A program made the translations under genes and the position numbers. DNA of 58,222 nt from a virus: IMG/VR virus record IMGVR_UViG_3300045978_000161, positions 1 through 58,222 of that record; one strand, given 5' to 3'. This document shows, piece by piece, positions 1-58,222 of this stretch. How positions within the stretch are numbered: the stretch's first letter is position 1; each line of letters starts with the position of its first letter. The notes below the pieces were generated by a model. That model worked only from the letters and a program-made list of their open reading frames with translations, was not told the DNA's origin and ran no database searches.

Positions 1-12
1 ATCCGAATTACC
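1..12. repeat. Terminal direct repeat, left copy
   Basis: The 12 bases ATCCGAATTACC are repeated exactly at 58211-58222. They could be an assembly overlap of a circular genome or 12-base cohesive ends, the length known for lambda cos. The terminase is of the lambda type, but its small-subunit gene lies about 6.5 kb away, so a cos site here is not established. Confidence 0.7.
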
Positions 13-195
13 CGCAGGATCATCAAGTTACGGAAGAACCTACCCCCCCCTGACGTGAGCTGTGGCCGCGCCTGGTGCTGCGCGAAAAGCCTTTGGTGGA
101 AGGCCTTTTCTCATTCATCGAACAACACAAAGGCATGGTGCGCTTCGTATTCCCATAGATAGGACGCTGTAGATAGGGCATAGCAGGGCCACCCC
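13..195. other. Left-end non-coding region
   Basis: No convincing gene. It contains a run of eight C at about 45-52, a hairpin near 85-109, and a less GC-rich stretch up to the 3' end of the first minus-strand gene. Confidence 0.5.
85..109 (-). terminator. Hairpin terminator after the left minus-strand operon
   Basis: AAAAGCCTT and AAGGCCTTTT pair around a TGGTGG loop with one bulge. Read on the minus strand the stem ends in a TTTT run. It lies downstream of the minus-strand gene that ends at 196, so it may close that operon, and the T runs on both sides could make it bidirectional. Confidence 0.45.
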
Positions 196-969
196 TCATT
201 TAATCCGGGCATTCAAGACAGCGACCCTCAGCCTCTCCCGGAAGCGATCGGGGAAAACGGCGCTGAAAGTCGACTGGGCCAGGGCCGCACCATCGAATCG
301 CTTCCGATATCGGGGTGCGTTGCGCACTACGATATAGACCATCCTGATGGCTGATCCGCTGCCGAAAGATGTGCGTTGAAAAATCGCCTTCGGTAGATGC
401 GAGCCGCGTGTACCGCCTTTCCCTCCGCCACCCATGAAATAAACACCGCGCTTCGATGCATCCTTCTTCCGTGACCGTCGGGCCCGACTCTCAGGAGTCG
501 ATCGGTTCAAAGGGTCACGTGAGGCCTGCAGATCCGACAGCAACGCATTCACGACACCACCAGGGACGTTGCCGAATGCATCCAGCGGAAAGCCCTTCGC
601 AGGGACCAGGAACTCATTGCCATCCAGAAGGCCCGCCCGGCGCAGGAGAAATTCGATGGGCTTCTCCTCTCGCGCGCCGGCGCGGGCCTGCGTCGCCAGG
701 TAGCGAGCCGGCGGCGTTCCGTCTCCTGCCTCGTCGCGCAGGAAAACCTCTGCGACCAGGTTGCTTTTGGTCGCCTTCTTGAACAGCACGGAATTCAGCG
801 TGAATGGCGTCGGCTGCTCGAACACCTGCGGGACCGCCTGCTTCCATGCGTCGCGCACCGCGAACATTGCATCGTTCAACGCCTGCATGGTCGCGAACGG
901 CAGCTGCGTCTCCTCCAGATCCGAAAACTTTCGGACCAGCGCGCTGTCGTCCCATTCGAGCTTCCACAT
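196..969 (-). CDS. Putative virion-associated protein
   Basis: 257 residues, last gene of the left minus-strand operon. It has no signal peptide or membrane segment. The N-terminal 60 residues look helical (repeated Ala, Val and Leu around an aromatic). The middle is Arg/Lys-rich with a Gly-rich turn (GGGGKGG). Its overall look resembles minor structural proteins of tailed phages such as minor tail protein Z or HK97 gp10-type connectors, but no diagnostic motif is visible and it sits far from the head and tail module. Function is a guess. Confidence 0.6.
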   Translation of the reverse strand: MWKLEWDDSALVRKFSDLEETQLPFATMQALNDAMFAVRDAWKQAVPQVFEQPTPFTLNSVLFKKATKSNLVAEVFLRDEAGDGTPPARYLATQARAGAREEKPIEFLLRRAGLLDGNEFLVPAKGFPLDAFGNVPGGVVNALLSDLQASRDPLNRSTPESRARRSRKKDASKRGVYFMGGGGKGGTRGSHLPKAIFQRTSFGSGSAIRMVYIVVRNAPRYRKRFDGAALAQSTFSAVFPDRFRERLRVAVLNARIK

Positions 970-978
970 GGCCGGTGC

Positions 979-1704
979 CTACTGCACGCCGAGTCCGGTG
1001 TTGGCCGCCGGCTTCGGGTTCACGGTGAGCGTGACGCCGGCGGTGCGGTTCACCGATCCCGTGATCGTCTTGCTGAGACGCGGGAGCGCGAGATCCGACT
1101 CCGCACCGTTCGCGTTGATCGCGGTCGCGGTGAACCAGTGCGTGCCGAGTGGCAGCTGGGTCCATGCGTAGCTCGTCGCGTTTCGATCGTTAATCAAGCG
1201 CGACTCCTCGCCGGCGCCGTTCACGTCATTCGCGCGGTATACACGAAACTGCAGGAGGCATGGCCCTGTCGCGGTTTGCGAGGTGCAACGCGCGAGTGCC
1301 GAACCATCGGTGTTGGTGGTCGGCGGCGTCCAGCTCACGGTAGCCGTTGTGTCGCCGGGCCACGCGCAGTTGAGCGACAGCTGATATGTGCCCGACGTCG
1401 TGATCGCCGGAAGATCGAGCGTGCCGCTCGCCGGCTTCTGTCCTGTCCAGCTCGCATGGCCGCTCGCGGTGCAGCTGTTGGCCGCGGGTGTCGTCGACCA
1501 GGTGAGCCGCGTCGACAACGAGCCGTTCGCATTCGTGACGCTCGCGCCGAAGGTGACCGATGGATCGGTCTGCGCCATTGCCATCGGTGCGACGAATAGC
1601 ATCAGCAGCAAGAGCAGCAACGATAGGCCGACGACTTTCAAAGCGGAGCAGAGGTGCTGGCCGAAGTGGACCAGCTGTCGGGCATTGAGACCTGCGGATT
1701 GCAT
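979..1704 (-). CDS. Secreted Ig/Fn3-like protein
   Basis: 241 residues from the ATG at 1704, chosen because GAGGAG lies 7 bases upstream; the open frame runs further upstream with unlike composition. A strongly hydrophobic segment at about residues 23-44 ends in AMAQT, typical of a signal peptide cleaved after AQ or A. The rest is Ser/Thr-rich beta-strand sequence with Trp and paired Cys, consistent with one or two Ig or fibronectin-III folds. It is probably exported to the envelope or displayed on the surface. It is followed after 9 bases by the gene at 196-969. Confidence 0.7.
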   Translation of the reverse strand: MQSAGLNARQLVHFGQHLCSALKVVGLSLLLLLLMLFVAPMAMAQTDPSVTFGASVTNANGSLSTRLTWSTTPAANSCTASGHASWTGQKPASGTLDLPAITTSGTYQLSLNCAWPGDTTATVSWTPPTTNTDGSALARCTSQTATGPCLLQFRVYRANDVNGAGEESRLINDRNATSYAWTQLPLGTHWFTATAINANGAESDLALPRLSKTITGSVNRTAGVTLTVNPKPAANTGLGVQ

Positions 1705-1883
1705 GTGGAATCTCCTCAAGTTGTGGGGATCGCATCGAAATCTTCGCCCGCACCTTCCGTGGCACGGGCGCCGATCGCTGGACGCGCGTGTCTGGGAGGA
1801 CGAGTGCGCGAGCTGCTTCCCGGCGACCTTGCGCTGGGGAACGCTCGGCAACCTGGGCGCGCGGAGTGTAAGCACAGCCGGCA

Positions 1884-2174
1884 TCAGTTCGCTGACCCCG
1901 CTGTCCGGGCCGTCGCCAGCGAGATTCGGTGGCACTCGGCATGGAGCTGATCGAGAAACTTCGCGCGCCGGTCGGCGGCGTCCGGCATCTGCTCGAGCCG
2001 CAGGAGCAGGATCACGACCGCGGCCGCGCCTGAGGTGTACGACTCGTACATGCGCGCGCGGGTGAAATCATCCTCCGGCACGTATGGCGGTATCGTGAGC
2101 CGGGCATACATCTGCCAGCCCTCCTCAATCGAGTAGGACTCGATGGCGCGCGGCGCCGCGGCCGCGGTGTCCAT
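1884..2174 (-). CDS. Hypothetical protein with hydrophobic helix
   Basis: 96 residues. The ATG at 2174 overlaps the stop of the preceding gene (ATGA), so translation is probably coupled. A central hydrophobic stretch (GAAAVVILLLRL) is short for a membrane anchor and may be an amphipathic core helix. Many Arg, Glu and Tyr flank it. No family recognised. Confidence 0.65.
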   Translation of the reverse strand: MDTAAAAPRAIESYSIEEGWQMYARLTIPPYVPEDDFTRARMYESYTSGAAAVVILLLRLEQMPDAADRRAKFLDQLHAECHRISLATARTAGSAN

Positions 2175-2527
2175 CAGGCAGCTCCAGCCAGCTCGCGCTG
2201 GCGGTCGATCATCGTGAGCACGCCGGCGGAGTAGTGATGCACGCGATCGAGCTTGTTCCAGTACTCGCGCCGGGTAATCTTCACGCCGGCGATGAACTCC
2301 GCCTCGCGCTGCTTCTGCTGCGCGATCTGCGAGCTCGTGTAGTGCACGACCGCGGTGGCGAACAGATCGAACGGCAGCTTGGAGAGCGCGAACCGATACG
2401 GATCCTCGCTGCACTGCTCGAGATCCTGGAAGCGTCGCATGGTCGTCGTGTCGTGCACCGCGCCGTGCCGTTCCAGGAATTCTTTCCCCCAGGATCGCAC
2501 CGCGGCCTTGCCCGCCTCATCGTTCAT
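2174..2527 (-). CDS. Hypothetical protein
   Basis: 117 residues, mostly helical, with charged and aromatic residues spread evenly (KEFLERHG, REYWNKLDRVHHY). No Cys pairs, membrane segment or signal peptide. Its start overlaps the end of the zinc-finger gene on its right and its end overlaps the next gene, so all three should be co-translated. Not recognised. Confidence 0.7.
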   Translation of the reverse strand: MNDEAGKAAVRSWGKEFLERHGAVHDTTTMRRFQDLEQCSEDPYRFALSKLPFDLFATAVVHYTSSQIAQQKQREAEFIAGVKITRREYWNKLDRVHHYSAGVLTMIDRQRELAGAA

Positions 2528-3287
2528 TGTCGTTGTCTCCGGATGGTTTCAGGATGCCGCTGGTCATCAGCCGCAAGATCGAATCGCACATGAGACGCTC
2601 CGCCGCCTCGCTGATCGAGTTGCCGTAGAAGCCCGACGCGACGAGCAGCTCTAACTTCTCGCGCACCCGCGGCCCGGGCTTGAACATGACGCGCCCACTC
2701 CACCGATCGGCGAGCTGCTCGAAGCTCGTGACCGGCAGCCGATCGTCGATGATGCCGCGCGCTGCGAGCGGATCTGCGAGCACCGTGGTCTTGCCGACTG
2801 CGGCGTGCTTCTCGACGAGCACGTGCGGCTCTGCGGCCGGCGTCGGCGGCGCAGGTTTTGGCGCGGGCGCTGATTTGGCTTTCAGCGGCGGCAGCTTACG
2901 GCAGGCGGCGCAACGTGAAAAATTGCGCCCCGGTCCAGAGCGCAAGTAGTGAGATCGTGGGTGCTCCATTTGGCATCGCGAGCAGGCGACCATCGGTTCA
3001 GCGTGCTCGGTGCCGCCCACGGGTTTCGGCGGATCCTTCTGTCGGGGCGCCGGCGCGGGCGGTGCGGAGTCGCTCGTGCGCTTCGATTGTGCCGGCGGCG
3101 TGCCCGGCAGCGAATAGGTGTCTCCCTGGTCCATCACGATCTGCTTCGTGTGGACCAGGAGGCGCAGTGTCTCGCGGATCAGCGCGCTGTTCATGACGCC
3201 GGCGTTCTGAATGTCCTCGATCGAGCACCGGCCCTCGTTGGCCTTCAGCACGTCGATGATCTTGTTGCCGTGCGTCTGGTAGTTCAC
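2517..3287 (-). CDS. Winged-helix and zinc-finger protein
   Basis: 256 residues from a GTG at 3287 that overlaps the upstream stop (GTGA). Residues 1-60 fit a small winged-helix (ILE-rich helices followed by a Tyr-Ser-Leu wing). A Pro/Ala linker leads to a four-Cys zinc site (CSRC, then CAAC about 20 residues later). The last 90 residues are helical. This could be a DNA-binding regulator or DNA-processing accessory. It lies directly downstream of the VRR-NUC gene, so a role with that nuclease is possible. Confidence 0.65.
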   Translation of the reverse strand: MNYQTHGNKIIDVLKANEGRCSIEDIQNAGVMNSALIRETLRLLVHTKQIVMDQGDTYSLPGTPPAQSKRTSDSAPPAPAPRQKDPPKPVGGTEHAEPMVACSRCQMEHPRSHYLRSGPGRNFSRCAACRKLPPLKAKSAPAPKPAPPTPAAEPHVLVEKHAAVGKTTVLADPLAARGIIDDRLPVTSFEQLADRWSGRVMFKPGPRVREKLELLVASGFYGNSISEAAERLMCDSILRLMTSGILKPSGDNDNER

Positions 3288-3814
3288 CGGATGCCGTCCT
3301 GCAGGTAGGTGTTGTCGCGGAAAGATCCGTCGGCGATCGCGCCGCTCATGTCCATGTACGCGCGCACGGCCTGGATCATTTCGAGCGCGCCCTTGCAGAT
3401 CTCCGCGTGATAGCCCCAACGTCGCAGGTCATCGCGCCACGTGGTCTGTTCCGCCTTCGGCGTCTCGCCTTCTCGCTTTGCTTCGAGATAAAGACCATGA
3501 AACCGACCGGAGGGAGTGTGGATCACGTAGTCGGGGAAGCCGGGCTTCATGCCGATCGACACCATGACCGCGGTCATCGCTCCCGCCTTGCCGCGCTCAT
3601 TCGGGATCTTCGCGAGCCGGCGGAAGATGGTCTCGCCCTGGAAGGTCACGAGCTGGGTCCACGCGATGAAGGTCCGACACTCGTCGGTCTCCAGCGGCGG
3701 TGCCGGATGCTGTGCCTTCCGCCGGCCCTGCTGCGTCGAGTGCGCAGCGTGCCGTTTCAACGGCGGGCGGTTGAGAGCGTCGAGATCTGCCTGGGTCATG
3801 CGCCGGCGTTTCAT
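3284..3814 (-). CDS. VRR-NUC domain nuclease
   Basis: 176 residues from the ATG at 3814, which overlaps the previous stop (ATGA). Residues 85-160 hold the PD-(D/E)XK pattern of the VRR-NUC family: FPDYVI (Asp95), LYLEAKR (Glu111, Lys113) and a later Gln (about 123) before a Trp-containing helix. VRR-NUC proteins cut branched DNA and phages use them like Holliday-junction resolvases. The first 45 residues are basic and probably disordered. As no other resolvase is seen, this is the best candidate for resolving replication intermediates before packaging. Confidence 0.85.
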   Translation of the reverse strand: MKRRRMTQADLDALNRPPLKRHAAHSTQQGRRKAQHPAPPLETDECRTFIAWTQLVTFQGETIFRRLAKIPNERGKAGAMTAVMVSIGMKPGFPDYVIHTPSGRFHGLYLEAKREGETPKAEQTTWRDDLRRWGYHAEICKGALEMIQAVRAYMDMSGAIADGSFRDNTYLQDGIR

Positions 3815-3987
3815 CGCAGGTAGATGTACCCGATCGAGAAGCCGGCGAGCGCGACCAGGATGCAGTGGGCCACGAGCCCGGAGATCAGCCAGCGCATGTG
3901 GCCCTCGCGCAGCTGCATGAACGCGCCGATGGCCGCGGTCCCGTGGAACGCGATCACCAGGCCGAGCGTTATCTTGACGATGAGCAT
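3811..3987 (-). CDS. Small two-helix membrane protein
   Basis: 58 residues from the ATG at 3987, preceded by GGAGG at a 7-base gap, the best ribosome site nearby. Two hydrophobic segments (about 3-22 and 32-54) are joined by a short basic hinge. The size and topology would suit a holin-like or superinfection-exclusion protein, but it is far from the endolysin gene. Function unknown. Confidence 0.7.
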   Translation of the reverse strand: MLIVKITLGLVIAFHGTAAIGAFMQLREGHMRWLISGLVAHCILVALAGFSIGYIYLR

Positions 3988-4164
3988 GTTCGATCCTCCC
4001 CAGTTGGCCGGTGCATCCCCACAGCTCATGCCCAGCTTTTCCACCTGATATCCACAGCCTCAAAAAGATTCGCGCGCGCGCGTCCGGATCCAGAGGTGCC
4101 AATCCGAAGTGCTACACGAGGCGTTCCAAATCCGCTGGGAGCTACCACTCCAGAGTGCAGATTT
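3988..4164. other. Intergenic region upstream of the nuclease operon
   Basis: No convincing gene. Contains an alternating CG run near 4072-4082 and, on the minus strand, an AT-rich patch near 4040-4070 that may hold a promoter for the operon 3987-196. No consensus boxes at good spacing were found. Confidence 0.4.
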
Positions 4165-4371
4165 TCAGAGCGGAGGCGCACGGGTCCCTACCCACTCATG
4201 TGGCCGGACCTCGTGCGCCTGCCGGATCTGTTCAGACCCCCGTCGCATCAACGCAGCCGTCTCACCTGTTGCGGTGACGACTACCTGGTTCGCGGACAAC
4301 ACCGCGGGGCGCCGGGTCCAAGTACCCTCCGGCTCGCTTTCGCCCCAGGCCTGGCCCTCCCCGCCAGGCAC
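4165..4371 (-). CDS. Possible small hypothetical protein
   Basis: 68 residues from a GTG at 4371 with AGGAG four bases upstream, on the same strand as its neighbours, filling an otherwise empty 495-base stretch. The sequence is charged and ordinary (Glu-Gly-rich start, then RRGSEQIRQ). Support is only the ribosome site, strand and position, so it may be a chance frame. Confidence 0.35.
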   Translation of the reverse strand: MPGGEGQAWGESEPEGTWTRRPAVLSANQVVVTATGETAALMRRGSEQIRQAHEVRPHEWVGTRAPPL

Positions 4372-4482
4372 TTCACTCCTAGCGAGATAAACGCTGCTGG
4401 CCGGACAGGGACCGACCGTGGTGACAGTTGGACCAGCAACGGCCGCGCGCGAACGCGCGGCGCAGGAAATATGCGGCCGGGC

Positions 4483-4911
4483 TCATGAGTTGAGCCCCTG
4501 GGCCTTCAATGTGGCAACGATATGCACGGACACCCGCCCTTCATGCGTGCGCTCGTGCATCACCAAGCCGTGCACCTCGTCGGGATGCTGCTCGAGCAGC
4601 TCCAGGACGACGCGCAGCTGCGCGAGCGCGCGGATCCGCATGTCGTCGCTGCGCGGCGCGCGCACGGTCATGTCGAAGCGTGGATCGGCCAGCGCGGCGA
4701 TCTGCGATGCCGTGACCAGCGGGTTCTCGATGAGTGGCTTCAGCAGCTCCGCGATCGCCGCGCTTGACCAGTGCACCGCGCTCACACCTTCGCAGGCGCG
4801 TATATCGACATCGAGCTGTCGCAGGGCGGTGCAGATGGCCTGCAGGCGGCCGAGAAGGGTGTCGGCCGCGGCCAATGCCACGGGCCCGTCTGCGGGCGTC
4901 TCAGGCGCCAT
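4483..4911 (-). CDS. Hypothetical protein
   Basis: 142 residues from the ATG at 4911, inside the end of the upstream Cys-rich gene; an ATG at 4920 is equally possible and neither has a clear ribosome site, so coupling is likely. Mainly helical with a run of hydrophobic heptads (LAQLRVVLELLEQH) followed by a short basic segment. Not recognised. Confidence 0.6.
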   Translation of the reverse strand: MAPETPADGPVALAAADTLLGRLQAICTALRQLDVDIRACEGVSAVHWSSAAIAELLKPLIENPLVTASQIAALADPRFDMTVRAPRSDDMRIRALAQLRVVLELLEQHPDEVHGLVMHERTHEGRVSVHIVATLKAQGLNS

Positions 4912-5137
4912 GCGGGGCATCCAGAGCGGGGACTTCGGTGGATCCACGTGGAACCAGGCGAAGGGCGTTGCGCGCACTGCGCGTCGCCGCCAGCTCCAGG
5001 GCCGACGGCGTGACGGGCGCACCGCACTGACAGCACTCCTCGCCCGGCTCGCCGATGGCCTGCTGATTCGGCGAGCAGCACCGGCAGTAATTGCCGGGCT
5101 GCTGGTAGGCGAGCGGTGGCGCGTCAACGTCCGCCAA
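4901..5137 (-). CDS. Small Cys-rich (zinc-ribbon-like) protein
   Basis: 78 residues from a TTG at 5137, chosen because GGAG lies 7 bases upstream and the start overlaps the end of the preceding gene. Two Cys clusters (CRCC and CCQC), about 14 residues apart, suggest a treble-clef or zinc-ribbon knuckle. The C-terminal half is helical and basic. One of many mini zinc proteins in this genome; partner unknown. Confidence 0.6.
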   Translation of the reverse strand: MADVDAPPLAYQQPGNYCRCCSPNQQAIGEPGEECCQCGAPVTPSALELAATRSARNALRLVPRGSTEVPALDAPHGA

Positions 5138-5363
5138 TGATCTTCTCCACGGTCGCGCGGTTGCGCTGCAGGACGTCCAGGATGGCGCGCGCCCCACTGC
5201 CCTCGATCGAGCCGTTGATCACGATGGTGATGGGCGCGGCCACGGGCGCGACCTTGGCGGGCAGCGCGGCCGCGGGGACTGAGAGCTCCGGCGCCGCGGC
5301 GCCGACGAGTGGCAGGGCCGCAGGTGCGGCGACGAGGCCACCGAGAAGCTGGCGACGGTTCAT
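5124..5363 (-). CDS. Small exported protein with twin-Arg-like signal
   Basis: 79 residues, starting MNRRQLL and followed by an Ala/Leu/Val-rich stretch to about residue 30. This looks like a signal peptide with a twin-arginine start, though the full Tat motif (S/TRRxFLK) is not complete. The remaining 45 residues contain a beta hairpin (ITIVING) and a helix. The start overlaps the previous stop (ATGA). The next upstream gene has the same kind of N-terminus. Confidence 0.65.
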   Translation of the reverse strand: MNRRQLLGGLVAAPAALPLVGAAAPELSVPAAALPAKVAPVAAPITIVINGSIEGSGARAILDVLQRNRATVEKIIGGR

Positions 5364-5584
5364 GCGTACACCTCGCGCGCGAGAAGTTCGTAGGGCATCT
5401 GCAGGCTTTCCGCGATCTGCCGAATCATCGTCGTGACGAATGCCGAGTAGGCTTCGGCGTTTTCGTAGGCGTCGAGATCGGCGAGCCGCTGGAGCAGCGC
5501 CGGCGAACCAGGCGAGGGCGCGAGCATCTGCGCCGGTGCGGTGGCGCCGGCGATCGCACCGAGGATCAGTTCGCGGCGGTTCAT
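5360..5584 (-). CDS. Small exported protein with twin-Arg-like signal
   Basis: 74 residues beginning MNRRELI with a hydrophobic Ala/Gly-rich signal-like segment to about residue 22, then a helical acidic domain. It overlaps its downstream neighbour by ATGA. The shared N-terminus (MNRR plus hydrophobic stretch) suggests that the two are exported or anchored together. No family recognised. Confidence 0.65.
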   Translation of the reverse strand: MNRRELILGAIAGATAPAQMLAPSPGSPALLQRLADLDAYENAEAYSAFVTTMIRQIAESLQMPYELLAREVYA

Positions 5585-5811
5585 GGCAGTTCCACCGTCT
5601 GCGTGGCGCCCGGCACCACGGCGCCGAAGCCCAGGCGGCTGCAGCGGATGTTCTTGCCGGGGTTATCGAACATCGCCGCGTGCAACGTCACGCGATCGTT
5701 GGCCTCGTGTACCGCGAGCTGCTGGCCCTGCACCACCGTCATCGGTGCCTGCGCGAGCGCGATGTGGCGCGCGTCCAGGCCTGCGGCCGCGGCCTTCTCG
5801 TAACGATTCAT
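5581..5811 (-). CDS. Hypothetical protein, first of the MNR trio
   Basis: 76 residues starting MNRYEK; ATGA-coupled to the next gene. Unlike its two neighbours it lacks a hydrophobic N-terminus. The middle is a Gln/Val beta-rich segment and the end resembles an extended strand (GAVVPGATQTVEL). No strong ribosome site precedes the start, so the true start could differ. Confidence 0.55.
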   Translation of the reverse strand: MNRYEKAAAAGLDARHIALAQAPMTVVQGQQLAVHEANDRVTLHAAMFDNPGKNIRCSRLGFGAVVPGATQTVELP

Positions 5812-5977
5812 GCCACTGGCACCGGGGCCGCTGCCGAACGACCCCGGGCCTTGTCTGCAGACTTATGACTTCGGACATCCCGTGCTTGGCCGTCGGCCGG
5901 GATGTGAGCCTTGCGGCTCGACCTGATCAGCCGGTGCGCATGGCGGCACACCTGATACACGCTGCAGCGCCCGCGGA

Positions 5978-6292
5978 TCATTCGCGCCTTCCCGCGGGAA
6001 ACCCTTCTTGGGGCACGGCATCTGGCCCCTGTGCGCAAGGGTTAGATTCTTTCGCGGCGCGCTGCTTTGCGAGCGCCGCCTGTAGTTTGGGCCAATCGGC
6101 CTGGCGCACGTAGCAGATGCGTGCGGCGTGGTCGATCTCGAAGCGCTGCGCGCGAGGTTCGCGCGGATGGCCTGGCGCGACCGGGATCATGGTGAAGTCG
6201 GCGAGCGTCGGATCCGGTGCCTTGACCACCGCGGCGGGTTCCTCCGCGGGGACAATGCTCGCCGCGATCGCGGCCCGGATCAGGTGGTTCAC
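5978..6292 (-). CDS. Hypothetical protein with hydrophobic N-terminus
   Basis: 104 residues from a GTG at 6292 that overlaps the upstream stop (GTGA). The first 16 residues (HLIRAAIAASIV) may be a weak signal or a membrane-surface helix. A Pro-rich linker and a helical, charged C-terminal half follow. It may act with the 28-residue membrane peptide just upstream. Confidence 0.6.
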   Translation of the reverse strand: MNHLIRAAIAASIVPAEEPAAVVKAPDPTLADFTMIPVAPGHPREPRAQRFEIDHAARICYVRQADWPKLQAALAKQRAAKESNPCAQGPDAVPQEGFPAGRRE

Positions 6293-6375
6293 TTCTTGGC
6301 CTTTGACGCGAGCAGAAGCGACACACCAAGCACCAGCAGGATGTAGGCGAGGTTGATCCAGCCGTCGCGTGTCAT
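6289..6375 (-). CDS. 28-residue single-span membrane peptide
   Basis: Starts at the ATG at 6375, which overlaps the end of the Cro-like gene (ATGA), and ends overlapping the next start (GTGA). One hydrophobic segment (YILLVLGVSLLLA) followed by a KAKK tail gives a clear N-out or N-in single-span peptide. Such peptides are easily missed; the two-sided coupling is the reason to accept it. Confidence 0.6.
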   Translation of the reverse strand: MTRDGWINLAYILLVLGVSLLLASKAKK

Positions 6376-6677
6376 GGTGCGCCGAGTCCGTAGATGTCGG
6401 GCCGCAGATGCCGGCGCGTCACGGCCATGTCCGTGAGGATCTCGACGTGGCTCCAGTAGCGCTCGTCGATGAATTGGCCTTCGCTCACCCACCAGGCGAT
6501 CGCCTGCACGGTGACGGGTCGCTCGCCGGCGGACTCCATGCGCGTGCGCAGCCGGCGCGCGAATTCGGCCTGCGAGCCGCACGCCGTAAAGGCGCGGCGC
6601 AGGGCAATTCTTACCTGCTCCTGCGCCTGGTCGAGATTCACACCGGGGAAGATCTTCTGGTTTTCGGCCAGTGCCAT
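6372..6677 (-). CDS. YdaS/Cro-like HTH regulator
   Basis: 101 residues. The segment GSQAEFARRL, then AIAWWV, then AVTRRHLRPDIYG about 30 residues later, is the pattern of YdaS/Cro-like phage proteins: a helix-turn-helix followed by a C-terminal LRPDIW-type tail. It is the first gene of the leftward operon and faces the rightward early operon across a 151-base gap, the usual position of a regulator that controls divergent promoters. It probably represses one or both. Confidence 0.8.
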   Translation of the reverse strand: MALAENQKIFPGVNLDQAQEQVRIALRRAFTACGSQAEFARRLRTRMESAGERPVTVQAIAWWVSEGQFIDERYWSHVEILTDMAVTRRHLRPDIYGLGAP

Positions 6678-6828
6678 GTGCAGCTTTTACACCTGAGCCC
6701 GCAACAGACTCAAGGCGCACCTGTGAAATTCTTTCCGCGCCGCGTTGCAAGTAGGTATTGACAGGCCCCTCCGACAGCGAATCCCTGCCCCTATTTTCAA
6801 TTGTCAAGGCGCGTGGTAAATATCGGGC
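6678..6828. promoter_or_regulatory. Divergent promoter and operator region
   Basis: The gap between the Cro-like gene (leftward) and the early operon (rightward). TTGACA at 6758-6763 and its reverse complement TGTCAA at 6802-6807 face each other. Either could be a -35 box, which would make the two promoters overlap, or half of a spaced operator. The matching -10 boxes at 17 bases are poor, so the promoter reading is tentative. Confidence 0.45.
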
Positions 6829-7026
6829 ATGTTGCAGAGTGCGCACAGGTCGATGCTCCTGAAGCTCGCGCGGAATCACGCGATCGAGCTGCGCGGCCGT
6901 CTGTCAGTGGCGCGTCAAGTTCTCGGCCCGGCGCACCCCAAAGTCGGCGAGATCAAGAGCGAGCTGCTGCTCGCGGTCGATGCTGTGCGCACTCTGTACA
7001 CTGAACCCGAAAGGGTGGCCGCGTGA
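6829..7026 (+). CDS. Hypothetical helical protein, first early gene
   Basis: 65 residues, basic N-terminal half and two predicted helices (LLKLARNHAIELRGRLSV and VGEIKSELLLAVDAVRTL). An ATG at 6853 is an alternative start with a slightly better ribosome site. It is the first gene after the divergent control region, the place where phages often put small host-takeover proteins. No family recognised. Confidence 0.55.
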   Translation: MLQSAHRSMLLKLARNHAIELRGRLSVARQVLGPAHPKVGEIKSELLLAVDAVRTLYTEPERVAA

Positions 7027-7053
7027 ACGATCCACGCCTCGCGGCTCGTTGAT

Positions 7054-7089
7054 GGCCCGCCGGCGGATCTGGGGATCTGTCGGCGGGCC
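7054..7089 (+). promoter_or_regulatory. Leader hairpin upstream of the early operon
   Basis: GGCCCGCCG (7054-7062) pairs perfectly with CGGCGGGCC (7081-7089) around an 18-base loop. No T run follows, so it is more likely an mRNA leader structure than a terminator. It precedes the CCCCAGGAGGGCAA ribosome site of the gene at 7126. Confidence 0.5.
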
Positions 7090-7125
7090 CCTGACGTAGA
7101 ACAACACGAAACCCCAGGAGGGCAA

Positions 7126-7473
7126 ATGCCAGAGCCACGCCTTGAATGCCGCGACTGCGGTGAGTCGCTAGTAGTCTGCGATCGCTGCGTCGACGATGAT
7201 GATGTCGCCTCCTCCGCCTATCCACTCACGAGCGAAGCGCGGCGCGTTTTCCACATCGGGATATGCCCCTATCATGGTGCGCTCGCCAGGCGGTGCCCGA
7301 GGTGCGTACCGACGCATCTGATCGAGCCGGTCGACAACGGCCGCGTTGGTCCATCTCCGGAAATTCCCGATCGAATTATTCGCGCAGGTATGGTGTGCCT
7401 GCTCGTCGGCTTCGTCGCCGGCGTGCTGCTCACGCTGCTCTTGCTGCCGCAGATCGCGGCGAGGATGCACTGA
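7126..7473 (+). CDS. Zinc-ribbon membrane protein
   Basis: 115 residues with a strong AGGAGGG ribosome site. Two CxxC pairs (Cys8/11 and Cys18/21) plus a later CPRC make one or two zinc sites in the N-terminal domain. Residues 86-108 form one hydrophobic segment (MVCLLVGFVAGVLLTLLLL) with a short basic tail. The topology suggests a cytoplasmic zinc domain tethered to the inner membrane. It starts a string of tightly overlapping small genes. Confidence 0.7.
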   Translation: MPEPRLECRDCGESLVVCDRCVDDDDVASSAYPLTSEARRVFHIGICPYHGALARRCPRCVPTHLIEPVDNGRVGPSPEIPDRIIRAGMVCLLVGFVAGVLLTLLLLPQIAARMH

Positions 7474-7682
7474 TGGGCTTCATGCTGGCGCACGGCGAGT
7501 GCTACGGGTGCAAGCGCTTTTTCAGTTTCAACCCGGATCTGGTCCCATCTATTCGGATCAACGGCAACCGCGAGCCGGTGTGCCAGAGCTGCGTCGACGC
7601 GGCGAATCCTCAGCGACTCAAGAATGGCCTGCCGCCGATCGAGGTGCTGCCCGGCGCCTACGATGCCCAGGAGTGCGGATGA
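7473..7682 (+). CDS. Mini zinc-finger protein
   Basis: 69 residues, TGATG-coupled to the gene before it. CYGC and CQSC pairs, about 30 residues apart, form a likely single zinc site with an aromatic core (RFFSFNPDL). The C-terminal 20 residues are extended. It overlaps the next gene by ATGA. Possible roles are binding nucleic acid or a host protein; nothing is more specific. Confidence 0.65.
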   Translation: MGFMLAHGECYGCKRFFSFNPDLVPSIRINGNREPVCQSCVDAANPQRLKNGLPPIEVLPGAYDAQECG

Positions 7683-8008
7683 GCCGCCGCTGCGATCGCT
7701 GCAAACGGCTCCTCGTGTTCTCGCGCGAGGAGTGCAAGTGCAAGAGATTCGAGGTTCAGAGCGATCCGAGTCCGTACAACCAGGAGTGGACAAAGCCGCC
7801 TGACAAGGGCGCGTGGACCGAGATCTACGCGGCCGATGCGGAAGCCGCGGCCGAGAAGTTCTGCGAGCGATACGACTGCGACGGCGAGTACACGATCCTC
7901 AAAGCGCAGCGCGGCCACGTGTATGTGCGCGACGATGGCGGGACCGTGACGCGGTGGTTCATCGAAGCCGAAGCGGTGCCCACCTACTACGCGCATGAGG
8001 TGAAGTGA
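7679..8008 (+). CDS. Zinc-knuckle protein
   Basis: 109 residues starting MSRRCDRCKRLL with a second pair CKCK at about residue 20, giving a small N-terminal zinc knuckle. The C-terminal 60 residues are acidic with strand-rich segments (EYTILKAQRGHVYVRDD, RWFIEAEAV), like a small beta barrel. Translation is coupled on both sides. No family recognised. Confidence 0.65.
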   Translation: MSRRCDRCKRLLVFSREECKCKRFEVQSDPSPYNQEWTKPPDKGAWTEIYAADAEAAAEKFCERYDCDGEYTILKAQRGHVYVRDDGGTVTRWFIEAEAVPTYYAHEVK

Positions 8009-8220
8009 TGCCGCCGCTACTCGACCAGGCCGGACAATTCCGCTGCCCGCTGTGCGATTGGCGCACCGACAGCACGGGGCTTTCCGCGGCCGCGGCCGCC
8101 GTGCTCGAGCGCGCCGCGCACGATCATCTGTCGGAGCATTCGATCGCGAGCTGGATCGGGAAGATCCGCCAGCTCGAAAGAACGCGCGACGAGCTGCAGG
8201 CGAAGGTGGCGCATGGCTGA
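8008..8220 (+). CDS. Small C2H2-like zinc protein
   Basis: 70 residues; the ATG at 8008 overlaps the previous stop (TGATG). CPLC at residues 14-17 and His residues near 40 and 45 could coordinate one zinc ion in C2H2 style. A coiled helix (IRQLERTRDELQAKV) closes the protein. Function unknown. Confidence 0.65.
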   Translation: MPPLLDQAGQFRCPLCDWRTDSTGLSAAAAAVLERAAHDHLSEHSIASWIGKIRQLERTRDELQAKVAHG

Positions 8221-8485
8221 GATCGGTCACGTGAGGACCAGTCCGGAGGAGTGCGCGCGCATGATTGCCGCGATGGACAACGGCACCCTGCAGGCTCAGG
8301 AGCTGGTGCAGAAGGGTGCGATCGACGCGCTGCAGATGCTCCAGCTGCTTGGCGTCGACGAGATCAACGTCAACAACATGCTCCACAGCCTGCGGCGCCT
8401 GGCGAAGATCATCAGCAAGGAGACGAAGCGGCGCGGCCTGTGTGTCGTCGACGTCTCCCCGCCTATTCGTCCCGGGCAGGCGTGA
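8213..8485 (+). CDS. Hypothetical helical protein
   Basis: 90 residues, all helical, with Met/Leu/Gln-rich heptads (IDALQMLQLLGVDEINVNNML) and a basic stretch (KETKRRG). No Cys cluster or membrane segment. It sits between two zinc proteins and an ASCH protein within the overlapping early operon. Not recognised. Confidence 0.65.
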   Translation: MAEIGHVRTSPEECARMIAAMDNGTLQAQELVQKGAIDALQMLQLLGVDEINVNNMLHSLRRLAKIISKETKRRGLCVVDVSPPIRPGQA

Positions 8486-8718
8486 GCGACGCGGCCGGAT
8501 CTTTCACGATCTGGGTGGTGTACGACCATCCGCGCGACTATCCGCACTTCTATGTCGCGCGCCGCTTCGTGGTCCTGCCCGGGCGAACCGAACCGACCAG
8601 CGATGTGATGCAGTCGGGCACACTCGACACCATTCGCCAGGAGCTGCACAAGCGCGGCCTGCACGCGATCGGCCGGCACTGCAGCGATGATCCCAAAATC
8701 GTGGAGACGTGGATTTGA
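8482..8718 (+). CDS. Hypothetical protein
   Basis: 78 residues from a GTG that overlaps the previous stop (GTGA). A strand-rich N-terminal half (FTIWVVYDHP, FYVARRFVVL) is followed by a helix and a Cys/His-bearing tail. The compact alpha/beta look suits a small ferredoxin-like fold, an inference from pattern only. Confidence 0.65.
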   Translation: MSDAAGSFTIWVVYDHPRDYPHFYVARRFVVLPGRTEPTSDVMQSGTLDTIRQELHKRGLHAIGRHCSDDPKIVETWI

Positions 8719-9158
8719 AAGCACTAACTATCTGCCAGCCGTATGCGCACCTCATCGCCGCCGGCAAGAAGCGTGTCGAGAACCGCACCTGGTCTACCGC
8801 GCACCGCGGCCTGATCTATATCCACGCCGGCAAGTCGCGCGAATGGCTGGATATCGAAGGCGATCGCGATGCCGAGTACGACATCCCGCTGAAGTCCATG
8901 GCCTTCGGCGCGGTGGTGGCGATCGCAGATCTCGTCGCGTGCGTGCATATCAATTCGGTGAGGGCCGGAACTTACGATCGGCAATTCCCGTGGCTGCAGA
9001 AGCATGAGCACACCTCCGGGCCGTGGTGCTGGATCGTCGATCACGTCAATCCGATCGGGCCCTGGCCGTACACCGGCGCGCAAGGCCTGTTCGAGATCAA
9101 TGACGACAAGCTCGATGAGATCGCGACGAGGGTTATCAACCAGGGGAGCAAGCGCTGA
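8709..9158 (+). CDS. ASCH domain protein
   Basis: 149 residues from a GTG at 8709 (a TTG at 8715 is an alternative). The start ALTICQPYAHLIAAGKK with VENRTW soon after is the hallmark of ASCH domains, a PUA-like fold that binds RNA or modified bases. The later PWCWIV and PYTGAQGLFEI match the family end. Some ASCH proteins hydrolyse N4-acetylcytidine or bind RNA. In a phage this could act on modified nucleosides or on transcripts. The domain fills the whole protein. Confidence 0.85.
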   Translation: MDLKALTICQPYAHLIAAGKKRVENRTWSTAHRGLIYIHAGKSREWLDIEGDRDAEYDIPLKSMAFGAVVAIADLVACVHINSVRAGTYDRQFPWLQKHEHTSGPWCWIVDHVNPIGPWPYTGAQGLFEINDDKLDEIATRVINQGSKR

Positions 9159-9670
9159 TGGCTGACTGGAAAGACGAAGCTCGAAACCGAGTCGCGCGCC
9201 GGGTGTTCCTGGCCGCCGAGAAACTGTGCGATGAGCCGATGGATACGAACGAGCTGGTTGGGCTGCTGCGCGCCGCCGGCCTTGAGATCGAACGCCTGGT
9301 GCCGCCCGGCTGGAAGTGCTTCCACTGCGGCGAGACGTTTACTGAGGAACCGCAGGCGCTTGCCCACTTCGGCCATGCGGAAGGGCACCAACCAGGTTGC
9401 GTTGAGAAGCTGACAGCTCCGGAGAAAAATCTGGTGCTGGCGCTGCGGAAGGTGTGCGACGAGTTCCACCGACTGCAGATTCAGGTGTCGGAGGAGATCA
9501 CCAACGACACCTACTTTTATTCCAGGCTGCGCGCGTCCCTCGCGTCCATGCCGAAGTTCAAGACGTGCATTTCGCTGCACGACGTTTTCATGCTGTTCGA
9601 TTCGATGGAAGGTCGCGCGCTCGCGGCCGAGGAGCGTCTGCAGCGTCTCGACCAGGCGCCGGAGCGCTGA
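9158..9670 (+). CDS. Hypothetical zinc-finger protein
   Basis: 170 residues. A single classical-looking C2H2 element (CFHC, then His at about 72 and 76, followed by a further His and Cys) lies at residues 54-81. The C-terminal half is helical with a basic surface. TGATG-type overlaps join it to both neighbours. It may recognise nucleic acid or be a structural zinc hairpin. No named family. Confidence 0.65.
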   Translation: MADWKDEARNRVARRVFLAAEKLCDEPMDTNELVGLLRAAGLEIERLVPPGWKCFHCGETFTEEPQALAHFGHAEGHQPGCVEKLTAPEKNLVLALRKVCDEFHRLQIQVSEEITNDTYFYSRLRASLASMPKFKTCISLHDVFMLFDSMEGRALAAEERLQRLDQAPER

Positions 9671-10191
9671 TGGAGCGCGGCACCTATCCAGGTTATCGCG
9701 CCGAAAAGTGCAACGGCTGTGGGCTTTGCTGCCTGACTGCGCCTTGCTCGATTTCGCAGCAGTTTGGACTCTGGCGCCACGGGCGATGCATCGCGCTCCA
9801 GTCGGCGACCGACGGTGTTGCCACCCGTTACTTCTGCGGGGTGCTCACCGCGCCGGCGACGATCAGCAAGCGACTGGCCGCGCTCACTCAGGAGGCGCGC
9901 GACGATGCGATCGGTGTCGGCCGCGGGTGCGACCACCGGGCGGCCTGGTCGATCCAGGAGGCGGTTGCGCTTCTGCAGACCCGGAATATCGCCGATGACT
10001 ATTACAAGTTCGCCGGCGACAGCTACCCGCGCGGCTGCGTGCTGCATACGCCCGACGGGCGCCACTGGCTCGTGTACCAGGGCGAGAAGGGCGCGGAGCC
10101 GACGGTGAGCCCCATGGGCCTGTCGACGGGGATCGACGTATCACGCGAGGTGCCGCTGTCACAGTGGATAGATAGAGGAGGGGTTCGATGA
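9670..10191 (+). CDS. YkgJ-like Cys-cluster protein
   Basis: 173 residues. Cys14, 17, 20, 21 and 26 form CNGCGLCCLTAPC, the pattern of the YkgJ/zinc- or iron-chelating domain; more Cys occur at about residues 36, 57 and 82. Members may bind Fe-S clusters or metal. The C-terminal 60 residues are beta-rich. It is upstream of the Gp37/Gp68 protein, another Cys-motif protein, so a shared redox or radical chemistry is possible but unproven. Confidence 0.7.
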   Translation: MERGTYPGYRAEKCNGCGLCCLTAPCSISQQFGLWRHGRCIALQSATDGVATRYFCGVLTAPATISKRLAALTQEARDDAIGVGRGCDHRAAWSIQEAVALLQTRNIADDYYKFAGDSYPRGCVLHTPDGRHWLVYQGEKGAEPTVSPMGLSTGIDVSREVPLSQWIDRGGVR

Positions 10192-10391
10192 AGATTGAGA
10201 GCGAGTTCCGGATCCTGGAGATCGGCCGCGCGCCGGCGGGCGAGGGACGCACGTCCGAGGTGGTGCTGGAGTCGATCGACGGCCAGCGCTTGAAGGTGAT
10301 CGGTCTCGACGACGACCAGGCGCGCGAGTTGGGCGCGCTGTTCAGCGAGCCCGTCAAGGTGTCGCTGGAGATCCGCAAGAGGAATGTCTGA
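10188..10391 (+). CDS. Hypothetical small beta-rich protein
   Basis: 67 residues, four likely strands (FRILEIG, EVVLESI, LKVIGL, VKVSLEI) separated by acidic turns, like a small barrel or Sm-type fold. ATGA-coupled to the YkgJ-like gene and to the Gp37/Gp68 gene. It may be a partner of one of them. Confidence 0.65.
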   Translation: MKIESEFRILEIGRAPAGEGRTSEVVLESIDGQRLKVIGLDDDQARELGALFSEPVKVSLEIRKRNV

Positions 10392-11248
10392 TGGAGAACA
10401 CGAAGATCGAGTGGGCCACGCACACCCTGAACTGGTGGACCGGCTGCGAGCATGTCTCGCCGGCGTGCGATGGGTGCTACGCGGAGGCCTGGGCGAAGCG
10501 CGCGGGCCGTAACTTCGCGGAGCGCCGGCAGACGAGTGGCACCATTCACAAACTACCTTTCAAGTGGGAGCGCGAGGCGATCGCGACTGGAGACCGGCCC
10601 TATGTGTTCGTCAATTCGCTATCGGACTTCTTCGACAACAAGGTGCCTGACGAGTGGCGAGAGTCTTTTTTCTCGACTGCGCGGCAAACTCCCCACGTCA
10701 CCTATCTGCTGCTTACCAAGCGGATCGGCAATGCCGCGCGGATGCTTCCGCCAGGCGGTCCTGCCGAATGGCCGAACCTGTGGCTCGGATCCACGGTGGT
10801 CACTCCGGAGGAGGCAGCCCGCGATATCCCGAAGCTGCTGCGAACGCCGGCCGCGATTCATTTCCTGTCGATCGAGCCGATGCTGGCCGCGATGAATATC
10901 GACCGCTGGCTCTGGGACGATGACCAGCGCGAGGGCCACGTCACCGGGCTCGATTGGGTGATCGCCGGCGGCGAGTCCGGAGGTCACGCCAGGCCGCTGA
11001 ACCCCGACTGGATCCGCGGATTGCGCGACCAGTGCAGCGAGGCCGGCGTCGACTTCTTTTTCAAGCAGTGGGGCGAGTGGGCGCCGCCGGATGCGGTGCC
11101 GCCGGAGAAGTGGCACGACCGGCACACCTACGACAGCGGCGCGTACATGATGCGCGTCGGGAAGGATGTCGCCGGCGCGAAGCTCGATGGGTGTCTGCTC
11201 CGTGCGCGGCCGCCGCACCAAACTCCTTCGATCAGGCTTGCTCACTAA
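10391..11248 (+). CDS. Phage Gp37/Gp68 family protein (DUF5131)
   Basis: 285 residues. The start KIEWATHTLNWWTGC and Cys19, Cys26, Cys29 followed by YAE mark the DUF5131/Gp37-Gp68 family, whose three-Cys motif and barrel pattern have been compared with radical-SAM enzymes. LSIEPM and VIAGGESG (near residue 190) are further family signatures. In bacteria these genes often pair with tcmP; no TcmP is seen here. The last 15 residues do not look like the usual family end, so a late frameshift is possible. Substrate unknown. Confidence 0.85.
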   Translation: MENTKIEWATHTLNWWTGCEHVSPACDGCYAEAWAKRAGRNFAERRQTSGTIHKLPFKWEREAIATGDRPYVFVNSLSDFFDNKVPDEWRESFFSTARQTPHVTYLLLTKRIGNAARMLPPGGPAEWPNLWLGSTVVTPEEAARDIPKLLRTPAAIHFLSIEPMLAAMNIDRWLWDDDQREGHVTGLDWVIAGGESGGHARPLNPDWIRGLRDQCSEAGVDFFFKQWGEWAPPDAVPPEKWHDRHTYDSGAYMMRVGKDVAGAKLDGCLLRARPPHQTPSIRLAH

Positions 11249-11260
11249 AGAGGAATCACC

Positions 11261-12016
11261 ATGGCCGATGATGCTTACAAACTGAACCTTGCCGTCGAGA
11301 CGACGTGCATGGTCAAGCGGAAGATGGCGACCACGCGCGAGAAGCTAGACAACGACACCGAAATGACGGTGTGCTGCATCTGGATCAAAGGCGTGCGCGT
11401 GTCTCGAGAAGCGGCGGAGGAGCTGGCCGGGCTTCCGATCGGATCCTTCGGCCCGCTGTTCAACGAGGCTGGAATGCCGCGCGAGCGCATGTCGATGCTG
11501 TTCCCGAAGCGCGAGCTGCTCGGCACCGGCGTGTTCGATCACCGCAAAGAGAGCGGTGCATCGCTCGCGAAGCTGGAAGTAACTGGCGCAGTTGTCGCCG
11601 ACATGCGTTTCAATCTCGACGTGCCGGACGGCGACGGGCCGACGGTGCTGATGTCGTACTCGGTTATCTGGAAGGCCGCCGGCGACGAGGTGGATCACGT
11701 CCGCCATCTGCTCGGCCAGAAGTCCTGCTTCATGAAACTGAAGTTCACGACGCCACCGACCCAGGTGCCGCTGGCGATCGACACCGACAGCCGGCCCCTT
11801 GCTGACAAGCCCGCCGGCGATCGCGCGAAGCTCGATCGCAAGCGCCAGGCCGCCGGCGAAGGTGCGGAGCCGAAGCCGCGCGGCGCCGGCGCCGTGGAGC
11901 AGCTGGAGAAGAAACTCGATCGCGGGCCCGCGGTGGGCGCGAAGTTCACGGCCGAAGCGCGAGCGGCTGCGGCGAAGAATCCCCGGCGCGAGAAGCCGCC
12001 GGCGAGGAAAAAGTAA
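11261..12016 (+). CDS. Hypothetical protein with basic tail
   Basis: 251 residues. The first 165 are strand-rich with conserved-looking Trp and Cys (VCCIWIKGVRV) and no known motif. Residues 170-251 are Lys/Arg/Ala/Pro-rich and probably disordered, like nucleic-acid-binding tails. The position among early genes and the tail hint at DNA or RNA binding. A recombination or single-strand-binding role is possible but not shown by motif. Confidence 0.65.
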   Translation: MADDAYKLNLAVETTCMVKRKMATTREKLDNDTEMTVCCIWIKGVRVSREAAEELAGLPIGSFGPLFNEAGMPRERMSMLFPKRELLGTGVFDHRKESGASLAKLEVTGAVVADMRFNLDVPDGDGPTVLMSYSVIWKAAGDEVDHVRHLLGQKSCFMKLKFTTPPTQVPLAIDTDSRPLADKPAGDRAKLDRKRQAAGEGAEPKPRGAGAVEQLEKKLDRGPAVGAKFTAEARAAAAKNPRREKPPARKK

Positions 12017-12291
12017 TGCTGACGATCAAACGCAAGGTGGGCCAGGGGATCCGCGTCGGCAAGACGGTGCAGATCTCCGTGCACCAGCTCAGTAACCGCG
12101 GCGCGCATCTGGTGATCAAGGCGACGGGTCTCGAATTCGAGGAGGTGCTGTTCCAGTCGCACACCTGGTCGGCGGTGATCGACGGCCATCTGCTGTCGAT
12201 CACGCTGAACGACATCGTGCGCGGCGAGGCGGTGCTGGCGTGTGAAGCGAACCGCGAGCTGCGGATCGACCGGGAGGAGGTTGCATCGTGA
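12016..12291 (+). CDS. CsrA-like protein with insertion
   Basis: 91 residues. Residues 1-36 (MLTIKRKVGQGI, then a VQISV strand) and 78-88 (ANRELRIDREEV) match the first strands and the REE strand of CsrA, the dimeric RNA-binding regulator that recognises GGA motifs. Arg86 takes the place of the key Arg44. Between the two halves lie 42 extra residues forming strands of their own. The protein is coupled to the DUF7352-like gene behind it. It is probably a divergent CsrA that binds RNA or poisons the host CsrA dimer. The canonical CsrA is encoded at 18884. Confidence 0.7.
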   Translation: MLTIKRKVGQGIRVGKTVQISVHQLSNRGAHLVIKATGLEFEEVLFQSHTWSAVIDGHLLSITLNDIVRGEAVLACEANRELRIDREEVAS

Positions 12292-12551
12292 GAAAGATCA
12301 TTCGCGTGGATCTCGACGTCGGCATGAATGTGCCGATCAGCGTGGCGAAGGGCGCGGTGCTGCTGCACGTCGGGTGGCGGAACGGGCCGGCGATGTACTT
12401 CCAGGTCGACACCGAGAAGGAGGTCGTGCAGCGCCAGGTCAACTGGTATCGCAACGAGGATCCACTGCCGGCGAAGGTCGGCAACTATCTCGGCACGGTG
12501 ACGGCGCCGGAAACGCTGATCACGTATCACGCATTCGAGGTGCGGCCATGA
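12288..12551 (+). CDS. DUF7352-like phage protein
   Basis: 87 residues from a GTG that overlaps the CsrA-like stop. The order of features (I..D......I..P.GA..LHVG near residue 30, then YLGTV and YHAFE at the end) matches a family of short phage proteins known as DUF7352. Function unknown in the family. Mostly beta strands. The family name is from memory of its pattern and should be verified. Confidence 0.6.
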   Translation: MRKIIRVDLDVGMNVPISVAKGAVLLHVGWRNGPAMYFQVDTEKEVVQRQVNWYRNEDPLPAKVGNYLGTVTAPETLITYHAFEVRP

Positions 12552-14302
12552 GCCGCACGGCCAATCTACCGATGCGCATGGACGCGCCGCCGGCGTATAC
12601 CGAACTTCCGCAGGACGTTCCGCAGGACGCGCGGCCGCACACCTTCGTGGTGGTGGGCAACACCGGATCCGGCAAGTCCAGCTCCGCCAGGTGGGGGATT
12701 GTGGAGCCGATCCTCCGCGCCCATCGGCGCGCGGCCATCATTGACCCGACGGGCGTGTGGTGGGGCTTGCGCTTCATGCGCGACGGATCGCCCGGCTTTC
12801 GCATTCCGATCCTGGGAGGCCTTTACGGCGATGCGCCGCTGCACGACTACGACGCGGCCGCGGTCGCGCGCTGGATCGGTGAGAACGATGTGCCGGTGAT
12901 CCTCGATCTCAGTGAAATGACGATCGGCGAGCGGCATGACTTCGGTGCTGACTTCTTCGCCGCGCTGTACCAGGCGAACCGGCGGCCGCTGCATCTGGTG
13001 ATCGACGAGGCCGACGAGTTCGCGCCGCAGAATCCGATGCCGGAGACGAAGCGACTGCTGCATCACGTCGATCGCATCGTGCGCCGCGGCCGCGTGCGAG
13101 GCTTCCGCCCGGTGATGATCACGCAGCGGCCGTCCGTGCTTCACAAGAATGTGATGTCGCAGGCGTCGGCGCTGGTGGCGATGCGACTCCTCGGCTCCCA
13201 GGACCGCGCCGCGGTGGAGCTGTGGATCAAGGGCCAGGGAGATCTCGCGGCCGGCAAGGAGGTGCTGAACACGCTGGCGCGGCTCCAGGTCGGCGAAGGG
13301 TGGCTGTGGGTGCCCGGGCTCAACATCCTCAACCGCGGCCGCTTCCAGTTGTTCGAGACCTACGACAGTTCGCGCACGCCGAAGGATGACGAGCCGCCTG
13401 TCGAGCCGCCTGGTCCGTTCCCATGGGCCGACGAGTTCCGCGAGCTGCTCGAGCACGTGGTCGCCGCGGATCCGCCGGCGGATCCGGATGCGCCGCCGGC
13501 GACGGCTGATGAGCTCGCGGCTGCTGAGAAACGCGGCCGCGATGCTGGCCGGCTCCTGGGATTCGACCAGGGCTTCCATGCTGCGACGGCCGCGCTGCAG
13601 GGCCGCGTGACCGGGGTGCTCAAGTCCGCGGAGGAGTTCATGGCCGGCTTGCGTGAGACCGCGGCATCCCTCGCGAATGGCGGTGCAAATCCGCCGGCGC
13701 CGCCGGCCACGCTGGTTGTGCACCCGACCAGGCAGGCCGCTGAGGAGTGGGCGAAGAAAAACGCCATCGTCCCCAAGCCTGCTGCGCCGGCGCCGAAGCC
13801 CGCGCCGCCGGTCGCGCGTGCGCAGCTCGTGACCGCGAGCAACTCCGGCGGCGAGAAGATGCTGAAGGCGCTCGCGATGCTGCAGGAGCAGCGCCCCTGG
13901 GAAGATGTGTGCGTGCTCGCCGGGATCCTGCACGCCAACGGCAACTTCTGGGTTGGCCGCAAATATCTGCTCGGCCAGGGATACGCGACCGAAGGTGCTG
14001 GCCAGGTGCTCGCGACGCCGGCGGGAATCAAGATCGCCGGCGGCCGGCAGCCGGCGCTGTCGCGCGCGGAGATCATCCAGCTGTGGCAACACAAGCTGCG
14101 CAGCCCTGGCGGTCTCATGCTCCAGGCGATCGCCGGCGCCCGCGGCTGTCAGATGTCGAAGCAGCAGCTCGTCGCCGCGCTTGGGATCAAGCCGGACAAC
14201 GGCAATTGGTGGGGCGGGTTGAAGGCCTTGCGCAAGGCGAACCTGATGGAGCAGGAGGGCGACACCTACCGGCTCACCAGCATTGTTAGAGAAGCTCGCT
14301 GA
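12548..14302 (+). CDS. HerA-like P-loop ATPase with C-terminal winged helix
   Basis: 584 residues. Walker A is GNTGSGKSS (37-45) and Walker B LHLVIDEADEF (148-156), with sensor-like TQRP near 196, as in the HerA/FtsK/DUF87 group of DNA translocases and of DNA-protection ATPases. An Ala/Pro-rich linker (300-440) leads to a C-terminal helical region (440-575) with a winged-helix look. No nuclease such as NurA is adjacent. It may move or unwind DNA, or act as a checkpoint against host systems. It is the only ATPase in the early operon, so a replication role is plausible. Confidence 0.8.
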   Translation: MSRTANLPMRMDAPPAYTELPQDVPQDARPHTFVVVGNTGSGKSSSARWGIVEPILRAHRRAAIIDPTGVWWGLRFMRDGSPGFRIPILGGLYGDAPLHDYDAAAVARWIGENDVPVILDLSEMTIGERHDFGADFFAALYQANRRPLHLVIDEADEFAPQNPMPETKRLLHHVDRIVRRGRVRGFRPVMITQRPSVLHKNVMSQASALVAMRLLGSQDRAAVELWIKGQGDLAAGKEVLNTLARLQVGEGWLWVPGLNILNRGRFQLFETYDSSRTPKDDEPPVEPPGPFPWADEFRELLEHVVAADPPADPDAPPATADELAAAEKRGRDAGRLLGFDQGFHAATAALQGRVTGVLKSAEEFMAGLRETAASLANGGANPPAPPATLVVHPTRQAAEEWAKKNAIVPKPAAPAPKPAPPVARAQLVTASNSGGEKMLKALAMLQEQRPWEDVCVLAGILHANGNFWVGRKYLLGQGYATEGAGQVLATPAGIKIAGGRQPALSRAEIIQLWQHKLRSPGGLMLQAIAGARGCQMSKQQLVAALGIKPDNGNWWGGLKALRKANLMEQEGDTYRLTSIVREAR

Positions 14303-14320
14303 ACCACAGAAGGAATACGT

Positions 14321-14713
14321 ATGGAACCTAAGTATTGGGATATCGGAGATGAGGCCCTCTTAAACCTGGTGCCAGCTCCAGAGCCACCGACTGATCCGGG
14401 TGTAGAGCTTCGGGAGCGGATCCGCGATCAGATAGACAAGAATGTCCGCGAGGCTTTGCTGCATTTCTTTCACGAGTCCACTACCTGTGGCCTTGGGGTC
14501 GATGGCGTTTATGTCGTGATCCACACGGATGTTGAGGAGGATGAGGAGGGAGAGGACAGATTCATCCGTAAATTTCCTATCAGAGAGTTGCTTGAGGACT
14601 TTGTTGCGAACTTCAAGGATGAAGATGGATCTGCATCCGAACTCTCTGAACTGTCGGCGCTATTAACAGAAATGTCAGGGCGCGTTAAACAACTTGCAGC
14701 GTCACGTAGTTAG
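14321..14713 (+). CDS. Acidic hypothetical protein, AT-richer than neighbours
   Basis: 130 residues, strongly acidic, with an EEDEEGED run. By eye the gene is near half GC with common AT-ending codons, against clearly GC-rich genes on both sides, and it has its own weak ribosome site. This looks like a recently acquired cargo gene. No family recognised; an acidic DNA-mimic is one possibility. Confidence 0.7.
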   Translation: MEPKYWDIGDEALLNLVPAPEPPTDPGVELRERIRDQIDKNVREALLHFFHESTTCGLGVDGVYVVIHTDVEEDEEGEDRFIRKFPIRELLEDFVANFKDEDGSASELSELSALLTEMSGRVKQLAASRS

Positions 14714-14722
14714 GGAGGCACG

Positions 14723-15532
14723 ATGAAGATGGAAAACGCGGAATGGGTCGAGGCGCACCTTAGGCGGAAGCTCACACCGTTCCAGGCGAGGTGCGCGGAG
14801 ATCGTCGGCCTGATCAGCTCCGGCGCGCACAACGCGCCGGTGAAGTGGGAGTCGGTCGAATGGGAGTGGGGCGGCAAGGGCGTGATGGTGCTCTGGGGTC
14901 GCGGCTGTCTGTGCACCTGGGACTTCTGCAATCTCACGCCGCTCGTGTTCCTGTGCCATGACGCGCGGATCCGCCTGGAGATCTCGCCGGCGAGCCCGGA
15001 CAAACTCCGGCTCGTGTTCTTCCAGCGCCAGGCCGCCGGCAAGATCATGCAGCGCCACCCAGATATGACGGAGGCACTAGCCGACCATCTGCGGTGGATT
15101 CCCGACGGCCACCCGCTGCTGTGGCGCAATCATCCGGAGCGAGAATTCGAGAAGGTGGCCGAAGGCTTCAAGACAGTCGGGCAGCGCCGGCGCGAGCGTG
15201 AATTGACGGAGCGACCCACCGACGCCGATCGGGAGGCTAACCCCGGGCTCATGTCGGGCGCTGAGATTGACGAGCAGGAACGGGTTGCTAATCGTGAAGC
15301 CATGAACGCCGCCACAAAGCTGAACGCCTCGCACTTCAACGAGATCCGCATTGCGCAGATCAAGAACGGCACCCCTGCCATGACGCCGGATGAGCGCGCC
15401 TACCTTATTGAGACGATTCCGCGCTTCGAGGAGTGTTCTGTTACGCGCGAGCAGCTCGCAGCGATGAACGATCGCGCTCTGATGGACGAGTCCTATTCCG
15501 TTTGGGCAGACTATGCCTCGACGCAAATCTAA
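14723..15532 (+). CDS. Hypothetical protein
   Basis: 269 residues. The N-terminal 130 are compact with many Trp and Cys (WEWGGKGVMVLWGRGCLCTW) and an alternating strand/helix pattern. The C-terminal half is helical and charged with MNAATKLNASHFNEIRIAQ. It directly precedes the ParB-like gene behind a strong AGGAGGG leader. No known family. Confidence 0.65.
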   Translation: MKMENAEWVEAHLRRKLTPFQARCAEIVGLISSGAHNAPVKWESVEWEWGGKGVMVLWGRGCLCTWDFCNLTPLVFLCHDARIRLEISPASPDKLRLVFFQRQAAGKIMQRHPDMTEALADHLRWIPDGHPLLWRNHPEREFEKVAEGFKTVGQRRRERELTERPTDADREANPGLMSGAEIDEQERVANREAMNAATKLNASHFNEIRIAQIKNGTPAMTPDERAYLIETIPRFEECSVTREQLAAMNDRALMDESYSVWADYASTQI

Positions 15533-15553
15533 CTAACCCAGGAGGGCAATACC

Positions 15554-17617
15554 ATGCCTGTCAAGTTGAAGGCCGGTGTCGTGATAAAGATGCGGGTGTC
15601 CCGGATCGAACGCGATACCAAACAACCCCGCCAAACTTTCGACGAGGCTCCGCTGAAGGCGCTCGCCGACTCGATGAAGATCCGCCAGGAAGTACCGATC
15701 AAGGTCCGTGTCGAGGGCAAGCGGATCATCATTGTCGACGGTGAACGCCGCTGGCGAGCTGCCAAGATTGCCAAGCTGGAGTACATCGACGTGCTGGTCG
15801 ACGAGCGCAGTGACGCGCTCGATATCGCCGCGACGCAGCTCACCACCGCCGTGCAGCGCGAGCATCTGTCGCCGCTGGACATCGCGGAGTTCCTGGTCGA
15901 TCTGCAGAAGCGCGAGAAGGCAAACACCAACACGCTGCTGGCTGCGCTCGCGAAGCGCGGCATCACCGAGATCGGGCCGGCAAAGCTGGAGCGCGTCATG
16001 CGCCTTGTCGATCTGCCCGACTGGGGCAAGGAGTATGTGCGCAAGGGCGTGTTCGGCGAGAGCCACGGCGCCGCGGTGCTCCAGGTGGTTCGCTTCCCCG
16101 CGGTGCTGAAGCAGCTGCGCGGGCAGATTGCTAACGACATCAGCTGGAAGGGTGGCATCACGGTCAAGGAGCTGGTTAGCGAGGTGGAGCGCGCCGTGCG
16201 TGTCGCCGGCACCGACCTGAATCAGAAGTACGGCCAGGAGGAGGATCAGCGGCACTTCCCGATCGAGCAATGCTTGAAGTGCGAGTTCTACATCAAGATC
16301 GGCGGCGGGCAGTACTGTCAGAACCGCAAGCTGTTCGACAAGAAAAACCGCGAGGCGCTGCTGCTCAAGGCCGAGAAGGAAGCGAAGAAACAGGAGAAAG
16401 CGAAGGGCAACGGCCGCGAGCGCGAGGAGCCGGTGATCGAAACGGATCCGACGAAGGTGGAGCCGCGCAAGGTGAAGTTCGTCGACGCCAACGTGGTTTC
16501 CATGAAAGGTGTCCACTACGATCGCGCGCGGCCGCTGGACGATGCCGGCTTCGACAAGACGCAGTGCAATGGATGTCCGCACCGGCACCTGGCGAGCGCG
16601 AACGGCAAAGCCGATCACGAGGATGGTGTCGAGGATCACTGCTTCTATCCACCGTGCTTCGAGCACAAGAGCGCGAGCGATTCGCGCGTGCAGGGCCGGC
16701 GACAGAAGATGCGCGAGTACCTGGAGGCCTGGCTGCGGCCCGTCGTGGTGCGCGAGGCGCCGGCACGGCTCAACGCGAAGCAGCGCGCCGGCGTCCTGCT
16801 GTGGCTCGCGACCGGCGCCGTCGACCGTGGATCCGCATTCTACGGCGGGCAGATGCATGAGCACGCGGCACGCGCGACGGTGGCATTCCTGCAGAAGCAC
16901 CAGCTCAAGAGCTTCCCGCTGCTGATGGAGTTCGCCACTGCGAAGCTCGCGGAGGATCACGAGCGCCACCTGGTCGCGCTCGCGGTGCAGGTGATGACGC
17001 GCGAGCAGCTGCGCTGGTTCGCGCGCTACATCGCGATCGACCTGAATGATCCGGCGTTCGCGTATCGGATCGACGAGGGTTATCTGCGGCTCAAGCGCAA
17101 GGCGGAGATCATCGAACTCTGGAACACCTCAGCGATGTCATCGAAGCTGGAGCCGAACCTGTCTACGTCGCAGCTGCGCGACTGGTGTCTCGAGGTGAAT
17201 GCCCGCCAGAAGATCGGCGTGCCGGCCGACATCCAGGCGCTGTACGACGAGACCGAGGAGACGCGCGTCGACGAGGATGAGGACGATCTGCTCGATGAGG
17301 ACGATCAAACCGTCTGCATCGGCTGTGGCTGCTCCGACTTCGATGCCTGTCCGGACGGGTGCTCATGGGTCGTCCAAGGCGATCGCCGCGGCTACATGCC
17401 GGGCGGCAATGTCGGCGTCTGCAGCAACCCGGCGTGCGCACCTCATATGGAGCGGTTCCGCCGGCGGGACTTCACGCTGTCGGAGGTGGCCGAGAAACGG
17501 GTGGCGGAGCGCGACAAGCGCCGCAAGCAAGACGATGAGCAGCTCGCCGAAGCCGGCGGCGAGTTGGGCGAGATCCTCGCTGCCGGTAAAAAGCGGCGAA
17601 TGCCGCGGGAGGTGTGA
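15554..17617 (+). CDS. Large ParB-like protein with zinc-binding regions
   Basis: 687 residues behind CCCAGGAGGGCAA. Residues 10-110 form a ParB/Srx N-terminal domain with VDGERRWRAA (62-71), the GERRxR motif of CTP-binding ParB. A helix-rich region with HTH character (110-200) follows, as in ParB. Then come Cys-rich segments: CLKCEFY and YCQNRK (about 239-258), CNGCPHRH and CFYPPCF (about 338-375), and CIGCGCSDFDAC (about 590-600), each able to bind zinc. Partition ParB proteins are about 300 residues, so this is an enlarged relative. With no ParA present, it may act in DNA organisation, modification or replication. Confidence 0.8.
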   Translation: MPVKLKAGVVIKMRVSRIERDTKQPRQTFDEAPLKALADSMKIRQEVPIKVRVEGKRIIIVDGERRWRAAKIAKLEYIDVLVDERSDALDIAATQLTTAVQREHLSPLDIAEFLVDLQKREKANTNTLLAALAKRGITEIGPAKLERVMRLVDLPDWGKEYVRKGVFGESHGAAVLQVVRFPAVLKQLRGQIANDISWKGGITVKELVSEVERAVRVAGTDLNQKYGQEEDQRHFPIEQCLKCEFYIKIGGGQYCQNRKLFDKKNREALLLKAEKEAKKQEKAKGNGREREEPVIETDPTKVEPRKVKFVDANVVSMKGVHYDRARPLDDAGFDKTQCNGCPHRHLASANGKADHEDGVEDHCFYPPCFEHKSASDSRVQGRRQKMREYLEAWLRPVVVREAPARLNAKQRAGVLLWLATGAVDRGSAFYGGQMHEHAARATVAFLQKHQLKSFPLLMEFATAKLAEDHERHLVALAVQVMTREQLRWFARYIAIDLNDPAFAYRIDEGYLRLKRKAEIIELWNTSAMSSKLEPNLSTSQLRDWCLEVNARQKIGVPADIQALYDETEETRVDEDEDDLLDEDDQTVCIGCGCSDFDACPDGCSWVVQGDRRGYMPGGNVGVCSNPACAPHMERFRRRDFTLSEVAEKRVAERDKRRKQDDEQLAEAGGELGEILAAGKKRRMPREV

Positions 17618-17618
17618 G

Positions 17619-17828
17619 GTGATTACGATCAACGTCAGGGTCAATGAAGGGACAGCGTTGCTGGCGGCCGCGCAGGAGACGATCGCGCTCGCGAGCCGAT
17701 TGAACTGCCACGTCGACTTCGTGTTCGAGGGTAAGCACTGCCGCGCGATGCCTGGCGGCTCGCCGGCGGCGTTCGCGAAGGCGATCGGCGAGGGCACGTC
17801 GCTGCGGATCATCGGGAGCGAGACATGA
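17619..17828 (+). CDS. Hypothetical protein
   Basis: 69 residues from a GTG at 17619, with GGGAGG about 7 bases upstream and 1 base after the ParB-like stop. One strand-helix-strand unit (TINVRV, ALLAAAQETIALASRL, VDFVFEG) and a final strand. Small alpha/beta fold, no recognised family. Confidence 0.6.
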   Translation: MITINVRVNEGTALLAAAQETIALASRLNCHVDFVFEGKHCRAMPGGSPAAFAKAIGEGTSLRIIGSET

Positions 17829-18340
17829 ACGACAGCTTTCCCAGTCTGCTGTTCGTCGTGCTGGTGGTGGCGCTCGTGGTGATCGCGGTCAGTAAGAGCT
17901 GCGAGCAGAAGGTGGCCGCGGTTCCGCCGGCGCCGGCGGCGGCGATCGAGCAGCCGCTGGTGCTCACCATGGAGGAATGCCGCAAGTTCCTGGTCGCCGC
18001 GGCCAACGATCGCGACAACGAGAACGTGCTGGTGTGGAACGCCTGCCTCGGCATCCAGGCTCTCGACTGGTGCGAGCTGCCGGTCGACGCGCAGCGCGCG
18101 CTACGTCGACACGGCGCCGCCGGGCGGATCTGCCCGGAGGACATCGCGCGCGAGGCGAAGTGCAATCCGCTGCAGATCAATCCGGAGACCGACAACAATC
18201 TGTCGCCGGCGGAGCTGCAGAAGAAGTCCCGGGCCTGGGCCGATTGCATGGGCTTCGAGTCGATCGAGTGGTGTGAGCTCGACCCGGCAAGCCGCAAGGC
18301 GCTGCAGGACATGGGAGCGCAAGGCCGCACCTGCATCTAG
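17825..18340 (+). CDS. Exported or anchored Cys-repeat protein
   Basis: 171 residues. Hydrophobic segment 8-24 with one Cys after it (VSKSC) could be a signal anchor or a lipobox-like site. Residues 71-103 and 138-170 are an internal repeat of 33 residues: W..C......WCEL...A..AL...GA.GR.C, with Cys at 74, 83, 103 and 141, 150, 170. The Cys spacing is identical, pointing to repeated disulfide-bonded folds in the periplasm. Function unknown; a role outside the cytoplasm is inferred. Confidence 0.7.
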   Translation: MNDSFPSLLFVVLVVALVVIAVSKSCEQKVAAVPPAPAAAIEQPLVLTMEECRKFLVAAANDRDNENVLVWNACLGIQALDWCELPVDAQRALRRHGAAGRICPEDIAREAKCNPLQINPETDNNLSPAELQKKSRAWADCMGFESIEWCELDPASRKALQDMGAQGRTCI

Positions 18341-18357
18341 CTTCTCAGGGAGGAGGC

Positions 18358-18873
18358 ATGAAGTTCAGGCCGCGGCCGCGACACGGCACGCACTCGATGT
18401 ACAACGGCGGCTGCCGGTGCGACGCCTGCCGGCGCGCGAATGCCGAGTACACGGCGCTGCGCAAGGCGGAGCGCGGCCGCGGCAACGCGAACAAGGTGAT
18501 CGACGCCACGCCGGCGCGGGAGCACATCAGGCGGCTGCAGCGCGCCGGCGTCGGCTACCGCGCGATCGCCGATGTCACCTCGCTGACGCATCGGATCGTC
18601 CTGGGGATCAAGCTCGGCCGCCGATTGAAGGCGCGTGAGCAGACGGTGAAGAAGATCCTGCGGGTCAACGTCGAGTGCCGCGCGGATGGCGCGCACGTTT
18701 CGGCGCGGTCGACCTGGCTGCGGATCCAGAAGCTGTGCGAGGAGGGGTACAGCAAGAAGGAACTGGCGAAGCTGCTCGATTACAAGATGCCGAACCTGCA
18801 GCTGCGCAAGAACAAAGTTACCGTGCGCAACCGCGCGCGGGTTGAGCGACTGTTCGAGAAACTAACAACGTGA
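18358..18873 (+). CDS. DNA-binding zinc/HTH protein
   Basis: 171 residues with AGGGAGGAGG as ribosome site. The N-terminal [17 protein letters not shown] (9-25) is a Cys/His signature found in phage and actinobacterial regulators and HNH relatives. Two helix-turn-helix-like segments follow: one near 60-85 and another near 120-150 ([12 protein letters not shown]). Rich in Arg/Lys. It is probably a site-specific DNA-binding regulator. Confidence 0.7.
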
Positions 18874-18883
18874 GGGAACGCCA

Positions 18884-19078
18884 ATGCTTCTACTTTCAAG
18901 ACGAGTCGGCGAGACGATCTGCATCGGGGACGACATCACCGTCACGGTGACCAGGTGCCACGGCAACCAGGTGCGCCTTGCGATCCAGGCGCCGAACTCT
19001 GTGGAGATCCACCGCGAGGAGATCTACAAGCGGGTGAAGGCGGAGCGTGCTGCTCGAGCGGCGTCGCCGGCGAGTTGA
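18884..19078 (+). CDS. csrA: CsrA-family RNA-binding regulator
   Basis: 64 residues, close to the normal size of CsrA (61). [16 protein letters not shown] and [12 protein letters not shown] are canonical, including Leu4, Arg7 and Arg44. CsrA dimers bind GGA motifs, often at ribosome sites, and repress or stabilise mRNAs. It is the last gene of the early operon, just before a strong hairpin. Likely to reprogramme host metabolism or to time phage translation. Confidence 0.92.
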
Positions 19079-19083
19079 GGAGA

Positions 19084-19114
19084 GGGCCGCCGGGATAAGG
19101 GGACCCGGCGGCCC
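19084..19114. terminator. GC-rich hairpin between convergent genes
   Basis: GGGCCGCCGGG (19084-19094) and CCCGGCGGCCC (19104-19114) pair perfectly over 11 bases with a 9-base loop. It lies between csrA (plus) and a minus-strand gene ending at 19127, so it can stop transcription from both sides. No T run, so efficiency is uncertain. Confidence 0.65.
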
Positions 19115-19126
19115 GTCCTGTGCGGT

Positions 19127-19372
19127 CTAGCTTCCCTGCAGCCGCGCGTGATCCGACTCGATGCGGGTCAACACATCGTCCCAGTCTGCCTGGGTGACGT
19201 CACGCTCCTTCAACTTGTCGGCCACGAGCTTCATGTGCTCGTCGGTGGCCTTGCCCGCCTCGATCGCGTCGGCGACCAGGTGGAGCTTGGCTGCGCTCAC
19301 GGTGTCGCCGGCGATCGCGAGGGCGAGAGCCGCGGCGCGCAGTGCCACCACTCCGATGATTGCGCCGTTCAT
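19127..19372 (-). CDS. Small protein with hydrophobic N-terminus
   Basis: 81 residues. The first 22 are hydrophobic (GAIIGVVALRAAALALAIAG), a signal or anchor, and the rest is helical and charged. ATGA-coupled to the lipoprotein upstream, so both should act in the envelope. Possible roles: superinfection exclusion or lysis accessory. Not recognised. Confidence 0.65.
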   Translation of the reverse strand: MNGAIIGVVALRAAALALAIAGDTVSAAKLHLVADAIEAGKATDEHMKLVADKLKERDVTQADWDDVLTRIESDHARLQGS

Positions 19373-19782
19373 GGGGCACCTCCCGCGGACTTGATAGCGC
19401 GCAACAGGTTTGCGAGCTGCAAGACGGCATCGTTCACCGCAGATTGCAGTGCCTCCTGCGTTTCCGCGTTCTTGACGTTGGTGTAGGTCGCGGCGAGCTG
19501 ACGCAAGCCCGGCGTGGTGGGCGTGCCGATCACGATGTCGTGAACGGCCTTGTCCGCCTTCTTCAGCGCGTCGATCGCCGCCGGTGGTGTGCCAGGCCTG
19601 CTGGCAATGTCCGCAGCCTGCTTGACCAGTGCCGAGTAGTGCTCCGTCACGACGTAGGCGTACTCGTCGAGAGACTGCGCCTCCTGATATGCCGCCTTGG
19701 TGTTGGCGCAGCCGACCGCGAGCGCGGCCGCGGCGACGACCAGGAACAACCCGGCCAGCGGTGCTGTTCGCACATTCCGCAT
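19369..19782 (-). CDS. Lipoprotein
   Basis: 137 residues. A hydrophobic signal (AGLFLVVAAAALAVGC) ends in a lipobox-like AVGC with the Cys at residue 25, so it is predicted to be lipidated and held at a membrane. The mature part is helical, of about 110 residues. Such phage lipoproteins can be outer spanins or exclusion factors; this one is longer than typical Rz1 proteins. Together with the gene behind it, it forms a minus-strand islet between two plus-strand operons. Confidence 0.75.
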   Translation of the reverse strand: MRNVRTAPLAGLFLVVAAAALAVGCANTKAAYQEAQSLDEYAYVVTEHYSALVKQAADIASRPGTPPAAIDALKKADKAVHDIVIGTPTTPGLRQLAATYTNVKNAETQEALQSAVNDAVLQLANLLRAIKSAGGAP

Positions 19783-19908
19783 AAATGTCCTCCAGAAGTT
19801 GATACGAGACCCCAGATCAGCCGGTGAGACCCTAGCACGGCCAAGGGTCCCGGCGCCGGTGGCACCGTCGGGCCCCTTCCAGGGCCCCCGGCAGGGCCCT
19901 TTTCGGGG
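19783..19908. other. Intergenic region with GC-rich hairpins
   Basis: No gene. Contains GGGCCC-centred inverted repeats (about 19870-19905) followed by TTTTC on the plus strand, which may terminate transcription reading into the second early operon. The other strand should hold the promoter of the lipoprotein islet, but no clear boxes were seen. Confidence 0.4.
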
Positions 19909-20005
19909 CTGATCAAACTGAGAATGGCGTCACCGACGGCTAGGCAAGTTCCGCCTACCATTCGCACCATACCCGGCCGCCATGGCCGGCACCCAGGAGG
20001 GCACC
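19909..20005 (+). promoter_or_regulatory. Conserved promoter/leader element, copy A
   Basis: Nearly the same as 23027-23122: CTGATCAAA.TGAG, GCGTCAC or CCGTCAC, then TAGGC-7-GCCTA (19941-19957) followed by CCATTCGCAC, then a CCGGCC/GGCCGG hairpin (19973-19989) and CCCAGGAGGGCA. The palindrome looks like an operator. The hairpin lies in the transcribed leader six bases ahead of AGGAGG. No good sigma-70 boxes are evident, so the element may be read by a modified polymerase or an activator. Confidence 0.65.
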
Positions 20006-20197
20006 ATGATCCGCGTCGACACCTCGGAATATCGTTTCTCCCACGGCCGCGCGCCGCGCGGCTTCGGTGTCTGGATCTTCCAGATCGGCAACCAGCAGGA
20101 ATCGACCTGGCTGCGTGGCACCTACACCGAAACGCGCAAGGCCGCCAAACGGCTCGCGCACGCGATGGGTGTCCACTCGATCAAAGTCTGCCCGTAA
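20006..20197 (+). CDS. Small hypothetical protein
   Basis: 63 residues with a strong AGGAGGG ribosome site behind leader element A. Strand-rich first half (GFGVWIFQIG) and a basic helix at the end (TRKAAKRLAHAMG). It may bind nucleic acid as a small alpha/beta module. First gene of the second early block. Confidence 0.65.
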   Translation: MIRVDTSEYRFSHGRAPRGFGVWIFQIGNQQESTWLRGTYTETRKAAKRLAHAMGVHSIKVCP

Positions 20198-20211
20198 CCA
20201 GGAGCGCCACC

Positions 20212-20397
20212 ATGATTGCCGCTGTCGTTTTTCCCGTTCTCTGCGATGACGAGCTGGAGACCACTCAGGAGCAGCCGCGCGCGAGCGTGCTCGCTGCCCT
20301 GGAGCTGGCCCGCGAGCGCGCACTGATCGCCGCCGGTCTCGTCACCCCGCGCGGATCCATCCAGACCGGCGGCCTGCTGCGCCGTCAGGCGGGTTGA
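20212..20397 (+). CDS. Small hypothetical protein
   Basis: 61 residues, ribosome site AGGAG 8 bases upstream. N-terminal strand (AAVVFPVL) and a central helix (SVLAALELARERALIAAG). No known family. It lies 14 bases after the preceding gene. Confidence 0.6.
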   Translation: MIAAVVFPVLCDDELETTQEQPRASVLAALELARERALIAAGLVTPRGSIQTGGLLRRQAG

Positions 20398-20398
20398 T

Positions 20399-20644
20399 AT
20401 GCGCTACATCAGCAATGCTGCCCGCCAGCGTGCGCGCGATCGCGCCGACCGCGAGGAGCGTCTCGAAAAGGCCCGGGCTGCTGCCCAGGCGCATGTTGCC
20501 CGCGGCAGCTGCCCGGAGTGCGGCCGCGATCTTCGCCGCAACCTGGCGCTCGCCGGGTGGTGGCAGTGTTCTCAGTTCGGTGCGGTGGGATTCCGCGCCG
20601 ACGCGACGCAGCCGAGCTGCGACTTCCAGTGCTTCACCGAATGA
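20399..20644 (+). CDS. Small zinc-ribbon-like protein
   Basis: 81 residues. The basic N-terminal helix (ARQRARDRADREERLEKAR) is followed by CPEC and two later Cys (near residues 57 and 74-77) that can form one zinc site. This pattern of basic helix plus treble clef occurs in small nucleic-acid-binding proteins. It starts one base after the previous stop. Confidence 0.65.
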   Translation: MRYISNAARQRARDRADREERLEKARAAAQAHVARGSCPECGRDLRRNLALAGWWQCSQFGAVGFRADATQPSCDFQCFTE

Positions 20645-20658
20645 CCCAGGAGATCCTC

Positions 20659-21090
20659 ATGAATGCTGTTGCCAAACCAGAATTCGAGCTTGTTGCCACC
20701 TTCCCCGCCTACCGTGTCGTCAAGCGTGTGAAACGCGGATTCCACGATCGCGGGATGATGCGGATCCACGCCGGCGAGAAACTCGGCCTGAAACGCAGTT
20801 ATGCCGGTGGTGACTACTACCAGCAGTTCACCGCCGGCAGCGTGGTGTCGTATGCCCTGGAGAACGGCCAGTGCCCGGTGCACGCGATCGACGATGCGCG
20901 ATCGAAGGACCACAAGCTGCACTGGCTGAACGCGAGCAGCACCATGCTGACCGCGGAGCCGCGGCCGCAGGAGCAGCTGATCGAGATCGCCGTTGACCAG
21001 GTGGTCTGCTTCGAGGGCTCGCTGTTCAAGATCCGCCCGGCGCCGAATCAGAATCTGGAGCTGGTGCCGTTCCAGTTCGCAGGCTGCTGA
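20659..21090 (+). CDS. Hypothetical protein
   Basis: 143 residues with AGGAG ribosome site. Beta-rich with basic patches ([20 protein letters not shown]) and a C-terminal strand pair. No motif is recognised. It precedes the RadC-like gene by 25 bases. Confidence 0.6.
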
Positions 21091-21115
21091 TTCCACTATC
21101 TACCCAGGAGGGCAC

Positions 21116-21601
21116 ATGATTAAGCTGTATGTACGCACCGCTGCCGGCCGCTACGAAGTGGCCGACGAGGAGACCACCCTTGAAGGCGCGGCCGCGGTGC
21201 TGGAGAGCCGCTTCCGCCACCCGGGCGTGTGCCTGAGTGCCCCGGCGCAGACGCGGGAGTACCTGGTGATCAAGCTGCGCGACAGACCGGCCGAGGTGTT
21301 CTGCGCGCTGTTCCTCGACAACCGCCACCGGCTGATCGAATTCCGCGAGCTGTTCCAGGGCACGATCGACGGCGCCAGCGTGCACCCGCGCGAAGTGGGG
21401 CGGCAGGCGCTGGAGGTCAACGCGGCCGCCGTGATCTTCGCGCACAACCATCCGTCCGGAGTCGCGCAGCCGTCCATGGCCGACGAGCTGATCACGAAGC
21501 GATTGCGCGATGCGTTGTCGCTCGTCGACATCCGCGTGCTCGATCACCTCATTGTCGGCGCGCAGGGCGTGTGCTCTTTCGCCGAACGCGGCCTGATCTG
21601 A
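21116..21601 (+). CDS. radC-like: RadC-like JAB (JAMM) domain protein
   Basis: 161 residues, strong AGGAGGG site. HNHPSG with His110, His112 and Asp123 (SMAD) forms the JAMM metal site; LDHLIVG near the end is typical RadC. The helix-hairpin-helix domain of full-length RadC (about 220 residues) is missing; instead there is a short N-terminal extension. Such proteins are common in phages and defence-related islands and may act as metallopeptidases or nucleases on DNA-linked substrates. Function is not settled in the family. Confidence 0.85.
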
Positions 21602-21623
21602 ACTCACTTCCCCAGGAGGGACC

Positions 21624-22703
21624 ATGCAAACGCTGATTGACCTTTCCGATCGTCCGGTGAAAGCCGGCGGTCACACCATCGAACAGGTGCGTGCCTTCGC
21701 GCAGCGCGAGGCGGATGCCGCCGGCGCGGAGATCGCGATCGGCTGGCAGCTGTGCAATGCCACGGGCGAGAAGGAGCTGGGCTACTGCCCGGCTGCTGTC
21801 GCCCCGTCCAACGCCTTCGTGATCGAGGTGCTGGAGACCGTGAAGCCGTACACCGGCGGCCGTGCGAATTTCGAGGCGCGGCAGGAGTCGCGCCGCGAAC
21901 GCCTTGAGAACGCGGCTAGCCGTGCGAAGGCTGAATCGTCGCGCAGGTTCAAGGCCGCGAGTGCTGCTGTCGCCGGCATTCCCTTCGGCCAGCCGATCCT
22001 GGTGGGCCACCACTCCGAGAAGCGCCACCGCCGTGACCTGGCGAGGCACGACACCAACATGCGTGCCGGCATCGAAGCGCAGAAGCGCGCCGGCGAGCTG
22101 GCTGGCCGCGCCGCGTCTGTCGGCGGTGCGGGGATCTCCTCCGACGACCCGGAAGCGGTGCGCAAGCTGCGCGAGGAGCTGGCCGCGCTCACCCAGGTGC
22201 AGGAGCAGATGAAGGCCGCGAACAAGGTGATCCGTCAGCACCGACTCGGCCGCAACGCGACTGCGGAGCAGCGGATCGCGTGCGCGAAGGATCTTGTCGG
22301 CATCGGCATGAGCAATGGCGCGGCCGCGCAGCTGGTGTTGCCGGACGTCATGGGCAACGTCGGGTATCCCGACTACCGCATGAAGAACAACGGCGCGAAC
22401 TGCCGCAGGATCGAGAAGCGAATTGAGATCCTGATGCGCAATGCCCAGGTGCCGGAGGGCGAGGTGCGCCGGTCGAGGTGCGGTGTCATCTTCCAGATCC
22501 AGGAGAACCGGGTGCAGCTCGTGTTCGAGGGCAAGCCGTCGCAAGAGATCCGCGATCGCCTGAAAGGCAATGGGTTCCGCTGGTCGCCGACGTCCGGCGC
22601 GTGGCAGCGCCAGCTGAGCAGCTCTGCCCGCTACTGGGCTAACGAGTTCATCAGCTGGCTCGATGCGCGAGCTGCTGCGGAGGTGTCCCATGCTGAAGTT
22701 TGA
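21624..22703 (+). CDS. DUF3560 protein
   Basis: 359 residues behind CCCAGGAGGGA. The segment RQESRRERLENAA (85-97), a run of Arg/Ala helices, and then IPFGQPILVGHHSEKRHRRD (118-137) is the signature of DUF3560, found on plasmids and phages. The C-terminal part (about 290-345) has a small alpha/beta fold with GNGFRWSPTSGAWQR, also part of the family. Function unknown; the plasmid link suggests establishment or antirestriction. Confidence 0.8.
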   Translation: MQTLIDLSDRPVKAGGHTIEQVRAFAQREADAAGAEIAIGWQLCNATGEKELGYCPAAVAPSNAFVIEVLETVKPYTGGRANFEARQESRRERLENAASRAKAESSRRFKAASAAVAGIPFGQPILVGHHSEKRHRRDLARHDTNMRAGIEAQKRAGELAGRAASVGGAGISSDDPEAVRKLREELAALTQVQEQMKAANKVIRQHRLGRNATAEQRIACAKDLVGIGMSNGAAAQLVLPDVMGNVGYPDYRMKNNGANCRRIEKRIEILMRNAQVPEGEVRRSRCGVIFQIQENRVQLVFEGKPSQEIRDRLKGNGFRWSPTSGAWQRQLSSSARYWANEFISWLDARAAAEVSHAEV

Positions 22704-22986
22704 AGGCCTTGCTGTCGGCGATCGGATCCGCGCTCAGGACTTCGAGCCGCGGCCCGGGGTGCGCGGTGATTGCTTCGTCGAGGGCACCATTGACCAGGTG
22801 GTGCCGGCGGGCAATGCGGACTTTCCCTTCTCTCACTACCGGATCCAGTGCACGCGGGATGTCTGGTGCGATGCCGATGTCGCCACGTCGCGATCGCGAG
22901 TCGGGCAGCCGGTGTTTGTGCCGATGGAATCGAGCCTGGACTGGGATTCCCGGGTCACGAAGATCGGGCCCCTCCAGGGGAACTGA
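22690..22986 (+). CDS. Hypothetical protein
   Basis: 98 residues, start overlaps the end of the DUF3560 gene by 14 bases. Beta-rich (VGDRIRAQDF, VEGTIDQVV, PVFVPME), like a small SH3 or PUA barrel. It is the last gene before leader element B. Confidence 0.6.
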   Translation: MLKFEGLAVGDRIRAQDFEPRPGVRGDCFVEGTIDQVVPAGNADFPFSHYRIQCTRDVWCDADVATSRSRVGQPVFVPMESSLDWDSRVTKIGPLQGN

Positions 22987-23026
22987 CGCGCTGCCATATG
23001 GGCCAGGGATGGCCCCGGTTCGCCTC
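22987..23026 (+). terminator. Possible terminator ahead of leader element B
   Basis: A GGGCC/GGCCC inverted repeat around an AGGGAT loop (about 23000-23016), followed by GGTTCGCCTCC. The stem is short and no T run follows. Copy A of the element is also preceded by a GC-rich hairpin, which supports a terminator-then-promoter arrangement. Confidence 0.35.
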
Positions 23027-23122
23027 CTGATCAAAGTGAGTGCGCCGTCACACCTTGTTAGGCAAGATCCGCCTACCATTCGCACATACCCGGCCGACGT
23101 GGCCGGGTCCCAGGAGGGCAAA
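23027..23122 (+). promoter_or_regulatory. Conserved promoter/leader element, copy B
   Basis: Second copy of the 19909 element. TAGGC-AAGATCC-GCCTA is at 23059-23075, followed by the invariant CCATTCGCAC. The hairpin CCCGGCC/GGCCGGG is at 23089-23107, four bases before AGGAGG at 23112. Conservation covers non-coding bases over nearly 100 bp, so it is functional and not chance. Confidence 0.65.
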
Positions 23123-23374
23123 GTGAACACGAAAGCCGACGCAGTAGAAGCCGCTTCCGACGGTGACTGGAAAACCGCGGCCGCGATCTATCGCGAAATC
23201 GGCGACGAGTTTTCCGCCCGCCAGTGTGATGACCATATCGCCCGCCAGATCGAGGCGCGTGCCAAGGCTGATGCCCGGCGCGCGGCCGATCGCGAGCGCG
23301 CTCGCGAGACGCGAGCGAAGCTGGCTGCGCTCGATCGCGCCAGCCTCGTCGCGCTCGCCAGATTGTTCAAGTAA
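23123..23374 (+). CDS. Small helical basic protein
   Basis: 83 residues from a GTG at 23123 behind CAGGAGGGCAAA. All helical with a long Ala/Arg segment (ARAKADARRAADRERARETRAK) that should form a straight basic helix, possibly a coiled coil or a DNA/RNA contact. First gene after leader B. Confidence 0.65.
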   Translation: MNTKADAVEAASDGDWKTAAAIYREIGDEFSARQCDDHIARQIEARAKADARRAADRERARETRAKLAALDRASLVALARLFK

Positions 23375-23394
23375 ACCCCCAGGAGGGCCAACCG

Positions 23395-23922
23395 ATGTCG
23401 ATGTTCAATCAGGACCACTATCCACCGCGCCCGCAAGTGGCGCTCCCGTCCGTCTCCGGTGTCGTCGCGCTACTGCGCAAGGCGCAGGACAACGGCCTCA
23501 AGTACCCGAAGCTGTGGCTGCAGTTCTCCGACCAGGAGGATCTGCGGATCAGTGTCGCCGGCAGCCAGTCCCGCACGCCGGGCTATCTGATGCTGACCGA
23601 CGGCCGCCCCTTCGGTGATAACAAGTTCTTCGGCCGGATCTCGCCGGCCGGCGTGCTCGAGCTGGGCCGCGACCGCCCGCGCCAGTCTGAGGAGCTGGTG
23701 CCGCTGCTGTCGCGCCTCGCGTGCGAGCCTGCGAAGGTGGCGGCCGAGTTCGGCCACCTCACGGGCCACTGCACCTTCTGTGCACGCAAGTTGAATGATG
23801 CGCGCTCGATCGCGGTCGGCTACGGCCCGGTGTGCGCGGAGAAGTTCGGGCTGCCCTGGGGCGAGACGCGCCAGGATGCCGATGAGAGTGCCAACAACCA
23901 GGAGGAGTTGATCCATGTCTGA
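23395..23922 (+). CDS. DUF6011-like zinc protein
   Basis: 175 residues behind CCCCAGGAGGGCC. The end (Cys126, Cys129, then ARSIAVGYGPVC with Cys147, then AEKFG) matches the zinc motif of DUF6011, common in phages and actinobacteria. The first 120 residues form an alpha/beta domain. Probably a nucleic-acid-related adaptor; no enzyme motif. Confidence 0.75.
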   Translation: MSMFNQDHYPPRPQVALPSVSGVVALLRKAQDNGLKYPKLWLQFSDQEDLRISVAGSQSRTPGYLMLTDGRPFGDNKFFGRISPAGVLELGRDRPRQSEELVPLLSRLACEPAKVAAEFGHLTGHCTFCARKLNDARSIAVGYGPVCAEKFGLPWGETRQDADESANNQEELIHV

Positions 23923-24283
23923 AGTGAAAGTGGAACGTATCAAGGCCGTCATCGCGCTGCTGGCTGAACGCCTCGCCGCCGATGGCATGAGTGCGGAGAT
24001 TTCCGCGAAACACGGCGGCCGCCCGATTCGGCTGACTGGCGACGAGGGCAACCCGATCGCCGAGATCCCGATGGTGCTGGCCGAGCTGCTGGTGAGCGAG
24101 CACGTCTCGCAAGCCGACACGGTGCTGATCTGTGCCTGGCTCGATCAGTCGGGCGAAGCGAACCGCGTGAAGCACTTCGCTGTCGGCCGCGAAGCTGGGA
24201 AGCAGGAGGTGTGCGCCGTGGTGCACCAGCTCCTCGGCATCGACCAGCTGGTGCAGGCGATCGCCAACGCGCGAGGTGCGTGA
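23915..24283 (+). CDS. Hypothetical protein
   Basis: 122 residues, coupled by an 8-base overlap to the preceding gene with its own AGGAGG site. Helix-rich N-terminus and a mixed central region; no Cys cluster. No recognised family. Confidence 0.6.
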   Translation: MSEVKVERIKAVIALLAERLAADGMSAEISAKHGGRPIRLTGDEGNPIAEIPMVLAELLVSEHVSQADTVLICAWLDQSGEANRVKHFAVGREAGKQEVCAVVHQLLGIDQLVQAIANARGA

Positions 24284-24444
24284 TGGAAAGCAAGGCCAAA
24301 TGGCTGATGCTGGTGGCCGCAGGGTTGTGGTTGGCGAAAGCACTCGCCAACTCGACCACTGCGGGCCAGGTGGTGCTCTGGCTGCTGATCGTGGCAGCTG
24401 GAGTGTGGATCGGCCGCGCGATCGCGCGCTGGGTGCGCCGGTGA
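24283..24444 (+). CDS. Small two-span membrane protein
   Basis: 53 residues, TGATG overlap with the previous gene. Two hydrophobic helices (WLMLVAAGLWLAKAL and VVLWLLIVAAGVWIGRAI) and a basic C-terminus (RWVRR), giving an inside-positive hairpin topology. It may alter the host membrane or act as a holin-like pore, but it lies among early genes. Confidence 0.7.
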   Translation: MESKAKWLMLVAAGLWLAKALANSTTAGQVVLWLLIVAAGVWIGRAIARWVRR

Positions 24445-24644
24445 GCGCCGCGGCCGCCGGCCTGGTGCCGGATCTGTCGGCGACGCAGGAGATCCGCGTG
24501 TCGGTGCTGATTGCGCGGGCGGAGTACTTCCGGACGATGAAGGCCGCCCGCGACAATCTCCGCGCGACGCTCGCGGCCGCCTGTGGGCGCGCGATCAGCG
24601 ACGAGGATCTCGCCGCGGTGCTGGCGACCGGAGGTGTGCCGTGA
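24441..24644 (+). CDS. Hypothetical protein
   Basis: 67 residues from a GTG that overlaps the previous stop (GTGA). Helical, moderately basic in the middle (YFRTMKAARDNLRATL). GTGA-coupled to the next gene. Confidence 0.55.
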   Translation: MSAAAAGLVPDLSATQEIRVSVLIARAEYFRTMKAARDNLRATLAAACGRAISDEDLAAVLATGGVP

Positions 24645-25081
24645 CCGACAAGATCATGACTGCGCACTACGCCGGCCAGCGGCAGCTGCAGGGCGGAGGC
24701 ATCGGGCACTTCTGGGTGTTCACCGACAAGGAACGGGTCTACACCAAGCAGATTGCGCCCGCGTCTGTTGGTGAGGAGTGGAGCTTCCACGTCGAGCAGA
24801 CCGGGGAGAACCTGTCTGTTACGACTGCCGGAAAGGACGCGCCGAAGCAGACCGGCGTGTGGGCGGAGGGTGAGCTGAAGAAGGCCTGGGCTGCGCTCGA
24901 TGCTGCGCACGTCCAGATCTTCCGCGAGGAGCGTGCATACAAGGCGCTTGCGAAGCGGGAGAGCGAGATCGAGCGCGCGTGTCGACCGCTGCGCGAGCTG
25001 TTCGCGACACTGCGATCGCGCGCGGACCAGGAGGCGCTGCTGCGCGCCGTGGCCGTCGAGATCAGGCGAGGTGTCAAATGA
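24641..25081 (+). CDS. Hypothetical protein
   Basis: 146 residues from a GTG at 24641. The first 70 residues look like a small beta domain (FWVFTDKERVYTKQI, SFHVEQTGENLSVTT) and the rest is a long helical hairpin with Arg/Glu. No known family. Confidence 0.6.
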   Translation: MTDKIMTAHYAGQRQLQGGGIGHFWVFTDKERVYTKQIAPASVGEEWSFHVEQTGENLSVTTAGKDAPKQTGVWAEGELKKAWAALDAAHVQIFREERAYKALAKRESEIERACRPLRELFATLRSRADQEALLRAVAVEIRRGVK

Positions 25082-25380
25082 AAAAGACTGTGCTGTCCAC
25101 GACGATGCAGCACGCGCTGGATGCGTGCGTGGCCGCCGGCGGGCTGTGGCGCTGGCCTGGTGGCTGGTGGGTCGCGGAGCCGTGTCCAGACGTCAAGCGC
25201 GTCGTGGTGCCGAAGGCGCCCAACTGGTCGGCCCAGACGATCCGTGCCCTTGTCGATCGGCAGCTGCTCGTAGTGACAGGGCGCGGGCCTGGGCCTGCGG
25301 GCCCGAATAGCGGGTTCTGGATCGAGGTGAAATATGTACTTGATGCCGGCCGGGTGGCCGCGCCAGGAGGATCCACGTGA
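25078..25380 (+). CDS. Hypothetical protein
   Basis: 100 residues, coupled to both neighbours by 4-base overlaps. A Trp-rich block (LWRWPGGWWVAEPC) and a helix with IRALVDRQLLVV resemble a compact winged-helix-like fold. Unknown function. Confidence 0.6.
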   Translation: MKKTVLSTTMQHALDACVAAGGLWRWPGGWWVAEPCPDVKRVVVPKAPNWSAQTIRALVDRQLLVVTGRGPGPAGPNSGFWIEVKYVLDAGRVAAPGGST

Positions 25381-25616
25381 AACACATCTGTGACTGCGGG
25401 CAGCGCTACTCGACGCTCGCCGCGCTTGAAGCCTGTCAGGCCGCCGGTCATTCCGCGGCCGCGGGGTGTGAGCTCGCGGATGCGGAAGCGTTCGCGCGCG
25501 AGAACGGAATCAGAGACGGCGAGGTGTACTGCGCGGTCTGCGGCGAGGATCACTTCCCGCCGGCGTGCGTCGACGATTTCCCGGAGCCCGGTGAAATGCG
25601 GGAGACCGGCAAGTGA
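25377..25616 (+). CDS. Small Cys-rich protein
   Basis: 79 residues from a GTG (GTGA overlap). CDCG and CAVCGEDHFPPAC provide up to six Cys; two zinc sites are possible. The start matches zinc-ribbon style (ICDCGQRYST). Another of the mini zinc proteins in this phage. Confidence 0.65.
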   Translation: MKHICDCGQRYSTLAALEACQAAGHSAAAGCELADAEAFARENGIRDGEVYCAVCGEDHFPPACVDDFPEPGEMRETGK

Positions 25617-25837
25617 TCCCGGACGCGAGCAAGCACTGTCCGGATCCGTTCTACCTGCGGGAGCTGGTGCGCCGGTCGGGACTCTCCCAGGAGAACTGCG
25701 CGCGCCGCGTCGGGATCAGCCCGCGCCAGATGCGCTATCACCTGGCGCTCGGTGACGGCCGGCAGGACGCGCCCTACCCCGTGCAGTTCGCCCTGGAGGT
25801 GCTCGCCGGCGTTGTCTCGCCGGCGAGCCGTCGCTAA
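25613..25837 (+). CDS. Small HTH protein
   Basis: 74 residues from a GTG overlapping the previous stop. LVRRSGLSQENCARRVGISPRQMRYHL is a clear helix-turn-helix, in the Cro/C1 or conjugal-type style. It is the last gene of the second early block and stops directly against the late operon's last gene. It may regulate late expression, by position only. Confidence 0.7.
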   Translation: MIPDASKHCPDPFYLRELVRRSGLSQENCARRVGISPRQMRYHLALGDGRQDAPYPVQFALEVLAGVVSPASRR

Positions 25838-26182
25838 TTACTTCTTGGTGGGATCCCGATCGAGCAGCGGCGGTGCGGCCGCTGTTTTCGTTTCCGCGCC
25901 CTTTGCGGTGATGGTGAGCGGCGCGACCGGGGACTGCTGACGTTTCACGATCGCGAGCACGGCGAACAGGATCGCCACACCCTGCGACACGTCCGCAACA
26001 ATGCCGTCGACGTCGATGCTGTCGGTGTCGAGCTGGATGCCGAAGTGCGAGAGCACGCGCAGGCCGATCGACAGGAGCTGCGCGCCGAGTGCGATCACGG
26101 CTCGCACCTGGACTTCCGAGGTGTACCAGGGGGCTGCCGGCAGCACGGGGCCCGGCGTGGGGACTGGATCCGGTGAGTTCAT
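25838..26182 (-). CDS. Holin-like membrane protein
   Basis: 114 residues from the ATG at 26182 with GAGGAG seven bases upstream. Two hydrophobic stretches (VIALGAQLLSIGLRVL and GIVADVSQGVAILFAVLAIV) lie between a Pro-rich N-terminus and a Lys-tailed end, a holin-like plan. It sits next to the endolysin, so it is the best candidate for the pore that times lysis. Last gene of the late operon; its stop abuts the stop of the converging plus-strand gene. Confidence 0.7.
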   Translation of the reverse strand: MNSPDPVPTPGPVLPAAPWYTSEVQVRAVIALGAQLLSIGLRVLSHFGIQLDTDSIDVDGIVADVSQGVAILFAVLAIVKRQQSPVAPLTITAKGAETKTAAAPPLLDRDPTKK

Positions 26183-26238
26183 CTTTCGTCTCCTCGTCTG
26201 GGGAATCGGGGACGGCGTGAACTCTACGCGAGATCTCC

Positions 26239-26718
26239 TCAGGTGTCCGCGGCCGCCTCCCGCAGCGTGTTTGCAGCACGCCGGGCCCACCCTTTGCCGA
26301 ATGTCGGCCACGTGGAGAGCTTCGTCCAGAAGTCCAGGCGCTCTGCAATGAGGCGCGAGATCACGTCGGTGCGGCTCATGGCGGCGATCTTCGCGAGCGT
26401 GACCGGGCCGAGGTGTCCGTCATCGGCGACGCCCACTGCGCGCTGCAGGAGCCGCACCGCGGTCTCGATGCCGCTGTTCACGCCGATGTCGAACACCTGA
26501 TACGCGATCGCCGGGTCGTACTCGGTCATGCGCGCACGCTGCCAGAAGTCCCGCCGGTAGATCTCCTTCGCCTCGTCGCGTGTCAGCTTCGCGATGTCGA
26601 TCGCCGGGTAACTGCGCTTGCTGATGCCCCAGTTCGTCTCGCCACCCGGATCATCCTTGTGGTTGACGTAGCCGCCCTCGTGGCCGATCAGTCTGTCGAA
26701 CACCTCATCGAATCCCAT
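26239..26718 (-). CDS. Endolysin, glycoside hydrolase family 108
   Basis: 159 residues from the ATG at 26718. FDRLIGHEGGYVNH at the start, with Glu14 as the expected catalytic acid, and DDPGGETNWGIS are the hallmark of GH108 N-acetylmuramidases, which cut the peptidoglycan glycan strand. The C-terminal two-thirds match the peptidoglycan-binding helical part of the family. No signal peptide, so export depends on the holin. Confidence 0.92.
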   Translation of the reverse strand: MGFDEVFDRLIGHEGGYVNHKDDPGGETNWGISKRSYPAIDIAKLTRDEAKEIYRRDFWQRARMTEYDPAIAYQVFDIGVNSGIETAVRLLQRAVGVADDGHLGPVTLAKIAAMSRTDVISRLIAERLDFWTKLSTWPTFGKGWARRAANTLREAAADT

Positions 26719-26728
26719 GCCGATCTCC

Positions 26729-27112
26729 TCACGCTTGCTCGAGCCCGCGCTTCGCGAGCGCGACCAGGAGCTGCTGGTTGCTGTTCTCCACGCGATCGAG
26801 CGCGCGGACCACATTTGCTTCGAGCTTGTCCTGGCTGCGCTCGACCGCACGCACGCACTCGTTGTTGCTGGCGATCGTCGACGCGCGCAGCTCGTCGAGC
26901 TGGAGCTGCTGCTCCTCTTTCCAGATGTCGAAGTCGCTGCGCGTCAGACGCTCTGCCTCGAGCTTCGTGAGCCGGTGCCCGTGGCGGATCTGCATGGTGG
27001 CGAGCCAGGCCTGGAAGCCGATGAACGCGGTGAGCACCGCGCCGATCACGAGTTCGTAGAAGTACCTGAAGAACCCGTGCTCGGAGCTGTCGGTGACTGG
27101 TGTCGTGTCCAT
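26729..27112 (-). CDS. Membrane-anchored coiled-coil protein (possible inner spanin)
   Basis: 127 residues. One hydrophobic segment at about 18-41 (YELVIGAVLTAFIGFQAWLA) precedes a long charged helix with Gln/Glu/Leu heptads. That is the topology of an inner spanin or of a holin relative; the gene is directly upstream of the endolysin. No outer-spanin gene is nested in it, so the spanin reading is tentative. Confidence 0.65.
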   Translation of the reverse strand: MDTTPVTDSSEHGFFRYFYELVIGAVLTAFIGFQAWLATMQIRHGHRLTKLEAERLTRSDFDIWKEEQQLQLDELRASTIASNNECVRAVERSQDKLEANVVRALDRVENSNQQLLVALAKRGLEQA

Positions 27113-27113
27113 G

Positions 27114-28103
27114 TCAGATCTTGAAGTTCAAGAGCCAGGGCCACTGCGCGGACGCACCGGCCGGCGATGTGGTGTGCTGCATGGAGAAGGCCTTCGTTAC
27201 TGGTCCACTCTCGTTGTGCACCTCAAGGGGACCAGTGGGAGACGGGCCATAAGCCATCTGCCGGAGCTTCAGGGGGAAGCCAACCTGCTTGGTCTGCCCT
27301 ATCAGGTTTATGGGGAAGAAGGAGACCTGATTGGTCGCGCTGTTGCGCATGATTTCATCTGAACCGGGGTTATTGTTCAGGAAGGAGTTCGGGACCATTC
27401 CCTGAAAGAACTTCCGGTCGGCAGCGCCGTAGTTAGTCCCGAAGAACATGGTGCCGGTCTGGCCGTACACCATGGAAACGGATGGTGGCTGCCAGGCTGC
27501 GGAGCTTGTCTTGCTGCCGAACAAGCTGAGTTGGTTGCTGGCGTTCGTGCAAAACACTCCGTCGTATTCATTGTCGGCGGCATCCACATAAATTTTGCCG
27601 GCATGGAGGCTGTACGTCGTGACTGACGCGGGATTCGCTGCAATCAGATGGAAGGTCTCCTCGCTGTCGAACCACGAGAGAGTGACGCTCGTCGTGTAAA
27701 GGGTGCTGATCGCGATCATTGACGAGGCCTTCACCACCCCGGTGTCATTGCCGAGGATCGTGCCGGAGGCTGCTGACAGGTTGCTTGGCGAGTCGACGTT
27801 GCCGTTCGGGAACCAGGTGATGCACCAGGAGTTTGCGGTCGGGCTGCCCCCGTAGATTGCCGAGTTGGCGCCGGCCGGAGCGCTGGAGTGGCAGATCAGC
27901 ATGATTCGGCCGTTGCTCGCATCCTTGCGCTTCAGGACGACGTAGAACGGGTTGCTGTTCTGGGAGCTTGCGATCTGCCATTTGAAATCCGCATCGCCGC
28001 TCTTGCTGTTCACCAGCGACACGAGATCGTTTACGAAGTCGGCGTTGCCCGTGCCGGTCTTTGCCTGCGGCCCGGCGACGTGATGGGTTAGTAGTGCGCT
28101 CAT
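27114..28103 (-). CDS. Tail tip or receptor-binding protein
   Basis: 329 residues, Ser/Asn/Thr/Gly-rich with many short strands and aromatic residues, AT-richer than its neighbours by eye. The N-terminus (FVNDLVSLVNS) recalls those of the tail proteins at 33301 and 34228, which suggests one protein fold used three times. It is at the far end of the tail operon, where adhesins usually sit. Host recognition is plausible; not proven. Confidence 0.65.
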   Translation of the reverse strand: MSALLTHHVAGPQAKTGTGNADFVNDLVSLVNSKSGDADFKWQIASSQNSNPFYVVLKRKDASNGRIMLICHSSAPAGANSAIYGGSPTANSWCITWFPNGNVDSPSNLSAASGTILGNDTGVVKASSMIAISTLYTTSVTLSWFDSEETFHLIAANPASVTTYSLHAGKIYVDAADNEYDGVFCTNASNQLSLFGSKTSSAAWQPPSVSMVYGQTGTMFFGTNYGAADRKFFQGMVPNSFLNNNPGSDEIMRNSATNQVSFFPINLIGQTKQVGFPLKLRQMAYGPSPTGPLEVHNESGPVTKAFSMQHTTSPAGASAQWPWLLNFKI

Positions 28104-28115
28104 CTGGCTTCTCCC

Positions 28116-28418
28116 TCAAACGTAAGTGCGATTGGTCCACTGGGCAAATTCGTCGATGTCCGCGTTTACCCAATCGGCGTGTTCATAGATGTAATTGCGC
28201 GTATTCCAGGCGATGCCAGCCTGGCCGGCGCCGGCGACCACCGTCACCCAGGCATCGTTAGCGTCGTTGCGCACCTTGAGTGCATTACCGTTGCCGGAGT
28301 CGACCCACCACTTGCCCGGGCCGACGAAGTTGGCGGCGTCGAGTGCGGGGTCGGTGTTCTGAAAGAACGCTGCGGGGTGTACCGCGAATTTTCCGGCGAG
28401 TAGGTGATGCTCGGTCAT
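28116..28418 (-). CDS. Tail-associated protein, TDPALDAAN type
   Basis: 100 residues. NTDPALDAANFVGPGKWWV, then VRND..DAWVTV matches the shorter neighbour at 28418-28618 (TDPALDAANAITAGK, then IRNTGNTDWESLG), so the two are related. The pattern resembles small beta domains attached to fibres. It ends with a Trp-rich stretch. ATG overlaps the previous gene's end. Confidence 0.65.
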   Translation of the reverse strand: MTEHHLLAGKFAVHPAAFFQNTDPALDAANFVGPGKWWVDSGNGNALKVRNDANDAWVTVVAGAGQAGIAWNTRNYIYEHADWVNADIDEFAQWTNRTYV

Positions 28419-28618
28419 CAGACTGCTCCCAGGCTTTCCCAGTCGGTGTTGCCAGTGTTGCGGATCTGCAGGATCAGCAAGCTCGGAATGAACCAGAGCT
28501 TGCCGGCAGTGATCGCGTTCGCGGCATCGAGCGCCGGATCCGTCTCGCTGTGGATTGCGATCGGGTGTATCGCTGATGGCCCGGTCTCACGCATGTGCGC
28601 TGTATAGGTAACGGGCAT
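28418..28618 (-). CDS. Tail-associated protein, TDPALDAAN type
   Basis: 66 residues. Shares TDPALDAAN, GK.WF and IRN with the 100-residue neighbour. It may be a second, truncated copy or a distinct fibre cap. Directly downstream of the tail hub gene with one-base overlap. Confidence 0.6.
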   Translation of the reverse strand: MPVTYTAHMRETGPSAIHPIAIHSETDPALDAANAITAGKLWFIPSLLILQIRNTGNTDWESLGAV

Positions 28619-30807
28619 CAGAAGGTCTCTCGCACGCCGGTGACAATTTCGCCGTCGCTGAATAGTACTTGAGGATCCGCTGGATCACCGTTGGACAGTG
28701 GCAATAGGTAATGCCCGCCGCCGGCGTTGAGTGTCACCTGGCCCGGTGTGGAGCTGTCGACCGTGATGCCGGTGCCGCCGATCAGCCGGCGCGAGTTGGC
28801 GAGCGTCGCGGTCTCATCGGCGAAGGTGATGAACGTCTGGTCGAGTGATCCACCTCCCACACGATCGGCCGAAATCTTTCGGTATGCCAGCAGGTTGTTG
28901 TCCCACACAACCAGGTCCATGTCGTCGAATGCCGGCGTGGTCTCGTCGACTTCATCGAGTGGCGGGATCGCCGGCGTCCAGGCCGGCGGGATCTGCGCGC
29001 CGTACTCGTCGACGGAAGTGTGCTGGCCCGTGCCCTGATCGAAGATGATCGAGCCTTCGCCCGGATCAATGAACGTCCAGGTGTCATCGTCGAGATCTGC
29101 CTCCGCGATTTCGCCCTCGTGGCCTGCCCACACGCCTGTCGCGCCTGGCCCGATGAGCCAGCGATCGCCATCGTTGACGGTTTCCACGTCCGGATCCGGC
29201 GGCGTGCTGCGCGTGCCCAGCACCGCGGAGGTCGGCGGCGGTGCATCGTCCGGCGGATCAATCGGCGCGATCGGTGTCGCCGTCGGTGTCTCCGCCTGGT
29301 ACTCGGTCCCGGGCAGCGCGTAGATGTCCTCCACTGCCTGCACGCTCACCTTCGAGTCCTGCAGGGTGCCGCTGCGCACGGTGATCACTCGGAACACGGT
29401 GGGCAGCAGCTCGTGAGGCTCCCACTCCAGGCGCACGACGTCGCCCGACTGGTGATTGAACGCGCGCAACGCCTCGAATTCGATTCGCGCCAGGGGCAGT
29501 GACTTCGCGAGCAGCTCGCGGCCGGCGACGCGGCGGATCAGCTCGTGATCGTTGATCGCGGTGAAGTCCATCTTCTCCGGGATCCGGCGGGCCTGTGCCT
29601 GGATGTTGCCGAGGTCCTGGACGACGATCTCCGCGGCCTTGCCGGTGTCGGGGTTCGTCCAGGCGAGTGTCAGCTCGTTGACCGTCTCGCCCCAGCTGCG
29701 TCGCTCGAAACTCTCGACCCTGTTGATCGTGCCCTTGCCGTACAGCGGCAGATCCGCCGGCACATAGTCGCCGCGGATGAGTTTGATCAGGTAGCGGCCG
29801 GTCGAAGGATCGAACGCGAGAATGCCGGCGATGTGATCGAGCACGATGCCCAGGAAATCTTCGATGCTCGTCTGCTGGTTCCACAGCATGTTGAGCCCGA
29901 ACTCCTCATCGAACAGCGTGTCGGCGACCGCGCGAAAGTTGGCGTCGGTGATGTCGTCGACCGGATCCGCGGCCATGCCCCACTCAGGATCCGTCAGGCA
30001 CTGATAGATGATGTGCGCCGGATTCATTCCGGTGCCGCCGCCCGGTAGCGTGATGGTGGCCTTCTCCGGATACCACACCTCATCGTCGTGCCAGCCCTTC
30101 TCGATGCGCGTGGCCGTGACTGCCATCGCTTTCACGTAAGGAGTGGTGCCGACGTAGCCCTTGGTGAGCACCTTGAGGAGCCCGCGGATGCCGGCGCCCG
30201 GCACCTGCTGAGTGCCGCGCTTGGACACCAGGCAGAACACACCGCGATACGCCGGCACCGGCGCCGCCTGCTGGCTCGCGAGATAGGTGTTCACCGCCTG
30301 GTCCGCGGCGCCCATGCACACGTCGACGTCGGCGATGTAGCCGCCCTCGCGCTTCTCACCGCCGAACAGATTCGGCTGATTGATGTCGAGCGTCGTGTTG
30401 TCGGTGGCGTTGCCGGACCAGGCGAGCTTGTCGCCCATTTCGATCTTCGTCAGCTTGTCGACGGGCCCATGGCAGAACCCGAGGTGCATTCCCAAGTGAT
30501 ACTTGTAGCCGACGGTGGTCGAGGAAAAGAGCGACTTCTTCTTGATCTTGATGCTCTTGAGATCGCCGTACCACAGCACGTTCGCGCCGGTGATGCGCCA
30601 GGTGCCGAACAGCACCGGGATCGGCCTGTCCTCCTCCGCCACCGGAACGTCGAAATCTTCCAGCGCTGCCGATCGCGGCTTCGGCGGCTTGGGCGCCAGC
30701 ACGATCGAGAGGATCAGGACGATGATGTAGTAAATGATCTGGACCCATCCGCCTTGATATTTGCGGATGTTCCGGATCTGTCGGCGAGTTCTAGCTAGTC
30801 CTAACAT
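28618..30807 (-). CDS. Tail tip attachment protein (J-like)
   Basis: 729 residues. A hydrophobic helix at about 24-38 (IIYYIIVLILSIVLA) followed by repeated hub-type domains, with FGTWRITGANVLWYGD and YHLGMHLGFCHGPVD typical of the phage central tail hub/tip attachment family (Phage-tail_3). A C-terminal region (about 540-640) with DRWLIGPGATGVWAGHEG resembles DUF2793-type fibre segments. It is expected at the end of the tail, carrying the receptor-binding end. The hub contacts the DUF2163-like protein encoded next. Confidence 0.85.
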   Translation of the reverse strand: MLGLARTRRQIRNIRKYQGGWVQIIYYIIVLILSIVLAPKPPKPRSAALEDFDVPVAEEDRPIPVLFGTWRITGANVLWYGDLKSIKIKKKSLFSSTTVGYKYHLGMHLGFCHGPVDKLTKIEMGDKLAWSGNATDNTTLDINQPNLFGGEKREGGYIADVDVCMGAADQAVNTYLASQQAAPVPAYRGVFCLVSKRGTQQVPGAGIRGLLKVLTKGYVGTTPYVKAMAVTATRIEKGWHDDEVWYPEKATITLPGGGTGMNPAHIIYQCLTDPEWGMAADPVDDITDANFRAVADTLFDEEFGLNMLWNQQTSIEDFLGIVLDHIAGILAFDPSTGRYLIKLIRGDYVPADLPLYGKGTINRVESFERRSWGETVNELTLAWTNPDTGKAAEIVVQDLGNIQAQARRIPEKMDFTAINDHELIRRVAGRELLAKSLPLARIEFEALRAFNHQSGDVVRLEWEPHELLPTVFRVITVRSGTLQDSKVSVQAVEDIYALPGTEYQAETPTATPIAPIDPPDDAPPPTSAVLGTRSTPPDPDVETVNDGDRWLIGPGATGVWAGHEGEIAEADLDDDTWTFIDPGEGSIIFDQGTGQHTSVDEYGAQIPPAWTPAIPPLDEVDETTPAFDDMDLVVWDNNLLAYRKISADRVGGGSLDQTFITFADETATLANSRRLIGGTGITVDSSTPGQVTLNAGGGHYLLPLSNGDPADPQVLFSDGEIVTGVRETF

Positions 30808-31625
30808 CAGAACACCGAAGTCTGTCCCATGGGGTTCTGCCGCGGCACGTAGTCGAACCCGCCGTAGTTGAGGATGTTGTCGAAAAAGTCGTTGCAGTCC
30901 GGCCGATCGTGCTTGCAGCCAGGCGAGACGATGATGCTGTCGAGCGCCGCGAGCCCGGCGAACGGGTGCGTCAGCACGATGGTGTCACCGGAGTGCGAGG
31001 CAATGCCGCGCTTCTCGATGCGGCCCGGGGTCGGCTCGAACTTGACGACGCCGCCGGCGAATCGCCCATCGTCGAAGGTGTCGAAGATTGCCGCGGAGAT
31101 CTCGGTGCCGCTCACGCCGTCGACGGTGGTGGTGATCTGGAAGTCCGCCTCGACCGCCTTGCACGCCGGCCCGTACAGCACGTGCGGGCAGCCGGCGCCG
31201 TAGGTGCGACGCAAACCCATCTGCTTGATCGAGGTGAACTTGTTCTCGCAGTAGAGCTTGCCCATGTTGGCGATGCGCTTGCCGTTCAGGACGCGGCCGC
31301 GCCAGATGACGCGCAGCTCCTGATCGGGATCGTTGCGATGGAACCGCGAGATCGTGAGCGTGATCACATCCGACGGTGGCGCACCTTCGTAGAAGTCCAG
31401 CACCGGGAAATCGAGTGGGCAGTCGATGTCGATCGAGTTCTTGGGCAGCTCGTCGGTCGACTCGAATGGCCCGTGATTCAGCGCATACGGCAGATAGAGC
31501 AGGCTCGCGACGGTCTGCTGCGTGCCCGCGGAGGTGTAGCGGAAGTTGGTGCCGTAGACCCGGAAGGTGTACAGCTCCACCGGCGACGCCAGCTCAACGC
31601 TCTGTTCGTACTGGTCATAGCTCAT
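30807..31625 (-). CDS. Tail assembly protein, DUF2163/BR0599 type
   Basis: 272 residues. GAGCPHVLYGPACKA (about 142-156) and CKHDRPDCNDFFDN near the end contain the conserved Cys of the DUF2163 plus BR0599 group, related to gene-transfer-agent and lambda L tail-tip proteins, which bind an Fe-S cluster or zinc. It probably links the distal tail to the hub. Ends overlapping the hub gene by one base. Confidence 0.85.
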   Translation of the reverse strand: MSYDQYEQSVELASPVELYTFRVYGTNFRYTSAGTQQTVASLLYLPYALNHGPFESTDELPKNSIDIDCPLDFPVLDFYEGAPPSDVITLTISRFHRNDPDQELRVIWRGRVLNGKRIANMGKLYCENKFTSIKQMGLRRTYGAGCPHVLYGPACKAVEADFQITTTVDGVSGTEISAAIFDTFDDGRFAGGVVKFEPTPGRIEKRGIASHSGDTIVLTHPFAGLAALDSIIVSPGCKHDRPDCNDFFDNILNYGGFDYVPRQNPMGQTSVF

Positions 31626-33300
31626 TGCGCGGCCCCTTGAATGGCAGGACTGCCTCGAGCTGCGTGGGCGTGGCCCAGGTCAGCTCAATGCTGTCCGCGT
31701 CCAGGCGAACGTAGTGCATCCAGGAGATGCGCTCCACATCCTCCGGCTCGAACTGCTCCGGGAAAACCGCATTCAGCACCAGGCGCTCTGTGAGCTCGTT
31801 GGGTGCCGATGGATCCGTGACGCGCCGGTAGTACACGTTGCCGTTTTTCAGCTGGACGCGAATGTCTCGCCGGCCGGGTTCCGATTCTGCGAAGTGCACC
31901 AGGCCGCAGGCCTCGACGTCGATGTTGAGCGAGGAGGTGGCGACCAGGTTGGTGAGCTTCAGATCGTCGCACCAGGTGGGCAGCCAGATGCCGCGGCACC
32001 GTCCCTTGCGTGCATAGATCCACTCGCGCAGGTAGTCGCAATCCTCGCGGTTCATGCAGGTGAACACGAAGCGCGGCTGCGCGATCGCCAGCTCCGACTC
32101 GTCGGTGACGACGATTGCGCCGAGCCGGAAGTCACTCACCTCCAGCTTGCGTGCGTAGTCCAGCTCCGGACCCTCGCGCCAGTTCATTTCCCGCTCCATG
32201 ACTGGCAGGTCCCTGTAGAGCGTTTCGTCGAGTGCGTCGTGCGTGATCTCCTCGATCGACTCGAAGCGTGCGACGCCGCGCGCGTAGTTGCGGTAGAAGC
32301 GCTGCGTCGCGCGCGGATCCAGGAGCCGCGCGCTGCGTGCCGGATACACCTTGGATCCGATCGGCCAGGTGGCAATGATCGGCGCCTGCAGGTTCACCGC
32401 GTCTGGATCCACCGAGTCGATGCCGAAGGCCTCATAGGTGCCGTCCGGGCCAACGACGATGCCGAGCCCCAGGGCGTGATAGTCGCGGCCAGCGGTGTCG
32501 ATCGGGATCTCCTCCGCGCCGGCGAGGAGTGGCGCGGCGAGCGCGGTGACGTCGGTCCAGATCGGCACGGCCCAGTTGTTGCCGCCCCACCCGAAAATGA
32601 TGTTCTCGAAAAGGCGGCGCGTGCTGTCGCGCACGTCGAAGCTGAACTCCCACTCGATGCGCGCGCCGCCCATCAGCTGCGCGCGCTGCTCGCTGCCGTC
32701 GTAGGCCTCCTGCACGTCGGTCGAGAATCCCAGGCGCTCGATCACGGGATTGACCCAGTTGGCTTCCCACACCCAGGCGACGATGCGAATGCCCTGCACG
32801 TGGACGACGAATTCCGCGACGTCGAAGGTGAAGGTGAAGTCGGCGTCGACTGTGGGTGGCCCTTCGGTGCTGATGCTGAAGGTGTAGAACGCCTGCTCGA
32901 GCGGCTGCAGATCGAATGGCGGCGGCGCCGGCAGCGTCAGCACCACGCCGGTGTCGCCGACGGCCACGACGCTCACCAACGTGCGCGGCACGAAGAATGC
33001 ATTCCAGATCGAGACCGGCCGCTCCTGAACGCTCACCACGTTGCCGAGGTCGATGATCAAGGGCTCCACGTGGAGGCGCTCGTACCAGTCCAGGAAACCG
33101 AAGGCCTTCTGGTGATTGCCCGCGCGATCCTGCGGGATCTCGTCGACCGGCTGCGTGTTCGCCTTGAGACCATTGGTCAGGTCCGGGTTGCCGGTCCACA
33201 CCAATAGATAGTCCGGCTCCACCATGAAGCCGATGTCAGGATTGGTCGGCTCCGCGGTGAAGATTCCGGACGGGAACAGGTTGCCGGCGAAGTCCGCCAT
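31615..33300 (-). CDS. Distal tail protein
   Basis: 561 residues, rich in strands, with repeated WEANW, WGGNNWAVP and VERISWMHYVRLD segments. The position between the fibre-type proteins and the BR0599-like protein suits a distal tail ring or the baseplate connector. Much longer than lambda M. No conserved motif allows a firmer name. It overlaps the next gene by 11 bases. Confidence 0.7.
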   Translation of the reverse strand: MADFAGNLFPSGIFTAEPTNPDIGFMVEPDYLLVWTGNPDLTNGLKANTQPVDEIPQDRAGNHQKAFGFLDWYERLHVEPLIIDLGNVVSVQERPVSIWNAFFVPRTLVSVVAVGDTGVVLTLPAPPPFDLQPLEQAFYTFSISTEGPPTVDADFTFTFDVAEFVVHVQGIRIVAWVWEANWVNPVIERLGFSTDVQEAYDGSEQRAQLMGGARIEWEFSFDVRDSTRRLFENIIFGWGGNNWAVPIWTDVTALAAPLLAGAEEIPIDTAGRDYHALGLGIVVGPDGTYEAFGIDSVDPDAVNLQAPIIATWPIGSKVYPARSARLLDPRATQRFYRNYARGVARFESIEEITHDALDETLYRDLPVMEREMNWREGPELDYARKLEVSDFRLGAIVVTDESELAIAQPRFVFTCMNREDCDYLREWIYARKGRCRGIWLPTWCDDLKLTNLVATSSLNIDVEACGLVHFAESEPGRRDIRVQLKNGNVYYRRVTDPSAPNELTERLVLNAVFPEQFEPEDVERISWMHYVRLDADSIELTWATPTQLEAVLPFKGPRNEL

Positions 33301-34221
33301 TTACGGCCTCAGGTGCGCGTAGCCGTACAGCCCGCTCGAAAGGATGCCGGTGCCGGGCTGCGTCAGGTGCCGCTGGAACACGGGGAACACCTGCCACTGC
33401 TGACCGCCGTAGCTCACGATCTCGCCCGGATCGAAGTTGCGCATGGAGACGAAGCGCAGGTTCGGGATCCTGCCGACTGGCGACGCCAGGCCACTCGCGC
33501 GCGCGACGAAGTACTCGCACGGGAACAGCGCGGTGCGCAGGTTCCACGACTGATCTTGAGTCGGCCAGTAGCTTGCCCACAGCCCGTCGCCGCGGCCGCT
33601 GCCGAATGCCATGTCATCGTCCGACGCCAGGCTCGCCGGCTGCTTCATGATTGCCCAGTTGGGCGATGCCTTGCCGTCGTAGTCGACCCATAAGTGCCCC
33701 GTGAGCTTGGTCGAGTTGGTTGCATCGCAGATGTGCCGCACGCCACCATAGTCCGCGAAGGGGATCGAGAAGATTGCGCTGGCGTCGCCCTCGGTCGAGT
33801 CGCAATACACGCCACCATCGTAGGTGCCGGACGGCACCAGCTGTCCGATCGTCCAGTGCCGGAAGATGTTGGCGCTGATCTCGACCGAGACGTGCACGTA
33901 CTCGTATCCATCTTCGTCGCCGAGATAGAAGTGATACGCGGTGTACGGCCCGGCGCCGAGATCCAGGATGTCGGTGACGGTGGCCGCGCCAGGCTGCGCA
34001 TTCCAGGCCGCCGCGCCGCTGTAGCCGGTGCAGCCGCGGCGCTGCCACTGGGTCGTTGTCGCGTCGATGCCGGCGTAAATGATGCCGCTGCCGCCGTTGT
34101 GGATCACGGCATCGCCCGACGCCGGCGCGGAGCTTGTCCACCCGTTCGCGGTGATGAAGGTGATCAGCTTCGACAGCAGATCAGCGGGATCGGTGGCAAC
34201 ACCTGTCTCGTAAGTCACCAT
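33301..34221 (-). CDS. Tail protein
   Basis: 306 residues, beta-rich, no transmembrane segment. The N-terminus (DPADLLSKLITFITANGW) resembles that of the 34228 and 27114 proteins, pointing to repeated paralogues of one tail-tip family. Ends one base before the distal tail gene starts. Confidence 0.65.
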   Translation of the reverse strand: MVTYETGVATDPADLLSKLITFITANGWTSSAPASGDAVIHNGGSGIIYAGIDATTTQWQRRGCTGYSGAAAWNAQPGAATVTDILDLGAGPYTAYHFYLGDEDGYEYVHVSVEISANIFRHWTIGQLVPSGTYDGGVYCDSTEGDASAIFSIPFADYGGVRHICDATNSTKLTGHLWVDYDGKASPNWAIMKQPASLASDDDMAFGSGRGDGLWASYWPTQDQSWNLRTALFPCEYFVARASGLASPVGRIPNLRFVSMRNFDPGEIVSYGGQQWQVFPVFQRHLTQPGTGILSSGLYGYAHLRP

Positions 34222-34227
34222 GCTCGC

Positions 34228-35142
34228 TCACTCCAGTTTGATCGCCGCGTAGTAGTACCGCGCGGTGCGGTGGAGATTCTGCACGACCAGGTACGGAATG
34301 CCGTCGATCGTCACCGTGTTCTCGGATGCATTGTTGAAGCCCGACACCGCATACACACCGTCGATCTCGCCAAAGGTGTCGCTGACCGGATTGGTGCCCA
34401 TGAGGATTAGTGGCTTCAGCCAGTAGGTCCCGTCGACGTTCTCCCGTAGCTCGCGATAGCGCGTCTGCACCTGCCCATCCAGCGAGTCCGCGGCATAAGG
34501 CCACACGTGATTGCTGCTCGAGACGCCGGACTCACCGCCGCCCGACTGCTGGAAGTTCTGCACCGCGCGCCAGGATCCGGCGCCGGGCATCAGCATGTAG
34601 GCGCTGCTGCCTGGATCCCAGAAGTTGCGGTTGTTCTCATTGGTCGTCGACCAGCGAGTTGTCGGTGTGGCGACCGGCGCCGCGAGGTAGTAAGGCTGCG
34701 GGTATTCGCCCGGCGTGCCGTATGGCAGGTATTTGCCGGCGTGCGCCGACGGGTAGACGGTCGAGACCTTCGGAGTGATCGTGACGCGCTGGCCGTTCGC
34801 CACGAACCAGTACTGCATCGGCTGATTCCAGATCGGCAGATAGACCACCGTCGAAATGCCGGGCTGCTCGAGATCTCCCAGGCCCGCGTTGTAGCTGCGG
34901 AACATCCAGATGCCGAGCGCATAGGTGTCGGTGCCGACATCTTCGTGCAGGCTGAAGCCGACGAAGATCTCCTCCGTGGTGCTGATGCCAGGCGCCATGT
35001 ACAACGCGCGCTTGTTGAGTGAGTCGTAGCGCAGCAGCTCCCAGTCCGGGCCGCCCGGCGTGGTGACGCTGCGCTCCAGGAAATCGCGCAGCCGATCGAA
35101 CAGATCTTCGTGATCGGCTGCGGTGTCAATCTCGACGGCCAT
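34228..35142 (-). CDS. Tail protein, paralogue-like of 33301
   Basis: 304 residues from the ATG at 35142, which overlaps the tape-measure stop (TGATG). It shares length, the N-terminal helix then Trp pattern and a beta-rich body with the next gene. Proteins directly after the tape measure usually form the distal tail. Function inferred from location only. Confidence 0.65.
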   Translation of the reverse strand: MAVEIDTAADHEDLFDRLRDFLERSVTTPGGPDWELLRYDSLNKRALYMAPGISTTEEIFVGFSLHEDVGTDTYALGIWMFRSYNAGLGDLEQPGISTVVYLPIWNQPMQYWFVANGQRVTITPKVSTVYPSAHAGKYLPYGTPGEYPQPYYLAAPVATPTTRWSTTNENNRNFWDPGSSAYMLMPGAGSWRAVQNFQQSGGGESGVSSSNHVWPYAADSLDGQVQTRYRELRENVDGTYWLKPLILMGTNPVSDTFGEIDGVYAVSGFNNASENTVTIDGIPYLVVQNLHRTARYYYAAIKLE

Positions 35143-37814
35143 CAGCGCCCTCCTAACAATCGTTTCAGTGTCACCGAGTTCTTGCTGATGACGTTCATGA
35201 TCGCCCGTTCGCCGGACGCGGAGTTGATCCCGTCGGCGACCAGGTTCTCGTCGACCAGGTTGACGATGCGGATGCCCTGGGTGCCGGAAGCCTGCGCGCC
35301 GGCGGGCGTGCTGACAGGTGGACCCACCTGGCCGCCGGTGGCGAAGCGCGGCGCGCGCATCACATCGCGGAGCCGCAAGCGACCGGCGTTCCACGCGCGC
35401 ATGAAATTGAGCGCGCCCGGCTCCATGAGCCTCGCCTTGCGCAGCACGAATTCGCCCTCTTGCGCGAGGATCGGGATTTTGTCCGGCCCCGGGATCGGGA
35501 GCCTTGGGCCGGCAACATCGCCGCCGCCGACATAGCCGCGGATGCGGCCGCCGTACTGCGCCAGGCCCGCGCCGACGCCGGTCAATCCGGATCCGGCCTG
35601 CGTCGCGCCGCCGGCGCCGCCACCGAAGGCGCTGAACAAGGTGCGCACCAGGGCGAGCGTCGCCTGCTGCGCGATGATCTCGGCCACCATCCGGCGCAGC
35701 GAGTCGACCACACTGCGCGCCAGAGACTTGAAGGCGTCGCCGATGTCCTCGATCTTGTCGGCGTTCGCGAGGAAATCCTCCAGGCCCGACTGGAAGGCGT
35801 CGATGCCGGCGTTGCGGAACTGCGTGGCGAAGTCGGTCGCGGCCTTGTAGCTCAACGCGATCTGATCCACCGACGCGGCGAACTCGCGCGCCTTCTTTAT
35901 CTGCTCCTCGTTGCCCGACGCTTCGGCCGCCGCGAGCATCGCCTGCGCGAGCTGCTGGAGCAGCTCCAGCCGCTGCTGTTCCAGGTCCAGGATTGCGCGC
36001 TCGCCCTCGGCCTGGCTGCGCAAGCCGAGTTCGACGTCGTTGCGGATCTGCTCCTGGTCGCGCTGGAAGGCTTCGAGCGCATCACTGCCCTGTCGCTGCA
36101 GCTCATCGAAGTTGAACGCCTGCTCCGACAGCGCGCGCACCCTGTTGACGGTGGCCTCGATCTCCGCGGCCGTCTGCCCGGCGCGGATCCCAAGCTCGCG
36201 GATCTGCTCCAGCTCCAATTCGAGGTTGTTCTGGAAGGCCTGGTGCCGGTTGCCCTCCAGGTCCGCGAGCTTCGTCTGCAGCTCCAGCTGCTGCTGGCCG
36301 AGTTCTTTTCGTGCGGCCGCCTCGTCGGCGTCGATCTGCGCCAGCTCGCGCGCGGACGCGACCCGCTGCCGGGCGATCTGCGCATCGAGCTGCGCGAGCT
36401 GCTGGCGCAGCTTGATGCGATCGGCCTCATCCTCCGGGCCACCTTCCGTGCTGCTCGAGTTCAGCTGCGAGACGAGTGCGGCGCGCTGCGCCTTCAAGGC
36501 CTGCAGTTCGACCGCGTTCTCCCGCTCCTGCAGCTCGCGCCGGCGGGCGAAGAATTGCTGCAGGGAGATCAGGCCCTGGTCGTAGGCGTTCTGATTCTCC
36601 TGATTCAGCGTTTTCAGGTGCTCTTGCTGCAGCTTCAGCTCATCGTCGAAGGCCTGCTTGCTGGCGGCGCGCTGCGCGGCCGCGGCCTTGCGCGCGGCAT
36701 CCAGCGCAAAGTTCGGATCCACGCCGAGTGGGGTGGCGGACTTCTTGGGCGGCTCGTCGGTGGTCAGCTTGTCGAACGCGCCGCGGATGTCCTCCGCGGC
36801 CGCAAGATCAATCTCCGCTCGCTCGCGGGCGCTGCGCTCGAATGCGGCGGCCGCACCCTCAAAGTCGCCCTTCGCGATCGCCTTGCCCGCGTCAATGATC
36901 GCGCTGACGAAGCTCACGACCTTCGCGGTCACCGCGCCGATGGTCCTGCCGACGCTCACGAACAGGAACGTGACCGTCTTGATCACGATGCCGATGGCCT
37001 GGCCGAGCACCTTGAAGCCGTTGGTGGCGCCCGTGGTCGCGCCCGTTATTGTCTCCATGGAGTCGGCGACCGCCGGCGCCAGGCCCGACAGGAACTGAGT
37101 GGCGACGCCTTCGGCCTGCAGGCCGATCGTCTGCAGTGAGTCGTTGGCGCGCGCGGCCGCGTCGGCGAGATCTGCGTCGATGAGTACGCCGAGTTCCTTC
37201 GCCTTCGCGATGAAGGCGTCGATGCCCTGCTCGCCCACCGCCTTCAGTGCGGTTGTGAGCTCGCCGGCGCCGCGGCCGAAGATGCGCTGCGCGGCGGCCG
37301 CGCGGTCGGCCGCGTTCGGGATCGCGGCGAGCTTGCGCGCAATCTCCTCCAGTGCTCGAGGCGCGGAGAGATTGCCGAACTTCGCGATGTCGACGCCGAT
37401 CGCGGCAAGGTTGTCCTTTGCCTCCTGGCTGCCGGCGGCCACCTGGCCCATGATGTTGGTCGTCTTGAACAGCGCGGTCTGCAGGCCTTCCTGGGACGAC
37501 TGGTTCTGCCGGAACGCGAGCGTCAGGCCCGACACTTCTTCGACGGTGCCTCCGACGGATGCGGCGAGCTTGCCGGTCTTGTCGGCGGTGTCGAGCGCCG
37601 CCTTGCCGAGCGCGATCATGCCGGCGACCGCGGCCGCGAGACCGATCGCGGGAAGGACTGACTTCAGCTCCTGGGCAGCCTGCTTGACCAGGCCGAGCTT
37701 CTTGCCGGCGTTGTCGCCGGATTTCTTCGATTCGTTTTCGATCTTCCGCAGCGCCGCGATGACTTCGTTGATGCCTTCGGGCGAGAGACGGACGCGAATG
37801 TCTGGGGTGCTCAT
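35142..37814 (-). CDS. Tail tape measure protein
   Basis: 890 residues, typical of siphovirus tape measures. The first 350 residues hold hydrophobic helices (IGLAAAVAGMIALGKAAL, FLFVSVGRTIGAVTAKVV) and the middle 370-650 is a long Gln/Arg/Glu coiled coil. The end contains Gly-rich hydrophobic segments and the lambda-type C-terminus. It sets the tail length (about 130 nm at 0.15 nm per residue, a general rule). ATGA-coupled to the frameshifted chaperone upstream. Confidence 0.92.
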   Translation of the reverse strand: MSTPDIRVRLSPEGINEVIAALRKIENESKKSGDNAGKKLGLVKQAAQELKSVLPAIGLAAAVAGMIALGKAALDTADKTGKLAASVGGTVEEVSGLTLAFRQNQSSQEGLQTALFKTTNIMGQVAAGSQEAKDNLAAIGVDIAKFGNLSAPRALEEIARKLAAIPNAADRAAAAQRIFGRGAGELTTALKAVGEQGIDAFIAKAKELGVLIDADLADAAARANDSLQTIGLQAEGVATQFLSGLAPAVADSMETITGATTGATNGFKVLGQAIGIVIKTVTFLFVSVGRTIGAVTAKVVSFVSAIIDAGKAIAKGDFEGAAAAFERSARERAEIDLAAAEDIRGAFDKLTTDEPPKKSATPLGVDPNFALDAARKAAAAQRAASKQAFDDELKLQQEHLKTLNQENQNAYDQGLISLQQFFARRRELQERENAVELQALKAQRAALVSQLNSSSTEGGPEDEADRIKLRQQLAQLDAQIARQRVASARELAQIDADEAAARKELGQQQLELQTKLADLEGNRHQAFQNNLELELEQIRELGIRAGQTAAEIEATVNRVRALSEQAFNFDELQRQGSDALEAFQRDQEQIRNDVELGLRSQAEGERAILDLEQQRLELLQQLAQAMLAAAEASGNEEQIKKAREFAASVDQIALSYKAATDFATQFRNAGIDAFQSGLEDFLANADKIEDIGDAFKSLARSVVDSLRRMVAEIIAQQATLALVRTLFSAFGGGAGGATQAGSGLTGVGAGLAQYGGRIRGYVGGGDVAGPRLPIPGPDKIPILAQEGEFVLRKARLMEPGALNFMRAWNAGRLRLRDVMRAPRFATGGQVGPPVSTPAGAQASGTQGIRIVNLVDENLVADGINSASGERAIMNVISKNSVTLKRLLGGR

Positions 37815-38535
37815 TTGTCCTGCCTCAACAGAAGTTTCGGGATCTCAGGCACGTCGACACCTTTGCTGCCGGCGAAACAAACGCGCACCTGATACATCAG
37901 CTGCCGGTGCCGCAGATCCTCCCGTAAATGCTCGCGTGACACCTCCAGGTAACTGATCAGCACCTCACTCAGCGGCCACCGCTGCACGACCAGGGCCCGC
38001 GCGAAGTCGTGCAGCGCGACTTCGCGGACGATCGTCTCCCAGTCGCCGAGGTGCCTCAGTGCGCCGCGGGCGGGTGGCCTGGCTGGCTCTTTTTCGTCCG
38101 GGTCAGCATCGTCTCCGCTCGCTCTAAATAGCTCTGGGAACGATTCAGCGATGCGATGCCTTCCCGAAAAAAATAGATGTTCACCTGGAAGGCGAGACGG
38201 AAAACCTCCTCGCGATCGGCGCGCGCTGTCAGCCCCCTGATGAACTTGGCGGTCGCGGCCGCCAGCTGCTCATCCCAGTCGGTTTCCGTCTTGCCCACCG
38301 GCAGGAGGAATCCGCCTAACAGCTCCGGAAGTTTCAGCGTGTCGGTGACCCGCGCCTGCAGGCGCACTTGGTACTCGATGTCCGTCTCGCCTTCGTTGAA
38401 TGGAAGCGGAAGATCCAGCCCTGTGCTCCGCATCAGGGCGTGGATGTACGCTTCGTTGGCGACCGTGATCACGTCGTAGTTCACGACGTTGAACAGCCGA
38501 TCGCCGAGCTTGATGTCCCCAGTCATCGCGGTCAT
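37811..38535 (-). CDS. Tail chaperone GT, -1 frameshift product
   Basis: The chaperone ORF shifts back one base at GAAAAAG (38095-38089) after Lys149. The -1 frame is open from there for 92 codons and ends at a TGA at 37813-37811, which overlaps the ATG of the tape measure (ATGA). The fusion is about 241 residues. The extra part is a helical domain with Arg and His-Leu pairs (LEVSREHLREDLRHRQLMYQV). GT-type chaperones bind the tape measure and tail tube protein and are needed for assembly but not in virions. Confidence 0.85.
38056..38535 (-). CDS. Tail assembly chaperone G
   Basis: 159 residues, directly before the tape measure as in lambda G. Mixed alpha/beta with a helical C-terminal half (REEVFRLAFQVNIYFFREG) and a short Pro-rich tail that is replaced when ribosomes shift. 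ATG at 38535; another ATG at 38526 is possible. The unshifted product ends at 38058. Confidence 0.8.
   Translation of the reverse strand: MTAMTGDIKLGDRLFNVVNYDVITVANEAYIHALMRSTGLDLPLPFNEGETDIEYQVRLQARVTDTLKLPELLGGFLLPVGKTETDWDEQLAAATAKFIRGLTARADREEVFRLAFQVNIYFFREGIASLNRSQSYLERAETMLTRTKKSQPGHPPAAH
38089..38095 (-). other. Slippery site for -1 frameshifting
   Basis: On the minus strand ACG AAA AAG AGC. The heptamer G AAA AAG allows the A-site AAG to re-pair as AAA, and the P-site AAA as GAA (one mismatch). It is a weaker relative of A AAA AAG. A GC-rich stretch able to fold lies just downstream (AGCCAGCCAGGCC...), as expected for a stimulator. Confidence 0.75.
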
Positions 38536-38541
38536 GGCGGG

Positions 38542-39324
38542 TTACCGCACTCGATCGAGGGTGCCGAACGGATCGTTGGGGTGATTGGCGGCGTCCGACA
38601 ACACACCCATCGTCAGCTGGAAGCTGCCGAACTCGTCGCTGATCACGTTGAGTTCGCCTTCGGGCGCGACGCTGCAGCGCCAGATCTCCAGCCGATCGCG
38701 TGCCGCGTCGCCGTCCTGGTTGGCGTCGTCCGCCAGGTACAGGAGGTGACAGATCGGCGCCGCATCGCGCGCGAGCCGGATCTGGTCGATCGTCTTGGCC
38801 GGGATGTCGTAGGTGACGACGAGATCCATGCCCACCTCGACGGCGCCGCCGGCGAGGATGCCGATGAGCCCGGCGTCCGCGTACAGCTGATAGTCGGTGC
38901 CGGCGACGAGTGCGATCGAGCCGTCCGCCTGGATCGACACGTTCGTGACCTGGCGAGCCTCCAGATCCAGGTATTTGCCGGGCGCGACGAGATCACCATC
39001 GAAGTTCTTGGTGGCGCCGTTCTGCAAGGCCTGGAGCTTCTCGTTGCTCGTGCCGAGCAGAAACTTCTTCAGGTTGTTGAGCGTGTATTCGCTCAGGGTG
39101 GCCGTGAGTGTGTACGCGATGCGCGTCACCGCTTCGGCGATCAGGGGCGCGGATCGCTCCGTGCTCGAGAACAGCTGGGCCTTCGTGACATCGGCCGACA
39201 GCGTGATCGCCGTCGCGTTGCCCATGAAATCGAAGCCCTGGTGGTCACCATCGCTGGTGAGCGTGTCGAGCAAGAGGGAACCCTTGCCGAGCTTTACTTT
39301 CGTGCCATCTGCGGGAAGGGGCAT
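38542..39324 (-). CDS. Major tail protein (tail tube)
   Basis: 260 residues from the ATG at 39324, chosen because AGGAG lies eight bases upstream (the longer frame starts in non-coding leader). Beta-rich with repeated Thr/Asp strands and KLGKGSLLLDTLTSDGD at the start; the position before the G/GT chaperones fixes the identity. It should form the tube rings around the tape measure. Confidence 0.85.
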   Translation of the reverse strand: MPLPADGTKVKLGKGSLLLDTLTSDGDHQGFDFMGNATAITLSADVTKAQLFSSTERSAPLIAEAVTRIAYTLTATLSEYTLNNLKKFLLGTSNEKLQALQNGATKNFDGDLVAPGKYLDLEARQVTNVSIQADGSIALVAGTDYQLYADAGLIGILAGGAVEVGMDLVVTYDIPAKTIDQIRLARDAAPICHLLYLADDANQDGDAARDRLEIWRCSVAPEGELNVISDEFGSFQLTMGVLSDAANHPNDPFGTLDRVR

Positions 39325-39450
39325 GTTCGCGACTCCTGTGGATGTGGATGTGACGCGCCCGCCCACCGGCGGCCGCCGTGCGGGTGAAATATACCCGGCC
39401 GGCGCCGGATTGCGGTTTCGCTTCGCGCGCGATCGCCGGTGCGCACTCCT
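39325..39450 (-). promoter_or_regulatory. Gap with possible promoter for the tail tube gene
   Basis: No gene. Contains a CCGGCGCCGGCC hairpin-like block and, on the minus strand, TATATT at 39393-39388 about 60 bases before the tube gene. There is no good -35 box 17 bases upstream. It may permit extra transcription of the tube gene independent of the modification cassette. Confidence 0.3.
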
Positions 39451-40164
39451 CTATATGCGGTAGTGCTCGCGGATCCAGGGGCAGCGCTCCTGCACCTCCG
39501 GCGTCCAGGGATCCTCCTTGCCGTGGAAGTTGATCGCGCGCAGGTTCGCCGGCAGCGGCGCCCGGCCGTTCTGCAGGTGCACGCGCCAGGAGTAGACGCC
39601 ATCCTTCTCCGGCGACCATTTGGCTTCCCCGGGTCCGAGACATGCGCCGATCCAGGCCTGATCCGAGCCGATGTAACCGAGCGCCTTGGCCCGCGCCGGC
39701 GACGTCGCCGGATCGAACTCGTGCCACACCTTTGAGCGGCAGCCGGCGCGCATCATGGTCATCGCGCCGTTGTAGGGCGTGTTGCGGGCGGTGTCGCCGC
39801 AGATCACGAAATCCTCCGGGCGGTGCCACAGCGGTGCCAGCGCGTCGACGAAAAGCCAGTCGAGATCCAGACTGACAAACCAGGGACCCAAGATGTCGGC
39901 CGCGCTCTCGTCGTAGATCTTCAGGCGCCGATAGCAGTTGACGCCGTTCGGCCCTTTCAGCTCGTGATGGTCGTCCCAGACCGGCACGATCCGGATGTCG
40001 CCGTCGATGCCGGCAGGATCGTCGGTGATGCACACGAATTCGTGCGGGAACGGGTAGTGCCGGTCCACCTGCGCACGAAGGTGATTGACGTGCGAGGCCT
40101 GGGGATCGCGCCGATCGCCCGGCGGTGGCCGCCACTTCCAAGTCGCAATGACGAGCTTTTCCAT
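39451..40164 (-). CDS. GT-A glycosyltransferase
   Basis: 237 residues. VCITDDP and SLDLDWLF (DLD at 100-102) supply the nucleotide-sugar and metal sites of a GT-A fold, similar to GT8-type enzymes. It lacks a signal peptide. It closes a cassette of five genes of modification enzymes inserted between head-tail connector and tail tube genes, so the acceptor is probably a virion protein or a host surface sugar. No acceptor can be named. Confidence 0.75.
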   Translation of the reverse strand: MEKLVIATWKWRPPPGDRRDPQASHVNHLRAQVDRHYPFPHEFVCITDDPAGIDGDIRIVPVWDDHHELKGPNGVNCYRRLKIYDESAADILGPWFVSLDLDWLFVDALAPLWHRPEDFVICGDTARNTPYNGAMTMMRAGCRSKVWHEFDPATSPARAKALGYIGSDQAWIGACLGPGEAKWSPEKDGVYSWRVHLQNGRAPLPANLRAINFHGKEDPWTPEVQERCPWIREHYRI

Positions 40165-40165
40165 G

Positions 40166-41584
40166 TCACTCGCCCGCGTGGCCTTTCACGATGTCGAACA
40201 GCTGCGAGTAGCGGTGCACGAAGCCGTCGCGCTTGTCGCGTAGATAGATCCACTTCGGCAAGATCTCAGGCTCATGCGCGCGGAGCAGTTCGCGGAACAG
40301 CGTGCACGCGCGATCGCGCGCGCCGCGGTCATACAGATAGAGCACCGCGCCGCACCGGAACCGCGGCCGCAAACCCTCCGGCAGCCGACTGGCCCAGGTG
40401 TCCCAGTTGGCTTCGATCTGCTGCGGACTCCACTCACTTCCCAGGAAGTGCTGCTCCGTCACCTCCTCTGCCGTGAAGCGCCGGGTCACGGTGAAGATGC
40501 CGGTGGTGCCCGGGTAGATCCCGCGCACGAAATCGACGATGCCGGCCTGCATGAGCACCGTCATGCAGATCACCTGGTCGTAGCTCGCGAAGTACGCGAA
40601 GTCCTGCCAGGCCATCACGTCGCCTGCCTCGAGGTGCGTGCCGAAGATCTGCAGCGCGCGCGCGATCTCGCGGAATCGCTTCGGTGCATCGGCGATCAGG
40701 CAGGAGATCCGCCCACCTTTCCAGTTGGCCGCGATGATCTCGCCCTTGTGGATCTCGACCAGGCTGCGCAGCGGTCCCAGGTTGACGGCGGCCTGTTCCT
40801 CCATCGGCCGTTCGAGCTTGCCGCCGGCCTTGTATTCGTGGATCGCCTGCCAGCGGAACCGATCGTAGGTGTGCATCGGTCGGGCCACGCCGGCGTCGCG
40901 CACACCGGCGGCGATGTAGACGGTGGCGCCCGCCAACCAGGTGCCCAGCTCCACGATCGCGCCGCGGTTCGCGCAGTCGCGTGCGAGCTCGTAATACGCG
41001 AACTTCTCCGCCGGCGTGGTCATGGACGGGATCTCGATCGCGCCGTCGTGGAGCGTCGGCTTGATCTCCACCTGCTCGATGTGGGAGAGATCCGGGCAGT
41101 CGGCGTGAATGGTGCGCACGCGCGCGAGGATCCAGGGCAGCTCCAGCAGCTTCGCGATCGCGACGCGGTGGTTGCCGTTGTTCGAGAGGATCACTTCGCC
41201 GTCACGTGCGATGAACACCTCCGGCAGCGGCGGGATCCGGCCGTCGATGCGCTCGCGGAATCCGTGATCGCGCATGTCGGCGTACAGCGGATCCACTTCG
41301 CCGTAGTACTGCTCGAGCAGCTCGTCGATCGTGGTGCACCCGCGCACCTCCTCGCCCCGACCGATGCGCACGCTGTAGATCTCCTTGAAAAGATCCGTTT
41401 CCTCCCATCGCCGGCCCTCGCGGAAGCGCTGCGCCATGGCGCGGTGCTTCGCCGCATCGTCCAGCGACATGCGCCTTGCGGTGTCCCAGTCGCCCGGGTG
41501 CCAGCCCTTCGGCAAGTCGCTAATGAAATCGAGCTTGAAGCGGATCCGCGCGGGATCCACGCGGATGATGTCGCTGTGCTGCAC
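40166..41584 (-). CDS. ParB/Srx and methyltransferase fusion
   Basis: 472 residues from a GTG with GGGGAG upstream. Residues 110-160 carry SNNGNHRVAIAKLL, the loop of ParB/Srx-type domains. Residues 195-340 hold an AdoMet fold with IVELGTWLAGATVY (210-223) of the Methyltransf_24 type. The C-terminal 130 residues are helical with aromatic pairs. Fusions of these two modules are unusual; the first may grip a nucleotide or phosphate and the second methylate a sugar. Confidence 0.7.
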   Translation of the reverse strand: MQHSDIIRVDPARIRFKLDFISDLPKGWHPGDWDTARRMSLDDAAKHRAMAQRFREGRRWEETDLFKEIYSVRIGRGEEVRGCTTIDELLEQYYGEVDPLYADMRDHGFRERIDGRIPPLPEVFIARDGEVILSNNGNHRVAIAKLLELPWILARVRTIHADCPDLSHIEQVEIKPTLHDGAIEIPSMTTPAEKFAYYELARDCANRGAIVELGTWLAGATVYIAAGVRDAGVARPMHTYDRFRWQAIHEYKAGGKLERPMEEQAAVNLGPLRSLVEIHKGEIIAANWKGGRISCLIADAPKRFREIARALQIFGTHLEAGDVMAWQDFAYFASYDQVICMTVLMQAGIVDFVRGIYPGTTGIFTVTRRFTAEEVTEQHFLGSEWSPQQIEANWDTWASRLPEGLRPRFRCGAVLYLYDRGARDRACTLFRELLRAHEPEILPKWIYLRDKRDGFVHRYSQLFDIVKGHAGE

Positions 41585-41586
41585 GG

Positions 41587-42273
41587 TCAGTCTCCCCAGA
41601 ATAAAAACGCATGGTGCCCGCTGCTCCAGCGGCAGGACTTCTCAAACCAGTTCCACACCTCGCGCGGCCGCGCCTCGTTGCTGGTGAGCGTGATGTAGAT
41701 GCGGCCGCCTGGCGCGAGCTGCGAGCGGCAGCAATCGAGAAAATAGTTCCAGGCCGTCACGTCCCAGAGTGGTGCGAGATCGAACTCGACCATGGTGGCG
41801 GTGATGCGATCGAAGGTGCCGAGCTGCGGCAGCGGCGTCATCGGCATCAGGCGATGCGGATGCTTCTCCACCCCGAAGAATTTGCACAGCCGCGTGTACA
41901 GGTGCGGCTCCGGCAGCGGCATATCCAGGCCAATCGTGTGATGGCCGCAGTAGCGCGCCGCGAGTCCCAGGTGACCCGGCCCGCAACCGATGTCCAGGAT
42001 CCGAAGCTCGCGCCAGCTGTCGGCCTGCAGGCCAGCGGCGAAGCGATCGAGCTGGCCGAACTTGTGGTGGATCCAGTACACCAGGTTCAAGTACTTGCGC
42101 ACCTGATACGGCTCGCTGCGGAAGCGGTGCTGAATCCGCGAGTACTCGATGTGATCGAGCTGCGTGCGCAGCCACCGCAGTAGATCGGCCTGCGCGATCG
42201 ACGCCGTGCGCAGCGCGTCCGACAGCGCCATGTCGAGACGCTGCTCCGCGCCGTCGATCACCTCCTGCTTCAC
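41587..42273 (-). CDS. AdoMet-dependent methyltransferase
   Basis: 228 residues from a GTG at 42273 (GTGA overlap). LDIGCGPGHLGLAA at about residues 93-106 is motif I of class I methyltransferases; FDRITATMVEFDLAPLW and PGGRIYITL follow in the right order. Its N-terminal helix bundle is substrate-facing. It is the third enzyme of the cassette. Substrate unknown, probably a sugar or small molecule. Confidence 0.8.
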   Translation of the reverse strand: MKQEVIDGAEQRLDMALSDALRTASIAQADLLRWLRTQLDHIEYSRIQHRFRSEPYQVRKYLNLVYWIHHKFGQLDRFAAGLQADSWRELRILDIGCGPGHLGLAARYCGHHTIGLDMPLPEPHLYTRLCKFFGVEKHPHRLMPMTPLPQLGTFDRITATMVEFDLAPLWDVTAWNYFLDCCRSQLAPGGRIYITLTSNEARPREVWNWFEKSCRWSSGHHAFLFWGD

Positions 42274-42875
42274 GGGCGCACCCCGACCACGATCGGATCG
42301 CCGTGGTCGAGTGTCGTCTCGATGCGATAGGCCGCGCCCTCCAGGAGCGCGGTCATGCCCTCGATCGCAGCCAGGAAATTGAAGCGGCCGAGTTCGCTGC
42401 GTGGCTCTTGCCGGTGCTGCTGCTGGCGGCCGCGGTTTCCACAGAGCACGATCCGCTTGACGCCGGCGGCCGCGGCCGCGGCCATGACGCGCGGTGCGTG
42501 CTCGCGCATGTAGTAGATGGCCCGCACCGCGATGAGCACGTCGACGCCGGCGAGCAATCCGAAGTTCTCCAGGATGTCGCCGCAGACGAGCTGCGCCCGG
42601 CGGGTGTCGAAGCCGAGCGTGTTCCAGCGCTGCTGCAGCCGCAGGCTCGCGTGGTGTCGATCGGGTCGCAGCTCCAGGCCGATCGCGTTGGTAACCAGGC
42701 GCTCGCGCGCGAGGAGCAGCGTGAGCACACCTTCGGCGGCGCCGATCTCCAGTGCGCACTCGCCCTTGATGTACGGAACCAGGCGCGTGTACTTCGCCGG
42801 CACCACCCCGTCACGGATGTCGGCGCCATGGCGCTTGTACGCGAGCGATGGGCGCTCGTTTTCTTCTACTGGCAT
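42270..42875 (-). CDS. AdoMet-dependent methyltransferase
   Basis: 201 residues. CALEIGAAEGVLTLLLA (40-56) is motif I with Ala replacing the usual Gly at one place; LVCGDILENF and DVLIAVRAIYYM follow. The start at 42875 overlaps the previous stop (TGATG). A class I methyltransferase for a small acceptor; partner of the others in the cassette. Confidence 0.75.
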   Translation of the reverse strand: MPVEENERPSLAYKRHGADIRDGVVPAKYTRLVPYIKGECALEIGAAEGVLTLLLARERLVTNAIGLELRPDRHHASLRLQQRWNTLGFDTRRAQLVCGDILENFGLLAGVDVLIAVRAIYYMREHAPRVMAAAAAAGVKRIVLCGNRGRQQQHRQEPRSELGRFNFLAAIEGMTALLEGAAYRIETTLDHGDPIVVGVRP

Positions 42876-43672
42876 CACGGACTCCCCAGAAAAACGGCCT
42901 TGTGGTCTCTCACCAGCGGATCCGCCTCCTTGGCGGTCAGCTCCAGCACCTCGCCGGCGTTGAACGGCCGGTGCGCGATTACACAGTCCGAAAGAGTGCG
43001 CACTGTCCGCGACCGCAAATCCCGCAACAACAATTCCCGATCGACTACAGGCTCCGGCGTTTCACGTGGATCATAGTGCGCACACTTCTCGCGGAACAGA
43101 GGGCTGCATCCGAGCGCGCGGTACTGCGCCGGAAAGACTGCTAACAAAGTGCACCACCGTTGAAGATGTTGCACTGGAGTGGCGGCGCGTCCGGACGATC
43201 GCGCTTTCGGCGCGTCGTGATACGTCGCGCCTTCCCACAGATCCATGCCCATGAGGATGATCGGCGCGCAGCCCATGAGCCGCGCGCACCAGGCCGCGGC
43301 CATGCTCGAGCTGGGGCCCGGCATGTACGTCAATCGCCAGTCGCCCCATGGGTGCCGCGAGATCACCGGCACATCCCACGGCGCACCGTCGCGCGCCGGC
43401 GGTGGCAGATCCCTCATGCCGATGTCCCGGCGGACGCGCTCCTCGATCCGGTCTGCACATACGACGTAGCTACAACGTCGTGACAGCGCCGGCCGGTCCT
43501 TCAGCAGCCGTAAGCCGTGATCGTTTACCGATAGATAGAGCGCGTCCGCCGGCGCCTGCTCGATGTGCGTCGCGAGAGAGGGCCCGCCACCCATGATCAC
43601 GGCCGCGCGGCCAGGGTGCGCGAGCACCAGGTCGCGCACCGTGCGATACGGCGGCCAGGCAGTGCGGCGCAT
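42875..43672 (-). CDS. DUF115/MptE-like glycosyltransferase-related protein
   Basis: 265 residues. AAVIMGGGPSL at 23-33, followed by SVNDHGLRLL and VVCADR, matches DUF115 (MAF flagellin glycosylation and 6-hydroxymethylpterin pyrophosphokinase MptE-like) proteins, where GxGPSL binds a nucleotide. TAATG overlap with the connector gene. First gene of the cassette; it may prepare or transfer a sugar. The family also appears in phage surface modification islands. Confidence 0.75.
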   Translation of the reverse strand: MRRTAWPPYRTVRDLVLAHPGRAAVIMGGGPSLATHIEQAPADALYLSVNDHGLRLLKDRPALSRRCSYVVCADRIEERVRRDIGMRDLPPPARDGAPWDVPVISRHPWGDWRLTYMPGPSSSMAAAWCARLMGCAPIILMGMDLWEGATYHDAPKARSSGRAATPVQHLQRWCTLLAVFPAQYRALGCSPLFREKCAHYDPRETPEPVVDRELLLRDLRSRTVRTLSDCVIAHRPFNAGEVLELTAKEADPLVRDHKAVFLGSP

Positions 43673-44118
43673 TACGCGCGCTTGGTCAGATCGTTTTTGC
43701 GGGTGTAGTAGCGGATGCGCCAGCGCGTGAGGGCGACGATCACGAACACGCCACCGTCGTTTGCTGTGGCCCAGAGCGTGTTCAGCTCGCGAACTCCGAG
43801 CGCCTTGCCAGAGAGCTTGGTGTCGCCGAGTGTTGCGACGATGTGCTCCAGCAGCGGCTCGATCGCGTCGTCTGCTTCTTCGGGCAACTCCACCGGCACG
43901 ATCGCCTGGATGAGCAGCACCATGTTCCGCTCTGTCAGTGGGCCGGAGTCGCCGCCCACCTGGTCGGCATCTTCGTCCTGGAAGAATGCGGCGAGCCGCG
44001 CGGCGCGGATCTTTTCACCGGGGATGAATCGCCGGCGCGTGCACTCCGGGACATCGGTCGGCCGATCGGTGTTGAGCTCCTGGATGGCCTGGTCGCGGAT
44101 CTCGGTGCGGACGCTCAT
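43672..44118 (-). CDS. Head-tail or tail completion protein
   Basis: 148 residues from the ATG at 44118 (ATGA overlap). Helix then strands, with the position of tail completion proteins (lambda U) between connector and tail tube. No diagnostic motif. Confidence 0.6.
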   Translation of the reverse strand: MSVRTEIRDQAIQELNTDRPTDVPECTRRRFIPGEKIRAARLAAFFQDEDADQVGGDSGPLTERNMVLLIQAIVPVELPEEADDAIEPLLEHIVATLGDTKLSGKALGVRELNTLWATANDGGVFVIVALTRWRIRYYTRKNDLTKRA

Positions 44119-44435
44119 AACGCTTCTCCCAGTTCGATGATGGTTAGGCCCGACTCGTCGCCGCCTGGGAGCAGCTCGCGGAGGAATCGGAAGGATCCGT
44201 AGTTGTCGATGCTCACCAGCTCGTTGAGATCCAGCGTGCCGATCGCGTCGACGTACTGGCACTCGAATGAGATCCCGACCGTCTGCACGGCGCCGCCGGG
44301 CATCTGGATCTCGCGAGGCTGGTGGAAGAAGGCGCCCTGCACCTCGATGCTGCCGTCGATCAGTGCCACGGCCTTGACGATGCGGGATCCGAAGATCCTG
44401 CGGTCAAACATCGCCATGACGTCACGAACGGTCAT
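44115..44435 (-). CDS. Head-tail connector protein
   Basis: 106 residues from the ATG at 44435 with AAGGGGAC upstream. Beta-rich (AVALIDGSIEVQGAFF, GISFECQYVDAIG), compatible with lambda FII-like joining proteins. Lies directly behind the capsid gene and a hairpin that may lower its transcription. Confidence 0.6.
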   Translation of the reverse strand: MTVRDVMAMFDRRIFGSRIVKAVALIDGSIEVQGAFFHQPREIQMPGGAVQTVGISFECQYVDAIGTLDLNELVSIDNYGSFRFLRELLPGGDESGLTIIELGEAL

Positions 44436-44454
44436 CGCTGTCCCCTTGTGAAAC

Positions 44455-44486
44455 GGCCCTGGTGGCGCTCCCACACCACCAGGGCC
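44455..44486 (-). terminator. Hairpin after the capsid gene
   Basis: GGCCCTGGTGG (44455-44465) pairs perfectly with CCACCAGGGCC (44476-44486), 11 bases with a 10-base loop. It lies between the capsid stop (44507) and the connector start (44435). It probably acts as an attenuator or protects the capsid mRNA end; the T run is weak. Confidence 0.6.
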
Positions 44487-44506
44487 GGTTGGTCACCGCC
44501 TCGCGA

Positions 44507-45535
44507 TCAGACGTTGAGCTTGCCGCGCAAGAGCATCTGCGGCCGCGTCGCGACGTACAGCGGATAGCTGTACAGCTCCACCTCGACGAAGGCGTTGCGC
44601 TTCTCGTCGGGGATGGTCATCGCGTAGAAGTCCTGCCCCGGGGTGTTCACCACGTCGAACCACTCGCCGGGCGACTGGACCCGCAGGAACGCTTCCGGCG
44701 CGTTGACCGGGAAGAACTTCACGCGATCCGACTGCACGGCCACCGTGCTGTTGTCGTCGGTGCCGCGGTAGTTCATCCAGCGGATGCCGCCGAAGTCGAC
44801 CGTGCTCCACGGCGTCACGAGCTGCGCGGCGAGCGCATCGGCGCGCGCCTGCTGCGCGAGCCAGATCTCCCGCACTTCCGGGTTCTTGATCAGCGCGTCG
44901 TAGAACGTGTCGCCGGCGAGCGCTGCCACGAAGGTGGAAGGACCCCAGGCACCCTTCGATGCGCGCTGCATCTGCCGGATGATCTGGTTGCACTTCTCAC
45001 GGAACAGACCGCCAGTGAGGGCCGCGAACGCGAAGCCGATCTCCGCCGGCTGGCTGATGCCCCACTCGTCGAACCAGTTGTAGAGCACGGTGCCGTCGGC
45101 GTCGGTGACGATGCCCTGGACGGCGCCGAGTCGCATGTGCTCGTGCGTCAGCTCCAGGTCGTTGCGCAGCCTGACCGCGCGCTCCAGCACTTCGGTCTGC
45201 ACCTGCTCGAACTCGCTTTCGGTGCCGAAGGCGCGGATGCCCGCGATCTCCGACGCATTCAGCGTGTCGCCTTTCGCCAGGCGTGCGGTGCGGAAGTCCC
45301 GCAGATCCCGGGTGCCCTTCACCTGCTGCGGCAGCGGGGCGCCGCGCGGCGTGGTCTGCACCAGCGAGAGCACGTTCTCCTTGCGCTCGATGCTCACCTT
45401 CTCCGTGCGCACCGAGCGCGGCGTGAAGATGCCGAGAGTGCCGAGAAGATTCGGCTGGTACTCGACCACTTGCAGCGCTGCGGTCAACTCCTGCAGCGTG
45501 AAGGCGTTGTCGGAAAAGATGTCCATGCCAGCCAT
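44507..45535 (-). CDS. Major capsid protein, lambda GpE family
   Basis: 342 residues, the size of lambda GpE (341). Helix-rich N-terminus (FTLQELTAALQVV), TEKVSIERK strands and the C-terminal strand LYSYPLYVATRPQMLL are typical of the Phage_cap_E fold. Gene order protease-decoration-capsid also fits. A GGGAGA ribosome site precedes it. It forms the icosahedral shell. Confidence 0.93.
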   Translation of the reverse strand: MAGMDIFSDNAFTLQELTAALQVVEYQPNLLGTLGIFTPRSVRTEKVSIERKENVLSLVQTTPRGAPLPQQVKGTRDLRDFRTARLAKGDTLNASEIAGIRAFGTESEFEQVQTEVLERAVRLRNDLELTHEHMRLGAVQGIVTDADGTVLYNWFDEWGISQPAEIGFAFAALTGGLFREKCNQIIRQMQRASKGAWGPSTFVAALAGDTFYDALIKNPEVREIWLAQQARADALAAQLVTPWSTVDFGGIRWMNYRGTDDNSTVAVQSDRVKFFPVNAPEAFLRVQSPGEWFDVVNTPGQDFYAMTIPDEKRNAFVEVELYSYPLYVATRPQMLLRGKLNV

Positions 45536-45577
45536 TGTCTTTCTCCCGATGGGTTTAGGGCTGTGAGTGAGCGAAAG

Positions 45578-45946
45578 TTACGGGTACACGTTGCCGCGGA
45601 CGATGATGCCCAGGGCCTTCAGATCCGCCACCGCCGCGTCGCGATCGCCGCTGTCCTCGCTGTCGGCGAACACCAGCTCGCCGCCGTTGACTTCGCAATC
45701 ACGCACGAGTGCCGTCGCCCGCACCGCACCGTCGCTCGCGTCCACGTTGTCGAGGAGGATCGCCGCGGCCGCATTGAAGCTCGCGTCGTTGTTGTACTCC
45801 TCGTACACGCCGGCGAGCACCGCGAGCACTGCGCCCGCCTGCAACACCTGGCCCGCGGCGATCGTGATGATCTCGCGGGAGCGATGGCCGTTGGCCTCCG
45901 AAACGATGAAGCCACCGCTGTGGGGGCCTTCGGTTTTGACCGTCAT
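45578..45946 (-). CDS. Head decoration protein, lambda GpD family
   Basis: 122 residues, matching GpD (110) with a short N-terminal tail. EIITIAAGQVLQAGAVLAVL and VRDCEVNGGELVFAD follow the family pattern. It binds capsid trimers after expansion and stabilises the filled head. Located between the scaffold and the capsid gene, like lambda D. Confidence 0.9.
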   Translation of the reverse strand: MTVKTEGPHSGGFIVSEANGHRSREIITIAAGQVLQAGAVLAVLAGVYEEYNNDASFNAAAAILLDNVDASDGAVRATALVRDCEVNGGELVFADSEDSGDRDAAVADLKALGIIVRGNVYP

Positions 45947-46009
45947 GTGTGCGATCTCCTCGTGACTGGTTGAAGTGCAGGTTCTCGAATCGGCCTTCGC
46001 GCGAGCGCG

Positions 46010-46534
46010 TCAGGCTTTCTTCTTGAACTTGTCGGTGATGCTACCCCACTTGCCCTTCGACTCCGTGGTGGGCTGTCCGGTGCCGCCGTGCGCGACCGGC
46101 GCCGGCGCACCGTTGCGCAAGCTGGTCACGGTGACGCCGCGTTCCTTGGCGAGCTTGACCACGTTGGCCGCGCAGTCGGCGAAAGAGGTGCCCTTGTCGA
46201 TCGCTTCGGCGATCTCCTTGTCGAAGCCCTTGGCCGTGGCGGCCAGGCCATTGAGCTGCGCCACGCGCTCGCGTTCGGCCTTGCTGGCTTCCTCGCGCGT
46301 CTTGCCGCTGGACTCTTTCACCGCGGCGTCGATGCGCGCCTGGATCTTCGGCTCCTGCTCCTTGTCGTGCGCGGCGATCGCCTCGGCCTTGATCTTGTCC
46401 ACGTCGACTGTCTCGAGCGTGATCTCGTCGGCGGTGTGGCCGGCTTCGATCGCGGCGCGCAGCTCCGCGGTGGTGCGCACGGTGATCGGGCCGCGGTTGC
46501 CTTCGGTCGTCTTGCGGGTGGCCTGGGTGCTCAT
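46010..46534 (-). CDS. Nested scaffold protein (Nu3-like)
   Basis: 174 residues from an internal ATG at 46534 with GAGGAG eight bases upstream, in frame with the protease. The product is the charged helical C-terminal part (TRKTTEGNRG... to KKA). The arrangement is the same as lambda Nu3 inside C. Confidence 0.75.
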   Translation of the reverse strand: MSTQATRKTTEGNRGPITVRTTAELRAAIEAGHTADEITLETVDVDKIKAEAIAAHDKEQEPKIQARIDAAVKESSGKTREEASKAERERVAQLNGLAATAKGFDKEIAEAIDKGTSFADCAANVVKLAKERGVTVTSLRNGAPAPVAHGGTGQPTTESKGKWGSITDKFKKKA

Positions 46535-47365
46535 CGTGAAACTCCTCGATGGTGTGTTGCGGGCGGTCAACTCGTCGATCACGGACTCAAGTGACCCGAT
46601 CCGATCGGCCAGGCCAGCGTCGACCGCTGACTGTCCGACCATCAGACCACCGCGGCCGAAGTTCTGGAGGACATCCTCCTCATCCGTTCCGCGATTGCGG
46701 GCGACCGCGCTGACGAAAACTGCGGCGAGATCATCTACGATTTTTTGCAACTTTGCTTTGCCCGCATCCTCGGACGGATCCATCCGCTTATCGGGCGACT
46801 GGCTGCTGACGATCTCGATTGTGCGCACTCCCGCCTTCTCGTCGCGGCCGCGGGAGTCCTGGATGGTCATCACGGCGCCGATCGAGCCGAGCACGGCGGT
46901 GCGGTCGGCGACGATCTCCAGGCCGCTGGAGCCGATCCAGTACGCGGCGGAAGCCATCTGGCCGGCCGCGTAGCTGATGATGGGTTTGTCCTTCTTGGCC
47001 GCGAACACGATGTCTGCGAGCTCGTTGATGCCCGCCACCTGTCCGCCGGGGGAGTCGATCTCCAGCACGATCGCGCGCACCAGTGGATCGTCGATCGCGG
47101 TGCGGATGTCGGTCGCGAGCACCTGGGTGCTGGTGGCGCCGGAGATCTCGGAGAACAGGTTGGCGTAACGCATGATCGGGCCGCGCACCGGCACGATCGC
47201 AACGCCGTTGCGAATCTGCGCGCGGCGCGCGCCGGCGAGCCGGTTGCCCTCGCGCGAGAGCAGCGCGTCGACGTCCGTGGTGCGCTCCGCGATCGCGATG
47301 ATCGTGCGCATCATGCCTTCGGTGATCAGCCACGGCTCCGACATCACAACGTCAATGGCGCGCAT
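46010..47365 (-). CDS. Head maturation protease (S49) fused to scaffold
   Basis: 451 residues from the ATG at 47365 (TGATG overlap with the portal). A ClpP-like S49 domain fills 40-260: VLEIDSPGGQVAG and AGQMASAAYW with Ser139 as likely nucleophile. Residues 278-451 are charged helices that form the scaffold, as in lambda C/Nu3. The protease cleaves scaffold and portal during assembly. Confidence 0.9.
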   Translation of the reverse strand: MRAIDVVMSEPWLITEGMMRTIIAIAERTTDVDALLSREGNRLAGARRAQIRNGVAIVPVRGPIMRYANLFSEISGATSTQVLATDIRTAIDDPLVRAIVLEIDSPGGQVAGINELADIVFAAKKDKPIISYAAGQMASAAYWIGSSGLEIVADRTAVLGSIGAVMTIQDSRGRDEKAGVRTIEIVSSQSPDKRMDPSEDAGKAKLQKIVDDLAAVFVSAVARNRGTDEEDVLQNFGRGGLMVGQSAVDAGLADRIGSLESVIDELTARNTPSRSFTMSTQATRKTTEGNRGPITVRTTAELRAAIEAGHTADEITLETVDVDKIKAEAIAAHDKEQEPKIQARIDAAVKESSGKTREEASKAERERVAQLNGLAATAKGFDKEIAEAIDKGTSFADCAANVVKLAKERGVTVTSLRNGAPAPVAHGGTGQPTTESKGKWGSITDKFKKKA

Positions 47366-49095
47366 CACTGTCCCCCTTCCGGCGCTGCCTCCGGCTCCGG
47401 CACCTGCTGGCGCCGCGCCGGCGGCGCGTTCGGGTTCTCCGGATCCTGGCCCGGGGGATTCTGCCCCGGCCGCGCCGGATTGTCCGCGGAGCCCGGCGCC
47501 TGGCCTTGCGCCGGACGCAGCTCCATGTCGTTTGCCTTTCGCCATTTCTGCTCCCTCAGCCGCTGGCGGGCGACGGTCGACCAGTTCTCGCCCATGATCT
47601 GCGCGGTCTCGATCGTCTCGTTGCTGAAGCCGGCGTCGATGCGATCGCGCGCGGCCTGCACCTCATCCTTCTCCTGCATCGCACCGCGCGCGGGACCGAT
47701 CCAGATCGCCTTCTGATACGCGGCGCGACGCTTCGGATCCGCGTAGTCGGTGACCGTCACCTTGCCGCGGGCCACTGCCTCGTCGAACCACAGCGCGTAA
47801 TGCGGCTGGCAGAACTGCTGCACGAGCCACCACCGGCGCATGGAATAGAAGCGCCAGGCCTGCAGCATCGCGGCGCGCGCGGCGCTGTAGCTTGCCTGGT
47901 AGTTGAGGAGCAGCTCGTCGAGCGGTATCTCCAGTGCGGCGCCGATCTGCCGGCACACGGCCATGAAGAACGGGTCGTAGTTGCTGTTGGGCCGCGCGGG
48001 GTTTGCGAACTGCGCCTCCTCACCAGGTCCCAGATCCATGACGACGCCATTGCCGAGCGCCAGGCCCGACGCCTCACCCTTCGCCGTCATGCCAGGCACC
48101 GCGGGAATCGGGTTGCCCTTGTCGTCGAACTGGTTGCTCTCCCGCTTGATGAACACGGTGAACATCGCGGAGATGACCGCGGCGATCAGCTCCGCGCGCG
48201 AGTACTGCTCGAGCGTCTGCAGCGGCTCCAGGATCGGTGCGAGGTACGGCATCCCGCGCGTGGTGCCGATGCGATCCTTTTCATTCCACACCTGCAGGAT
48301 GCGGCGCCGCCCCTCCTCGTCGAAGATCTCGCGCCGGTCCCACACCATCGCGTCGACGCTCGCGAACTTGTCATCCGGGTGCCGCCGGCGGATGTGGATC
48401 GCGATCGGCCGCCCGTTGTCGGAGATCTCCACGCCGTCGAGAAGGTTGCGCGTGTCGGCCTGGCCGTTCTGATTGGTGACGCGCGCGGGGTCGATCAGCT
48501 GCACCTTGAGTTCGTACTGCGAGCCTTCGGCCGGCACCATCGGTGTCAGCGCGAAGCAGTCACCACCCAGGAGTGCGGTGATCAGCGCGAGCGACTGGAG
48601 CCCCGCGCCGTCGAGTGTCGCCTCGATGTCGACCTCCACCGGGTTGTCGTAGTAGCAAGCCCACTCCGACAGGATCTCGTTGTTCAGCTCCTCCGCCTGC
48701 TCCTCGCTGATGCCGAGCGCATCGGCGTCGACGTCGGGGTGCATGGTGAGGCCGGTGCCCACCACGTTCGTGCGCACGCGCGTCGCGGCCGCGCGCGCGA
48801 CCAGGTGGTTGCGGTACGCATCGAAGGATCGCGCCGCGGTGGTCTCGCGTTCCTTGCGCGAGTTGTCGCTGCGGCCGGATCCGAGCACCGGGCGCCAGCC
48901 GGTCATTGACCGCAGGAAATTGCTCGCGCCGCGCCACCGGGTTTCCGATCGCTGGCGCTCCACCGAGCTGCCGCTGTTCGCTTCCAGCTCCTTCAGGTGG
49001 TTGTACTGAATGCGGTGCAGGACGTTCTGCACGGCGCGCGCGGGGTTGATGGCGAACGCGATCCGCTCGCGCAGGCTCATGTCTGGAGCTTTCAT
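47365..49095 (-). CDS. Portal protein, lambda family
   Basis: 576 residues, as long as lambda B. RTNVVGTGLTMHPD, SEWACYYDNPVEVDI and LLLNYQASYSAARAAML are hallmarks of the Phage_portal_2 family. The Pro/Gln-rich C-terminal tail (about 40 residues) is probably the part trimmed by the protease. It forms the dodecameric gate for DNA. Confidence 0.95.
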   Translation of the reverse strand: MKAPDMSLRERIAFAINPARAVQNVLHRIQYNHLKELEANSGSSVERQRSETRWRGASNFLRSMTGWRPVLGSGRSDNSRKERETTAARSFDAYRNHLVARAAATRVRTNVVGTGLTMHPDVDADALGISEEQAEELNNEILSEWACYYDNPVEVDIEATLDGAGLQSLALITALLGGDCFALTPMVPAEGSQYELKVQLIDPARVTNQNGQADTRNLLDGVEISDNGRPIAIHIRRRHPDDKFASVDAMVWDRREIFDEEGRRRILQVWNEKDRIGTTRGMPYLAPILEPLQTLEQYSRAELIAAVISAMFTVFIKRESNQFDDKGNPIPAVPGMTAKGEASGLALGNGVVMDLGPGEEAQFANPARPNSNYDPFFMAVCRQIGAALEIPLDELLLNYQASYSAARAAMLQAWRFYSMRRWWLVQQFCQPHYALWFDEAVARGKVTVTDYADPKRRAAYQKAIWIGPARGAMQEKDEVQAARDRIDAGFSNETIETAQIMGENWSTVARQRLREQKWRKANDMELRPAQGQAPGSADNPARPGQNPPGQDPENPNAPPARRQQVPEPEAAPEGGQ

Positions 49096-49316
49096 CAGGA
49101 CACCGGCGTCACGTAGATGAGACGGTTGCGGCCCTTCTGGCTATCGGGCAGCCCCTCCTGCGCAGCCTTGGCCGCGTAGCTCTCCTCCAGTTTCATGAGT
49201 GTCTCCAGGCTCGCCATCGTGATGGCGCGGCCGTTGTACTGCACCTGCTGGCCGCCGGCGACCAGCTCGTCGATCGCGGTGCGCACTGCTTCGAGTCGCT
49301 GCGTGTAGGTTGCCAT
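49095..49316 (-). CDS. Head-tail joining protein, GpW type
   Basis: 73 residues, nearly the length of lambda GpW (68). Position between terminase and portal and the helix-hairpin-strand pattern (LEAVRTAIDELVAGGQQVQYNGRAITMA) agree. It plugs and completes the packaged head. Confidence 0.85.
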   Translation of the reverse strand: MATYTQRLEAVRTAIDELVAGGQQVQYNGRAITMASLETLMKLEESYAAKAAQEGLPDSQKGRNRLIYVTPVS

Positions 49317-51103
49317 CAGATTTGCACTCCCGGATTTCGGATGCCACGGGCCGGCGCCGCCGGCGGCGGCTTGCCGTCATCGTGTTTAAGATACCGGACG
49401 TTTTCGATGTGGGCTAAGAGCACCTGCAAGGCTTCGGCGTCCAGCCAGTCATTCACGCCCGTTTTGACCCAGTGCACCTTGCCGGACGGCAGGCGCATAC
49501 GCTGCTCGCCGACGAGCTGCCGGCAGTAGTCATCGTCGATCCCCTTGAACAAGTGCCAGGAGCCCGGCTGATCCTGCGGCCATCGCAGCCGATCGTGCAC
49601 CCAACCCTTGAAGAAACCGTGATCGAAGATCCAGCGCTTCAGGCCCCGCTTGATCTTCTTGCCGGAGCGCAATACCTCCACTTCGCTCGCGCTGTAGAGC
49701 TTGTTCGGCGCGTCGCGGCCCTTGGTGGCGTAGGCCGTCGACAGTCGCTTCTCGCAAAAGCTGTACACCTGTTCGGTGCGATAACCGGAGTCGACCGCGA
49801 TCGCGTCATAGGCGTGTTCCTGGAAGCCCTTGTCGGCGAATGCATCCAGGCGGTTCCACACCTCCTGCTCATCGGTCTTGCCCCACAGCTCCTCACGGTG
49901 CAGGAGCCATGATTCCAGCTCCACGCCCCACCCGCGCACGATGACGACCAGGTGATCTTGCTGCACGTCGACCGTCATGAAGATCTTGCGCACACCCTTC
50001 GGCACGATGCCCATGTCGTAGGTGGAATCGGCCGAGAGCTTCTTGATCTCTTCCCACGGTGGCGCCTCGCCGCGCAGTCGGAACAGCTCGCCGAAGCGCA
50101 GGTTGATCACACCGCGGATGGTGGCCTCGTCGTGCGATCGCGCGGCCGTCAGCCAGGCGTATGCCGATTGCCCCCAGGAGACCCACGGCGACAGGAGACC
50201 GCTGATCCAGATCGTGTACCACTCGCTGTCGGGCGGATCTCCCATCACCTTGCCGTCGACGACGTACTGGCCTGGCGCGATGGGGAGCCCGGCCGCGATC
50301 ATCGCATCCTTGTCGCGCTCCTCGATCAAGGTGCCGCAACGCCAGTGCAGTAGTTTGGCCTTGCGCTTCGCCTTCGCCGGCGAGTCGCCCTCCTGCCAGC
50401 CGGTCAGATACTGCAGCCGCGGCGCGAAGTACTCGCCGCAGTGCGGACACGGCACCATGAATTCGTGGCGCGTGCCGTTCTGCCAGATCTTCCACATCTT
50501 GCTGCCGATGTCCTGGGGATCCGAGACGCCCCAGTGCTCGAGGCCGGTGACCTCGTGCTTGACCGTCTCCACGGATCCTTCCGTCGGCGAGCTGGTGGCG
50601 ATCAGGATGCCGCCCGACTGCCGGTAGTTCGACAGGCGTGCTTCGCCCTGGGTCACCACGTCGCCGTGCCCGGGGATGTCCTCGCACTTGTCCACCTCGT
50701 CGACGACGACGGTGTGCGCGGGCATGGACGCGATCTCGGTCGCGGATCCTGCCCAGGCAAACCGCATGATCGTGCCGGCGATCCGCTTCAGCAGTTTCTT
50801 CTGTCGCTGCTTCGACTCCTTGCTGGCGAGCGACGCGCTGTTCTTCACCATCTGATCGAACTGCGGCTCGATCACGTTCTCCACGTTGCTCTTGGTCGGG
50901 CCGATCCACAGACACGGCGCCGGATCGTTGTCGAGCTTCTCGCCCTGGATGTTCATCAGGCTCGCGGTCTTGCCCATCTGCGTGCCACAGACGATGCCGA
51001 TGCCAATCCACTTCATTGCCACCGCCTCGTCGGTCGGTGGAATCATGTACGGGGTGCGGTGCGGTCGGTACTTACCCGGCTCCGGAGAGTCCGGCGGCAT
51101 CAT
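49316..51103 (-). CDS. Terminase large subunit, GpA family
   Basis: 595 residues from the ATG at 51103, taken because the longer frame would overlap the small subunit more deeply; an ATG at 51100 is equal. Walker A-like GTQMGKTA is at 40-47 and Walker B VVVDEVD at 132-138. The C-terminal nuclease part has VQQDHLVVIVRGW and the later acidic residues of the RNase H-like fold. It cuts and pumps DNA into the procapsid, so packaging should use cos or related sites. Confidence 0.95.
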   Translation of the reverse strand: MMPPDSPEPGKYRPHRTPYMIPPTDEAVAMKWIGIGIVCGTQMGKTASLMNIQGEKLDNDPAPCLWIGPTKSNVENVIEPQFDQMVKNSASLASKESKQRQKKLLKRIAGTIMRFAWAGSATEIASMPAHTVVVDEVDKCEDIPGHGDVVTQGEARLSNYRQSGGILIATSSPTEGSVETVKHEVTGLEHWGVSDPQDIGSKMWKIWQNGTRHEFMVPCPHCGEYFAPRLQYLTGWQEGDSPAKAKRKAKLLHWRCGTLIEERDKDAMIAAGLPIAPGQYVVDGKVMGDPPDSEWYTIWISGLLSPWVSWGQSAYAWLTAARSHDEATIRGVINLRFGELFRLRGEAPPWEEIKKLSADSTYDMGIVPKGVRKIFMTVDVQQDHLVVIVRGWGVELESWLLHREELWGKTDEQEVWNRLDAFADKGFQEHAYDAIAVDSGYRTEQVYSFCEKRLSTAYATKGRDAPNKLYSASEVEVLRSGKKIKRGLKRWIFDHGFFKGWVHDRLRWPQDQPGSWHLFKGIDDDYCRQLVGEQRMRLPSGKVHWVKTGVNDWLDAEALQVLLAHIENVRYLKHDDGKPPPAAPARGIRNPGVQI

Positions 51104-51692
51104 CCGGTTCTGCGCTGCCCACTTCGTCGGCGTGGTGCGGATCGAAGGTCGTAGCGCTCGCGCCAGGCTGCGGCATCGCGCCGAGAGAGTCTGCGCACTT
51201 TTCCAGATAATCAGCGAGAAGATTGTCGACTCCGCGAAGTTCCGACTGTAGGCGCTGGTAGATTTTTGGGGGGTCGGTGATGCCGGCGAGTTCACTAGCT
51301 AGTCTCCCAGGGATGCCTTCGTGGGCCGTGCGCACCTGCACGACCAGGCCGTGCATGAGATCGTCGACCTGCGGCCAGGCCGCAAGCTCGCCCATGCGAC
51401 GGAAGTTTTCCATTTCCACTTTCGTGGCCTGCGCGCGCGCGAGGCGCGATGTCTCGTTGCCGCGCGTGTTCTCGCGCGCGTGTTGCTTCAGATAGCGGAT
51501 GTACCCGCGCACCGAGTCGCGCAGGTTGTATTGGCCGCGAACTGGTCGGGCTATCCACCCTTCATTCGCGAGCTGCTGCAGGCGCCGATCGGTGATCTCC
51601 AGGAGGCCCGCGATCACGCGCGCAGGAAACGACGGCCCGGCACCGGATTGAGGTGCGTCTGTGCGGGAAGTCTCGTTTTCGTCAGGTTCCAT
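51072..51692 (-). CDS. Terminase small subunit, Nu1 type
   Basis: 206 residues. The N-terminal part (VIAGLLEITDRRLQQLANEGWIARP) is a winged-helix DNA-binding domain as in Nu1, followed by a helical body. It recognises the packaging site. First gene of the late operon; the AT-rich stretch before it may hold the late promoter. Confidence 0.85.
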   Translation of the reverse strand: MEPDENETSRTDAPQSGAGPSFPARVIAGLLEITDRRLQQLANEGWIARPVRGQYNLRDSVRGYIRYLKQHARENTRGNETSRLARAQATKVEMENFRRMGELAAWPQVDDLMHGLVVQVRTAHEGIPGRLASELAGITDPPKIYQRLQSELRGVDNLLADYLEKCADSLGAMPQPGASATTFDPHHADEVGSAEPDDAAGLSGAG

Positions 51693-51785
51693 GCCCGAAA
51701 CTCGCCTTTTTTATGGGACCGATCAGACACTTACAGGACGCGATGGTGATGGCTTCGCCATGTTTCCTGGGGGACAATTCTCTTA
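51693..51785. promoter_or_regulatory. Divergent region for late and clamp operons
   Basis: Between the small terminase and the clamp-like gene. On the minus strand CATAAAAAAGG (about 51713-51703) is AT-rich and promoter-like. A tiny ATGGC-TTC-GCCAT hairpin lies at about 51748-51760. No consensus -35 box. Confidence 0.4.
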
Positions 51786-51828
51786 CCGGCCAATTCCGGC
51801 CGGCAATGACAGTCCCCCAGGAGGGCAT
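51786..51828 (+). promoter_or_regulatory. Leader hairpin C, CCGGCC type
   Basis: CCGGCC (51786-51791) and GGCCGG (51798-51803) form the same stem as in leader elements A and B, followed by CCCCCAGGAGGGCAT at the ribosome site of the clamp-like gene. The upstream TAGGC palindrome is absent. Confidence 0.6.
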
Positions 51829-53034
51829 ATGTCTCAGAAGAAACCCGCTGGCCTCAAGGCCGGCAAGATGAAAGCGAAAACCGCGAGCCTCACCAGCGGC
51901 CGCGTCCCTGCGACCCGCAACGCGAACGGCTCGATCAAGACGCCGGCGGAACGCGAAGCCGCCAGCGCTGCCAGGATGGCGAAGAATCTCGCGGCGAAGG
52001 TGCCGGCCGGCGACAAGCCGGGCAACGGCCACAAGCCGGCGACGATGCAGCAGGCGGCCAGCACCTCGCCGACCATCCCGGAAAAATCCGTGGTGGCGAC
52101 GATCGCGCCGGCGCCGGCGGCCACTCCTCCGAAGGCCGAAGCCGAAGCACTGGGCCCCGCGACCCATGTGGATCTGCCGGTCAAGTTCCTGTCGGCTGCG
52201 CTCGCGATCGCGCCCAAGGGTGACGTGCGGCACTACCTGAACGGCGTGCTGGTCCAGCAGATCGACGACAAGCAGCTGCGCCTGGTGGCGACCGACGGCC
52301 ACCGGCTGTTCGTCGCGCACCTCGATCCGGGCTGCGTGCTCGATTGGGCGCAGGGTGGCGGCATCATCATCCCGCGCGAGGAGCTGGAGCGCGTCGTGAA
52401 GTACATCGGCAAGGCGGCCGAGCTGCGCGTGCAGTTCGGACTGCGCCACCCGTCGATGAAGCTGCTGGAGATCGCCGGCATCGGCGAATTCACGGTGAAG
52501 CCGACTGACGGCCCGTATCCCGACTACCAGCGTGTGGTCGACGAGGCGGGCGCATCGTTGGGCGGCGAGCGCGAGCAGCTGGCTGTGTCGCAGATCGACA
52601 GCAAGTACCTCAAGTCCGCCGGCGTCGTGGCTGCGACGCTGGAGAGCAAGGGCATCATCCCGTTCCTGTCGGCGCCTGGATCCCGGGCTCCGAGCGTGTT
52701 CGCCTTCTCCGAAGTGCCGAACGCGCTGCTCTACATCATGGGCCAGGAGGGCCGTGCCGAAGCGCTGCCGGCCGCCACGATCAAACTGTTCGGCGTCGAC
52801 GCGATGCGCACTGCGCTCGCGAAGATCGAGGAGCAGATCGAGGTGTCCGAGCGCAATGCCAAGACCACCAAGCACGAACACTTCCGAGTGGCGAGCTTGC
52901 AGAAGGTGGAGCGTCTCAAGCTGCGTGCCGAGCAGCTGCGCACCAACCTCGCGCCGAAGTTGCCTGCACCCCAGACGGGTGAGTCCAAGCCCGCGACACC
53001 CGATGCCTCCGCGTCGGGTGCTGCGGTTCACTGA
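51829..53034 (+). CDS. DNA polymerase III beta sliding-clamp-like protein
   Basis: 401 residues. Residues 1-110 are basic, low-complexity and absent from bacterial clamps. Residues 133-270 match clamp domain II: VRHYLNGVLV (133-142), LRLVATDGHRL (150-160), a basic strand, and DGPYPDYQRV (227-236). Residues 270-325 resemble the start of domain III, and the last 75 are a helical coiled tail. Bacterial clamps have three domains (about 366 residues); here one to one and a half are present, so it may be an altered clamp. No polymerase is encoded, so it probably meets host polymerase or clamp loader. Confidence 0.85.
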   Translation: MSQKKPAGLKAGKMKAKTASLTSGRVPATRNANGSIKTPAEREAASAARMAKNLAAKVPAGDKPGNGHKPATMQQAASTSPTIPEKSVVATIAPAPAATPPKAEAEALGPATHVDLPVKFLSAALAIAPKGDVRHYLNGVLVQQIDDKQLRLVATDGHRLFVAHLDPGCVLDWAQGGGIIIPREELERVVKYIGKAAELRVQFGLRHPSMKLLEIAGIGEFTVKPTDGPYPDYQRVVDEAGASLGGEREQLAVSQIDSKYLKSAGVVAATLESKGIIPFLSAPGSRAPSVFAFSEVPNALLYIMGQEGRAEALPAATIKLFGVDAMRTALAKIEEQIEVSERNAKTTKHEHFRVASLQKVERLKLRAEQLRTNLAPKLPAPQTGESKPATPDASASGAAVH

Positions 53035-53047
53035 GGCAGCACGGGGG

Positions 53048-53074
53048 GCCGGGCGTGTGCCCGGCTCCTCGTTT
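53048..53074 (+). terminator. Hairpin after the clamp-like gene
   Basis: GCCGGGC (53048-53054) and GCCCGGC (53059-53065) with a GTGT loop, followed by TCCTCGTTTC, a T-rich tail. It may be an attenuator that lowers expression of the RarA-like gene relative to the clamp. Confidence 0.6.
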
Positions 53075-53164
53075 CTTTTCGTCCAACTACCCGATGGATG
53101 CCCGATGAACCCCCCACTGCATGACAATCTAACTCTCGATTTTCCAGACCCGCAGGGAGAAACC

Positions 53165-53752
53165 ATGTCCAGGATCCCGCCCACAATCCACGGTCTCAAC
53201 GCGCTGTACTGCATCAGCGCGCTGCAGAAGTTCATTCGCCGCGGCATGGAACGCGAGGCGATGGAGGTGGCTGTCGAGCTGCACCTCACCTCGAAGAACT
53301 TCGCCAGCATGGTGTTCAACCGGCTGGAGGTGATCTGCCACGAAGATATCGACACCCTCACGCAGCCGTGGCTGGTGCCATTCGTCGCGACGGCGATGGA
53401 GCAGTGTCGCAAGTGGTACGACCCCGACAAGTTAGGCCGGTCACGGATGCCGATGGGTAACGCCATTCGGCTCATGTGCCGTGCCCAGAAGTCCCGCGAG
53501 GGCGACCACTTCCAGGCCGCGATCGGCTGGCGAGCGGTGCTGACGCACTACAAGCCGGAGCTGCCCGACTGGATCCACGACCAGCACACCACCATCGGCC
53601 GCAAGGCCGGGCGCGGTGTCGAGTACTTCCGTTCGATCTCAACCCAACTGATCCCGACTCCTCCGGCGAAAGACCGCTACGAGGATGAGGCTTACGAAAT
53701 GTGGACGCTGAAAGCCGAGCGCGAGCGCGTCCAGGGAGGCAACGATGAGTGA
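53165..53752 (+). CDS. RarA/clamp-loader C-terminal-domain-like protein
   Basis: 195 residues from the ATG at 53165 with GGGAGA upstream (an in-frame ATG at 53105 lacks a ribosome site). ISALQKFIRRG (17-27), NRLEVICHEDIDTL (52-65), and GNAIRLMCRAQKS (98-110) align with the C-terminal helical domain of RarA/MgsA AAA+ ATPases (ISALHKSVRG, RLVRIASEDVG, AQAIVYLASAPKS). The AAA+ domain itself is missing. In RarA this domain drives tetramerisation and interaction with replication proteins. The pairing with a clamp-like protein suggests it controls or recruits the host clamp machinery. Confidence 0.7.
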   Translation: MSRIPPTIHGLNALYCISALQKFIRRGMEREAMEVAVELHLTSKNFASMVFNRLEVICHEDIDTLTQPWLVPFVATAMEQCRKWYDPDKLGRSRMPMGNAIRLMCRAQKSREGDHFQAAIGWRAVLTHYKPELPDWIHDQHTTIGRKAGRGVEYFRSISTQLIPTPPAKDRYEDEAYEMWTLKAERERVQGGNDE

Positions 53753-54185
53753 GCAACAAACGATGAGCTGCGTGCCGATCACGCCGACGCTGGTGCCGCT
53801 GGATCAAAGGATCCAGACCTTGCCCAAGCACTTCGGCGCCGGCCGGCTGATGCAGGTGTTCGAGAACCGCGTGTACGACACGATGGATGCCCAGGCCGCT
53901 GGCTACAAAGGTGGCTTCTGGGAGTTCATCGAACTGTCGAACGGCGGCTTTTACATGCGCCCGCCGGCGGGACCGCTCGCCGGCAAGTGGATGCTCGATT
54001 GCGAGAGCAACGGCTACCAGGGCGAGCTGTCGGCCGATGCGATCGGCATCGTCATGTGCCTGCACGCCTATTCGCACCTGTCCTTCGAGTTCCCGACGCA
54101 GGTGCTGGCCGAGAAGTTCCACGCGCTGCGCGAGTACGCGATGGATCACCCCGAAGCTAACGAGATCATTCAGGCGATCGACTGA
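53745..54185 (+). CDS. ardB-like: Antirestriction protein ArdB/KlcA family
   Basis: 146 residues, as expected for ArdB/KlcA (about 144). GGFWEFIELSNGGFYMRP (about 56-73) and FENRVYDTMD are the family hallmark. The proteins counter type I restriction in vivo without binding DNA. Overlaps the RarA-like gene by 8 bases. Confidence 0.9.
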   Translation: MSEQQTMSCVPITPTLVPLDQRIQTLPKHFGAGRLMQVFENRVYDTMDAQAAGYKGGFWEFIELSNGGFYMRPPAGPLAGKWMLDCESNGYQGELSADAIGIVMCLHAYSHLSFEFPTQVLAEKFHALREYAMDHPEANEIIQAID

Positions 54186-54200
54186 CACCCAGGAGGGACC

Positions 54201-54683
54201 ATGCAAACCGAATCCGATGTTTCCCAGGCGATCGCGCTGCTGCCGGCGATCGACGATCTGCTCGCCTACGAGGCCGAGGCCTTCGACAATGACGAGCCGG
54301 TGGAGGCCGCCGATTTCGTCGACTTCTTCTCGCAGATCCGCCCGCGACTTGTTGAGCTCATGGCGACGGCGCGCGCGACCGAGATCACCACGCTGCTCGA
54401 GCTGGTGGCCGCGGCACTCGACTACAACGCGCCTGACTTCGATGACGAGACCAGCGAGGGTGACTACAAGGTTGGCGGCAACGACGTGCTCGAGTGGTGG
54501 GTCGAGTTCCGGCTGACGCTGCGCCGGGCCTACGCGGCCGCGGCGAACGGCGTCAACGCGCGCACCCAGGCGCTGCTCAATCTGCGGCAGTACATCGTGT
54601 TCGACCCGGAGGGAGATCTGTCCCGCCAGGAATTCGACGCGATGCTCGCGGCCGCGGATCTGGCGATCAAAGGGAGGGCGTGA
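54201..54683 (+). CDS. Acidic hypothetical protein
   Basis: 160 residues, ribosome site CCCAGGAGGGA. Helical and acidic (DDLLAYEAEAFDNDEPVEAADFVDFF). Many surface Glu/Asp could mimic DNA, as in some anti-restriction proteins, and it is next to ArdB; this is inference from charge and place only. Confidence 0.6.
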   Translation: MQTESDVSQAIALLPAIDDLLAYEAEAFDNDEPVEAADFVDFFSQIRPRLVELMATARATEITTLLELVAAALDYNAPDFDDETSEGDYKVGGNDVLEWWVEFRLTLRRAYAAAANGVNARTQALLNLRQYIVFDPEGDLSRQEFDAMLAAADLAIKGRA

Positions 54684-54686
54684 CCC

Positions 54687-54920
54687 ATGGCAATGCGGAA
54701 GAAAAAGGTGCAGCTCGCTATCTACTCGGTGTTCGGGCAGATCGAGCAGGCGGCCGCGAATCACATGCTGCGCGAGGGCCGTGGCACGCGGATCGAGTTT
54801 AAGGACATTCCGGAGGGTGTCCGCTACAACGACAAGAAGGTGCCGGCCGCGTTCGCGATCGTGCTGCGCGGCCCGGAGATCCGCGAGTACGCGAACCTCT
54901 GCGATGCGCTGAAGGCCTGA
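54687..54920 (+). CDS. Hypothetical small protein
   Basis: 77 residues, three bases after the previous stop. Basic N-terminus (MRKKKV) then mixed alpha/beta. Ends just before a strong terminator, last gene of the clamp operon. No family recognised. Confidence 0.6.
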   Translation: MAMRKKKVQLAIYSVFGQIEQAAANHMLREGRGTRIEFKDIPEGVRYNDKKVPAAFAIVLRGPEIREYANLCDALKA

Positions 54921-54943
54921 TTGATCCGTTGGGGGTAGACAGC

Positions 54944-55231
54944 TCAAGTCCTGGCGCGAGCTGTCGGGGAGGGCGTCTGCGAAAGCCGGCGCCCTCTTTT
55001 TTTCACCCGTGGATACCAGTGGAGTGCGTGCACCTTGGCATCCTTCGGGATCTCCTCCACCGGCCAGCGCAGGCATTTGAGGTGCTGCCGATAGTCGCGC
55101 TTGCTGTCGCGCCGGATCTCTTGCACCAGGTAGCAGGATCCCGCCGGCGTCTTGAGGAAGTGCCCGGGCTCCAGGTCGATCGCGCCGTCGTAGAACAGCT
55201 TGCATGGTGTATATGCCGGCTTGCGCCGCAT
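54944..55231 (-). CDS. Hypothetical basic protein
   Basis: 95 residues with strand-rich core (LFYDGAIDLEPGHFLKTPAGSCYLVQEI), like a small SH3-like barrel, and a basic tail (RVKKRGRRL). It converges on the opposite operon, whose terminator overlaps it. Follows the GT-A gene directly (stop TAG against ATG). Confidence 0.6.
   Translation of the reverse strand: MRRKPAYTPCKLFYDGAIDLEPGHFLKTPAGSCYLVQEIRRDSKRDYRQHLKCLRWPVEEIPKDAKVHALHWYPRVKKRGRRLSQTPSPTARART
54969..55003 (+). terminator. Rho-independent terminator
   Basis: GAGGGCG (54969-54975) and CGCCCTC (54990-54996) followed by seven T (54997-55003). The best terminator in the window, closing the plus-strand operon that begins at 51829. It lies inside the 3' end of the converging gene 54944-55231. 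Confidence 0.85.
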
Positions 55232-56005
55232 CTACTTCTGCGCGGCCGCGTTGGTGCGCGAGACGCGGATCGAGATCGCGCTCGATGCCCGCTTGCCTTT
55301 CTTCGCGAACGCCGGCGGCTGGAAGCTCACGTGTTTGCCCCACCGCCGCAGGATCGTTTCGGTGGTGGCCGCGTAACTCTCCGGCGTCACCACGCCGACG
55401 TTGCCGCCGGCGCCGCTGAAGATCCGGCCGACGTCGAAGTAGTAGCGCACGTCCGTGTAGATGCAGCGGTCCTGGAGCAGCGTGCGCAGCGTCCAGTCGA
55501 CCGCTGCGTGTGCAGTGAGCTGCTCGTCATAGTGCCGCTTGCGTGCCGCGCCCATGCAACCCCAGACGGATCCGGCGAGCTGCGTCGGGACGATCGGCCG
55601 GCTGTCGGGGCGGATGATGGTGGTGTTCGGCGTGCGGCTCCAGCAAAAGCACGTCAGGCGCAGATCCGCGCAGCACTGCATCGTGTTCTCGATGACGGCC
55701 AGGATCTCCTCCGCGTCGACGATGTAGCGCTTGTGCCCGACGTTGCACTGAACGCCCTGCAGGTCATCGTCGCTGAACACCAGCGACTCCTCCTGGAAGT
55801 GCTCCATGCACCAGTTGATCACGCGGGGCAGACCGTCGAACGGCGGGTGCAGGACGAGCTGCTCCGCCGGCACGAATGGCGCGTAGTCCGCGCGCTCGCG
55901 CTCGTCGATCACGATGGTGGCCGACGGCAGGAGCCAGCGGATCGTCTCCATGTTGTGCGGCCGCTTGCGCGACGGCACCACGATTCGGTAGGTGGGCAGG
56001 CTCAT
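55232..56005 (-). CDS. GT-A glycosyltransferase, TET-associated-like
   Basis: 257 residues from the ATG at 56005 (ATGA overlap). YRIVVPSRKRP (6-16), VFSDDDLQG (DDD at 79-81) and a later WTLRTLLQDRCIYTDVRYYF with a GGN segment fit the GT-A pattern of TAGT enzymes, which in phages are linked to glycosylated, hypermodified DNA bases. Neighbouring genes include a ParB/Srx protein, also typical of modification clusters. No TET/JBP oxidase is found in the window, so the acceptor base would need a different first step. Confidence 0.7.
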   Translation of the reverse strand: MSLPTYRIVVPSRKRPHNMETIRWLLPSATIVIDERERADYAPFVPAEQLVLHPPFDGLPRVINWCMEHFQEESLVFSDDDLQGVQCNVGHKRYIVDAEEILAVIENTMQCCADLRLTCFCWSRTPNTTIIRPDSRPIVPTQLAGSVWGCMGAARKRHYDEQLTAHAAVDWTLRTLLQDRCIYTDVRYYFDVGRIFSGAGGNVGVVTPESYAATTETILRRWGKHVSFQPPAFAKKGKRASSAISIRVSRTNAAAQK

Positions 56006-56250
56006 GTCGGCCACCCCGCGAGCTGGTTGCCCGATGGCGGGCTTGGCGTCCAGAGCTTCGCGTACTCCGTGCAGCAGCTCTCGCAGAACAACCGACCAGG
56101 TGCGCGTGGGTGCTTGCCGCACCGGCACAGCCCGCCCGCCGGCGCCGCGGCCGCCGGTGCTGTCTCGAGCTGCTCGCCCATTGCGAAACTTTTCTGGTCC
56201 GGTTTCCCGTTATGCGAAACCTTCACTCGCGATTTCGTGTTACGCCGCAT
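56002..56250 (-). CDS. Small zinc-knuckle protein
   Basis: 82 residues from the ATG at 56250, inside the end of the preceding gene. CRCG and CESCC form a single zinc site. Basic N-terminal helix (MRRNTKSRVKVSHNG). It may assist the GT-A enzyme or bind nucleic acid. Confidence 0.6.
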   Translation of the reverse strand: MRRNTKSRVKVSHNGKPDQKSFAMGEQLETAPAAAAPAGGLCRCGKHPRAPGRLFCESCCTEYAKLWTPSPPSGNQLAGWPT

Positions 56251-56710
56251 ACTCCACCCCAGTGTCGAGAAGATCGACCACCCAACTGCAGATGCGTCCG
56301 GCACCTGCATCACGCACTCCATCCCAGGGGCGCGCGTAGTCGGGCCCGCGGCCACGGGCCGCGGTGTGAAAGGAAACTTGCCCCGTCGGGATCTCGATGT
56401 ACAGCACCCACTTGTGGTGCGGCTGCTCCGGATCCTCCGCCCATCCCCACGGGATCGGCGTTGCGAGCTTCTCCAGCGCGTCCACCAGGTTGCCCATTGC
56501 CCACTGCTTGCGATCGTAGGCGGCATCCTTGAACCGGCGGCCGCGGTACTTCTTCGCGCGCGAGCTGCTCTTGTTGGCGCGCACCAGGTTCATCGCGAGC
56601 ACGCCGGCGCTGCCCAGGCGCTCAAGCCTGCGGTACAGCTCCATGGTGCGATCGCCGTCGGAGCCGTCATAGACGCCCATCACGTAAGCGATCGTGTCGG
56701 CGCGGCTCAT
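56240..56710 (-). CDS. Hypothetical phage protein
   Basis: 156 residues. The N-terminus YVMGVYDGSDGDRTMELYRRL and the centre KYRGRRFKDAAYDRKQWAMG resemble a group of phage proteins seen next to modification genes, but no named family is certain. The C-terminal half includes YIEIPTGQVSFH and GPDYARPWDG. ATGA overlap at its start. Confidence 0.65.
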   Translation of the reverse strand: MSRADTIAYVMGVYDGSDGDRTMELYRRLERLGSAGVLAMNLVRANKSSSRAKKYRGRRFKDAAYDRKQWAMGNLVDALEKLATPIPWGWAEDPEQPHHKWVLYIEIPTGQVSFHTAARGRGPDYARPWDGVRDAGAGRICSWVVDLLDTGVEYAA

Positions 56711-57345
56711 GGGTTGAACACGCCGTTAGTCAGGTGCCCGTGATAGCCCGGCGTCTGAATCGAGCCCGCGCCGGCGCCGCACGTTCGGCCGCGCTTGTCG
56801 ACGGTGATCATCGGCGGCGTGCCGTGCCGCACCCAACACCGATGCGAGCTGGCGAACTCGCCGACGTCATCCTTCTTGTCGCAGTTGCTGGCCTGGGAGT
56901 CGATACACCAGGTATGCCCGTCGGGGCAGCAGACGTGCAGGCTCATGCCGTCGGGGCCCTTCCAGCGCGCCGGCGACCACCAGGCGTCCCACATCATGCC
57001 CGGCGTCGGATGCCGGATGCTGTGCTCGCGGCCCTCGTCGTCCAGGTAGATAGCCTCACCGAATACCTGTCGCTCCGCGTGCTCCGGCACCGGCTCGTTA
57101 CAGGTGGTGCAGTGGGTCGGCCAGCGCGGATCGCCGTTGAAGCTGCGCGGATCCCACTCCGGGCCCGTGTGGTCGATGTACTGGCCGCCGGCGCCGTCGG
57201 TGTGCGGCTTGAGGACCAGGGCGAACTTGCCGAGCGCGGTCATCGCGTTGTGATATCCGCGGCCGCGACATCCGTCGCCCCAGTACACGCGCAGGTAGCG
57301 CCACTCCTGTTCGGTGCGGTGGACGAAAAAGCACTTGACTCCCAT
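56707..57345 (-). CDS. Hypothetical protein with multiple Cys/His
   Basis: 212 residues from the ATG at 57345 (TGATG overlap). CTTCNEPVPEH and the region with CCPDGHTWCIDSQASNC contain many Cys and His; three metal sites are conceivable. It includes a WDPRSFNGDPRW segment like a small enzyme fold, but no known motif. Second gene of this operon after the ParB/Srx protein. Confidence 0.65.
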   Translation of the reverse strand: MGVKCFFVHRTEQEWRYLRVYWGDGCRGRGYHNAMTALGKFALVLKPHTDGAGGQYIDHTGPEWDPRSFNGDPRWPTHCTTCNEPVPEHAERQVFGEAIYLDDEGREHSIRHPTPGMMWDAWWSPARWKGPDGMSLHVCCPDGHTWCIDSQASNCDKKDDVGEFASSHRCWVRHGTPPMITVDKRGRTCGAGAGSIQTPGYHGHLTNGVFNP

Positions 57346-58142
57346 CACGCCACCGCCGGCGGCGCGGCCGCGGCCGCGTTCAACTTCGCCAGGAGCACCG
57401 TGGCGCGGATCGCGCGGCCGATGCCCATCTTCGCGCGACGCTTCACGGGCGTGAGGCCGAGCTTGTCGATCAGGACGTTCCACTCGTGCGTGGTCTGCGC
57501 GCACACCACGATGAAGTCGTAATGCTCGTGCGGTGCCAGCTCCATTCCCTCGACCACTTTCTCGGTGACCTCCTTGCTGCGCGCGGTGCCGCGCGAGATC
57601 TCGTTGTCCACTTCGGCGAGCAGCTGGCGGAAGAATGCGTTGTCGTCGATCTCCTCATCCTGGTGCTCGAGCAGCGATCGCAGCGCGTCCGCGTCCATGA
57701 TTGCGAGCTCGCCCAACGGGTCGAAGCTGGCGAGCATGAGATCCGCTTCCTGCTCGTTGAGATCGAGCACCAGGCATGGGATCAACTCGTCGCCGGCGAT
57801 GTCCTGCCGCAGATGTCCGTCGAGGATCACCAGGCCCTGCGGTGTCTCGCGCACTGCCACTGCGTCGACCACGCCAATCTTCTCCATCATCGAAGTGAGC
57901 GCGCCGCGCTGCTCGTCGGGATGCTGGCGCCAGTTCTTTTCGTTTTTCAGCAGCTCCGATGCCTTGACCCTGCGCAGCTCTTTCACGCGATCGCGAAAGC
58001 GCGGTGGGATCAGCGGTGCTGCTGACGGTGTGCGTGGTGGTGTCGCCGTGCTGCTGGCGATCTGCTGCTGGCCTGCTGGTGCTGGCGGTGGGTTTGGCGC
58101 TCCAGCTCCCTTCGCTGGCGTGCGACTCTTGCGTGCGGTCAT
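57345..58142 (-). CDS. ParB/Srx domain protein
   Basis: 265 residues from the ATG at 58142 with GGGGAG about 6 bases upstream. After a Pro/Ala-rich leader (1-50), residues 60-150 form the ParB/Srx domain: ELLKNEKNWRQHPDEQ and VILDGHLRQD, the DGHxR loop. ParB/Srx proteins in phages accompany DNA methylase and modification systems. It is the first gene of the operon with the GT-A enzyme. Confidence 0.8.
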   Translation of the reverse strand: MTARKSRTPAKGAGAPNPPPAPAGQQQIASSTATPPRTPSAAPLIPPRFRDRVKELRRVKASELLKNEKNWRQHPDEQRGALTSMMEKIGVVDAVAVRETPQGLVILDGHLRQDIAGDELIPCLVLDLNEQEADLMLASFDPLGELAIMDADALRSLLEHQDEEIDDNAFFRQLLAEVDNEISRGTARSKEVTEKVVEGMELAPHEHYDFIVVCAQTTHEWNVLIDKLGLTPVKRRAKMGIGRAIRATVLLAKLNAAAAAPPAVA

Positions 58143-58210
58143 GACTGCTCCCCAGAATGCGTGACGAAACGAAATGGCGTTTTTTTGCCTGCGGCCCCTC
58201 AAATTGGGGG
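58143..58210. promoter_or_regulatory. Right-end non-coding region
   Basis: No gene. On the minus strand a CCCC-AATTTGA-GGGG hairpin and an A run (CAAAAAAAC) precede the ParB/Srx gene and may belong to its promoter or to the packaging end. No clear boxes. Confidence 0.35.
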
Positions 58211-58222
58211 ATCCGAATTACC
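58211..58222. repeat. Terminal direct repeat, right copy
   Basis: Exact copy of bases 1-12 (ATCCGAATTACC). See the left copy for the two readings. Confidence 0.7.

Follow-up and report, generated by a model that had tools for sequence, protein, structure and literature searches.

The glycosylation of phage virions is already known as a general idea, and in the literature that we searched, its execution by phage enzymes has been shown only in a few mycobacteriophages. According to two reports, the virions of Che8, Corndog, and Myrna are glycosylated by phage-encoded glycosyltransferases (PMC12363180), which in Che8 and Corndog decorate the capsid and the tail tube (Freeman et al. 2023, as cited in PMC12363180 and PMC11600133). 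In cluster O phages, three glycosyltransferases adjoining an O-methyltransferase modify the capsid and tail tube (PMC11600133). Gp108 of Che8, in our analysis, fuses a Methyltransf_24/TylF domain to a GT2 glycosyltransferase. In Tetraselmis viridis virus S20 (TvV-S20), about nine genes rich in glycosyltransferases and methyltransferases (TVGG_41-49) lie between the capsid and head-closure genes; we found no characterization of this sugar cassette. Finally, fusions of a ParB-CTPase fold with a SAM-dependent methyltransferase have been described that carry the Box II motif GxxR, include phage-enriched fusions to Methyltransf_23, and have a bacterial representative that binds ATP (PMC12704722).

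The window that we analyzed, an IMG/VR virus record of 58,222 bases, carries a cassette of five genes for a DUF115/MptE-like protein, two class I methyltransferases (MT1 and MT2), a fusion of a ParB-like domain with a class I methyltransferase domain (ParB-MT), and a GT-A-type glycosyltransferase (GT). As in Che8 and Corndog, a phage glycosyltransferase is accompanied by a putative O-methyltransferase, and Methyltransf_24 is found both in Che8 gp108 and in relatives of ParB-MT. The Che8 genes, however, occupy the extreme right of their genome, outside the structural operon, and that system has no MT1, ParB-like, or DUF115 part. Since neither BLAST nor profile comparison with Che8 gp108-110 gave a significant match (lowest hhalign E value, 0.011 over 42 columns), the likeness is one of function and not of membership; by analogy, the window cassette would work as virion glycosylation does in Che8 and Corndog while belonging to a different gene family. 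TvV-S20 shares the GT family with the window (46% identity to the last gene of its cassette) along with DUF115-like and methyltransferase genes, but it lacks MT1 and ParB-MT, has GT-D, GT2, and FkbM genes, and carries its cassette ahead of the head-closure genes instead of the tail tube gene. The published ParB-CTPase fusions resemble ParB-MT in that a ParB-like GxxR motif adjoins a class I methyltransferase. Yet, they have been read as DNA methyltransferases, whereas ParB-MT has a predicted fold like that of Methyltransf_24 sugar O-methyltransferases, sits in a glycosyltransferase operon, and is split into two genes in most of its relatives.

Five genes between the tail terminator and the tail tube

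The structural module of the window lies entirely on the minus strand and includes a lambda-type head module with portal, S49 protease, decoration protein, and a major capsid protein of the lambda E type (44507 to 45535; phrog_29, 3.5e-44), after which the tail genes follow. A comparison of its structural region (34000 to 49100) with 50,697 phage records found no close relative at the DNA level. The five genes are at the coordinates given in the original prediction (43672 to 39451), on the minus strand, between the tail terminator (43672 to 44118, minus strand; phrog_4204, 2.9e-7) as upstream border and the major tail (tube) protein with its Ig-like domain (38542 to 39324, minus strand; phrog_807, 3.8e-37) as downstream border. 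In order of transcription, they encode the DUF115/MptE-like protein of the GT42/sialyltransferase-like superfamily (42875 to 43672; 265 aa), MT1 (42270 to 42875; 201 aa, SAM motif LEIGAAEG), MT2 (41587 to 42273; 228 aa, motif ILDIGCGPG), ParB-MT (40166 to 41584; 472 aa), and GT (39451 to 40164; 237 aa, DLD at residues 100-102). They are coupled, as had been proposed, but not by overlaps throughout: overlaps of 1 nucleotide join the terminator to the DUF115-like gene and the latter to MT1, and one of 4 nucleotides joins MT1 to MT2, whereas gaps of 2 nucleotides (MT2/ParB-MT) and 1 nucleotide (ParB-MT/GT) separate the rest. Approximately 126 nucleotides lie between GT and the tail tube gene, which starts with an ATG at 39324.

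No sigma-70-like promoter was found between 38000 and 46000, so the cassette is probably cotranscribed with the structural operon. Such late coexpression would also fit modification of the host surface. Codon usage in MT1, MT2, ParB-MT, and GT is similar to that of the structural genes, while that of the DUF115-like gene is clearly atypical (0.10 versus 0.23 to 0.53 log-odds). The reading frames of all five genes are intact. Because relatives in the same order occur in other phages at 35 to 61% identity, the five-gene set is, judged from sequence comparison, not due to chance, and we regard it as a real, functional-looking, and recurrent cassette.

Comparison with related tail modules shows that the five genes are an insertion, as the site is empty in these modules and is occupied by a different sugar cassette in one close relative. 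Among 28 contigs with related tail tube genes, only one, that of locus L011, matches any cassette family beside the tube gene. In contigs that extend upstream of the tube gene, the gene directly before it is usually of terminator size (about 150 aa); genes were called with a simple home-made program, and a few short contigs end before this point. A search with the tail terminator also matched only the contig of L011, which shares with the window the terminator (42% identical), the tube protein (32%), the chaperone, and the tape measure. At the same junction, L011 has a DUF115-like gene (43% identical), an unknown gene, an NAD-dependent epimerase, and two GT relatives; the different sugar genes mark the site as a hot spot with changing contents. 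None of 27 other contigs with related tail tube genes has the window's cassette at this position, and its core is found at other sites.

An MT1, ParB-MT, and GT core in other phages

ParB-MT is encoded in 30 viral loci and MT1 in 26, the latter with relatives at 42 to 56% identity. When near-duplicates were removed, 20 nonredundant contigs with ParB-MT remained, including the window, and in every one of them MT1 lies directly upstream of ParB-MT. GT follows downstream in 17 of the 20; the remaining three comprise one contig end, one contig with GT further off, and one with none visible. The gene order across these contigs is MT1, MT2 where present, ParB-MT, and GT, with MT2 being an optional member that has a homolog (49% identical) at the equivalent position in L009 only. 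Structural genes lie on both sides of the cassette in 16 of the 20 contigs, whereas in L027/L094 it adjoins replication genes instead. The cassette is found between capsid and portal in HK97-like phages, between adaptor and neck in others, and between terminator and tail tube in the window, that is, at no fewer than three different sites and head types.

The pairwise distances of MT1, ParB-MT, and GT covary (Mantel r of 0.85, 0.73, and 0.68, P 0.0005; 17 contigs, with three GT sequences partial), so that the three genes are for the most part inherited together. A single gene encodes ParB-MT in 7 of the 20 contigs and two adjacent genes (of about 155 and 300 aa) in the other 13; that it is fused in some phages and split in others indicates joint action of its two halves. 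No ParB-MT was found in cultured phages by tblastn or in GTDB genomes by a pattern scan, which can miss divergent copies. In the literature that we searched, we found no description of the core, of its fusion and fission, or of the head-tail hot spot. The recurrence of this core in approximately 20 otherwise different metagenome phages suggests that their particles are coated with methylated sugars.

The wider GT family is encoded by 214 viral stretches, mostly beside head-tail connector genes. For an analysis of its context, 80 of the 214 were kept, with 65 distinct proteins and 38 loci with enough flanking sequence; structural genes stood on both sides in 29 of these 38, and a DUF115-like gene was nearby in 26. 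Companions in these sister cassettes include GT2, GT-D, FkbM, Methyltransf_23, Methyltransf_24, DUF115, and NAD-epimerase genes. The arrangement had been called unusual, a description that does not hold in general: dozens of viral contigs have cassettes of glycosyltransferase, DUF115, and methyltransferase genes where head and tail genes meet. Among isolates, GT found matches only in Tetraselmis viridis virus S20, the best of them, in virus SI1, and in the partial EBPR siphovirus 3 (34% identity). Bacteria, chiefly Alphaproteobacteria, likewise encode GT relatives, several of them among arrayed head-tail genes and hence in prophages, and this gives a hint of which hosts the phage group infects. 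Sequenced strains with a GT relative in a head-tail operon include Sphingopyxis flava R11H (L165), Sphingopyxis sp. PET50 (L166), Bosea sp. WAO (L172), and Alcaligenaceae CAII-56 (L171).

Predicted domains and folds

GT matches the phrog_1962 glycosyltransferase profile (3e-7), the DLD (DxD) motif is invariant in its family, and there are weak profile matches in the PDB to Skp1 galactosyltransferase and glycogenin. The DUF115-like protein is weakly tied to MptE, its match to Pfam MptE-like (PF01973; 6.1e-7) reaching 29.8 bits and so falling under the cutoff of 34.6. The family profile of this protein (A6) matched the GT42 sialyltransferases CstI/II in the PDB with an E value of about 0.01 and MptE with 0.057, and its model, of low confidence (pLDDT 67.6), gave a fold search that was no more than compatible with GT42/thiamine-pyrophosphokinase-like folds. 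It is probably a glycosyltransferase or glycan-handling enzyme. For the methyltransferases, MT2 exceeds the Pfam cutoff for Methyltransf_23 (4.1e-8), while MT1 and ParB-MT have weak Pfam matches of their own and become convincing only through their relatives: L008, a relative of MT1, hits Methyltransf_23 at 8e-6, and ParB-MT scores 15.4 bits against Methyltransf_24 (cutoff of 26.3), with relatives L104, L095, and L092 above that cutoff. Neither MT1 nor MT2, both generic class I enzymes, has a match that indicates a substrate.

The AlphaFold2 model of ParB-MT is of high confidence (pLDDT 92.6), and for its C-terminal methyltransferase domain the best PDB matches were MeT1, SpnH, MycF, and NovP. 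These are the closest solved folds, at 14 to 18% identity, and their substrates are antibiotic sugars or, in the case of MeT1, a mycobacterial polysaccharide. The modeled methyltransferase half is thus closest to sugar O-methyltransferases. In the N-terminal half, the motif GNHR is invariant among 19 aligned members and fits Box II GxxR. There was no Pfam ParB_N match to ParB-MT, alignment of the domain with the window's own ParB by hhalign gave an E value of 0.12 with GxxR in register, and a sequence search of the PDB returned chance matches to designed propellers only. As GNHR fits the motif and no profile match is significant, the ParB label of the original prediction stays a lead at the level of a motif.

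A possible role in virion glycosylation

We consider it fairly probable that the five genes form a late-expressed virion-glycosylation cassette that makes an O-methylated glycan. GT, probably together with the DUF115/GT42-like protein, would draw one or more sugars from the nucleotide-sugar pools of the host and attach them to an abundant virion protein while it is being made, with the capsid, decoration, and tail tube proteins as candidate acceptors. MT1, MT2, and the methyltransferase half of ParB-MT would then O-methylate the glycan, and the ParB-like half may be the nucleotide-binding partner of that methyltransferase. The benefit could be shielding, or an altered particle surface or adsorption. 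Virion decoration with a methylated sugar, one half of what had been predicted, is the best-supported reading because the cassettes lie in head-tail operons across phages, because the predicted fold is that of a sugar O-methyltransferase, and because the same methyltransferase family occurs in phages known to glycosylate their virions.

It seems rather improbable to us that MT1, the ParB-like protein, the Methyltransf_24 domain, and GT constitute a phage-specific module whose ParB-like domain serves as an NTP-dependent kinase or switch and, together with the methyltransferase, caps or terminates the virion glycan. For such a capping module, kinase-methyltransferase chain terminators, such as WbdD, provide a comparison, and if this reading were true, a ParB-fold enzyme would be acting on sugars.

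Alternatively, the cassette could modify the host surface, changing LPS or a different glycan of the envelope at a late stage of infection, with consequences for superinfection exclusion or release. GT8-family genes of SAR11 myophages have been proposed for a host-surface role (PMC7029224), and GT has weak matches to GT8-fold enzymes. Nevertheless, the cassette proteins are predicted to be soluble (maximum 19-residue hydropathy of 0.8 to 1.7), no flippase, polymerase, or membrane protein is among the annotated companions, and the cassettes of different phages are embedded among head-tail connector genes, which makes this scenario unlikely. The other half of the original prediction, a sugar made for DNA, fares worse. 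A methylated sugar could be built on phage DNA bases given that the window has a separate gene of the TET-associated glycosyltransferase (TAGT) family, above the Pfam cutoff but away from the cassette (55232-56014), and that ParB-methyltransferase fusions in phages are generally interpreted as DNA methylases (PMC12704722). However, TAGT is found in only 1 of 18 records and is absent from 17 that have the cassette or GT relatives, some of them fragments, so it is not linked to the cassette. Moreover, the window cassette contains no nucleotide-sugar enzyme; Tet_JBP (PF12851) is missing from all 18 records and thymidylate synthase (PF00303) from all 12 that were searched, the window having neither; C5 DNA methylase (PF00145) is absent from the window; and the fold of ParB-MT fits sugar rather than DNA methyltransferases. 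We judge DNA hypermodification to be quite improbable.

The uninformative matches of MT1 and MT2 would accommodate protein methylation or small-molecule tailoring, in which the methyltransferases act on side chains of virion proteins and GT acts separately. This is very unlikely in light of the coinheritance with GT and the sugar O-methyltransferase-like fold of ParB-MT. Least credible of all is a neutral mobile insertion (moron) without a role in the virion: variable site and content and the foreign codon usage of the DUF115 gene would be expected of it, but intact frames, catalytic motifs that are invariant across 35 to 60% identity, and an order kept in 20 contigs would not.

If the virion-glycosylation reading is true, then glycosylated virions would be broadly distributed among tailed phages, many of them apparently infecting Proteobacteria. 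The genes responsible would occupy a site of repeated insertion within the head-tail operon, and their conserved three-gene core would include a pair, ParB-like domain and methyltransferase, that had not been linked to glycans before. Virion glycosylation is directly testable in sequenced lysogens that carry GT relatives.

In the HK97-like relatives, a collagen-like protein adjoins the cassette, with Gly-X-Y runs in 50 of 63 cluster members. We rejected this protein as a universal acceptor because Gly-X-Y runs of at least six are missing from the window; within the HK97-like relatives, it is a tempting substrate.

Codon usage of the DUF115-like gene

Within the operon that carries the sugar cassette, the codon usage of the DUF115-like gene (42875-43672, minus strand) clearly differs from that of the other genes, which suggests that it was recently acquired.

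Sugar genes and a collagen-like protein in relatives

Five of the related loci (L165, L166, L168, L171, and L172) are putative prophages in genomes of Sphingopyxis, Afipia, Alcaligenaceae, and Bosea, and their head-tail regions carry either one glycosyltransferase or a small sugar cassette. A collagen-like (Gly-X-Y) protein was found in 50 of the 63 members of cluster c2, including L007, L014, L018, L026, L040, L060, and L092, among others. Its gene lies directly 3' of the portal gene in the head module, adjoining the sugar cassettes.

Features outside the cassette

A TAGT-family glycosyltransferase (55232-56014, minus strand) scored above the Pfam cut-off; no TET gene accompanies it, and a ParB-like gene (57345-57986) is located three genes upstream. 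In Microbacterium phages, too, a TAGT relative has a ParB-like gene as its neighbour, along with one for UDP-glucose dehydrogenase.

Both record ends (1-12 and 58211-58222) carry an exact 12-nt direct repeat, ATCCGAATTACC. It may represent either a cohesive end of the lambda-like kind or an assembly overlap from a circular genome. Finally, a DUF5131 protein is encoded at 10391-11248 on the plus strand (strong match, 1.4e-76).
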